Shown here: positions 1 through 45,315 of the stretch, one piece after another
Position numbering within the stretch: the first letter of the stretch is position 1
Layout of the letters: each line of letters begins with the position of its first letter
Source of the DNA: Patescibacteria group bacterium
GTDB taxonomy: Bacteria > Patescibacteriota > Microgenomatia > UBA1400 > JAHJAY01
Length of the DNA stretch: 45,315 nt
Direction: 5' to 3'
NCBI GenBank assembly: GCA_018813815.1
Contig: JAHJAY010000019.1
Span: forward strand, 1-45,315
Position numbers and translations under genes: made by a program
Notes under the pieces: generated by a model
What the model was told of the DNA's origin: nothing
Database searches by the model: none
The model's input: only the letters and a program-made list of their open reading frames with translations

Positions 1-66
1 ACCGCTCGCCACAGCGAGGACAACCGATAGTAATATGAGAAAGGTTACAATCTTTTTTTGAAACAT
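1..66 (-). CDS. 5' end of a secreted or membrane protein (N-terminal signal peptide), runs off the left edge
   Basis: Reverse complement reads AAAGGAGATTGTTTT-ATG then MFQKKIVTFLILLSVVLAVASG: strong SD plus a hydrophobic signal sequence; no stop before the edge. Confidence 0.7.
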   Translation of the reverse strand, partial: MFQKKIVTFLILLSVVLAVASG

Positions 67-177
67 AAAACAATCTCCTTTTTTATCTGATATTACAACC
101 CGAAAGCTACTTTTTAGCAACCATATAACTTACTTAAGCCGCATACTTTAAGCAGTTTTTATAATACTGGCAGTTCA

Positions 178-1536
178 GTGGAAGATAACATTTCTCTATA
201 TTTGGATAATGTTGCCGGCGGCCAAGTTTATATTGATGAATTTTCCATTAGAGAGGTTTTATCAGCCGGTAGCTTAGGTGGTGAACTTATTAGAAGTCCG
301 CGGGCGGATGTGCATACTTATGTTGATCAGCGGCCAGCGGCATATTTTGATCAAGAAGTTGTTGCTGGAGAGCAAAATTATGTGTTTTATAAATATGTTG
401 TTCAGGATAAAAATGACTGGATTCCTAACCATCTGCATAATTTTGGGATGTTTGTTAATGATGGCGATGGTTATTATCAAGCTAATGGCACCAGAAACCG
501 CTGGCTCCAAAATGCTTGGTGGCGTTATCTAGTTGCTCGCTGGGGTTATTCCACCGCCATTCATTCTTGGGAGTTAAATAATGAGGGTCCTCCGGATGAT
601 GGTAGCGGTAGTCATGCCAGAGCGGCGCAGGATTTTAGCAAGTTTATGCATGATTATGACTCTCATCCTCATTTGGCAATGACTTCTTTTTGGTGTTGTT
701 GGCGGCCAACTTTTTGGGGAGATGAGGTTAATTTTCCTGATATTGATTATGCTGATATTCATCAATATATTAATACTGATGATGTTTCTAGTTATGATTT
801 AGCTCAATGGATTTATGATAATGCGGCCGAATATTTTCAATCTCAAGTGGGTAAGCCGATTCAAATTGGTGAAATCGGCATTCAGGGAGCAGAAAGCGAT
901 TGGTTTAATAACCAAACTGATCCGACTTGGTGGCATAATTTGGTGTGGGCCGGAATTAACCACACGGGAGTAAGTTATCCTAATTATTGGTATCCTAATC
1001 ATCTGGATCAAATAAATTATCAGACTGAAATTGGTCGGTTTACCAAGTTTATTAAAGATATTCCTTTAACTTCGGGTTATTATAAATCAGCCGGAGTGCA
1101 AGTTTCTAATTCTAATTTACGCGCTTGGGGGCAAAAAGACACGGTTAACGGCGGTTTGTATTTATGGGTGCAAAATAAGAATAATACTTGGAAAAACCGG
1201 CGAGACGGCGTTAATATTCCGGCCCAATCAGGCACAATAACAGTGGGAGGTTTTCAGTCTGGTAAAAGTTTTCAGGTTGAAGATTGGAATACTTGGACCG
1301 GTACTTATACCACTCAAACTAAGATTGTTGATTCTCAAGGAAATTTAATTTTTAGTATTTTTAACCTTCAAACCGATAAGGCAATTCGGATTTTATCAGC
1401 GGGATCAGTAAATTTACCGGGCGACGTTGATCATGATGGTGATGTGGATAAAGATGATGCGGTAATAGTTTTAAGTAATTATGGTCAGATGAATAGTATA
1501 GACTTTGCCTGGGTGAGAAAAGATTGGGGACAATGA
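178..1536 (+). CDS. GH-A clan (GH5-like) glycoside hydrolase fragment with C-terminal dockerin-like domain; N-terminus appears truncated inside a carbohydrate-binding-like domain
   Basis: ORF; candidate acid/base SWELNNEG and nucleophile QIGEIG motifs; C-term GDVDHDGDVDKDDAVIVLSNYG...IDFAWVRKDW resembles dockerin type I. Starts at GTG within coding-like sequence (...SFYNTGSSVEDNISLYLDNVAGGQVYIDEFSI). Confidence 0.65.
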   Translation: MEDNISLYLDNVAGGQVYIDEFSIREVLSAGSLGGELIRSPRADVHTYVDQRPAAYFDQEVVAGEQNYVFYKYVVQDKNDWIPNHLHNFGMFVNDGDGYYQANGTRNRWLQNAWWRYLVARWGYSTAIHSWELNNEGPPDDGSGSHARAAQDFSKFMHDYDSHPHLAMTSFWCCWRPTFWGDEVNFPDIDYADIHQYINTDDVSSYDLAQWIYDNAAEYFQSQVGKPIQIGEIGIQGAESDWFNNQTDPTWWHNLVWAGINHTGVSYPNYWYPNHLDQINYQTEIGRFTKFIKDIPLTSGYYKSAGVQVSNSNLRAWGQKDTVNGGLYLWVQNKNNTWKNRRDGVNIPAQSGTITVGGFQSGKSFQVEDWNTWTGTYTTQTKIVDSQGNLIFSIFNLQTDKAIRILSAGSVNLPGDVDHDGDVDKDDAVIVLSNYGQMNSIDFAWVRKDWGQ

Positions 1537-3080
1537 TGACAAAGAAAATAATATTAATACTATTAATAATAATTGGATTTTTAACTCTTGGTTTTTCTTT
1601 TGGCAAGAAGTTTTTTTCAAAAGAATCTTTTCAGAATTCTCCGGTTTTAGCTCAATCGAGCACTGATTGGCCGCAGCTTCAGCACGATGCCCAACATTCC
1701 GGTTATGTACCGCAAACCGTTGGGCCGCCGTATACTCAATTATGGCGAGTTAAGCACTTTCCAATATCTACCCGGGTTCAGCCGATTATTGCTGAAAATA
1801 AAATATTTTTACCTTCAAACAACGGTTCTTTTTATGCTCTAAATACTGTTAACGGGCAAATTAGTTGGTCTTATTTAACCGGGGGAGCTTTAGTAAATAC
1901 CGCCGCTTATAATCAGGGTAAGGTTTATTTTGGCTCCACCGATCACTATATTTATGCGCTTAATGCTGTTAATGGTTCTTTAGCCTGGAGATATTTAACC
2001 AGCAGTACGGTTAAAACCGCGCCCGTGGTGGCTGAGGGTAAAGTATTTATTGGTGGATCTGATGGATATTTTTATGCGCTTGAAGAAAATTCAGGCAGTT
2101 TGGTTTGGCGTTATTATGTAGGAATGCCAATTTATGATAGCGCGGCCTATGATAATGGCCGGGTTTATTTTGGCGGAATGGATTCAAAAGCTTATGCGCT
2201 TGAAGCCAGTACCGGTAATTTACTCTGGAGTTTTCAAACTAATGGTCAAGGTTTCCGCGACCGTTGGACTGTAGCCGGGAATGGTAAGGCTTTTTTTACG
2301 CCTATGTTAATTGATTATCATCAAGCCTTGAATAGCGGTACTTATCTTTTTCATGCTGAGAATAATATCTATAATCAGCCGTGGTCGGTTCAAAAACAGG
2401 CAATTGTTGACCACTTGGCAAGCAATCCTTATCAGCAGGCAATGTATGTGCTTAATCAGCAAACCGGCCAGCAGCCTTTTGTGGCTCCGGTTCTTTATGC
2501 TTCAGGCGGAAGTAGTTCACCTCACCCTCAACCGGTATTATTACCAAATGGCAATGTTAATGTGATTTACCGCCGGGGATTTCCTGATGAGCCAGCAGAA
2601 TCAGGAGCAACAACGGTTGATTCACTGTTTGTCGGGGAATTGGACGTAAATTCAGGTGACATTATTCCGATTGATGATTGCCGCACCATTAATAACGGTG
2701 GTAGATCGTGCGGCAGTCCATTCACCAGTGATGAATCTGCTGCTTTAATTAAAAGCGGCCGGATTTTATATGAGGATATTGCCCGTGGCTTGATTGGCTT
2801 AGATACTGCTAATAATTCTTTTTTGCCGCTGATAGCCCTTTTAAGTCCCTGTGTGCCGCCGTTTTTATGTAATAATGACTGCAGTAATATTGCGGTTACT
2901 TTTAATGATTATGTGCCGCCCCCGGTTGGTTGGCGCTTACATGATGAGCCCGGAGAGGTTATTTATCAAGAGGCCAATAGTGACGGCAATGATACTAAAA
3001 GACCGACGCCGCTTGCCGGCAATGTTTTTTACATTTTACATTTAAGCGATTTAGTGGCGGTTCAGGGAGCTTATCAATGA
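1533..3080 (+). CDS. Membrane-anchored PQQ-type beta-propeller repeat protein
   Basis: N-terminal TM (MMTKKIILILLIIIGFLTLGF); repeated blades such as KVYFGSTDHYIYALNAVNGSLAWRYL and KVFIGGSDGYFYALEENSGSLVWRY. ORF track starts at 1524; ATG 1533/1536 is more likely. Confidence 0.8.
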   Translation: MMTKKIILILLIIIGFLTLGFSFGKKFFSKESFQNSPVLAQSSTDWPQLQHDAQHSGYVPQTVGPPYTQLWRVKHFPISTRVQPIIAENKIFLPSNNGSFYALNTVNGQISWSYLTGGALVNTAAYNQGKVYFGSTDHYIYALNAVNGSLAWRYLTSSTVKTAPVVAEGKVFIGGSDGYFYALEENSGSLVWRYYVGMPIYDSAAYDNGRVYFGGMDSKAYALEASTGNLLWSFQTNGQGFRDRWTVAGNGKAFFTPMLIDYHQALNSGTYLFHAENNIYNQPWSVQKQAIVDHLASNPYQQAMYVLNQQTGQQPFVAPVLYASGGSSSPHPQPVLLPNGNVNVIYRRGFPDEPAESGATTVDSLFVGELDVNSGDIIPIDDCRTINNGGRSCGSPFTSDESAALIKSGRILYEDIARGLIGLDTANNSFLPLIALLSPCVPPFLCNNDCSNIAVTFNDYVPPPVGWRLHDEPGEVIYQEANSDGNDTKRPTPLAGNVFYILHLSDLVAVQGAYQ

Positions 3081-4354
3081 AAAAACGATTTTTGAGTCTG
3101 TGTTTAGCAATAATAATCAGTTTATTTTTTACTGTTAGTCCGGCTTGGGCGGTTTTTGAACATTATGTAACCAATCTGCCCCAGCCGGCAGTAATTAATA
3201 GCAGTACGTTTAGCATTCAGCAGGAATTAAACCAGGTTATTCAAGAAATGATTGCCGCTGGCCACATGAAATTAACTACTTATTATATTGGTCTTGGTGG
3301 TGACCCAATGATTTTTTATGCTACCCCAACAGAAACAATTTACACTTTAAGTGCGGCCTATCCTTATGTTGATTCGGCTTTACAACCGGGTTTAAAAGCC
3401 TATATTAAAAACGAACTGACTTTTAACCCGCTCACTAATGGTTATTATGAAAAATGGTGTTGTAAGTTGAGCGATTGGAGTGGGGCAAAACGAGAGTATT
3501 ATCAACCTGATTTAGAAAAAACAATTAATTTTTACCCCGGTATACCGGTAAACCCGGCAGTTATTTATAGTCTTTGGCTTTATGCCTACAATACCAATGA
3601 TTGGTCCTATGTGAGTGGTAATTATAATAGTATTAAGAATATTTATAGCAATATTAGTACGGTTGATAGTTATCCAAAGTTAGCTGGTGTGATTGGTTTT
3701 GCCCGGATTGCTCAACATCAAGGCAATGACAGTGATTTTAACAGTGCTTTAAATAAAGCTGAACAAGGTTTTAACAGCGGTCAGGATTTTAAGCAATTTT
3801 TAACTACAGCGGCAGTTAATTATCCGGATGGGGTTCACGAATATTCAACCCCGATTTTTATGTTTAATCGCAATCCGGTGGCGTTTCATTTTAACCGCGA
3901 TTTGGGTGGATTTCTTCATGACTATTCTTTGTCTCAGGCGCTTGAATATGCCAACCAGATTTTAAAAGATGTTCCTTTGGCTTGGTTAACTGGTGCTGGT
4001 TTAACCCATGGTGAGAATGCTTATACTGCTCCGGAAATTCCCTGGACATTTTTTATGATCAGAGCCTCTATTGCCAGGGATTCGGTTGAACAGCTTAAAA
4101 AATATTTAGACCGGCCTGATAGGCAAGGAGATTTGTTTTATATTCAAAAACTAGTAGCCACCATTGAAGCCGAACCAGGCCAAACTTATTCACCAGGTGA
4201 TGTTAATCACAGCGGGGCGGTTGACGCGCAGGATATTTTATCGATTTTGCATAATTTTGGCCAAAGTTTTGCTGCTGGTTACTATGATTCTGAAGGGGAG
4301 TTTGACAATCAGATAAATGGTTTAGATTTTGCCTGGGTGTTTAAAGAGTGGTAA
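3077..4354 (+). CDS. Secreted protein with C-terminal dockerin-like domain
   Basis: Signal peptide MKKRFLSLCLAIIISLFFTVSPAWA; C-term SPGDVNHSGAVDAQDILSILHNFG...NQINGLDFAWVFKEW. Confidence 0.75.
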   Translation: MKKRFLSLCLAIIISLFFTVSPAWAVFEHYVTNLPQPAVINSSTFSIQQELNQVIQEMIAAGHMKLTTYYIGLGGDPMIFYATPTETIYTLSAAYPYVDSALQPGLKAYIKNELTFNPLTNGYYEKWCCKLSDWSGAKREYYQPDLEKTINFYPGIPVNPAVIYSLWLYAYNTNDWSYVSGNYNSIKNIYSNISTVDSYPKLAGVIGFARIAQHQGNDSDFNSALNKAEQGFNSGQDFKQFLTTAAVNYPDGVHEYSTPIFMFNRNPVAFHFNRDLGGFLHDYSLSQALEYANQILKDVPLAWLTGAGLTHGENAYTAPEIPWTFFMIRASIARDSVEQLKKYLDRPDRQGDLFYIQKLVATIEAEPGQTYSPGDVNHSGAVDAQDILSILHNFGQSFAAGYYDSEGEFDNQINGLDFAWVFKEW

Positions 4355-4387
4355 AAATTTCCTATAGCTGTTAAGCTTTTAAAATAT

Positions 4388-4393
4388 TAAAAT
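4388..4393 (+). promoter_or_regulatory. Putative -10 box (TAAAAT) for the glycan operon, 6 nt before ATG 4400
   Basis: TATTAAAATGTAATTATG; the predicted TSS coincides with the start codon. Confidence 0.4.
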
Positions 4394-4399
4394 GTAATT

Positions 4400-5725
4400 A
4401 TGTCATCAGCCAGATTTTTCATTAAGCAACCTAAAAAAGCCGATACTTTGGCAGAAAAGACTGAAAAGAGGACCAAAAAACTTCTTGGTCAACGGTTGAC
4501 TCATGTTTCTCCCCATTGGTTGGTTAGTACGGGTGAGATTTTGGGTTTATTAATTATTTTAGCGATTAACTTTTTTTTGTTATTGCCTTTTTTCGGTCAA
4601 GAACATCAGGCCAATGGTTTTTCTGCCCCCTTTATTCCGTTGTTAGCTAAGTTAACCAGTTTTGTAATGCCTTATGCCCATGGTGTTCGTTTTTGGCTGT
4701 TAATTTGTTTAATGTTTTTACCGATTTCGCTTTATTTTTTCATCCGGGAGATTTCTCGCCGGCGGCTGGCAGCCTTTGCCGCAACTTTAATCATTAGTTT
4801 GCCGGTTGGAGTTTTTTTGCCCTTGCGGACCAGGCTTGGTTTATTTATGGATGATGGCGGTCAAGCAGCCTCATTAACGATTATTCTTTTTTCCTGTTTA
4901 TTTTTGCTCCGTTTTTTAAAAGGGGGAAATTTTAAAATGGCGGCCGCTACCAGTCTAACTATGAGTTTGGTCGCTTTAACTTCACCCCTAGGATCGTTTA
5001 TTCTGGTTTGTTGCGCTTTAGCCATAACTTTTTCCGAAATGCTTTTAAACCAAGGACGTCTTAAGCTATTGCGACTTTTAACTGTTTTGGTTTTTACTGC
5101 CGGCTTGTCAACTTTCTGGTATCACCCCAGTTTTGTTTTGGCGATTATCAATTCTGAACAAGGCCGGTTATTGATAAAAGCTTTTGCTAACTTATTACCA
5201 ATATCGTTTTTTCTGGTGCCATTATTGGGCGCTTTGGGTTTTTTATTGTTTGAAAACAAACCTCAGCTTCAACCGCTGTTTTTAGCCCTTCTTTTAAGTA
5301 CTGGTTTTGGTTTATTGGCTTTGGGTACTGGGGTACAGCTATCTTCGGCCTCGCGTTTTTTGATAATCTTTAGTGTTTCTTTGTCTTTTTTAAGCGGGAT
5401 AATTTTGACCTATGTTTTTGATTTTTTTAAAACCTCAACCCAATTTAAAAAGATTAAGTTGTTAAATCGTTTTCAACAGCAATTGTCTTATATATCTTTA
5501 GGGCTGTTTTTAGGTTTAATTATATTAATAATTACGGGTTCAGGCAGGAGTTTCCGCGCTTCAGGTGATATGCGGGTTTTGGGCTTAGAAACAATTAAGC
5601 GTACCGGTGTTTGGGAAATGCGGGCTAAAAGCGGTCGAACAGTTAGTTTGGTTGGCAGTGCTATTAGTTTATTTACAGCAGGTTTGATTGTTTATCTAGG
5701 GAAAAAAGTAAATAAAAAAACATGA
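4400..5725 (+). CDS. Multi-pass membrane protein of unknown function, first gene of the glycan operon
   Basis: ORF with many hydrophobic segments; stop overlaps the next ATG. Confidence 0.7.
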   Translation: MSSARFFIKQPKKADTLAEKTEKRTKKLLGQRLTHVSPHWLVSTGEILGLLIILAINFFLLLPFFGQEHQANGFSAPFIPLLAKLTSFVMPYAHGVRFWLLICLMFLPISLYFFIREISRRRLAAFAATLIISLPVGVFLPLRTRLGLFMDDGGQAASLTIILFSCLFLLRFLKGGNFKMAAATSLTMSLVALTSPLGSFILVCCALAITFSEMLLNQGRLKLLRLLTVLVFTAGLSTFWYHPSFVLAIINSEQGRLLIKAFANLLPISFFLVPLLGALGFLLFENKPQLQPLFLALLLSTGFGLLALGTGVQLSSASRFLIIFSVSLSFLSGIILTYVFDFFKTSTQFKKIKLLNRFQQQLSYISLGLFLGLIILIITGSGRSFRASGDMRVLGLETIKRTGVWEMRAKSGRTVSLVGSAISLFTAGLIVYLGKKVNKKT

Positions 5726-6696
5726 GAAAAATTTTAATTACCGGCGGCGCTGGCTTTATCGGCTCTAATTTAGCCGCTTATTGGTTAAAACAAGGACGCT
5801 TGCTCAGGCTTTATGATAATCTTTCTCGCTTAGGCTCAGAGAAAAATTTGGCCTGGTTGAAAAAACAAGGCAATTTTGAATTAGTTAGGGGTGGGGTTGA
5901 AGATTGGCCGCAGCTAAAAAAAGCTTTCAAGGGGATTGATGCAGTGGTCCATTTAGCTGGCCAGGTAGCAGTAACCACTTCTTTAAAATATCCCCGCCAA
6001 GATTTTGAAGCTAACGCCCTGGGTAGTTTTAATGTTTTGGAAGCGGCCCGAGAGCAAAAAAATCCGCCCCTGGTTGTCTATGCTTCAACTAATAAAGTAT
6101 ATGGTGATTTACAAGGAACCAAGTTAACCAACGGCGTTAACGAAGATTTTAAAGTTGATCTTTATTCACCCTATGGTTGTTCAAAAGGCCTAGGCGATTT
6201 GTATACTCTTGATTATGCTCGCTGCTTTAAGTTAAGAACTGTGGTTCTTCGCCAATCCTGCATTTATGGACCACGGCAGTTCGGCAATGAAGATCAGGGG
6301 TGGGTGGCTCATTTTGCTTGGTCAATTATTCGGGGGGAGCCGATTACTATTTATGGTGACGGTCAACAAACGCGCGACCTGTTGTATATTGATGATTTAA
6401 TTAAGCTTTATGACCAGATTGTTAGTCAACCTGGTTTAGCGATAGGCCAGGTGTTTAATGTGGGCGGCGGTAAATCAAATAAGTTTTCTTTATTACAAAT
6501 GATTGATTTGTTAGTTAAATTAATTGGTCAACCAGCCTCTTTAAAGTTTAAAGAGGCCCGAACCGGCGATCAGCCGGTTTATTGTAGTAATTTAACCAAA
6601 GTTATCAGTCGACTCGGCTGGCAACCGACGACCAGTTGCCAAGCCGGAACCAAACAGCTGGTTAATTGGATACAAAATGAGCGCAAAAAATCCTAA
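5722..6696 (+). CDS. NAD-dependent sugar epimerase/dehydratase (SDR family, GalE-like)
   Basis: MRKILITGGAGFIGSNLAAYWL Rossmann motif; YSPYGCSKG (YxxxK). Confidence 0.9.
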   Translation: MRKILITGGAGFIGSNLAAYWLKQGRLLRLYDNLSRLGSEKNLAWLKKQGNFELVRGGVEDWPQLKKAFKGIDAVVHLAGQVAVTTSLKYPRQDFEANALGSFNVLEAAREQKNPPLVVYASTNKVYGDLQGTKLTNGVNEDFKVDLYSPYGCSKGLGDLYTLDYARCFKLRTVVLRQSCIYGPRQFGNEDQGWVAHFAWSIIRGEPITIYGDGQQTRDLLYIDDLIKLYDQIVSQPGLAIGQVFNVGGGKSNKFSLLQMIDLLVKLIGQPASLKFKEARTGDQPVYCSNLTKVISRLGWQPTTSCQAGTKQLVNWIQNERKKS

Positions 6697-7930
6697 ACCG
6701 AAAATTGCCATTTTTCATTGTGGTTTTGTTTATTCCGGTGGCGGTGAGCGGATTGTTTTAGAAGAAGCGCTGGGTTTAAAAAAACGCGGCTATCAAGTTA
6801 AAGTTTATGCACCCACGATCGATGTTAAGTTATGCTATCCTCAACTGCTGAAAAAGCTGAATGTCAAGATGTTTTTACCCAGCTTTATTGAATGGTTGCC
6901 TTTTCGAGATGCCTTACGTATGGCGGCAACCAGCTTATTAGCCCCGTTTTTAGCGATAAATTTTCGAGACAGCGATATATTTCTGGGGGCGAATCAACCT
7001 GGTGCCTGGATTGCTTTTTGTATGGCGAAGGTTTTGAAAAAGCCTTATTTGGTTTACCTTAATCAGCCAAACCGTTTGATTTATCCTAGAAAAATTGACA
7101 AGCAAACCGGCTGGCAAAATCGCAAAGATTATTATCTTTTAGCTAAAGTAATTAAGTTGATTCATTCATTTATTCGTTGGGCGGATCGGGTTTCGATTAA
7201 TTCCTGCCAGAGTTTATTAGTTAATGGTGATTACATTGGCCAGATTATTACTCAGATTTATGGTCAGGATGTTGTGGTTTGTCCTGGCGGAGTTTATCCT
7301 CAGAAGAGGTTAATCAAACAAAATGTTTTTAAGGGCCAATTTAAAATTAAAAATCACTTGATCGTTAAACCCTATATTTTAATTACTAACCGCCACGAAC
7401 CCCAAAAGCGGTTTGATTATGTACTTAAGGCCCTGAAAAAGGTTTTAAATAAATTTCCTCAGGTTGAGCTGGTTATTCCCGGGCCATTTACTCTTTATAC
7501 TTTGGATTTAATTGCTTTAGCCAGAAAACTTAAAATTAACCATAAGGTGAAATTTATTGGTCAGATAACTGAGGTTGATTTGCAAAAATTATATTCTCAA
7601 GCAGTAGTTTATTGTTATCCTTCGCCTGAAGAAGACTTTGGCCTCGGGCCATTAGAAGCCGGCGCTTGGGGAGTGCCAACTGTAGCTTGGAATCATGCCG
7701 GCCCCGGCGTTACCGTTAAATCAAATCAGACCGGCTATTTGGCCAAACCCTATGAGATTAACGATTATGCTGATAAGATTCTTAAATTAATTGATTATCC
7801 CCAGCAGCGGGCGAAAATGGGTTTGGCTGCTTGGAATTGGACAAAAAACCAATTTTCTTGGCAGCGCCACATTAACATTTTGGAAAGGGAAATAAAGCAG
7901 ACAATTGTTAGTTATTTGAGAAGGCGGTAA
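6677..7930 (+). CDS. Glycosyltransferase family 4 (ALG2-like)
   Basis: CGFVYSGGGERIVLEEALGL N-term; ITNRHEPQKRFDYVLKAL; PSPEEDFGLGPLEAGAWGVPTVAWNHAGP GT4 signature. Confidence 0.85.
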   Translation: MSAKNPKPKIAIFHCGFVYSGGGERIVLEEALGLKKRGYQVKVYAPTIDVKLCYPQLLKKLNVKMFLPSFIEWLPFRDALRMAATSLLAPFLAINFRDSDIFLGANQPGAWIAFCMAKVLKKPYLVYLNQPNRLIYPRKIDKQTGWQNRKDYYLLAKVIKLIHSFIRWADRVSINSCQSLLVNGDYIGQIITQIYGQDVVVCPGGVYPQKRLIKQNVFKGQFKIKNHLIVKPYILITNRHEPQKRFDYVLKALKKVLNKFPQVELVIPGPFTLYTLDLIALARKLKINHKVKFIGQITEVDLQKLYSQAVVYCYPSPEEDFGLGPLEAGAWGVPTVAWNHAGPGVTVKSNQTGYLAKPYEINDYADKILKLIDYPQQRAKMGLAAWNWTKNQFSWQRHINILEREIKQTIVSYLRRR

Positions 7931-7939
7931 AATGAATCT

Positions 7940-9541
7940 ATGTTAGAGAATTTTTTGGATAAAATTTTATCAGAAGATGATAAAGTAATTGCTAAACTTA
8001 AAAAGCAACACCAGAAAAAGCAGAAAAAATCAATCAACTGGCGTACAATTGCTATAGCGGTATTGCTTTTTAGTCTAGCGAGTGCGATCAGGTTATACTT
8101 GCTGTTTAAAATTGAGGATCCTCAAAATGCCCATCCGGGTTGGTATGAAGATACTTATCATCATTGGCAGATTGCCTATTTATCCTTGACAACTGGTTTT
8201 AAACAAAGCTTTTTACGTCTTTGGGATCTTAAAGGAATGGAATATTTTTGGGGGGTATGGCATCCGTTGATTTTGGCCGGCCTAATGAAATTAACCGGTT
8301 CAAGTAGTATTGTAATTGCTCGTTTATTAAGTCTATTTTGCGGCAGTTTTAATATTGTCCTGATTTATATTTTAACTAAACGTTATTTTGGTAAACATGC
8401 TGGTCTGGCCGCTGCCCTGATTGCCGCTCTAAATCCGGTGGCAATTTATTCCGATATTTCCGGTATGCAGGAGCCGTTGGGGATAAGTATGTTTTTAATC
8501 GGTAGTTATTTTTGGCCAAATAAAGCCGTTTGGGCCGGAATTTTTTGGATGATTGCCGGTATGACTAGAGCTGAATATTGGTTAATCGGTCTGGTTGTAA
8601 TGGCTGTTGCCTTACTTAGTCAAGAGAAGCTAGAGAGAAAAATTTTAGCGGCAATTAGCTATAGCGGCTTAATGTTGGTTTATATGAAGTATCTTTTAGA
8701 CAAAACCGGCAATGCGATTTATCCGATGTATTGGAATTTTATGGGCAATATGAAAGGGGAATGGCAAGCTGATATCCTGCCAACAGTTGAACAACAACTA
8801 ATTCAAAAGATTTATGTGATTGTTTTAATCGTTGCAGTTTTATTTATGTTGGTTTTATTGAAAAAAAGACCTAAATTTTCTCCCTTTTTTTCTATTGGAA
8901 TTGTTAACTGGGTAATTTTAGGTGTTGCTGTTGGTTTATCTAAATATCTTTTGAGCTATTTGTCCCGTTTTTGGGTTGATCGGGTAATGGTTTTGCCATA
9001 TATGTTTTTGGCTGTTTGGTTAGCCAGCTTGATTTTTAAAGTTTTTGGTCGGCGTCTGCTAAGCATTGTTGGTTGGCTGGTTGTCGGGGTAATAATTTTA
9101 ACTTCTCAGCTTACTTGGCAGCCAATTTGGCATTGGCGTGGAATTACTCATGGTCAATGGGAGAGCAAACAGTCCTTGGCTGAGGCAGTTGCTGGTTATT
9201 ACCAGGGTGGCAAAATTTTATGGCTCGAGAACCATCCGGCGGCAACTTACTGGTTAGTTTATGATCAAGGAATAGCAGGAGAGAACATTATTGGCCAAAT
9301 GTTTGATCCTTATTTTTATATGGAAGGGGAGTCTTATGATAATTGGGGCGAAAATCGGGAGATTGTTCTTGATTGGTTAATCGCCGAAGATATTCGTCTT
9401 ATGGCTTTTTTTGGCGACCGCGAACGCTATGTTACCCTGGTTGAACGTGAGGCAGAATATTTTGATCAACTAACTTTTGATCCGCGCTGGAATCTTTACA
9501 TTTATCAAGTTAAACCTGAGTTGATTAATGAAACAATCTAG
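7940..9541 (+). CDS. Membrane glycosyltransferase, GT39/PMT-like (GT-C fold)
   Basis: Multi-TM; acidic ...GWYEDTYHHWQ in the first loop, then SSIVIARLLSLFCGSFNIVLIYILTKRYFG typical of GT-C proteins. Confidence 0.65.
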   Translation: MLENFLDKILSEDDKVIAKLKKQHQKKQKKSINWRTIAIAVLLFSLASAIRLYLLFKIEDPQNAHPGWYEDTYHHWQIAYLSLTTGFKQSFLRLWDLKGMEYFWGVWHPLILAGLMKLTGSSSIVIARLLSLFCGSFNIVLIYILTKRYFGKHAGLAAALIAALNPVAIYSDISGMQEPLGISMFLIGSYFWPNKAVWAGIFWMIAGMTRAEYWLIGLVVMAVALLSQEKLERKILAAISYSGLMLVYMKYLLDKTGNAIYPMYWNFMGNMKGEWQADILPTVEQQLIQKIYVIVLIVAVLFMLVLLKKRPKFSPFFSIGIVNWVILGVAVGLSKYLLSYLSRFWVDRVMVLPYMFLAVWLASLIFKVFGRRLLSIVGWLVVGVIILTSQLTWQPIWHWRGITHGQWESKQSLAEAVAGYYQGGKILWLENHPAATYWLVYDQGIAGENIIGQMFDPYFYMEGESYDNWGENREIVLDWLIAEDIRLMAFFGDRERYVTLVEREAEYFDQLTFDPRWNLYIYQVKPELINETI

Positions 9542-10331
9542 CCGCTCAATCAAAATTTGGGGAGCGAATACAGTTCGGGTGACACCGAGGCATTTCGGCG
9601 CTTTGAGACTCAAGTATGCGCTTGAGGCCTTAGTTAATATTCAGGGCAGGGTTTTGGAAATTGGTTGTGGGGCCGGCGCTTTTACCCGGGCAATCAAACA
9701 TTATCGACCGGATTTGGAAATTCTCGGTACGGATATTAATCCTGATGTAATTAAATTAGCCCAGAAAAAAGACCGGAAAAATGTTTATCAAAAAGCCGAT
9801 GTTGAGCAATTAAGTTTTAAAGCCAACTCTTTTGATGCGGTTTTGGCTTTTGATGTAATTGAACATTTAAAAAATCCTCAACTGGCTTTTTCAGAGATTT
9901 TTCGAGTTTTAAAACCCGGGGGCCGGCTCCATGTTTCAATTCCTTTAGAGGCTAATTTTTTGACTTTACATGGTTTAGGTTTACGCTTGGGTTTTAAACC
10001 TAAGCAGGTTTATGCTGATCATTGCCAACAGTTTTGTTTAAACGACATTGTCGGCTTGCTTAAAAAAGCTGGTTTTAACTCAATTACTTGGTGTTATAGC
10101 GGTTATTTTTTCTTTCAACTAATGGATTTTATTTACTTTAGCTGGTTAAGTTTAATAAAAAAATCCACCCATCATACGGTTGAAGGTTATGTTGCAACCG
10201 CTTCACCGGGGTTGCTGAAAAGCCTTCTGAGTGGTTTAGCGGCGGTTTTAGCTCTGATTTCCTATTTTGAATCATACTTATTAAAAAAGTTACCCGGGCA
10301 AATCGGCCATTTTTCCGCTGAGAAAAAATGA
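9528..10331 (+). CDS. Class I SAM-dependent methyltransferase
   Basis: VLEIGCGAGAFTRAI; DAVLAFDVIEHLKNP; FRVLKPGGRLHVSIP. Confidence 0.85.
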   Translation: MKQSSRSIKIWGANTVRVTPRHFGALRLKYALEALVNIQGRVLEIGCGAGAFTRAIKHYRPDLEILGTDINPDVIKLAQKKDRKNVYQKADVEQLSFKANSFDAVLAFDVIEHLKNPQLAFSEIFRVLKPGGRLHVSIPLEANFLTLHGLGLRLGFKPKQVYADHCQQFCLNDIVGLLKKAGFNSITWCYSGYFFFQLMDFIYFSWLSLIKKSTHHTVEGYVATASPGLLKSLLSGLAAVLALISYFESYLLKKLPGQIGHFSAEKK

Positions 10332-13309
10332 AAAAACTAATCAAGCTTATTTGGTTGGCAATCAAGAGTTTTTGGCAATTTGGCCATTTAGTTATCGCTA
10401 TAGCAATTATTGCTGCGATCGCTTATTTTCTTGGCTATCCTTACCTTCAAGCCATCAGAGGGAGCGACAGCTTTTATCACCTAACTAATGTTTTTTGGGT
10501 TAATAAGTTTTTCCCCAAACTTCCTTATTGGTATCCACTGCAAAATGGTGGCGTAGTGCCAATTTGGGGCTACCCTCATTTAACCTATTTTTTAGTGGTG
10601 ATTATTCATCGACTTACTTCATTGAGCTTAATTAGCGCCTGGCAAGTTTTGGGTTGGCTGTCAGTGCCGTTAACTGCTTTTGGTCTTTATCTTTTTGTGG
10701 CCACCCGGTTAAAAAATCAAACCATGGCCTTGATTGGTTCAGTTTTGTATTTATTAGCGCCAATTACTTGGGTTTGGTTATTTGATTGGGGATTTTATAC
10801 TGAGTCAGTTTCTTATATTTTTGTTTTTCCTACTTTAATTTTCTTGGACACTTTTTTGGTAAAGAAAAATTGGCTTGGCCGGTTGTCTTTATTTTTAACC
10901 TTGATTTTATTGGTTTTGACATTTTTAGCCCACCCGGCGACTTTTTTTGTTACTGTCGTTATCGGAGCAGTACTTATTTTTTTCCAAAACTTATCAATAA
11001 AACCCCGGTCTTTTAGCCGGATTGCCGGCAAGTCAGTTTTAACCCCTTTACTTTTATTAAGCGCGACTTTGTTATTGCTTGGTTTTATCATTTTTGACTT
11101 TTATTCTTATGCTGGCCGGGTGTCTCCAGCACCAGCAAAACACGATAAGGCAGTTTTTCTAGAAGGTTATCCGACTCCGGTGGGTTCACTGCTGGGGTTA
11201 GAAATTATTCCCTCAACTGAATTTAAAGTCGGCCATCGCAATATTGTTGTGCCCATGGCTATTTGGCTGCCGGCGATTGCCGGGATAGTGGCTGGTTTGA
11301 TTTATGCACCCAAGATTTTTGGTTTGGGCTTATTAGCTGCTTGGCCGGTGGTTTTTTTCCGCTGGCCGATTTTATCCTGGTATGCTCACCGCTATATTCC
11401 TTTTATTGGTTATGTAATCAATCATCGCACAATTTTAATTTTTATTCGTTTGTTGGCTCCGGTAGTGGCCGCTTTTGGTATTTGGGGTGTGTTTAAACTT
11501 CTTATTGATTTGCCGACTTTTTGGATAAAAAAGGGCTGGCTCTTGAGATTTAGGCAATTGATTACTGTTGTTTTTACCAGCATTGCTTCAATTGGTTTGG
11601 CCGGCTATTTAATTGTTTTTTTAGCTAACAAGCCTGATAAATTATGGCAGCCAACTCAAGTGCGTTACGGGCCGCAGGCTTTTGACATTCGGGACCCGTT
11701 TTTTAAGATTGAAGATAAGGAAGAATTGGCTAAGTTAAAGCCGGAAGAGACAGGCAAGAACTTTATGGCTTATTTGCAAGATATAAATAATTGGCCCCGA
11801 CCCAAGCTGGTAGAAGAGCTGGACCAGCCGCTCACCGGATTTTCTGATTTTATTGCCCAACACAAGGACGAGCCGTTTTTAAGGGTTGATGTTTCACCCT
11901 TTTTGGGTGGAGTAGTCCAAACCTTAAATCTTGAAAGCGAAATCAGCCAGATAAATCTTTATGCGATTACTTTATCTTTGCTTGAGCCTTATTGGGGCTA
12001 TGAGCAGCAGGTTTTCTTTTCAGAAAACACTGGCAATACAATTAATGTTAATAATTTGGCCCAGTGGTTTGGTATTAAGTATTTGTTTTTAAGCCCCCAG
12101 TTGGATTTTATTGATAAGTATGCGGCTGATACGGATCACTGGCAGGAAATTGATGAAGTTGGTATTTGGCAGTTTAGCCAGCCAACTGAGCTTTATTCTT
12201 GGACCGTAGATAAGCCTGTTGTTTTAGTAATTGGCTCAACCGAAAAAGCTGCTTTTGAACCGGTTTTTCGAGCTTCAGTTAATGGTGCTTATAATTATGC
12301 TGACGGTTTGTTGGTTCAAGGCAAAGCCAATGTTGATGATTATTCACTGGCCGAACTTAAACAATTTGATGTTCTATTGTTATTTGGTTATAACTACAAA
12401 AGTCAAAGCAAAGCTTATCGTCTACTGGATCAATATGTTGCCCAAGGCGGTAATTTGTTTATCAGTACGGGCTGGCAGTATGTTGATGCTGATTGGCAGT
12501 TGGATAAAGCGCCGGATTTTTTCCCGGTAACTGATTTGATTTGGTCAACTGACTATGGAGCAGGGGAACAGTTGGTTTTAGAAGATCAAGCCATTGGCGG
12601 ACAGCTTCAAGTGGCTGATTTTGCTCCTTTAGCTTGGAATGATAATGCCTGGGGGATTTCTATTCCGGTAGTTGGTAAGCGTGACTGGGCGAGAACGGTT
12701 TTAAGTATTAGCGGCAAGCCGTTGGTGGCAGCCGGCGAATATGGCGAAGGCAAAGTGATTTGGACTGGTTTAAATATTTTTGGCCATTTGAACACTTATG
12801 ATTTTAATGAGGCGGAAATGGTTTTTTTGGGTAATCTGTTGCGTTGGTTCGGCGCTGGGTCTTTGGCTGAAGAACAAGCTCAAAGCCAAAAATTGCTGGT
12901 TACCCGAGAGCATCCTGATCAAGTCGATTTTGAGTTTCAAGCAACCGCTGATCAACCCTCAATTCTTTATTGGCGGGAAGCTGAATTTCCCAATTGGCAA
13001 GCAACCCTGTCTCACCCTAGCGGTGCCAAAGAAAAGATTGACATTTATCGGGCTGGGCCTGGTTTTATGTTAATGCGTTTGCCGCCGTTGGAGCAGGGCA
13101 GTAGACTTCAGCTGGCTTTTAAACCAGGTGGCAGAACCTATTTGGGTAGAATTTTAAGCTTGTTTGCTTTAATAATTTTGTTGATTTATGTTGTAATTGG
13201 CAAACGAATGACTTTTGTGATTAACCGTTTTTTAACCCTGTTTCGCCAGCGGTTCAAAAAAAGATTCAGCAAATTAAAACAAACCTTTGATAATGAAGAA
13301 GACTACTAA
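10328..13309 (+). CDS. Giant membrane protein, paralog 1 (GT-C/PTPS-related-type TM region plus GATase-like extracytoplasmic region)
   Basis: 993 aa; PKLPYWYPLQNGGVVPIWGYPHLTYF; C-terminal FDVLLLFGYNYKSQSKAYRLLDQYVAQGGNLFISTGWQYVDADWQLD; shared with 13293 and 17257. Confidence 0.75.
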   Translation: MKKLIKLIWLAIKSFWQFGHLVIAIAIIAAIAYFLGYPYLQAIRGSDSFYHLTNVFWVNKFFPKLPYWYPLQNGGVVPIWGYPHLTYFLVVIIHRLTSLSLISAWQVLGWLSVPLTAFGLYLFVATRLKNQTMALIGSVLYLLAPITWVWLFDWGFYTESVSYIFVFPTLIFLDTFLVKKNWLGRLSLFLTLILLVLTFLAHPATFFVTVVIGAVLIFFQNLSIKPRSFSRIAGKSVLTPLLLLSATLLLLGFIIFDFYSYAGRVSPAPAKHDKAVFLEGYPTPVGSLLGLEIIPSTEFKVGHRNIVVPMAIWLPAIAGIVAGLIYAPKIFGLGLLAAWPVVFFRWPILSWYAHRYIPFIGYVINHRTILIFIRLLAPVVAAFGIWGVFKLLIDLPTFWIKKGWLLRFRQLITVVFTSIASIGLAGYLIVFLANKPDKLWQPTQVRYGPQAFDIRDPFFKIEDKEELAKLKPEETGKNFMAYLQDINNWPRPKLVEELDQPLTGFSDFIAQHKDEPFLRVDVSPFLGGVVQTLNLESEISQINLYAITLSLLEPYWGYEQQVFFSENTGNTINVNNLAQWFGIKYLFLSPQLDFIDKYAADTDHWQEIDEVGIWQFSQPTELYSWTVDKPVVLVIGSTEKAAFEPVFRASVNGAYNYADGLLVQGKANVDDYSLAELKQFDVLLLFGYNYKSQSKAYRLLDQYVAQGGNLFISTGWQYVDADWQLDKAPDFFPVTDLIWSTDYGAGEQLVLEDQAIGGQLQVADFAPLAWNDNAWGISIPVVGKRDWARTVLSISGKPLVAAGEYGEGKVIWTGLNIFGHLNTYDFNEAEMVFLGNLLRWFGAGSLAEEQAQSQKLLVTREHPDQVDFEFQATADQPSILYWREAEFPNWQATLSHPSGAKEKIDIYRAGPGFMLMRLPPLEQGSRLQLAFKPGGRTYLGRILSLFALIILLIYVVIGKRMTFVINRFLTLFRQRFKKRFSKLKQTFDNEEDY

Positions 13310-16300
13310 ATTATTGGTTTGGTTGGTTGAGGCAATAGTTCGGCTGGGCTATATGGTTATTGCCATAGTAATAATTGTGGCCATAGCCTACTGGTTGGGC
13401 TATGACTTTCTTTTTAGTCTCAAAGGTGGTGATACGGCCCACAACCTGTCAATTATTTACTGGTTTAATCATTGGTATCCCCAAATTCCCAAATGGTACC
13501 CGCTTCAGGGCGGGGGAGTTTCTTTGGTTCATGGTTATCATTTTTTAGCTCATTTAATGACTGTTTGGCTTCATCGTTTAACCAGCCTAAGTTTAGAAAA
13601 TGCTTATCAAGCGTTGGGTTTTGCCTCTGTGCCATTAACTGCTTTAGGGATTTATTTTTTTGTTTGGACCCGTTTAAAAAATCAAACCGCTGCCTTGCTG
13701 GCCGGTGTTTTTTATTTTCTTTCACCCATAACTTGGGTTTGGTTGTTTGATTGGGGTTTTTATGGTGAAGCGGTATCTTATTTTTTTATTCCACCGGCGC
13801 TAATCTTTTTTGACATTTTTTTCACTGCCTGGCTTGAACGCCGGGTTAATTTTTGGGCTCGATTGAGCTTGATAGTCGGCGTAGTTTTTTTAATGTTGCT
13901 TTGGATGACTCACGCGATTGCTTTTCTGGGTATAGTTTTCTTTTTCCCGGTTTACGGCCTGTTGTATCCTTTAATTTCAACTAAAACCCAGCGGTTCAAA
14001 AACGCCTTCCGGGGGTTAGTGGCGGTGTTTATTTTTTTAGCGGCAACTTATTTATTAGCTGCTTTCCATGAGCTTCACTTTCAATACTATTCTTTACAAT
14101 CGCAAACTGCGGGTCAGGCAAGTAGGGAATTTTTTTTAACTGATGCCGCTGAATGGTATTTTCGGCCCTTTTTAAGTTTAGGTGAGATTCCGGTTGAAAA
14201 CCGGCGTTATGCTGAGCGCAATGTTGCTTTAGCAGTGCCGGTTTGGGCCCTGGCTTTATTGGGTTTAATTGCCGCTTGGCCGCTGTCGAAAAAATTGTTT
14301 GTTATTGGACTTTATAGTTTGTTTAGTTTTATTTTTATTTACAACCCAATACCGGTTTGGCGGATTCTTAATTTAACCGGCGCTCAGCATTATCGCCCTT
14401 TGATTATTTGCTTAAGAGTGTTTTTACCGATACTGGCGGCTTTTGGAGTAGCCGCTTTGCCTCAATTAGCCGGATCAATTTGCTTTTTTTGGCGCCGGTT
14501 TTTAAATAAAAGTCTGGCTCGGCTAGTTTTGATTCTCCAGTCACTATTAGTCGCTGTTGCCACTTTAACTCTTGGGATTGTAGTGATTGTTGGTTGTCGT
14601 TATTATGCCACTCTACCGTCATATATCCGTTATGGTCCACAGCTGATTAATTTTGAATTGGTTGATGATCAGCAGTGGCCCTATCTTTGCCCTGACCAAC
14701 AAAACCCTTTTAAGCCTCGGTTTTGTCAAATGCCGACAAAAACCAAGATTGATTTGAAACAACTTAGCTATCTTTGTGAACCTTGGCAAGCTGACTTAAC
14801 ATTGCCAAGTAAGCCCGAGTTTTGTGAGAAAAAGCCGAGTGGGGCGAGTTTAGATGAGTTGTTTAATCAGTGTTATAACAATACCGCCTCAGCTGAAACC
14901 ACTCATTTCTGCCCAGCAGTGCTTCAACCCTGGCAACTAAAATTGTCCTTAGCTAATTGGCCTCAACCAAAATTAACCGCTGATCGCTCAATTTTTAAAT
15001 CTGGATTAGAAGAGGAATTTTTGTCGCTTAAAACCGAAAATGAACCTGTCCGGCTTGATGTTTCACCTAATCTTGGCGGTGTGACCCAAACCTTTAACAT
15101 GGAAAATTATAGCGATAGTATGCTTAATCTTTGGGGTTATCAAGCCTCTTTGAACCATTCTTACTGGGGCTATCAACAGAACAGTTTTTATGGCAAAGGC
15201 AATAGTCCGGCGCAGGTGGCCAATGTGGCTCAATGGTTTGGCGCTCAGTATGTTTTACTTAATGAGGGGGCTGATCCCCCGGAAAACTTTACTCAAGATC
15301 CTGAACATTGGCAGGAGCTTAGTCCCAGCATTTACCGGTTTAAAACCCGGCTCAAACCTTATAGTTATACTACTAATAAACCAGTGATTTTGGTGATTGC
15401 CAGTCATGAGCAGGCGGCTTATGAAACTTTTTTCCGCCTGGCTAATCTTGGAGTTTTACCTTATGAGTCAGCCTTTTTAGTTTTAGGTCAAGAGCGGGTT
15501 GATGCTTATTCTTTGGCTGAACTTGAACAGTTTGATGCGCTGGTTTTGTTCGGTTACAGTTACAAGCGTCAAGCTAAGGCCTTTGGTTTATTAGACAACT
15601 ATCTTAAGCAGGGGGGTAAGGTTTTTCTTTCAACTGGTTGGCAGTATATTGATGCTGATTGGCAACTGGAAAACGCGCCGGATTTTATGCCAGTGACTGC
15701 TTTAAGCTGGTCAAAAAATATAGATTCAAGTGCTGAGTTTAAACTTGAAGATGATTCGTTGAACCAAATCAAAACCAGCCAATTTGACCCGCTGGTTTGG
15801 GGGGATCAGCCATGGGGAGTTTCTTTAGCGGCTCAAGTTCGGCCTTGGGCTAAAACTCTGCTTAGTATCAATAGCCAGCCGATTGTTGTCAGTGGTGATT
15901 ATGGTCAGGGGAAGATTGTGTGGACCGGGCTTAATTGGCCGGGGCACATCAGCACTTATAATGATAATCCTGAAGAAATAAAATTTTTACAAACAGTTTT
16001 TCAAGCTTTATTGACTAGTGAGGTTAATGATGAATTAGTGCAGACAGAGCAGGTGACTGTTAAAAGAGACTTTCCTGATAAAGTTGAAGTGGTCTTTTCC
16101 CAAACAGCTGAGCCGGGTAATTTTTATTGGCGCGAAAGCTATCATCCTGATTGGCGAGCTTATTGGTTGAGTAATGATAAAAAAACCCGGTTGCCAATCT
16201 ACCGGGCGGGCCCGCTTTATCAACTGGTTTTTACTCCTGCGGCTAAGGTTGGTGACCGTTTGATTTTTGAGTATCACCCCCGATTAAGAGGGGTTCTGGC

Positions 16301-16457
16301 CAATCTAATTTCCGCTTTGACTTTAATTGGTTTGTTAATTTATTTAATTAAAGGTAGTCTGGCCTTTGGTTGGTCAAAAAAAGCTCTGGGAAAAATTCAT
16401 CAGCCAATCAGCAAAAAAATTAAAACTTGGCGTCAAACATGGGAGGAAGACGAGTGA
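13293..16457 (+). CDS. Giant membrane protein, paralog 2, with a cysteine-pair insertion
   Basis: ~1054 aa; IPKWYPLQGGGVSLVHGYHFLAH; FDALVLFGYSYKRQAKAFGLLDNYLKQGGKVFLSTGWQYIDADWQLE. ORF track starts at TTG 13287; ATG 13293 preferred. Confidence 0.75.
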   Translation: MKKTTKLLVWLVEAIVRLGYMVIAIVIIVAIAYWLGYDFLFSLKGGDTAHNLSIIYWFNHWYPQIPKWYPLQGGGVSLVHGYHFLAHLMTVWLHRLTSLSLENAYQALGFASVPLTALGIYFFVWTRLKNQTAALLAGVFYFLSPITWVWLFDWGFYGEAVSYFFIPPALIFFDIFFTAWLERRVNFWARLSLIVGVVFLMLLWMTHAIAFLGIVFFFPVYGLLYPLISTKTQRFKNAFRGLVAVFIFLAATYLLAAFHELHFQYYSLQSQTAGQASREFFLTDAAEWYFRPFLSLGEIPVENRRYAERNVALAVPVWALALLGLIAAWPLSKKLFVIGLYSLFSFIFIYNPIPVWRILNLTGAQHYRPLIICLRVFLPILAAFGVAALPQLAGSICFFWRRFLNKSLARLVLILQSLLVAVATLTLGIVVIVGCRYYATLPSYIRYGPQLINFELVDDQQWPYLCPDQQNPFKPRFCQMPTKTKIDLKQLSYLCEPWQADLTLPSKPEFCEKKPSGASLDELFNQCYNNTASAETTHFCPAVLQPWQLKLSLANWPQPKLTADRSIFKSGLEEEFLSLKTENEPVRLDVSPNLGGVTQTFNMENYSDSMLNLWGYQASLNHSYWGYQQNSFYGKGNSPAQVANVAQWFGAQYVLLNEGADPPENFTQDPEHWQELSPSIYRFKTRLKPYSYTTNKPVILVIASHEQAAYETFFRLANLGVLPYESAFLVLGQERVDAYSLAELEQFDALVLFGYSYKRQAKAFGLLDNYLKQGGKVFLSTGWQYIDADWQLENAPDFMPVTALSWSKNIDSSAEFKLEDDSLNQIKTSQFDPLVWGDQPWGVSLAAQVRPWAKTLLSINSQPIVVSGDYGQGKIVWTGLNWPGHISTYNDNPEEIKFLQTVFQALLTSEVNDELVQTEQVTVKRDFPDKVEVVFSQTAEPGNFYWRESYHPDWRAYWLSNDKKTRLPIYRAGPLYQLVFTPAAKVGDRLIFEYHPRLRGVLANLISALTLIGLLIYLIKGSLAFGWSKKALGKIHQPISKKIKTWRQTWEEDE

Positions 16458-17254
16458 GTCAGGTATCAGCGGAAATTTATTTGCAGCGTTATCTTAGGCT
16501 GACGCCATTATCTCTTGCTTTACAGCGGGCAGTTGAAGCAAAACATTTGGCTAGTGTGGTGCTTAAGCAGCCGACTTTAGATCTCGGTTGTGGTTTTGGT
16601 GAGTTTGCCCAAGTTTTTTTTGACCAGCCAGTGGCGGTTGGTGTTGATATTTGCCCTAAAAAAATCAACCAAGCCAAAAAAACTGGCAAGTATCTTAAAT
16701 TGGTTCAAGCTGATGCTTGTCAATTACCTTTCAAAACAGAGAGTTTTAATTCAGTAATTTCGGTGAGTGCTTTGGAACATATGACCAATCCGAGTAAGGT
16801 TTTAAAAGAAGTCTTGCGGGTTTTAAAGCCGGAAGGTCAATTAGTTTTGACTGTAGTAACTGACAAGTGGGAACAGAACCTATTTTATCCGGAGTTGTTA
16901 CAAAAAGTGGGCTTAAAAAAACTGGCTGATAAATATCGACAGCTATTTAACCAAGTGTTTAAGCATCAACAATTATTGAGTCAATGGGAATGGGAAAAAC
17001 ACGTCCGTCAAGCTGGCTTTGAACTTAAAGTTTCTCAAGCAATAGTTAGTCCGCAGATTGCTCGTTTTTTTGATTTGTTTTTAATCACTGCCTGGCCCGC
17101 TCAGCTGGCCAAAAAGATGGTTGGCCGTCGGGTCGTCTGGCGACCATTGTTTATGATAAGCTTATTAACAAAGGTTTTTAAAAAATATGTTGACGAAACC
17201 GAGCCGGTAGTTGGCACTAATCTTTTTTTAGTGGCGATAAAGTCAGGGAAATAA
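16427..17254 (+). CDS. Class I SAM-dependent methyltransferase
   Basis: LDLGCGFGEFAQVF; SVISVSALEHMTNPSKVLKEVLRVLKPEGQLVLTV. Start may be ATG 16439 or GTG 16454. Confidence 0.85.
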   Translation: MASNMGGRRVSQVSAEIYLQRYLRLTPLSLALQRAVEAKHLASVVLKQPTLDLGCGFGEFAQVFFDQPVAVGVDICPKKINQAKKTGKYLKLVQADACQLPFKTESFNSVISVSALEHMTNPSKVLKEVLRVLKPEGQLVLTVVTDKWEQNLFYPELLQKVGLKKLADKYRQLFNQVFKHQQLLSQWEWEKHVRQAGFELKVSQAIVSPQIARFFDLFLITAWPAQLAKKMVGRRVVWRPLFMISLLTKVFKKYVDETEPVVGTNLFLVAIKSGK

Positions 17255-17256
17255 AA

Positions 17257-20200
17257 ATGGCTAAAAAACTATTAAAGTATTTTAAAAACAGCCTAGTTTT
17301 TTTAGGACGCTTAAGTTATTTAGCGTTGGGGAATGGTTTGATTTTGCTGGTGGCCTATTTATTTGCTCACGGAATTTTAGACGGCAAGATCAATCAAGAT
17401 GTGGGCATTTTGGTTGGTAATGACAGCGGCTTTGCTTTGTCACTGGTTTATTGGTTTGACCGATTTTTTCCCAAGATTCCTCTTTGGTACCCTTTGCAAG
17501 GCATGGGTGTTTCTCTTTTTCATAGCTCGCCCATGGCATTGACCTTTTTAATAATTTTACTTAAGCGTTTAACTCAACTGACTGCGGTTGAGTGGTTTCG
17601 GATTTTATCTTTTGTTACCTTTCCTTTAACTGCTTTTGGAATTTATCTTTGGACATGGGTACGTCTTAAGCACCAAACGATTGCTTTAATTGCCGCTTTA
17701 TTCTTTTTGCTTTCTCAGGCTTCTTGGCTTTTTCAAGCCCTGCATGGTATTTTTGCCCAGAGTTTTTCTCTTGTTTTAGTGGCGCCGGTTTTTTTGTTTT
17801 TTGATTTATTTTTAGAGCGTTGGCTAAAAAAAGAAGGCCAGCGGTTTTCCAGCCGGGTGTTTTTAATCCTGACCATAGGGTTGCTCGGAGTGAATTTTTT
17901 AATCCATGTTGTTGGCGGCGCCATGACAGCTATTGCTTTGATAGCTTGGAGCGGGTTGCGTTTCGGCTTGGTTAAGGGGAAAAGAATTGGTTTTAAATGG
18001 CAGATGCGATCCGGTCTAAGGGGATTTGTTCTGGCGGCGGCGGTTGTCGTTTTAAGTGTTAGCTTAATGGCTTTTTGGCTGGTGCCATTTTCCAGCTACA
18101 GCCGTTTGGCCAATCGGGAGGGGCTTAATACCCGCAGTGTTGGTCAAATTCAAGAAGAGTCGCTAAAAATAAAATCGCTTTTAGGAATTCAAACCCTGGG
18201 CGAGGGTATTTATCGTTATGATTTCTTTTTCTTTGCCGCGCCGGTTTTAGTCTTTTTTGTCATTGGCGTACTGTTGGCTTTTTGGCAGCGGGACAAAAAA
18301 ATAATCAGCCTGGTTTTGATTATTTTCTTTTTTGTTTTTTTGGCCACCAGTCCGATTTATTGGCCCTCTTTAGCTTCATTATTTCAATTTTTCTTTACCA
18401 CAGTTTATTTCCGCGCCTTAATTCCGGTGCTGATTTTTTTGCCGATTGTGGCTGCTTGGGGGAGTTGGACGCTGGTGGCCAGTCTAATTCTGACTCCCTT
18501 TGACCGTTTGACCCAAAAGGCTATGAAGAGAAAAATGCCTGGATGGTTATCACTGAATCTGGTAATTGTTAAGAGTTTTCTTCAACTTATGGTTGCGGGG
18601 CTGGTTTTGAGTTTAGTCTTTTGGTCAGTGGTTAATTTAGACCATCAGCCGCCGCCAAATCCGGATTTTGATAAGAAAAACTATAAATATCAGTTTCAAC
18701 CCTATGGGCCTTCATTGCACAATAATTTTGATACTTTTCTGGAAAACCCCAGAGATTTATTGATCAATTTGCCTAAAATTGAGCTAAGTCGGATAGGCAT
18801 TGAAAATAGAAATGTACTCAACCAGGCGCTAGATGATTGGTTGGCGATTGATAAAACCACGATTCTTGATGTTTCTCCTTATGCTGCTGGCGGAGCGATT
18901 ATGCAGGGAGTTGGTTTAACCAGCGATGCCCGGTTTATTAATCTTTATCATTATTATGCTTCTTTAATCCACCGGATGTGGGGTTATCAGGCAGGAGTGT
19001 TTTACGGTCAAGAGCCGCTCTACCAAAGAACCAATCTTTTAACTGAATTAACTGATTGGTTCGGTTTAAAATATGCTGTTTTGGTGCCCGACATTGACCC
19101 AATTACCAGTAAATATCAAGCTACTGGTTGGCAGCCATTGAAAGAGTTTAATGATTATTCTTTGCGCCAAAAACCAGAACTTGGCCCAACCGTTGGTTCC
19201 TGGGGGATTGTGGCTTGGGAAAATCCTCAGCCCAACGGGCTTATTAGTTTGAGTCAGCGGCCAGTAATTTTGGTGATTAGTGATTTTAGCAAAGAAGGCT
19301 ATGATCAGATTTTTCGGGCAGCTAATTTGGGAGCTTTGCCCTATAAAAAAGCTTGGTTAGTTGAGGGCAGTAAAAACATTGATGATTATTCGCTTGATGA
19401 ATTGGCTGAATTTGATGGCGTGATTCTTCACGGTTATGGTTATAAAAATCGGGTTCGGGCTTGGGAGCGGCTCCAAGAGTATGTTCAAGCAGGGGGCCGC
19501 TTATTTGTTGATACTGGTTGGCAATTTGTGGCTAAAGATTGGGGCAACAAATCCAGCCCGGAATCAAGCTATCTTTTACCCAATTTATTGCCGGTAACTA
19601 AAACCCACTGGGCTGATATTGGTACTTCCTGGGATGGAGTGGCGTTGGCTCAAGACTTAGCGCCAGTTAATTGGGCTCAGTTTGATCTGCCTGCTTGGCA
19701 AGGTAGCCCTTGGGGTATGGCTTTGGCTCAAAGAGCTGATTTGCGCTCCGGAGCCAAACCATTGGTTTGGAAAAATGATGAGATCATGATGGCCCAGTGG
19801 TCAGTTGGCGACGGTGAGGTAATCTGGTCAGGGATAAACATTTTTAGCCATATTAATCAAGAGCTGAATCAGGCAGAAGGTGAATTTTTAGGCACGATAT
19901 TGACAAGTTTTTACTCTTCAAAAGATCAGAGTGAACTTGAGGGGTTTAATTATGAGCGGTTTTCACCGGATGAAGCCAATTTTAGTTTTAACCAAGCTTT
20001 GGATCAACCAGTTTGGCTTTTGTTCCGCGAGGCATCTTCGCCTTATTGGCAAGCTAATTTTGTTAGTGGCGACAAAAAAATCAAATTACCTATTTGGCGA
20101 GCCGGACCGGGATTTGTTTTGGTTAAACTTAATGCAGTTAAACCGGGCGATCAACTTCAGCTTCAGGCACGCTTGAATTTTAAAGACGGTTTATTAGCCA

Positions 20201-20355
20201 AAACAATTTCCCTAATTACTTTCCTTTGGCTGTTAGCTTATTTGGTTTTGGGTCAGCGGGTTAATTTTCTTACTCGTTGGCGTCTGGTTAAAAACTGGCG
20301 ACAGAAGTGGCAGGATCAGGCTAAAAGCCTAAGCACTAATGAGGAAGACTACTAA
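17257..20355 (+). CDS. Giant membrane protein, paralog 3
   Basis: 1032 aa; IPLWYPLQGMGVSLFHSSPMAL; FDGVILHGYGYKNRVRAWERLQEYVQAGGRLFVDTGWQFVAKDWG. Confidence 0.75.
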   Translation: MAKKLLKYFKNSLVFLGRLSYLALGNGLILLVAYLFAHGILDGKINQDVGILVGNDSGFALSLVYWFDRFFPKIPLWYPLQGMGVSLFHSSPMALTFLIILLKRLTQLTAVEWFRILSFVTFPLTAFGIYLWTWVRLKHQTIALIAALFFLLSQASWLFQALHGIFAQSFSLVLVAPVFLFFDLFLERWLKKEGQRFSSRVFLILTIGLLGVNFLIHVVGGAMTAIALIAWSGLRFGLVKGKRIGFKWQMRSGLRGFVLAAAVVVLSVSLMAFWLVPFSSYSRLANREGLNTRSVGQIQEESLKIKSLLGIQTLGEGIYRYDFFFFAAPVLVFFVIGVLLAFWQRDKKIISLVLIIFFFVFLATSPIYWPSLASLFQFFFTTVYFRALIPVLIFLPIVAAWGSWTLVASLILTPFDRLTQKAMKRKMPGWLSLNLVIVKSFLQLMVAGLVLSLVFWSVVNLDHQPPPNPDFDKKNYKYQFQPYGPSLHNNFDTFLENPRDLLINLPKIELSRIGIENRNVLNQALDDWLAIDKTTILDVSPYAAGGAIMQGVGLTSDARFINLYHYYASLIHRMWGYQAGVFYGQEPLYQRTNLLTELTDWFGLKYAVLVPDIDPITSKYQATGWQPLKEFNDYSLRQKPELGPTVGSWGIVAWENPQPNGLISLSQRPVILVISDFSKEGYDQIFRAANLGALPYKKAWLVEGSKNIDDYSLDELAEFDGVILHGYGYKNRVRAWERLQEYVQAGGRLFVDTGWQFVAKDWGNKSSPESSYLLPNLLPVTKTHWADIGTSWDGVALAQDLAPVNWAQFDLPAWQGSPWGMALAQRADLRSGAKPLVWKNDEIMMAQWSVGDGEVIWSGINIFSHINQELNQAEGEFLGTILTSFYSSKDQSELEGFNYERFSPDEANFSFNQALDQPVWLLFREASSPYWQANFVSGDKKIKLPIWRAGPGFVLVKLNAVKPGDQLQLQARLNFKDGLLAKTISLITFLWLLAYLVLGQRVNFLTRWRLVKNWRQKWQDQAKSLSTNEEDY

Positions 20356-20357
20356 TT

Positions 20358-21539
20358 ATGGTCAATAAATTTTCCAAGTTAGCAGTGGTTCGTGGTCAAC
20401 CCCGAATGAGCGAAGCTCAGTTTTACAGCTATTTTAACCATTTTAAAGTCAAATTGATTGGTGATAAAACCACTGGTTGGATTATGGAGAATAAACTGCC
20501 TCAGCAAGTTGAGTTTATTAACTTGCCTTTAAAGCCGGTTTGGGGTTTTGACCCTTGGACCAGTTTTGGCGGGCCGCTTCAAACCCATCGATCTTGGCAA
20601 TTTTTGGCTAATTTAGCCGCCTATGTGGCTGATTGTGATATTATTAATATTTCTGATTTGTTTTATTTTTATTGTTGGCAATCAGCTAAATTAGCTAAAA
20701 AACTGAATAAAAAACTAGTTACAATTGTCTGGGAAAATGTCTTGTATCACCCGTCTACTTACATCCCGCCGTATTGTTTTGGGGTGCGTCAGGTTTTGCA
20801 AACAACTGATTTATTTATTGCCAGAAGCAGGCGGACTCGAGACTATCTTTTATCAATTGGAGCTGATGAAAAAAAAATCAAAGTTGTTTACAAAGGAATT
20901 GACCTGAAAGTTTTTAAACCCAGACCTAAAGACCCGGTCTTGAAAAGAAAAAGACCGGGTCTTGAAGGCGAGAAATTAAAAATCCTCTATGTTGGTCAAT
21001 TAGTTAAAACTAAAGGGGTTTTAGAGTTATTAGTCGCTTTTGAACGTTTGTGTTCTGAATTTGACAATCTTGAATTATGGCTTTTAGGCCGGTCAAGCGG
21101 TGAACCGCTGGAAAAAAAAGTTAAACGTTTGGCTCAGCGGCTGCCGATCAAATTAAAAACCAGAGTTGACTATGACAAATTGCCAGCGATTTACCAATCA
21201 GCGGATATTTATTGTCATTTAAGCCAAGATTGGCGATATTTGGGCTTGTTGCCTGGGGGGAATGATTGGTTTCCTTATGCTGTGATTGAGGCTATGGCTT
21301 GTGGTTTGCCGATTGTGGCTACTAATGTTGGCGGCATACCGGAACAGCTTGGCCGGGGAGGGAATATTTTGGTTAAGCAAAAAGATATTGACTCAGCCTA
21401 TAAAGGTTTGAAAAAAATGATCAAGCTCGGACAAAGTCGGCAGGATATAGGCATCCAAAACCGACGGCGAGCTGAGCAGTTGTTTGAAGTAGAAGCTCAG
21501 GCTCGCCAAACCGAAAAGGTAATTTTGGAAATATTATGA
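20358..21539 (+). CDS. Glycosyltransferase family 4
   Basis: KILYVGQLVKTKGVLELLVAFERL; WFPYAVIEAMACGLPIVATNVGGIPEQLG. Confidence 0.88.
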   Translation: MVNKFSKLAVVRGQPRMSEAQFYSYFNHFKVKLIGDKTTGWIMENKLPQQVEFINLPLKPVWGFDPWTSFGGPLQTHRSWQFLANLAAYVADCDIINISDLFYFYCWQSAKLAKKLNKKLVTIVWENVLYHPSTYIPPYCFGVRQVLQTTDLFIARSRRTRDYLLSIGADEKKIKVVYKGIDLKVFKPRPKDPVLKRKRPGLEGEKLKILYVGQLVKTKGVLELLVAFERLCSEFDNLELWLLGRSSGEPLEKKVKRLAQRLPIKLKTRVDYDKLPAIYQSADIYCHLSQDWRYLGLLPGGNDWFPYAVIEAMACGLPIVATNVGGIPEQLGRGGNILVKQKDIDSAYKGLKKMIKLGQSRQDIGIQNRRRAEQLFEVEAQARQTEKVILEIL

Positions 21540-22174
21540 TGTTTAAAAATAAGAGCGTTAAGGCTTATTATCGTGATTGCGGCAAAGGAATTTCTCCACA
21601 TAATTGGCGAGTTTATTGGTGTCGTTTAAGAGGCTGGCCTTCATTTTTGTACCAAAGCAAACGGATTGCTGATACAGTTAGAAAGATAAAAGCCCTAGGA
21701 ATTTCTGGTGCAGTTTTGGATGCCGCCTGCGGTTCGGGTCAGATTTTAAAGCATTTGCCTTTGGAATCAGTTGGCATTGAAATTAACCCTAATCATGCCA
21801 AAACCGCCCAAAAAAATGCGCCTCAAGCTAAGGTTATTCGGGGAGACATTGAAAGAATTCCTTATCCTGAAAATTCGTTTGATTGGCTGTTGGCGACGGA
21901 AATTTTTGAGCATTTACCTGAGTCTAAACCAGTGGTTAAAGAACTTTGGCGAGTGCTGAAAAAGGGCGGTCAGCTAATCGTGACTGTGCCGACTCGGCAT
22001 TGGTTGTGGCGGCTGCGTTTTTTGGGGAGCGCCATGTATGCCACTGAACCTCAATGTTTGTCTTTTGACAAAAAAAGCCTCTTATTTTTATTTTCTCAGT
22101 ATCAATATAAAATAAAGCAATTGAAAAAAATTGCTTGGGGTTTAAATTACTTTTTAGTTTTAGAAAAAACATGA
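21536..22174 (+). CDS. Class I SAM-dependent methyltransferase
   Basis: VLDAACGSGQILKHL; FDWLLATEIFEHLPESKPVVKELWRVLKKGGQLIVTVP. Confidence 0.85.
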   Translation: MMFKNKSVKAYYRDCGKGISPHNWRVYWCRLRGWPSFLYQSKRIADTVRKIKALGISGAVLDAACGSGQILKHLPLESVGIEINPNHAKTAQKNAPQAKVIRGDIERIPYPENSFDWLLATEIFEHLPESKPVVKELWRVLKKGGQLIVTVPTRHWLWRLRFLGSAMYATEPQCLSFDKKSLLFLFSQYQYKIKQLKKIAWGLNYFLVLEKT

Positions 22175-23205
22175 GTAAAAAAATCAAACTTGGTTTAGTG
22201 GGCTACGGTTACTGGGGCCCAAATCTGTTACGCAACTTTATTCAGCTGGCAGGAGTTGAGGTAGTTATGGTTTGTGATTTAAATGAAGCTCAACTTGCTC
22301 GGGTGAAAAAGCGATATCCGGCTTTAAATATAACCACTGATTATCAGGTTTTATTAGCCAGCGAGATTAATGCGGTTGTAATAGCAACGCCTCTAGTCAG
22401 TCATTTTAAATTGGCACAAGCAGCCCTGTTGGCTAACAAGCACGTTTTAGTGGAAAAGCCTTTTGTTAAAACTTCAAAGCAAGCTGAAAGATTGACGCGG
22501 CTGGCCAAACAGAAAAAGCTTGTTTTAATGGTAGATCATACTTTTGAATACACTGCGGCGGTTAATAAGATTAAACAACTGATTAAAAAAGGCGAGCTGG
22601 GTCAGATTTATACTATTGATATGATTCGAGTCAATCTTGGGCTTTTTCAGCAAGATCATAATGTAATTTGGGATTTAGCCTACCACGATGTATCAATTTT
22701 ACTTTATATTCTTGGGAAAATGCCCAAAAGCGTTATTGCTTTGGGTCAAGATTTTATTCAACCGGGAATTGAGGATAGTGCTTATGTAATCTTCAGATTT
22801 CCTGATAAAATCTTGGCTTCACTGCATTTAAGCTGGCTTGATCCTTATAAAATTAGAAAAGCGACTTTTGTGGGCAGTAAAAAAATGTTGGTTTATGATG
22901 ATCTTGAGCCAACTGAAAAAATAAAAATTTTAGATAAAGGCGTTTTGGTCAAGAGCAAACAGTTGCCGCAAATGCCTTATTATGAGTCTTTTGCTGAGTT
23001 TAGTTATCTTTATCGTCGAGGTGATGTTTATATCCCGCGGCTTGAGCAAAAAGAGCCTTTGAGTCTAGTGGCCGAACATTTTATTACTACAATCAAGCAG
23101 GATAAAAAACCACGGAGTGGAGGCGAGGAAGGCCTAAGGGTGACTAAAATTTTGGAGTCGGTTGAACGGTCGCTTAAAAACAGCGGGAGAGAAGTAGAGA
23201 TATAA
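22171..23205 (+). CDS. Gfo/Idh/MocA-family oxidoreductase, candidate UDP-sugar 3-dehydrogenase (WlbA/WbpB-like)
   Basis: MSKKIKLGLVGYGYWGPNLLRNF; HVLVEKPFVKTSKQAERL (EKP motif). Start refined from the 22135 ORF start. Confidence 0.85.
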   Translation: MSKKIKLGLVGYGYWGPNLLRNFIQLAGVEVVMVCDLNEAQLARVKKRYPALNITTDYQVLLASEINAVVIATPLVSHFKLAQAALLANKHVLVEKPFVKTSKQAERLTRLAKQKKLVLMVDHTFEYTAAVNKIKQLIKKGELGQIYTIDMIRVNLGLFQQDHNVIWDLAYHDVSILLYILGKMPKSVIALGQDFIQPGIEDSAYVIFRFPDKILASLHLSWLDPYKIRKATFVGSKKMLVYDDLEPTEKIKILDKGVLVKSKQLPQMPYYESFAEFSYLYRRGDVYIPRLEQKEPLSLVAEHFITTIKQDKKPRSGGEEGLRVTKILESVERSLKNSGREVEI

Positions 23206-23975
23206 TGATAGACAATTTATTAAATACTAAAGCAACAGAAAAAATTAAAGATTTGTCTAGATTTTATGATGAAATTTATTATAAAAAATATAATCGTTTG
23301 GAGATAATGAACAATCCAAATAGTTCGAAAGCTAAAAGCGTATTTTTATTTATACTTGATTATTTAGAGGTGCCGTTTGATAAAAAGAAGAAATTGTTAG
23401 ATGTGGCTTGTGGAGGGGGAGGGCTTTTACACTTTGCTGACCACAGAGTTTTGACTTATGGAGTAGATATCAGTCAACTTTCATTGCAATATGCTGCCCG
23501 GATTTCTCCTGGTTCAGTGCTTAAAAAATGTCAGGCTGAAAAGTTGCCATTTACAAAGGAAGAATTTGATTTTATTACTTGCTTGGGTTCTTTAGAACAT
23601 TTTTTAGATCCGCTTAAAGCCTTAAAAGAAATAAAAAGAGTGCTTAAACCTAAAGGGAAATGTCTTATTATGGTTCCGAATATTTTTTTTATTTTTGGGG
23701 TGTTCAAAGTAGGTTTTTTTGGGGGAAGTCCAACACATCATCAAAAAGTTGAACGTTTCAATACTTTAGATGGTTGGCAAAGCTTAATAGAAAGTGGGGG
23801 TTTGAAGGTGATAAAGAGAAGAGGTTATAATCCTACATTTTTTTTAAAAAAATCTGACTGGTTAAAGCCCTTAAGGCTTTTTGGTAAGGCTGGTTGGCTT
23901 TTGTTCAGAAACTTGTTGCCCCAAGGTTTGTCATATGATTTACTTTATGTGACGGAAAGGGAGAGTGATGATTAG
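23205..23975 (+). CDS. Class I SAM-dependent methyltransferase
   Basis: LLDVACGGGGLLHFADHRVLTYGVDIS; SLEHFLDPLKALKEIKRVLKPKGKCLIMVP. Confidence 0.85.
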   Translation: MIDNLLNTKATEKIKDLSRFYDEIYYKKYNRLEIMNNPNSSKAKSVFLFILDYLEVPFDKKKKLLDVACGGGGLLHFADHRVLTYGVDISQLSLQYAARISPGSVLKKCQAEKLPFTKEEFDFITCLGSLEHFLDPLKALKEIKRVLKPKGKCLIMVPNIFFIFGVFKVGFFGGSPTHHQKVERFNTLDGWQSLIESGGLKVIKRRGYNPTFFLKKSDWLKPLRLFGKAGWLLFRNLLPQGLSYDLLYVTERESDD

Positions 23976-24426
23976 TAAAAACGTACATTTAGGAAAAAAT
24001 GTTAAAATCTATCAGCCAGAATTGGTTAACCTTTATAGTTGCGAAATTGGTGATAATACTAAAATTGCCGCTTTTGTGGAGATTCAAAAAGGCGTTAAAG
24101 TTGGCCAGAATTGTAAAATTCAGGCGTTTGCTTTTATTCCCGAAGGCGTAACTATTGGCGATGAGGTTTTTATTGGCCCCCATGTTTGCTTTATTAATGA
24201 TAAGTATCCTAAAGCAGTTAATTCTGACGGCAGTTTAAAACAAGCCGGCGATTGGCAGATAACGCCAACAGTGGTGGAAAAAGGTGCGGCCATTGGCGCC
24301 GGAGCGGTTATTCTTTGCGGTGTAACTATTGGTAAAAATAGTTTGATTGGCGCTGGTGCAGTAGTAACTAAAAATGTTGCGCCAGGACAAACTGTAATAG
24401 CTAATCCAGCTCAGGTTTTAAAATGA
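23965..24426 (+). CDS. Left-handed beta-helix (hexapeptide) sugar N-acyltransferase (WlbB/WbpD-like)
   Basis: Hexapeptide repeats (IGDNTKIAAFVEIQKGVKVGQNCKIQAFAFIPEGVTIGD); VVEKGAAIGAGAVILCGVTIGKNSLIGAGAVVTKNV. Confidence 0.88.
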   Translation: MMISKNVHLGKNVKIYQPELVNLYSCEIGDNTKIAAFVEIQKGVKVGQNCKIQAFAFIPEGVTIGDEVFIGPHVCFINDKYPKAVNSDGSLKQAGDWQITPTVVEKGAAIGAGAVILCGVTIGKNSLIGAGAVVTKNVAPGQTVIANPAQVLK

Positions 24427-25523
24427 AGATTCCTTTAATTGATTTAAAGCGTGAGTATCAGGAGATTAAACCAGCGATTAATTTGGTAGTTGGCCGAGTG
24501 CTTAAAGGCGGCCGATTTATTTTAGGGTCTGAAGTCAAGGCCTTTGAACTTCAACTGGCTCGTTTTTGCGATTGTAAATATTGTGTTGGAGTTAATTCGG
24601 GGACTGATGGTTTGATATTGAGTTTAAAAGCATTAGGTATTGGACCTGGCGATGAAGTAATTACAGTGGCCAATACTTTTAGCGCCACAGTGGCTAGTAT
24701 TGTTCATGTTGGCGCCCGGCCAGTTTTGGTTGATATCAACCCTGAGACCTATTTGATTGATTTGCAGAAAATTGAGCCAGCTATAACTAAAAAAACCCGG
24801 GCAATTATTGTGGTTCATCTTTATGGTCAGCCGGTTGAGATGGGGCCGGTTTTAAAGTTAGCACGGCAATATAGTTTAAAAGTAATTATCGATGCGGCTC
24901 AGGCAATTGGTTCAACTTATCAAGGCCAGCCAGCAGGTAGTTTTGGTGATGTGAGTGTGTTTAGTTTTTATCCAGCCAAAAACTTGGGCGCTTATGGTGA
25001 TGCTGGGGCAGTGGTGACTAATAACCGGGCGGTGGCGCGGGTAGTTCGGATGCTTCGGCATCAGGGTCAAAGCCGCAAATACCACCACGAATTGGTTGGT
25101 TTTAACAGTCGGCTTGATGAGCTTCAGGCAGCTATTCTCAGGGTCAAGCTAAAAAAATTGAAGACATGGAATAAACAGCGCCGGCAATGGGCCAAGTATT
25201 ATTTACAGCAGTTAACCGGTTTATCCTTAGTTTTGCCAGTTCAGCCAGCTGAAACTCAAACCAATTGGTATTTGTTTGTTGTCCGGGTCAAAAAACGGGA
25301 TCAACTTAAACGTTATTTGGCTAAGCAGGGGATTGAGTGCGGCATTCATTACCCGGTTCCAATTCATTTGCTGCCAGCTTTTAAAAATCTGGGTTATGAA
25401 CCAGGTGATTTTCCCCAAACCGAACAAATAACTGAACAAATTCTTTCTTTGCCAATGTTTCCTCAATTGACCAAAAAAGAAATTGATTATATTTGTCAGG
25501 CAATTAAGCGTTTCGATCCATGA
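24423..25523 (+). CDS. DegT/DnrJ/EryC1/StrS PLP-dependent sugar aminotransferase (WlbC/WbpE-like)
   Basis: IPLIDLKREYQEI; GVNSGTDGLILSLKALGIGPGDEVITVANTF; VSVFSFYPAKNLGAYGDAGAV. Confidence 0.92.
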   Translation: MKIPLIDLKREYQEIKPAINLVVGRVLKGGRFILGSEVKAFELQLARFCDCKYCVGVNSGTDGLILSLKALGIGPGDEVITVANTFSATVASIVHVGARPVLVDINPETYLIDLQKIEPAITKKTRAIIVVHLYGQPVEMGPVLKLARQYSLKVIIDAAQAIGSTYQGQPAGSFGDVSVFSFYPAKNLGAYGDAGAVVTNNRAVARVVRMLRHQGQSRKYHHELVGFNSRLDELQAAILRVKLKKLKTWNKQRRQWAKYYLQQLTGLSLVLPVQPAETQTNWYLFVVRVKKRDQLKRYLAKQGIECGIHYPVPIHLLPAFKNLGYEPGDFPQTEQITEQILSLPMFPQLTKKEIDYICQAIKRFDP

Positions 25524-26425
25524 AACAACCACAAATCAGTGTTATTATTTTAAATTGGAACCGCAAGCAAGATACGGTTAATTTAATCCGGCAGTTAAAA
25601 AAGCAAACTTTTAAAAACTTTGAAATTATTGTGGTTGATAATGCTTCAACTGACGGCAGCGCAGCCTACGTTAAATGTCATTATTCTGATGTGCGCTTGG
25701 TTAGAGCTAAAAATAATCAGGCGCTTTATAGTTTTAGTTTGGGCATGAAGCAGGCAAGGGGTGAATATTTTGTTCTTTTGGCCTGTGATACGGTTGTGCC
25801 AGCCAATTTACTGGCTAAACACCTGGAAAAACTGACCAACAACCCCCAGCTGGGGGTTTCTTGTCCTTCAACCTATGATCATTCAACCAAGCGTTATTTG
25901 GGACCAAATCGAGCAATTAAAGGCAATAATAAAATCGGTTATCAAATAACTTATTTTGATGGCAATGGGATTGGTTTGCGGCGCCAAGTATTTGAGCAGG
26001 TTGGCGGCTATTCTCAGGACTATTTTATTTGTTTGGAAGAATTAGAATGGGCAGTGCGAATTCTCAGCGCTGGTTTTAAAGTTGCTTGTTTTACTGATGT
26101 AAAAATTTATCATAAAAAATCAACTACTGCTGGAGAATATCGTAGCCGGTTAGGTTATTATTATGTTCGTAATTGGATTTGGTTTTATCTTCAATATTTA
26201 CCCTGGCGAGCAATTTTGGAGTTTGTTAAACTGCATTTTGGTTCATTTAGGGCTAAAACTGGCGCCAAAGGATATTTTAACAAATTAGATTGTTTGTGGG
26301 GAATTATTGCCAGTTTTCCCCGGATTTCTAAGTATTTGTGGTTAAGACAACCGGTTTCTGACTCAATTTTAGCCCGGATCAAGGCAGATTTATTTCCTAA
26401 TAAGGGTCATATCTATGTTCAGTGA
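25520..26425 (+). CDS. Glycosyltransferase family 2
   Basis: ISVIILNWNRKQDTVNLIRQLKKQTFKNFEIIVVDNASTDGS; FICLEELEWAVRI. Confidence 0.88.
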   Translation: MKQPQISVIILNWNRKQDTVNLIRQLKKQTFKNFEIIVVDNASTDGSAAYVKCHYSDVRLVRAKNNQALYSFSLGMKQARGEYFVLLACDTVVPANLLAKHLEKLTNNPQLGVSCPSTYDHSTKRYLGPNRAIKGNNKIGYQITYFDGNGIGLRRQVFEQVGGYSQDYFICLEELEWAVRILSAGFKVACFTDVKIYHKKSTTAGEYRSRLGYYYVRNWIWFYLQYLPWRAILEFVKLHFGSFRAKTGAKGYFNKLDCLWGIIASFPRISKYLWLRQPVSDSILARIKADLFPNKGHIYVQ

Positions 26426-27620
26426 TAAAAGGGCTAAACATTTAATAGCGATTTTTGTTTTTCTTTTGTTAATAGCTTTTTTTTCTTTACTACAACCAAC
26501 TTCGCTAGTTGGTAAAGATTGTTGGTGGTATGAGTCTTATACTGTTGGTCGATTGAAATTAACTTATCCGATTAATTGTGATTCACCTGAGTTTGCTCGT
26601 CTAGTAGTTAAGTTTCCTTATAGTTATGGGCAAAATCCGATCCGAATGAATCGGCCGCTTTATCCGGCTTTAGCAGCGCCGGTTTATCAATTAATCCGGT
26701 CCTGGTTGAAGTTGCCGCCAAAAATAGTCGCCCAAATTACCAGCCAATTGGCTTTAGTTAGCCATCAGTCAGCTTGGCAGGGAATAGTGCCTCAAGATTT
26801 GGCTTCAGCCTGGTTGAGTTTGGTTATAATTAACTTTATTTTGGTGGCGTTGGCCGGTTATTGGTTGATCCAAGCTGGTCAAACAGCGGGTTGGGGCCAA
26901 TTGAGTTTACCGTTGAGTTTATTAATGTTATTTTCAATTCGGCTAAAAGATTACCTGCTTTTACCCCATACTACGATGTTTGATTTTTTGATTCCGGCTT
27001 ATTTATTTAATTTAGCTATGAGCCCCAAAGCCCCATCTTTTAAAGCTGTTCTTTTAACCGGAATTTTGCTTTTGGGCAAACCGCTTTATTTTACTATTCC
27101 AATTATTATCTGGTTGTTTTGGCGTCAATCAAAACAATCGTTATTTAAGATATTGGCATTGTTTTTGCCCACAATTTTATATATTGGTTCGTTTTATTAT
27201 TTGGGTATTCCTTATTATTCTCATGAGTCAGCAGTTTACCGTGAAGGAGTTTGGTTATTGGATAGCCTGCGTCAGTCTGGTTACTGGAGGACTTTACCGT
27301 TGGTTCTGGTTCAAATCGCTAAACTGCTAGGCTATGCTTTAATTATCTTTAAGATAGAACTTTTGTTTTTGTTGAGCTTATGGGGGTTAGTTAGACCGGC
27401 CAAGCTGCTTTTAGGTAAGAATCGGATGTTTATTGGTGTTTATTTTTTTTCTTGGTTAGGGTTTTTTGTTTTGGTCGGCTATGTTGAGCAGGGTATTACT
27501 TACACTTTGTTTCCCATATTATTGCTTGTTTTTGGCCAATTGATTAATCGGCTGCCAGCAAAGGTTCAAAACTGGGCCTTGGTCGCTGGTTTTATGATTA
27601 AAGGGATTTTATGGTTTTAG
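26415..27620 (+). CDS. Multi-pass membrane protein, possible GT-C-type
   Basis: ~10 hydrophobic segments; located in the glycan operon. Confidence 0.6.
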   Translation: MFSDKRAKHLIAIFVFLLLIAFFSLLQPTSLVGKDCWWYESYTVGRLKLTYPINCDSPEFARLVVKFPYSYGQNPIRMNRPLYPALAAPVYQLIRSWLKLPPKIVAQITSQLALVSHQSAWQGIVPQDLASAWLSLVIINFILVALAGYWLIQAGQTAGWGQLSLPLSLLMLFSIRLKDYLLLPHTTMFDFLIPAYLFNLAMSPKAPSFKAVLLTGILLLGKPLYFTIPIIIWLFWRQSKQSLFKILALFLPTILYIGSFYYLGIPYYSHESAVYREGVWLLDSLRQSGYWRTLPLVLVQIAKLLGYALIIFKIELLFLLSLWGLVRPAKLLLGKNRMFIGVYFFSWLGFFVLVGYVEQGITYTLFPILLLVFGQLINRLPAKVQNWALVAGFMIKGILWF

Positions 27621-27633
27621 AAAGCCAGGCCGA

Positions 27634-28230
27634 TTGTTAAAAAACCCATCGCCTCATTATTGGCGCTTTAAGCGTTATCAAGAATTGCTGGGAGGTTTGA
27701 TTAAAAAAACTGACCGGGTTTTGGATGTTGGTTGTGGAGAAGGCCACTTGTTGTTTTTACTGTCTGAGGCTAACAAGTATGGTGTGGATATAGAGAAAAC
27801 ATATTTGGCCCGGGCCAAAGCTAAAAATCTTCAAGCGCGGTTTAAGCCGGCCTCAGCCGAAGATTTGCCTTTTAAAAATAGCTTTTTCGACTTGGTTTGC
27901 TGTACAGAGGTGATTGAGCATATTAACAGGCCAAAGCAATGCCTCAGAGAAGTTCAAAGAGTTTTAAAGCCCGGTGGTTATTGTTTGTTTTCCACCTACA
28001 ACCATTTTAATATTTTTAACATACTAACCTTAAAAGCTTTTTCTTCTGAACCTAGAATTACGCCCGGTCATATGAGAGAATACAGTTGGATTTCTTTTAA
28101 AAAATTAGTCCAAAATTACTTTGAAATAATCAAAATTACTCAGGCCGGTAGTAGTCAATTGGTTGACGGTTTTTTTCAAGTCGTCAAATTGCCGCTGGCG
28201 GATTTTATGATTGTTTTAGCAGTTAAATAA
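27634..28230 (+). CDS. Class I SAM-dependent methyltransferase
   Basis: VLDVGCGEGHLLFLLSEANKYGVDIE; FDLVCCTEVIEHINRPKQCLREVQRVLKPGGYCLFST; TTG start. Confidence 0.85.
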   Translation: MLKNPSPHYWRFKRYQELLGGLIKKTDRVLDVGCGEGHLLFLLSEANKYGVDIEKTYLARAKAKNLQARFKPASAEDLPFKNSFFDLVCCTEVIEHINRPKQCLREVQRVLKPGGYCLFSTYNHFNIFNILTLKAFSSEPRITPGHMREYSWISFKKLVQNYFEIIKITQAGSSQLVDGFFQVVKLPLADFMIVLAVK

Positions 28231-28231
28231 T

Positions 28232-28969
28232 ATGATTAGAATTATTATTTTGGCTTATAATGAAGCCGCCAACATTGAGGATTGTTTGATTCAGGCAACC
28301 AAAGTTTTAGGCAATCAACCTCACCGGTTTTATGTTGTTAATGACGGCAGTGTTGATGAAACTTTGTCAATTTTAAACCGGCGCGTTAAAGATTTTCCCC
28401 TTACATTGATCAACCATCAAGTTAATCAGGGAGTGGCAGCAGCTTTACGTTCTGGGATTATTCAGGTGGTTAAACAGGGTCGAGCCAATGATGTGGTTGT
28501 GGTAATGGAAGGAGATGGTACTTCTGATGTTAAGCTTTTAAGGCCAATGATTGCTCAGGTTAATCAAGGTCAGGATATAGTTATTGCTTCGCGCTATCAA
28601 CCGGGCGGCGCCTATTGTAATTTTTCCTTAAAACGCCGGTTTTTTAGTCGCTCAGCCAATTTTATTTTTAACTGGATTTTTCCTTGTCCTCAAGTGAGAG
28701 ATTATACGATTTTTTACCGCGCTTATCGTCTAGGACTATTAAAAAAAGCCTGCCAGGTTTATCAAAACCGCCTGATTAACAGTGAGCATTTTGTCGCTAA
28801 TACAGAACTTTTGGTTAAGTTGATGCGCTTAACTCAAAAGATTAAAGAATTACCATTTACCTATGATTATGGTTATAAAAAAAGCCCCAGTAGTTTGAAT
28901 ATCCCCAGAAACCTTTGGCAATATTTGAAGTTTATTGTTTTAAGGCCTGGCCTGCGGGTTGACTTTTGA
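28232..28969 (+). CDS. Glycosyltransferase family 2 (polyprenyl-phosphate sugar transferase-like)
   Basis: IRIIILAYNEAANIEDCL; YVVNDGSVDETL; DVVVVMEGDGTSDVKLL. Confidence 0.87.
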   Translation: MIRIIILAYNEAANIEDCLIQATKVLGNQPHRFYVVNDGSVDETLSILNRRVKDFPLTLINHQVNQGVAAALRSGIIQVVKQGRANDVVVVMEGDGTSDVKLLRPMIAQVNQGQDIVIASRYQPGGAYCNFSLKRRFFSRSANFIFNWIFPCPQVRDYTIFYRAYRLGLLKKACQVYQNRLINSEHFVANTELLVKLMRLTQKIKELPFTYDYGYKKSPSSLNIPRNLWQYLKFIVLRPGLRVDF

Positions 28970-29046
28970 AAAGTTTATGGTTAAATAAGATTAGGTTGAA
29001 AAGAGATCTGATAATGTAATTGAAAAAAAACAGCCAAAGATTCGGG

Positions 29047-29068
29047 AAGCCCGCTTTTGGCGGGTTTT
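29047..29068 (+). terminator. Probable intrinsic terminator of the glycan operon
   Basis: AAGCCCGC-TTTTG-GCGGGTTTT hairpin with a short T tract. Confidence 0.55.
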
Positions 29069-29082
29069 ATGTTAATCGCACC

Positions 29083-29088
29083 TTGACA
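29083..29088 (+). promoter_or_regulatory. Putative -35 box (TTGACA) of the 16S rRNA promoter
   Basis: Consensus -35 ~110 nt upstream of the 16S gene; the -10 is not clear (TTTGAA at 17-nt spacing). Confidence 0.35.
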
Positions 29089-29139
29089 ATTTGACTAGGT
29101 AAGTCTTTGAAGTAGAGCAGGTTTACTTCAAAGTAAATT

Positions 29140-29163
29140 AGCAATTTAAGATGTGGTAGGAAT
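29140..29163 (+). promoter_or_regulatory. 5' arm of the 16S rRNA processing stem
   Basis: AGCAATTTAAGATGTGGTAGGAAT pairs along its full 24 nt (two G.U) with 30800-30823. Confidence 0.75.
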
Positions 29164-29198
29164 ATGTGCCGTGAACCGAATTTATTCTGGTTTACGGC

Positions 29199-30683
<1,485 letters not shown>

Positions 30684-30799
30684 TAGGAGAGGGTTTTCTG
30701 AGTCACGACCAGATTTTCCTGTTTTCCCAAACATTACGTTAAGCGTAATTGAGAGAGAACGAAAAACATTTTTTTCAACAATCATTTTATGATTGTAAA

Positions 30800-30823
30800 A
30801 TTCCTACCACGTCTTGAATTGCT
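30800..30823 (+). promoter_or_regulatory. 3' arm of the 16S rRNA processing stem
   Basis: ATTCCTACCACGTCTTGAATTGCT, complementary to 29140-29163. Confidence 0.75.
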
Positions 30824-30826
30824 AAA

Positions 30827-30856
30827 CCCAGCCTCTCGCGAGAGGCTGGGTTTTTT
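30827..30856 (+). terminator. Intrinsic terminator of the 16S transcription unit
   Basis: Perfect palindrome CCCAGCCTCTCGCGAGAGGCTGGG followed by T6. Confidence 0.85.
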
Positions 30857-33352
30857 GTGCTAAAATTACCTAAAGTGGTTAGTTTTAAGAAAATATTTCT
30901 AAGTGTGCTGGGGTTGTTTTTGACAATTTTTTTATGGCAGTTTAATATTGGAAAAATTGTCAAAGCTCAAAACAGTGATGAAGTTTTTCATCCGGAAACA
31001 AATACAAGTTCGGCAACCAATCTTAATCCAACCTATTTGCCTTTTTTATTTGTTGATGATTGGCAAATGGAATCAAGTTGGGATAGAACCGGTGGTAATG
31101 ATGATGACAGCAAGGCTGCTTTTTCCAAAGAGGGAGACAAGTGGGTTTTAATAAATAAAGAGGATGTTTCTGGAATGATTACGCGGATTTGGATGGCTCA
31201 CCCAATTGCTTATGATCCAGCCGGAGGTGAGATAGCTAAGTTAGAAATTTATACTGACTGGAGCGGGCCGCCATTAATTCTTGATTTCAACCAAAAAACC
31301 ATTGACAATATTCCTCCCTTTTCCCACCCATTATTAACCGATGGGTTATATTCAAGTGGGGGTTTAATATCTTATAGCCCGATTGTTTTTAATGGGCGCT
31401 TAAAGATATTATCTGAGTCATTAGACCCTGAGAGGTTAGCTTATTTTCAAATTAATTATACTACGGCTTCTGAACAAACTTCTGATAATAATGAAGTTAG
31501 CGAATTGGTTTCTTTATGGAAACCTTCAAATATGGGTCAGTTGACTGATGTTCTTTCTGCCGGTGAAATTGATTTTACTGACGCTATAGATACAGTGAGC
31601 GAGGTTAGTTTGTTGCCAGAAAACAAAACAATGGTTTTTTCAGATTCGGGAAAAGGAGTGATCACTAAAATTGCTTTTCCTGCTGATAAAATAGAAGCTT
31701 ATTTGGATAATTTGTCTTTAAAGGTGAATTATCCGGGTTTGACAAATGTGGCAGTTAATTTACCCTTAAGTTTAGCCTTTATGCCACGAGAAGCTGATTA
31801 TATTTCTGATTTACCGCCTGATAATGATATTGATGCTCATGTTTTTAGCCCTACCGGTAAGGAAATTGTGATTAAAAATAATACAGTTTGGGTGCGAGAG
31901 CCGTTTAGAGAAAACTATCAAGATGTTGGTAAATTGAAAAACTGGTATCGAGCTAGTCTGGCAGTTTGGTTGTCGGGTAGTGGCGATTTGCCGCCATCAG
32001 ATAACTTAGATACTTATTCAATCCAGCCCGATGGATCAGAGACAGTGATCAAAGGTGATCGATACTGGTGGAGAAAAGATGTTTATTCACCCTGGGGAAC
32101 TGGTTTATTGGCAAGTATTTGGACAGGGGCTTCTCTAAATGGTTATCCTTTACCTCATAATAATATTGATAGCCATGCATTTGATTTAAACGGTAATGAA
32201 ACGATTATTTCCGGTCTAAGATATTGGTATTCTCAAGCAGGAGAAAATACCTGGTGGAGTGGTACGCTTGAAGAAGCCTGGGATTTACCTCTTGATAAAG
32301 TGGATGGTCATTCATTTTCATCAATGGGCGAAACAGTTATTTCTGGAAATATTTTTTGGTTCAGGGTAAATCCCCAAACTGAATGGTTTCAAGGTAATTT
32401 AACCAATGCTTGGCGGGATGAGAGCAAATTTTATCGAGGTTCTTTATTTTTTGGTTATGATCCGGTGGCTAGCGAGTATTATTTTACCTGGCCTATGCCT
32501 TTTTGGAATGGTATTGAAATTAGTTTGGAAAATAATGGGTCTAATATGGTTAATGCAGAAACTCGGATAAGCTGGACAAGGCAAAGTTATGAAGAGGCGC
32601 AAGCCGGCTATTTAAATATTACTTATGTTGATGAGCAAGAAAGTGAACAAAATTTAATGTTTAAAGCCGCTCATTTAAATGGCAGGGGTAAGTTTGTTGG
32701 AGTAATTGTTTCAGCTGATGGAACTTCTGACCCGCAGTACAATCGGACTTTTTTAGAAGGTGATGAAAAAATTAGTGTTGATGGAGTAATTATTGGTAAT
32801 GGGACCGGTTTGGAGGATTTTTTTGGGGGCGGATGGTATTTTATTCATGGTCCGTTTTATTTGCCGACCCATGGGGCAATGAGATCGCCCTCCGGTCGTT
32901 TACAATCAGTGATTCCAGACAACATTAACAGGCTTGGTATGATTAATCTTAATGATGATCAAGAGACCATAATGTATCGGCATTTTTTAAATGATGCGAT
33001 TAATTTTCAACAAGAATTTGATCTGCAGTTTGAATTTGGGCCCTATCCTGGTGAGCGTTTAGCAAAAGGTTACTCGACCAATTTTAAAGCGGCCGGTGTT
33101 TCTTATTTGTCTGCTCCGGCCTTTTTTTGTTCTACCTGTTCTGTTAATCCGCCTAAATCGTTGGGTAATGCTAATTGTGATGAAATAGTTAATGGTTTGG
33201 ATTTTGGACAATGGCGTTCGATTTTTCAGAAAGTTGGAGTGGTTTCTGAACCGGAAAAAGCCGAAGTAGATTTTAACTGCCAAGAGGATCAGGAAAGCCA
33301 CATAATTGATGCAGTTGATTTTAAAATTATGGTAAGTAATTATTTTAAGTGA
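30857..33352 (+). CDS. Secreted DUF2961/GH172-like protein with inserted hemopexin-like repeats and a dockerin-like C-terminus
   Basis: Signal/TM N-term; GMITRIWMAHP...KLEIYTDW and FLEGDEKISVDGVIIGNGTGLEDFFGGGWYF resemble DUF2961. Start could be GTG 30857 or GTG 30875. Confidence 0.7.
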   Translation: MLKLPKVVSFKKIFLSVLGLFLTIFLWQFNIGKIVKAQNSDEVFHPETNTSSATNLNPTYLPFLFVDDWQMESSWDRTGGNDDDSKAAFSKEGDKWVLINKEDVSGMITRIWMAHPIAYDPAGGEIAKLEIYTDWSGPPLILDFNQKTIDNIPPFSHPLLTDGLYSSGGLISYSPIVFNGRLKILSESLDPERLAYFQINYTTASEQTSDNNEVSELVSLWKPSNMGQLTDVLSAGEIDFTDAIDTVSEVSLLPENKTMVFSDSGKGVITKIAFPADKIEAYLDNLSLKVNYPGLTNVAVNLPLSLAFMPREADYISDLPPDNDIDAHVFSPTGKEIVIKNNTVWVREPFRENYQDVGKLKNWYRASLAVWLSGSGDLPPSDNLDTYSIQPDGSETVIKGDRYWWRKDVYSPWGTGLLASIWTGASLNGYPLPHNNIDSHAFDLNGNETIISGLRYWYSQAGENTWWSGTLEEAWDLPLDKVDGHSFSSMGETVISGNIFWFRVNPQTEWFQGNLTNAWRDESKFYRGSLFFGYDPVASEYYFTWPMPFWNGIEISLENNGSNMVNAETRISWTRQSYEEAQAGYLNITYVDEQESEQNLMFKAAHLNGRGKFVGVIVSADGTSDPQYNRTFLEGDEKISVDGVIIGNGTGLEDFFGGGWYFIHGPFYLPTHGAMRSPSGRLQSVIPDNINRLGMINLNDDQETIMYRHFLNDAINFQQEFDLQFEFGPYPGERLAKGYSTNFKAAGVSYLSAPAFFCSTCSVNPPKSLGNANCDEIVNGLDFGQWRSIFQKVGVVSEPEKAEVDFNCQEDQESHIIDAVDFKIMVSNYFK

Positions 33353-33353
33353 G

Positions 33354-34424
33354 ATGAAAAAAATTGCCGTAGGTTTAAGCGGGGGAGTTGATTCGGCTTT
33401 AGCGGCGGCTCTACTCAAAGAGCAGGGCTATGATTTGCTGGGGATTCATATTCATCTTTGGAGTGAGCGGAATTGCAATCGTTGTTGCGGTAATAAACTT
33501 TTAACAGCTGCTCGACAGACCGCTGAGCTATTAGGCATACCTTTTTATGAAATTGACTTGAAAAAGGAATTTAAAGCTAAAGTAGTCGATAATTTTATAA
33601 AAGAGTATAGGTTGGGAAGAACGCCTAATCCTTGCATTTTGTGCAATAAATTTATCCGTTTTGGCCAGCTTTTAGAAATTGTAAATAAGCGCTTTGGTTG
33701 TGACTATTTGGCTACTGGTCATTATGCCCGGATTGTAAAAACATCTTGCAAGCGGAGTTATCATTTGTTAAGAGCTAAAGATTTATCTAAAGACCAAAGC
33801 TATTTTCTTTATTCTTTAGATCAAAAGCAACTTTCTCAATTAATTTTTCCTCTTGGTGAGTGGCACAAAGAAAAAGTCTGGCAGGAGGCTAAAAAAAGAC
33901 AGTTGCCGGCGGCTGAATCTCCGGAAAGCTTTGACCTTTGTTTTACTGATAATTTGGAGAATTTTTTGCAGCGCCAGTTAAAACCCAAGCCGGGAGAGGT
34001 GATAGTTCAGGCAGGAGAAGTTATTGGTCAGCATAAGGGTTTGCCTTTTTATACTTTTGGTCAAAGTGGCGGTTGGCAATGGTTGCCTCAGGCGCAAAAA
34101 AAACTCAGTCAAACAGGCAAGTTACCCAAATTTTATGTCGTCGCCAAAGATATGAAGAAAAACCAGTTAATAGTGGGGGGCAAAATAACAGCAAGTAGTA
34201 AAGTATTTAGTATTAGGGAGTTACTGATTACTGATTACTGTTTACCAACTACTAAATTATTTGTAAAAATTCGCAACACCGGGAAACTGTTGCCTTGTCA
34301 GTTAAAAGACAACCAGGTGATTTTAGACAAGCCGGCGTTTGCTGTTGCTCCCGGCCAGTCAGCGGGTTTTTACCGCAAATTTAAAGACGATTATGAAGTT
34401 ATTGGCGGAGGGATAATTAATTAA
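33354..34424 (+). CDS. mnmA: tRNA-specific 2-thiouridylase MnmA
   Basis: KKIAVGLSGGVDSALAAALL (PP-loop); GRTPNPCILCNKFIRFG; YLATGHYARI; SFDLCFTDNLENFL. Confidence 0.95.
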   Translation: MKKIAVGLSGGVDSALAAALLKEQGYDLLGIHIHLWSERNCNRCCGNKLLTAARQTAELLGIPFYEIDLKKEFKAKVVDNFIKEYRLGRTPNPCILCNKFIRFGQLLEIVNKRFGCDYLATGHYARIVKTSCKRSYHLLRAKDLSKDQSYFLYSLDQKQLSQLIFPLGEWHKEKVWQEAKKRQLPAAESPESFDLCFTDNLENFLQRQLKPKPGEVIVQAGEVIGQHKGLPFYTFGQSGGWQWLPQAQKKLSQTGKLPKFYVVAKDMKKNQLIVGGKITASSKVFSIRELLITDYCLPTTKLFVKIRNTGKLLPCQLKDNQVILDKPAFAVAPGQSAGFYRKFKDDYEVIGGGIIN

Positions 34425-34429
34425 AGCAA

Positions 34430-35395
34430 TCAAAGATTTAAAGTCAAATCAGCAAATTTTTGGCAATAGGTGTAATCAGGAAAAGGAACAAGCGAGCTAT
34501 CTAAAAAACCGCCGATCGCCCGGGCGGACAGAATAGTTTTAAGTTTTTTCCGACTATAACCAAGCTTCAATAAGATATTAATGATTTTTTCTGCCAGATC
34601 GGGTTTTTCCAAAACACTGAATACCCGCTGGATGAAATAACCAATATCATAATATTCTACTCCGTTGCTTAAAGCATGTTCAGCATCAATTAGGCCCAAG
34701 CGATTGTTCGGCAGTTGGAATATATGCCAAGGAGCAAAATCGCCGTGGCGGGTTTTTTTAGCTAAGAGGCTGGAATTTTGTTTTACTAAGACCAATAGAG
34801 GTTCGAGCGGATATTTTTCAATAATTGATATTGGGATGGCTTTATACCAGCTTTGCGTTTTAGCCATAAACCATTGTTGGTGATCGGCGGCTTGAATATC
34901 TTCGCGGCTGACAATATTTTTTAAGTTTAAATTGGCAATTAACTGACTGAACTTAATAATCGGAGAGAGATTTTTTGCCATCAATTTGGCAAAAACATTT
35001 TTGCTTCGAACTGAAGCTAACAGCGGACCGGAAAAAACATCAGTTATTAAATAAAAAAGACTGGTTTGGTAATAGCCCTGATCAAAGACCTGCGGCACCC
35101 AAAAAAGCGATTCTTTTCTAGGGATAAGTTGATTAAATTGCTGGTTCCAATCAGCCTCAATTTCCGTTAAAACACTGATGCCTGGTGTAGTAGCCAGCTT
35201 AAGAAAATATTTTTGTCCGTCTTTTGTCAGGATGCCGGCAACATGCCGGCCCGGATAGTTTAAACTTTGAATTTGATAACCTTTGGCAGAAAAAAAAGTC
35301 GCGATTGGTTTAAAATTCAAGTTTTTTCCAAGACGATAGTCCAAAAGTTGACCATTTTTTCTTAACTGAAAAGCTTTAAAGTCAGCTGAATTCAT
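34430..35395 (-). CDS. Aminoglycoside phosphotransferase-like kinase family protein
   Basis: RHGDFAPWHIFQLPNNRLGLIDAEHALSNGVEYYDIGYF (catalytic loop and metal-binding motif). Confidence 0.65.
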   Translation of the reverse strand: MNSADFKAFQLRKNGQLLDYRLGKNLNFKPIATFFSAKGYQIQSLNYPGRHVAGILTKDGQKYFLKLATTPGISVLTEIEADWNQQFNQLIPRKESLFWVPQVFDQGYYQTSLFYLITDVFSGPLLASVRSKNVFAKLMAKNLSPIIKFSQLIANLNLKNIVSREDIQAADHQQWFMAKTQSWYKAIPISIIEKYPLEPLLVLVKQNSSLLAKKTRHGDFAPWHIFQLPNNRLGLIDAEHALSNGVEYYDIGYFIQRVFSVLEKPDLAEKIINILLKLGYSRKKLKTILSARAIGGFLDSSLVPFPDYTYCQKFADLTLNL

Positions 35396-35402
35396 TGTAG
35401 AT

Positions 35403-35446
35403 ATTTTGCGGTTTTAGTTGACTTTTGTCAACGGAGCAGGGTATTA
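35403..35446. promoter_or_regulatory. Overlapping divergent promoters with back-to-back -35 boxes
   Basis: Minus: TTGACA-N17-CAAAAT-7nt-ATG(35395). Plus: TTGACT(35418-35423)-N17/18-GTATTAC-6/7nt-ATG(35454). Confidence 0.5.
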
Positions 35447-35453
35447 CTTAATA

Positions 35454-36104
35454 ATGAACAATCAATTCAAAGATATTAAAGTTTTAGTTTGGGATCTTGA
35501 CGGCACTCTTTATAAAAACACGCTGACATTAAGCGGGGCGATTCATGCTAATGCTATCAAGGCAGTTAAAAAAGCCAATTCGCTTTCTGATGAAGAAGCG
35601 GAGCAATTATTTCAGCAAACTTACAAACAGTTAGCCAGCTCAACTCAAACCATGATTCACTGCGGCGTTGATCGGGCTTATGCTTTGTCAGGCAAATGGT
35701 ATGCTGAGGTTCAGTTAAAACACTTACAGCACAACCAGCGCTTAATTAATATGTTTGACCGGCTTAAGCCTTGGCGGCATATTATTAACACTAATGGCGC
35801 TAACCTAGTTACTCAAAAAAAACTGCGCTTATTGGGTTTATCTGCAGACATTTTTGCCAAGATTTTTACTAATGCGGATATGTTTGGCAAGTTAAAACCT
35901 GACTTAATGCCGTTTAAAGCCATGCTTGATTACACCGGCTTGTCGGCTGAACAGCATTTAATGATTGGCGACCGGCCGGAAACCGATTTATTGCCTGCCA
36001 AAAAGCTCGGCATGAAAACATGTCTGGTTTGGGGTGAGTCAGCTGAGGCGGATGTGAGCGTAAAAACAGTTTATGAGGTTAGCGATTTACTTATGGCAGA
36101 TTGA
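35454..36104 (+). CDS. HAD-superfamily hydrolase (phosphatase)
   Basis: VLVWDLDGTLYKNT motif I; INTNGA motif II; MIGDRPETDLLPAKKLGMKT motif IV. Start refined from 35418. Confidence 0.85.
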   Translation: MNNQFKDIKVLVWDLDGTLYKNTLTLSGAIHANAIKAVKKANSLSDEEAEQLFQQTYKQLASSTQTMIHCGVDRAYALSGKWYAEVQLKHLQHNQRLINMFDRLKPWRHIINTNGANLVTQKKLRLLGLSADIFAKIFTNADMFGKLKPDLMPFKAMLDYTGLSAEQHLMIGDRPETDLLPAKKLGMKTCLVWGESAEADVSVKTVYEVSDLLMAD

Positions 36105-37104
36105 GAAGCTGGTGCGTAGTTTCAGCCATAGCTTCCGGACCAGCACTTTTATTAATAAAGCCCTGGGCGCCTGTTTTTCGGTATGTATCTTCGTAGTCAG
36201 CGGGATTGTCGTCAGGATCTAAATCACTCATGCCAATAATTATTGCCGGTGGAATTCCTAATTGTTGTTCAAGTTCGCGAATGGCAGTAGTACATTTATA
36301 GCCACTAAAATAGGTTGAATCCAAATCTAGGGCAGTGTCAGTATAAATAAGGTCATAGGTTTGACCACCTCTGAGGGCATTTAAAAAACTTTCGCAGGTT
36401 GGATAATGATGAAGATTTTTGCTTGCAAAAGATAGTAGAGTTTTAAGCCATTCCATTCTTGTTTCTGCAAAATCCTGATTGTCTTCAATAAAAGCGACTC
36501 TCATTTGTTGAGGGTCGCGGGCTTCGCCGCCGCGTTCCTGCGCTTGAGTGTTTTCAATTTCTTGTTGTAAAGCATTAACATCATCAACTATGTAGACCGC
36601 CCGGATTACTGGATACCTTGAACGGTCAATTGTTTGCCAGCCAAGAAATTCACCATCCTGCATAATCGGAATCTGCCAGGGGCCTTGAATTTGATCTTGA
36701 ATACCACCGGTGGCTCCAGAAAAAATAGCTTCTGCCGGCATTAATACACCTTGAAATAAAATCTGGCCTATCTGACTGCCAGCCGCATAAACAGCTAAAG
36801 CAGCTTCAGAGATGGCTGGAATTAGAGAATTTAAATCAGTTACCAATCTGTCTAAGGGCAATTGAGCTTCTAATTGATAATAAGTATATGCTTGTCCCAA
36901 TCTCGCGGTTTCACTCATTAACACCATGCCGTCTACGCCTTCAACTTGCTCAAATACCCAACCCGGGGGAAGTTCAGTAGCGCTGGCCTGTTCAATTGGT
37001 TGAGGCTTACTGCAGCCAGAAAGCAACACAGAAGCTACAAGTAAATTTAGACCAAGGGCTACGGTCAGCCCAGCCCTGCCAATGTTTCGTCCAAAATCTT
37101 TCAT
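36091..37104 (-). CDS. Lipoprotein with C-terminal response-regulator receiver (REC)-like domain
   Basis: N-term hydrophobic stretch plus lipobox LLSGC; C-term MRVAFIEDNQDF...YDLIYTDTALD...IIIGMSD...GAQGFINKSAGPEAM has REC landmarks ED, D, S, K. Confidence 0.65.
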   Translation of the reverse strand: MKDFGRNIGRAGLTVALGLNLLVASVLLSGCSKPQPIEQASATELPPGWVFEQVEGVDGMVLMSETARLGQAYTYYQLEAQLPLDRLVTDLNSLIPAISEAALAVYAAGSQIGQILFQGVLMPAEAIFSGATGGIQDQIQGPWQIPIMQDGEFLGWQTIDRSRYPVIRAVYIVDDVNALQQEIENTQAQERGGEARDPQQMRVAFIEDNQDFAETRMEWLKTLLSFASKNLHHYPTCESFLNALRGGQTYDLIYTDTALDLDSTYFSGYKCTTAIRELEQQLGIPPAIIIGMSDLDPDDNPADYEDTYRKTGAQGFINKSAGPEAMAETTHQLLNLP

Positions 37105-37162
37105 TGCTTGCTACTTTAGAAGATGTTTATCCGCCCTGCTTGATGTTCTAACTGACATAAAT

Positions 37163-37191
37163 TTGTCAGCCTGACAGAAAAATGATAGAAT
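37163..37191 (+). promoter_or_regulatory. Promoter TTGTCA-N17-TAGAAT for the wHTH gene
   Basis: -35 at 37163-37168, -10 at 37186-37191 (TGaTAGAAT extended -10). Confidence 0.5.
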
Positions 37192-37223
37192 CGTTCATCC
37201 TGCCCAAAAGAGCAGGATTTTTT

Positions 37224-38348
37224 ATGAGCAAATTATTACCGCCAATTACGCCAGAGAGTTTTGAGAAAATGGTTAGCCAATGGGCGCGAATCGTTAAGTA
37301 CCGCGAGTCAGGGAGTATTTATTATTATTCTAAATCCGGACTACTTTACCGCTTGCGTCAGTTGTTTGCGGATGAAAAACTTTACAGCAAATACTTTGGT
37401 GGGAAAAAGATTCAAATTGTTGATTTAGAATCTGTGCTTATCGAAGATCAGGAAGACGTTGTGAGAGTTTTTGAAAAATCCAAATCAAATATTTTTTTTA
37501 TTTTGGCGGCTGATAAAATTTGGCGCGAACAACAAAACAAGCTATTGGATTATTTAGCTAACCTGGGAATTAATTTCAACATCTCCTTTTTATTATTTTT
37601 TCAAGCTGATTTTAACCATCCGGATATTGAGTCAATTTTTCAAACTAAAAATCTTTTTTTACAAAACTTGGTTTTTCATCCTTTGCCATCAAAAAAAGAC
37701 GGTCGCCAGCTTATTAGATATTTAGAAAATAAATGGCAGGTAAAAATTGATCAAAAAACCCAACAAATCATTGTTGATCAATGTGGTGGCTATCTTTGGT
37801 TGATTAAAGAAGCTGTTCGTTATTGGCGGGATAACAACCAGCTGTCTTTTGACCACGAAGATATGAACTTACGGCTTCAATTAATTTGGAAATACTTGTT
37901 GGATTCAGAAAAACAGGTTTTAGAAAAAGTAGTTTTAGGTAATAAAGATTTTAATTCTCTAGAAAAACACAGCTTTGAATTTTTACAAAAAACCGACTGG
38001 TTGCCGCTTTGGCCGCTTTTGGAAAAATTTATTCACCATCAACTTAAAAAAATTGATTTAAGAGTAACTGAAAACGGGCAGATTGTTTTAAAAGAAGTTT
38101 TGATAGACAGAATGTTTTCACCTAAAGAACGGCGAGTTTTAAAGTTTTTATTAAGTAAAAAAGACCGTTTGGTTTCCCGGGACGAAATAGCTCAAGCTGT
38201 TTTGGGTAATCAGTGGGAGAATAATTATTCTGATTGGGCAATTGACCAGACGATATCACGTTTACGCAAGAAATTAGCTGGTTTAAGTATTTCTCCGAAA
38301 ATTATCAAAACTATTCGTGGCAAAGGCCTTGTTTTTAAAGAAGGCTAA
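37224..38348 (+). CDS. Winged-helix (OmpR/PhoB-type) transcriptional regulator with a divergent ATPase-like N-terminal region
   Basis: C-term FSPKERRVLKFLLSKKDRLVSRDEIAQAVLG...SDWAIDQTISRLRKKL...IKTIRGKGLVFK matches the Trans_reg_C pattern. Start refined from 37182. Confidence 0.75.
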   Translation: MSKLLPPITPESFEKMVSQWARIVKYRESGSIYYYSKSGLLYRLRQLFADEKLYSKYFGGKKIQIVDLESVLIEDQEDVVRVFEKSKSNIFFILAADKIWREQQNKLLDYLANLGINFNISFLLFFQADFNHPDIESIFQTKNLFLQNLVFHPLPSKKDGRQLIRYLENKWQVKIDQKTQQIIVDQCGGYLWLIKEAVRYWRDNNQLSFDHEDMNLRLQLIWKYLLDSEKQVLEKVVLGNKDFNSLEKHSFEFLQKTDWLPLWPLLEKFIHHQLKKIDLRVTENGQIVLKEVLIDRMFSPKERRVLKFLLSKKDRLVSRDEIAQAVLGNQWENNYSDWAIDQTISRLRKKLAGLSISPKIIKTIRGKGLVFKEG

Positions 38349-38350
38349 AT

Positions 38351-39322
38351 ATGTTAGAGCGCAATGTTTTAAAGGAGGGAATTTTTTGGCAAGGTAGTTT
38401 TGCCCAAGCCATGCGGCAGGAAGAGGTTTTTCCAAAAGCTTCAGAAAAAGTGCTTGATTTGGTAGAAGGTTTATTAGTTAGCTGTGCTAGATTTTGGTGG
38501 CCGGTTTACAAAGATGGATCAATAGCGATAATAAGGGGCAGTGTGGTTAAAAATTTGATCAGGCCGTCAGAGGTTGGACCAAAATTGCCGGCCATGTTTC
38601 AGGCTTTTTACGACGGTTTAGATCCAGATTCGCTGGTTCAGAATCCGATTTGGCAAGAAGCTTTGGAAGAGGGAATAAAGGGTCAGGACTTAGACGTTCG
38701 CTTTCTTTTTCAACCAGGTAGAAACTTCAACAATATGGCTCGAGTATTTATTGATCGCTTGGGTTTGCCGGATATTGAAGGAAAAAAAGCAGTTTGGGAA
38801 TTGGAAAACATTACCATTAAACTGCAAGAAAATACAATTCCTGTTAAAGGGGGTAAAGAGAGACACAACTGGAAAGTTGAATTTTGGGAGCGCGATCAAG
38901 GGGAAGAAAAGTTAACTTTTTGGTTAGATATCGGCGAGCAGGCTTTTTGGGATTATGATAATGATGCGCGCTTAGGTTATGCTGCTACTTATCATGATTT
39001 AATGATGATTCTGGGGCTTACTTTGAATACAAACAATAGCTTGCTTTTGCAAATTGATCAATTGACGGCAGATGTTTTTAATACAAAGGATCGTCCCATG
39101 TCTAGTCTTACATCTGTTGGAATCCTATCCTGTTTAAGAGTTTTGGTTGGTCACTATCTTTGGGGAGTTCACGTAGATGATTATTTCTGGCAATTAGCGG
39201 GACGTTTTTTAACTGAATTTTCTTTGGGAAGAGAAGCTGAACATTTAAAATATCTTTTATTGTTGCACTTTTTAGATCCGGATAAGTTTGACGATCCAGA
39301 CAATTATGTTCCAATTAATTAA
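38351..39322 (+). CDS. Hypothetical protein
   Basis: 323-aa ORF directly after the wHTH gene (2-nt gap); family not recognised. Confidence 0.6.
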   Translation: MLERNVLKEGIFWQGSFAQAMRQEEVFPKASEKVLDLVEGLLVSCARFWWPVYKDGSIAIIRGSVVKNLIRPSEVGPKLPAMFQAFYDGLDPDSLVQNPIWQEALEEGIKGQDLDVRFLFQPGRNFNNMARVFIDRLGLPDIEGKKAVWELENITIKLQENTIPVKGGKERHNWKVEFWERDQGEEKLTFWLDIGEQAFWDYDNDARLGYAATYHDLMMILGLTLNTNNSLLLQIDQLTADVFNTKDRPMSSLTSVGILSCLRVLVGHYLWGVHVDDYFWQLAGRFLTEFSLGREAEHLKYLLLLHFLDPDKFDDPDNYVPIN

Positions 39323-39326
39323 TTTG

Positions 39327-39335
39327 TGTTAAAAT
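39327..39335 (+). promoter_or_regulatory. Extended -10 (TGtTAAAAT) of the tRNA-Ile promoter
   Basis: TGTTAAAAT ends 10 nt before the tRNA 5' end. Confidence 0.45.
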
Positions 39336-39345
39336 CGTTGATGTT

Positions 39346-39419
39346 GGGCCCGTAGCTCAGTTGGTTAGAGCGCAGTCCTGATAAGACTGAGGTCCTTGGT
39401 TCGACCCCAAGCGGGCCCA
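39346..39419 (+). tRNA. tRNA-Ile (anticodon GAT), 3' CCA not encoded
   Basis: GGGCCCG/CGGGCCC acceptor stem, D-arm TAGCTCAGTTGGTTAGAGC, anticodon loop CTGATAA, TTCGACC T-loop. Confidence 0.96.
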
Positions 39420-39423
39420 CCCG

Positions 39424-40404
39424 TTGAAAAAAGTTATTATACTTCTTTTAGTTTTTTTGGGAGTTGGTATTGGTTTGGCTTTGCGCTTTTGGCCGGAAAA
39501 TAAAGAAATGGTTTCACCGCTTGGCAAATTCCAGTCGCCTCAAGAAAAACCTTTACAAAAATACTCTTTTCCCAATCTAAATCAGCGCGGCGGTATCAGC
39601 AGTCAGATTGCCATAGGAGAAGCTTTAAAGCAGGAGGGAAAATTCACCAGTTATTTATTTTCCTATACTTCCGAAGGTCGAAAAATAACCGGTTTGTTCA
39701 ATCAGCCGGTCGGGGAAGGTAATTTCCCGGTTATTATTATGCTCCGCGGTTGGGTTGATCAAGAAGTTTACCAGACCGGCGTTGGTACACAGAGGGCCGG
39801 AGAAGTTTTTGCCCAGAATGGTTTTATTACTTTAGCGCCTGATTTTTTAGGTTATGCTGGTTCAGATAACCCACCGGATGATGTTTGGGAAGAACGCTTT
39901 TTAAAACCAGTGGCAGTTTTGGATTTATTGGCTTCGATTAAAAGTTTGCCTCAAGCCGATGTAAAAAAAATTGGGTTTTGGGGACACTCCAATGGTGGCA
40001 TGATTGCTTTAAGCGTTTTGGAAATAACAGGCGCTGATTATCCAACCGCTTTATGGGCGCCGGTTTCTAAACCTTTTCCTTACGACATTCTTTTTTATAC
40101 TGATGAATATGAAGACAAAGGCAAACTTTTGCGGGCTAAATTGGCTGACTTTGAAAAAGACTATGATGTTGACCAGTATTCTTTTGATCGGTATTTGGAT
40201 TGGTTAAAGGCGCCATTGCAAATCCATCAAGGCAAAGCAGATGATGCGGTGCCTTTAGAATGGACAAATGAATTGGTTGATCGCCTGGAAGAATTGAAAA
40301 TAGATGTAAATTATTATGTTTATCCCGGAGCTGACCACAATATGAGCGGTAGTTGGGATCAGGTGGTTAGCCGCGACTTGAATTTCTTCAGAGAAAAACT
40401 TTAG
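39424..40404 (+). CDS. Secreted or membrane-anchored alpha/beta hydrolase (prolyl oligopeptidase/S9-like)
   Basis: N-term TM; GFWGHSNGGMIALSVL (GxSxG); KADDAVPLEWTNEL; YPGADHNMSG; TTG start. Confidence 0.82.
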   Translation: MKKVIILLLVFLGVGIGLALRFWPENKEMVSPLGKFQSPQEKPLQKYSFPNLNQRGGISSQIAIGEALKQEGKFTSYLFSYTSEGRKITGLFNQPVGEGNFPVIIMLRGWVDQEVYQTGVGTQRAGEVFAQNGFITLAPDFLGYAGSDNPPDDVWEERFLKPVAVLDLLASIKSLPQADVKKIGFWGHSNGGMIALSVLEITGADYPTALWAPVSKPFPYDILFYTDEYEDKGKLLRAKLADFEKDYDVDQYSFDRYLDWLKAPLQIHQGKADDAVPLEWTNELVDRLEELKIDVNYYVYPGADHNMSGSWDQVVSRDLNFFREKL

Positions 40405-40433
40405 TTGACATCTAAAAACAAATAGGTTACAAT
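40405..40433 (+). promoter_or_regulatory. Sigma70-type promoter TTGACA-N17-TACAAT for the TA operon
   Basis: -35 40405-40410, -10 40428-40433, exact 17-nt spacing. Confidence 0.7.
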
Positions 40434-40461
40434 TGTTACATAATAGTTTTTGGAGGTAACA

Positions 40462-40707
40462 ATGGATTTTATCAGTGTGGCTCAAACAGCTAAAATGCTT
40501 GGCGTGTCGCGCGTCCAGGTTTTTCGTAAAATCAAACAAGGCAAAATTAAGGCTCAAAAGGTCGGTCGGGCTTATGTAGTTGATAAAAACTCCTTAGGGC
40601 CAATTTTTGAACAAACGACTGATAGGGAAGTTAAATTAATTGATCAAGCGGTTGCAGGTACAATCTCTGAATACGGAGAAACATTAAGGCGGTTGGGGAG
40701 AGAGTAG
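40462..40707 (+). CDS. Excisionase-family HTH protein, probable antitoxin
   Basis: MDFISVAQTAKMLGVSRVQVFRKIKQGKIKAQKVGRAYVVDK; SD TGGAGG upstream; followed directly by doc. Confidence 0.8.
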   Translation: MDFISVAQTAKMLGVSRVQVFRKIKQGKIKAQKVGRAYVVDKNSLGPIFEQTTDREVKLIDQAVAGTISEYGETLRRLGRE

Positions 40708-41166
40708 ATGACTCAAGTTTTAAAAATTACTGATGTTGAACGAGTTTGTTTTGGTTTAGCACGAAAGCTGATGAGTTGGCACGAGCCAATTCCGGATTTT
40801 AAAACTCGCCGGCCGGGTGTGTTGGAAAGTTGTCTTTTGTCACCCTTGGCCACTTGGGGCAAGAAAAGTCTTTACCCAAGCATTTATGACAAAGCGGCAA
40901 CTTTATTTTATCTTATGGTCAAAAATCATCCTTTTATTAATGGCAATAAAAGGGTAGCGGTTACCAGTCTTTTGACTTTTTTATATCTAAATAAAAAATG
41001 GTTAAAGGTCAGTCCCGAGCGGCTTTACAAAACTGCTTTTTGGGTGGCTGAATCAGATTCAGAATTCAAAACCGGTACGGTTATGGCGATAAAAGATTTT
41101 CTCAGAAAGAATACAGTTATTCGGAAGCAGGTGTGGTTTAGCCAAACATCAGCCATTCGGGCTTGA
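40708..41166 (+). CDS. Doc/Fic-family toxin
   Basis: HPFINGNKRVAVTSLLTFL (HPFxxGNKR motif); ~150 aa; adjacent HTH antitoxin. Confidence 0.85.
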   Translation: MTQVLKITDVERVCFGLARKLMSWHEPIPDFKTRRPGVLESCLLSPLATWGKKSLYPSIYDKAATLFYLMVKNHPFINGNKRVAVTSLLTFLYLNKKWLKVSPERLYKTAFWVAESDSEFKTGTVMAIKDFLRKNTVIRKQVWFSQTSAIRA

Positions 41167-42355
41167 AGAGCATTAAAATTCCAATAATAATCATCAAAGA
41201 GCCGCCAATCAGACGAGAATAACGGGCATATTTTGTTTCAATACCAACCGCTTTTAAAGTAATCATCGCCACCCCAAAAACGACCAGATCATCCAGCATA
41301 AAAAACAAGATATAAAGCAAAAGATATAAATAGTATTGCCATGTTGGCAGGTGGTTAAGCGCGAGAACTTGGGTAAAGATGGCGGGTAGGCCGGCAGAGC
41401 AAACCAGTTCTACCAAATTAACTGCAAAAGCCAGCACAATTATTCCGCCTAATGCTAACCAGAAATGTTTTTGCTGAGTGATATTTTTTAGTTTGGCAAA
41501 GATTGTCCGGCGTTTTTCATTGCCGGTTATTTTGCAGGCCGCTTCTTTGTTAAGCCAATATTCGCGCAGACTATATCCGCCGGCCGTCAAGGCTACCAGG
41601 CCGATTATAATTCTGACCCAGATGACTAAGCCTAAAAATAAAAAGAAATTCAGCCAAGCCGCCATAAATAAAAAGTAAACTAAGCCAGAAACAACAATAA
41701 AAGCTGTGCCTAAAATCCACATTCGTTTCCGGTCTTTCATGCCTAAAAGCAGGCTGATTAAAAACAGTAATGCCCACATGGCACAAGGGTTAAAACCGTC
41801 AAGCAGGCCAATGACTATAGCTAGTAAAGGCAGAGAAAAATTTTTGGTTTTAATTTCCCCCAGCAGAGGGAGGGTCAGAGTGGGAGGGATAGAGATTTGG
41901 CGTTTTGAAGAATCAGATGTTTGCGGTTCTAACAAGCCACCAACCACATCCTGACAGCCGGTATTAATGGCACACAATAAAGCCTCTTCGATTTGTTTAC
42001 CGGTGGTTTGTTCATCCAAAAAACCGACAATATAATTTTCGCCAATAGCGGTAAAAGGTACCACGCCGGCGGGAATCGAAGCCTTATACTTTTGGATTAC
42101 TTGTTGCAGCAGCTTGATATTTTTTTGTTGGCTGATTTCAAAACTTTGCACTTCTACGCCGGGATATTTTTGGATAAGTTGATCCAGAAAAACCTCTTCT
42201 TTGACGCAATGCGGACAGGTTTTGGAATGGAAAAAGTAAATAATAACTGGCTTAGTTTGAGCTTTAATCGGGGAGCGCATGGGTAAACCAAAAACCATCA
42301 ACCATAAGCCGCCAATTACCAGCAGTGATAAACAAAGTTTTTTAATAATGCGCAT
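41138..42355 (-). CDS. Thioredoxin-like domain fused to a CcdA/DsbD-type transmembrane protein
   Basis: FFHSKTCPHCVKEEVFLDQL (CxxC); IVIGLLDGFNPCAMWALLFLISLLLGM plus multiple TMs. Confidence 0.85.
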   Translation of the reverse strand: MRIIKKLCLSLLVIGGLWLMVFGLPMRSPIKAQTKPVIIYFFHSKTCPHCVKEEVFLDQLIQKYPGVEVQSFEISQQKNIKLLQQVIQKYKASIPAGVVPFTAIGENYIVGFLDEQTTGKQIEEALLCAINTGCQDVVGGLLEPQTSDSSKRQISIPPTLTLPLLGEIKTKNFSLPLLAIVIGLLDGFNPCAMWALLFLISLLLGMKDRKRMWILGTAFIVVSGLVYFLFMAAWLNFFLFLGLVIWVRIIIGLVALTAGGYSLREYWLNKEAACKITGNEKRRTIFAKLKNITQQKHFWLALGGIIVLAFAVNLVELVCSAGLPAIFTQVLALNHLPTWQYYLYLLLYILFFMLDDLVVFGVAMITLKAVGIETKYARYSRLIGGSLMIIIGILMLFKPEWLMFG

Positions 42356-42361
42356 TGCTAG

Positions 42362-42370
42362 ATTTTAGCA
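42362..42370 (-). promoter_or_regulatory. Extended -10 (TGcTAAAAT), 6 nt before the start codon at 42355
   Basis: Reverse complement TTTTGCTAAAATCTAGCAATG. Confidence 0.45.
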
Positions 42371-42420
42371 AAATTTTTCAAACTTGACGATATAGATAAT
42401 AAGAACAATAATGATTTTAC

Positions 42421-45150
42421 ATGATAAAACAATGGATTCTGGGTATTTTATTGTTTTTGGGTTTGGTTTTTACTGTTCTCATTTACCAACCGCAAGAGTT
42501 GGCAGTTTTCGCCCAAACAGATATTTTAATTGAAATTCGTTCTTACAGTCAGACCCTTTATCCCAACCAAACTAGCTACCAGCGGATTATTTCCCTGGAT
42601 GGCCGGGAACTCTGGCAACGCAAGGGAATTTGGAACAGCGCCGGTGGAATTTTTGACTGGGGAATGTGGGTGAAAAGGAATCTAGCCAGCCAGCCAATTG
42701 CCGGTCAGACCCAATTAGGAGCCTATGATCAAGTGGTTATTCCTAACAACATCAGCAAACAACGAGTGCTTTCCCTGGACGGCCGGACACTCTGGGAACG
42801 GAGTGGCGCTTGGAATGCCGGCATTAGTGAATTTGACTGGGGCGACTGGCAGGAATATTTAATTACTGATTTTAATATTGATGAACAAACTGGTTTGGAT
42901 ACAATTAGGCTTCATAGCCAGGCCGTTTACCCCAACCAAACGAGTAAACAGCGTATTTTGTCAATTGACGGTAGACAGCTTTGGGAGCGGAGTGGTCCCT
43001 GGAATGAAAGTGCCGGCATTTTTGACTGGGGATCGTGGGTCAAGCGCGACCTTGCCAGCCAGCCAATTGCCGGCCAGACACAATTAGGTAATTTCAGCCA
43101 GGTGGTTCTTCCTAATAACATCAGTAAACAGCGGGTGCTTTCTTTGGATGGCCGGATGCTTTGGGAACGGAGTGGCGCTTGGAATGCCGGCATTAGTGAA
43201 TTTGACTGGGGCGACTGGCAGGAATATTTAATTACTGATTTTAATATTACTGATATTAATGGAAAATTTTCTATTTTAACCGCCAAAATAGTTTCAATTA
43301 TTGATAAACATGAGCAAGTTTATCCGCTTTATTCCCAAACAGGCTATGATGTTGATGGTGACGGTTTGGAAGATACTTTGTCAAGTTTAGACAGCAAATA
43401 TGCTTCTTTTTCTAATGAAGACCGGGCCGAATGGCGGGCGCGTTTGTTTTGTTCTCCGCCGCCGGCTTTAACCCCCGGATCTCAAACTGAAAACGCGTGG
43501 CTTGAAAGCTGGGCAAGCTGGCGAAAATGTATGACCGCCAGCCATACCGTTTTAGCTCGTTACCATCTTTTTCAATACTTAAATCACGGTGCCAATCAAT
43601 TAGATAAAGAAAAAATGGAACAGCATATTTATATGGGAGTTATTCATGTCGATGCTTTAATTGCCGGACCGGAATATGGCAAACCATTATCCGGTCTTAC
43701 TAATTCGGAATATGAAGGGACTTCAATTTATACCCTGCGGGATACTTTTAGGACCGCTCGTTATCTTGCTGATGGCGCCGGGGCGTTTAAAATTTGGGGC
43801 GTAACCCATCATCTTGGCCTTCTGCCTCAATTTTACTGCACGGCTTTAGAAGTTCCTTATGATCCGGCGCAGAATTGCCGGACAATTAATTTACAGGAAC
43901 GTATCAGACAAATTAGTTCCAGCGTAGCCACCAAAGCAGCTTCAGAATGGATGATCCATGACGATGGTAGTTTGCGGACAGAATATTGGGATAGTAGTCG
44001 TTATTGGATAAATAATTTGCCTCAATCTTATTCAGCTTCACCGAATAGAACTTTTAATCCCTCAGCGGGAATTGGTTGGTATGATTTGGCTGGAAGAAGA
44101 TCTATGGGTGGAGAAAACGGTTTGCCGGATCAATCAATGTCTCCGCATTTTTTTGGCTGGCAGATGGGCGGAATGACTTTGGCTGCTAAGTTAGCCTTAA
44201 GTGGCGGACAGGAATATCAGGATTTTGTAGATTTTGGTTTATGGGCAAACGGGTATGTTTTTGCTTTTAATCGTGATAATCCTTCAGGGAATTACATGAG
44301 TGTTAATCGTTATGGCGATCCGGTCAGGGGAAATGTCAACAGTCTTTGCGATGGAACGGAAAATCTGTTAGCCGATGATCCGATGGCCATCTGTGAAGGC
44401 GGGACCAAAGAATGGCATTGGTACGGAAATGATGACATTCAATCGGTGCAAACAGGTTTGGTTTATATGAGTCAGCATTTGGGAGGAATGACGGCAGTTT
44501 TAAATTGGGAAAAACCGCCTGATTCGTATATTCAGAATGGTCTTAATCATTACTATGTTTTTAAAGGTTCATATTTTAAAGACGGTGATTCTTATATTAA
44601 TTTTGCCAATGGTGGTTTTAATAAATCAACAATTTTAAAATATTTTCCTACTTTTTTGGGAGCCTGCGGGCAAGAGGGCTACAAGTATTATGAAACATCT
44701 ACAGGGTTGGTTGTTAATGAAAGAGGGGAAACGGCGGCAGAATTAGTTGCTACCGCTTTGTCATCTTTGGCCAACATTGTTTTTTATAAAGACATTGATA
44801 AGGCCGGTGAATTATTGGAAACTGCCGACCAGATGCTTGATTCCTTGGTAACCACTCCACTTAGTCCGACTCTTTTGGCTGATTGTGCCGGGCCTTGGAC
44901 ACACAGTACCAATGTCAGTGTTTATATGCGTAAGGCTACCCAGATTAATAATTTTCTTTCGGCTTACCTGATGTTTAAGAAATATCCTCAGCCGGCTCTG
45001 CCGGCCGGAGTGCCGATTCCGGAAACAAGCGATTACAATCAGGATGGCGTAGTGAACAATCTTGATGTTTTTGAATTTGTCGCTAGACCTGGCGATTTTC
45101 CTCCGGCCGTTTGGTTTAGGGCCATGCTTGATTGGGGTAAAAATATTTAA
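42421..45150 (+). CDS. Large secreted protein with N-terminal tandem SLDGRxLWERSG repeats and a dockerin-like C-terminus
   Basis: Signal/TM MIKQWILGILLFLGLVFTVLIY; four R(I/V)(L/I)S(L/I)DGRxLW(E/Q)R units; C-term SDYNQDGVVNNLDVFEFV. Confidence 0.75.
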   Translation: MIKQWILGILLFLGLVFTVLIYQPQELAVFAQTDILIEIRSYSQTLYPNQTSYQRIISLDGRELWQRKGIWNSAGGIFDWGMWVKRNLASQPIAGQTQLGAYDQVVIPNNISKQRVLSLDGRTLWERSGAWNAGISEFDWGDWQEYLITDFNIDEQTGLDTIRLHSQAVYPNQTSKQRILSIDGRQLWERSGPWNESAGIFDWGSWVKRDLASQPIAGQTQLGNFSQVVLPNNISKQRVLSLDGRMLWERSGAWNAGISEFDWGDWQEYLITDFNITDINGKFSILTAKIVSIIDKHEQVYPLYSQTGYDVDGDGLEDTLSSLDSKYASFSNEDRAEWRARLFCSPPPALTPGSQTENAWLESWASWRKCMTASHTVLARYHLFQYLNHGANQLDKEKMEQHIYMGVIHVDALIAGPEYGKPLSGLTNSEYEGTSIYTLRDTFRTARYLADGAGAFKIWGVTHHLGLLPQFYCTALEVPYDPAQNCRTINLQERIRQISSSVATKAASEWMIHDDGSLRTEYWDSSRYWINNLPQSYSASPNRTFNPSAGIGWYDLAGRRSMGGENGLPDQSMSPHFFGWQMGGMTLAAKLALSGGQEYQDFVDFGLWANGYVFAFNRDNPSGNYMSVNRYGDPVRGNVNSLCDGTENLLADDPMAICEGGTKEWHWYGNDDIQSVQTGLVYMSQHLGGMTAVLNWEKPPDSYIQNGLNHYYVFKGSYFKDGDSYINFANGGFNKSTILKYFPTFLGACGQEGYKYYETSTGLVVNERGETAAELVATALSSLANIVFYKDIDKAGELLETADQMLDSLVTTPLSPTLLADCAGPWTHSTNVSVYMRKATQINNFLSAYLMFKKYPQPALPAGVPIPETSDYNQDGVVNNLDVFEFVARPGDFPPAVWFRAMLDWGKNI
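42541..43248 (+). repeat. Intragenic tandem repeat, 369-bp period (two copies, each with two sub-units)
   Basis: 42793-42879 is identical to 43162-43248; the remaining parts are diverged. Confidence 0.85.
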
Positions 45151-45154
45151 GCCA

Positions 45155-45315
45155 AAACTGCTTTAAGGCAGTTGTGTCCTCGTCCAGACACCTTAGTGAC
45201 ACATTAAAATATCAGTGAATGGTAAAATCGGTGTCACTATGAATATATATGGAACAGTTCTTCCCGGAGCTGGTTATATTGCCTCACTAGCCAGAAGGAC
45301 TAATATCTCAAAAGA
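45155..45315 (+). mobile_element. Left end of a probable IS element
   Basis: TGTGTCCTCGTCCAGACACCTTAGTGACACA terminal-repeat-like sequence before a small promoter and an ORF entering the right edge. Confidence 0.4.
45239..45315 (+). CDS. 5' end of a probable transposase, truncated at the window edge
   Basis: MNIYGTVLPGAGYIASLARRTNISK..., no stop; preceded by TGgTAAAAT; transposase call is inferred from context. Confidence 0.4.
   Translation, partial: MNIYGTVLPGAGYIASLARRTNISK

Follow-up and report, generated by a model that had tools for sequence, protein, structure and literature searches.

The window, the whole stretch of 45,315 nucleotides analyzed here (contig JAHJAY010000019.1 of a Patescibacteria group bacterium), encodes a 337-amino-acid protein in which a lipoprotein signal is joined, through a middle domain and a linker, to a receiver (REC) domain. 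Judging from its relatives, this lipoprotein-REC fusion is a real gene and an evolutionarily repeated one. By structure prediction, its C-terminal domain is a genuine REC fold with a complete active site (E207/D208, D256, S293, and K319).

The REC module is known from cytoplasmic proteins; since its phosphorylation depends on kinases that use ATP, it is regarded as confined to the cytoplasm. The component parts of the fusion are known, and their combination appears to be new to us. A phrase search of open papers found no published periplasmic, extracellular, extracytoplasmic, or lipoprotein receiver, which is not proof that there is none; the sole match was a paper about CitA, a sensor, in which the matching text appears to concern something else. 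If the protein is exported, a receiver module would work across the membrane, on the cell surface; if it is not, a signal of the lipoprotein type would be able to keep a regulator within the cell. Patescibacteria have few two-component genes, and the fusion bears on how such bacteria regulate their surface.

An uninterrupted gene and its relatives

The following features were assigned to the fusion gene.

36091-37104 (-): lipoprotein-REC fusion gene, 337 aa, ATG start; architecture common to L048 and L049
37012-37104 (-): predicted signal peptide with lipobox LLSGC, putative lipidation at Cys31 (sequence and lipoprotein-signal rule; Lgt and LspA in the genome)
36580-36972 (-): middle domain, residues 45-175; common to L048, L049, and L071
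36505-36579 (-): linker, residues 176-200; predicted helix at 176-190, then hydrophilic, with no transmembrane stretch
36103-36504 (-): REC domain, residues 201-334 (AlphaFold, Foldseek)
36481-36486 (-): acidic pair E207-D208 (FIED)
36394-36396 (-): Cys237, kept in 4/4 lipoprotein RECs
36337-36339 (-): phospho-acceptor position D256 (YTD), aligned in 18/18 rows
36292-36294 (-): Cys271, kept in 4/4 lipoprotein RECs
36226-36228 (-): Ser/Thr position S293 (IGMS)
36148-36150 (-): conserved Lys K319 (INKS)

The gene forms one open frame with no internal stops. On the 5' side of the ATG the frame stays open for two codons only (339 codons in total), and no alternative start codon precedes the hydrophobic stretch. 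The same fusion of lipoprotein signal, middle domain, and REC was found beside a divergent winged-helix regulator gene in two Candidatus Gottesmanbacteria genomes, G514 (L048:5762-6589) and G497 (L049:5619-6602), which are separate public records (MFJU01000042.1 and LCFP01000003.1). Both genomes belong to the same class as the window genome and are 93 to 98% complete. These relatives were reached via homologues of the neighboring gene at 37182-38348 and not via single-sequence search. Pairwise BLASTP of the window protein gave 1e-8 with G497 and, for the middle domain only, 4e-9 with G598, both values referring to a tiny database.

A first scan of genome contigs with the single fusion protein yielded no match, nor did phages, and a single-sequence search of 380 genomes of the phylum with the N-terminal part found none either. 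The last result would be expected if two separate genes, one for a lipoprotein and one for a REC protein, had been joined by frameshift, mis-assembly, or chance. Such an origin is, however, ruled out by the presence of the same fusion with the same divergent neighbor in the separate records of G497 and G514, and we assign the artefact a negligible probability. The original prediction had called for a check on a missed frameshift near 36504-36560 and for a search for the fusion in relatives; the frame there is continuous, and the fusion recurs in L048 and L049 and, in a variant form, in L075.

The variant came from a profile search of 357 genomes of the class, which added two proteins. One of them, L075:1486-2502 (-), from a genome (G039) of the same order as the window, represents a second kind of lipoprotein-REC fusion, with an ALTAC lipobox and the REC motifs VVIEDN, VVDQ, AYTS, and LNKKS. 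Its middle part was considered as a relative of the window's middle domain and rejected as unrelated on comparison. This fusion lies near glycosyltransferase genes and has no regulator gene beside it. The other protein, L071:1384-2739 (+) in G598, is encoded divergently from a regulator gene and carries a lipoprotein signal, a window-type middle domain, and a non-REC C-terminus of 240 aa. A methyltransferase (MTase) reading of that C-terminus, made by eye, found no support from Pfam or PDB. The L071 signal is Tat-like (RRDFLK), and the G598 genome is 85% complete; a Tat route is unlikely, as TatC was not found in six genomes, G598 included.

Neither the middle domain (about 130 aa) nor the region of residues 32-175 as a whole had a Pfam, NCBIfam, or PDB match by single-sequence search. 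The motifs YY, IG, GxIQDxxxGP, DG, and IDR/INR run across the middle domain in the window, L048, L049, and L071. REC might be an exchangeable passenger in modular surface lipoproteins that hold the export signal and middle domain constant and swap the C-terminus, serving recognition or surface variation with no signaling role. Consistent with this, G598 keeps the middle domain with an unrelated C-terminus (240 aa) in a locus of the same kind, the divergent ORF found in this gene neighborhood in G581 is a different, masked one, and downstream partner genes also vary at their C-termini. However, three of the four known members of the middle-domain family carry REC, and a passive passenger would not need its catalytic residues kept. 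We consider the passenger role improbable.

The receiver domain and its pocket

The REC part begins at Met201 (36504). Because an ATG lies exactly on the domain boundary, a free cytoplasmic REC could be made from it, either in addition to the lipoprotein or in its place. Against this, L048 and L049 have no Met at the boundary, their nearest possible starts being GTG, and inspection by eye found no clear ribosome-binding site ahead of 36504; we regard such an internal start as very improbable.

The whole protein did not match Pfam PF00072. The REC fragment alone matched Response_reg weakly (E 0.0017, 18.9 bits), below the gathering score of 30.2 bits, which is a detection cut-off with no meaning as a biological feature. 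Among relatives, the PF00072 score was 26.9 bits for L049 and 40.3 bits for the second REC of L052. Single-sequence searches of Pfam, NCBIfam, and PDB gave no more than weak results for REC. The fold was settled by AlphaFold and Foldseek. From a single sequence, AlphaFold modeled the full-length protein poorly (mean pLDDT of 40); the model built with an 18-row alignment had pLDDT above 90 over most of residues 201-325. The latter is a (beta-alpha)5 fold composed of beta1 (203-206), alpha1 (210-224), beta2 (231-234), alpha2 (237-245), beta3 (252-256), alpha3 (268-282), beta4 (288-293), alpha4 (301-310), beta5 (315-318), and alpha5 (323-334). In the model, D256 lies at the end of beta3, S293 at the end of beta4, and K319 after beta5, the same placement as in CheY-type receivers. 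The best Foldseek matches in the PDB were receivers, including DrrB with BeF3 (3nns_A; E 1.6e-7, TM 0.83 by target length), with GacS D1, PhoB, and CheY further among the leading matches. The suggestion that the fold might prove not to be REC thus fails, and the intact REC-like domain of the original prediction is upheld by the fold and by the residues E207/D208, D256, S293, and K319.

D208, D256, and G268 are invariant across the 18-row alignment. With only about 22 to 25% identity to the window REC, all four lipoprotein RECs keep E/D207, D208, D256, and K319, which suggests that the pocket is under selection. The window REC shares the (beta-alpha)5 fold, acidic pair, phospho-Asp, Ser/Thr, and Lys with PF00072 receivers (CheY, PhoB, GacS-D1, and DrrB), but differs from them in scoring below the gathering threshold as a single sequence and in being fused behind a lipoprotein signal. 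Unlike in classical response regulators, REC is the last domain of the protein, with no output domain C-terminal to it and no cognate kinase nearby.

In a tree of 49 RECs, the four lipoprotein RECs and three signal-less RECs formed one seven-member subclade (91/84), which would fit one fusion event or several. The pair Cys237 and Cys271 is present in 4/4 lipoprotein RECs as opposed to 1/45 other RECs (Fisher p 2e-5), the exception being the second REC of L052, a signal-less close relative. In the window and L048 proteins, cysteines of this pair are the only ones besides the lipobox Cys. This pattern would suit a disulfide; we treat the idea as weak, since the pair follows the tree and VKOR was not found in the window genome.

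Signal peptide, lipidation, and topology

The N-terminus of the window protein (MKDFGRNIGRAGLTVALGLNLLVASVLLSGC) has basic residues K2, R6, and R10, a hydrophobic core, and the lipobox LLSGC ending at Cys31. A simple lipoprotein-signal rule, written for this analysis, was tested on 33 window ORFs and on shuffled sequences. It fired on a single ORF, that of the fusion, in line with the signal and lipobox claimed originally, and on 0.14% of N-terminus shuffles and 0.015% of whole-protein shuffles. In each of the four lipoprotein-REC proteins, a short basic n-region is followed by a hydrophobic core and, directly after it, the lipobox Cys. This anatomy predicts an N-in/C-out orientation. The window genome encodes two Lgt homologues and one LspA, which makes lipidation plausible. 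The sequence predicts an outer-face lipoprotein. Of the exported lipoprotein with a new topology that the original prediction put forward, the fusion, the REC fold, and their recurrence now stand, and export is the best reading of the signal-peptide anatomy.

The basic n-region, hydrophobic core, and LLSGC lipobox are shared with lipoproteins that are substrates of Lgt and LspA; the REC module sets the window protein apart from other bacterial lipoproteins. Membrane lipoproteins tied to two-component parts, on the sensor side, include QseG and RcsF of E. coli (PMC6075780, PMC11709261), which resemble the present protein in that link but have no REC domain.

The reading we lean toward, and judge somewhat probable, is a lipoprotein on the outer face whose receiver has been repurposed. 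The protein would be exported by Sec and then anchored to the outside of the cytoplasmic membrane in the Microgenomatia cell, where the lineage-specific middle domain and the hydrophilic linker would present the REC-fold domain outside. Outside, the domain would most likely serve as a binding or switching module that keeps its acidic Mg2+ pocket, rather than as the partner that a kinase phosphorylates in an ordinary two-component pair. That the pocket is kept speaks against a dead fold. An ordinary phosphorelay is disfavored because no phosphodonor is known for a receiver phospho-site outside the cell. It is a long shot that the lipid-tethered receiver is switched there by aspartyl phosphorylation, whether from small phosphodonors or from a so far unknown kinase at the surface. 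In L071 the middle domain follows a Tat-like lipoprotein signal and precedes a C-terminus that is not REC, a finding that was counted for export; the signal-less RECs that accompany a homologous regulator in L052 hint at a cytoplasmic partnership and were counted against it.

Alternatively, the N-terminus may merely tether the protein, either because the signal stays uncleaved as an anchor or because another membrane segment, within the middle domain, leads the chain back, and the REC domain would be a cytoplasmic, detached receiver for the divergent regulator. The fully kept active site would suit this arrangement. So would a borderline hydrophobic stretch in the window (residues 103-121) and L071 (residues 112-130), with -dGoct of +1.6 and +1.4 and KD of 1.2 to 1.3; if residues 103-121 spanned the membrane, REC would be back inside. 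However, the equivalent stretch in L048 and L049 is not membrane-like (-dGoct of -0.7 to -4, partly charged), and neither protein has a second convincing transmembrane stretch. L075 has two further hydrophobic stretches, one within its REC domain. Moreover, a lipobox Cys ends the core in 4/4 fusions, which would be needless for a mere anchor. The cytoplasm-facing uncleaved anchor, held in reserve by the original prediction, is weakened by these lipoboxes and by the presence of Lgt and LspA, but is still a rival.

The divergent regulator and surrounding genes

The original prediction did not include the relatives of the fusion or the winged-helix regulator gene that is conserved on its divergent side. 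Three features were recorded next to the fusion gene.

37182-38348 (+): divergent regulator, NTPase-like domain and OmpR-type winged helix (Trans_reg_C, PF00486, E 3.7e-15)
38351-39322 (+): next gene after the regulator; matches no family, relatives' copies usually longer
37152-37176 (divergent intergenic region): CTGACA-N6-TGTCAG-N-CTGACA repeats, a candidate operator; chance possible

Homologues of the regulator were found in 169 of 374 genomes of the class. By eye, the P-loop of the window copy is degenerate; that of the G598 homologue is intact (GINSIGKT). A winged helix of the OmpR type would normally come after a REC, and this regulator has no REC of its own, as might be expected if the fusion supplied a receiver in the cytoplasm. 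REC ORFs lie at most about 1.1 kb away on the divergent side in the window, L048, L049, L052, and L106. Those of L052 and L106 stand as separate ORFs with no signal, and the L052 RECs belong to the same subfamily as the lipoprotein RECs. It is mainly these signal-less ORFs that keep a cytoplasmic receiver alive as an explanation. However, the five loci are a minority of the 63 regulator loci; most have other divergent genes, such as those for CAP/SCP-like secreted proteins or enzymes. Overall, we regard a cytoplasm-facing REC as unlikely, though worth serious attention.

The lipoprotein gene is divergent from the regulator gene in the window, L048, L049, and L071, a pairing that distinguishes these from most of the 63 Microgenomatia regulator loci examined. 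For the favored outer-face lipoprotein, expression would probably be set by this divergently transcribed regulator.

As originally stated, no histidine kinase is encoded on the window contig. Three HATPase_c proteins are encoded elsewhere in the genome, on contigs C6, C7, and C45; two of them (C6 and C45) lie next to canonical response regulators. Two response regulators in the genome score above the Pfam cut-off.

A perfect terminator-like hairpin (ATCCTGC-loop-GCAGGAT, followed by a T run) occupies positions 37197-37223, directly before an ATG at 37224. Its position inside the annotated start of the regulator ORF suggests that the true start is 37224. The hairpin could possibly act in attenuation; it was found at 1/63 regulator loci and is not shared by the others.

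The gene downstream of the regulator ends in an MTase domain by Pfam in L048:1398-4181 (-) and with deaminase-like motifs, seen by eye, in L049:2858-4192 (-) and L050:3147-4280 (-); the window copy (38351-39322) has neither end. In G581, the gene neighborhood of the Gottesmanbacteria fusions holds a divergent ORF of different sequence with masked bases, L139:5810-6709 (+), and the regulator there is short. In G597, two stand-alone REC ORFs lie in tandem at L088:4686-6004 (+), and a small ORF resembling a lipoprotein (SKDIKSALIFMGIFILGASLFVSCS) comes directly after them. No link of the window genes to a defense system was found. Elsewhere in the window, positions 4400-20355 (+) hold a cluster of probable membrane enzymes: three or more large ORFs there match PTPS_related membrane proteins (PF10131), and two of these matches exceed the cut-off.
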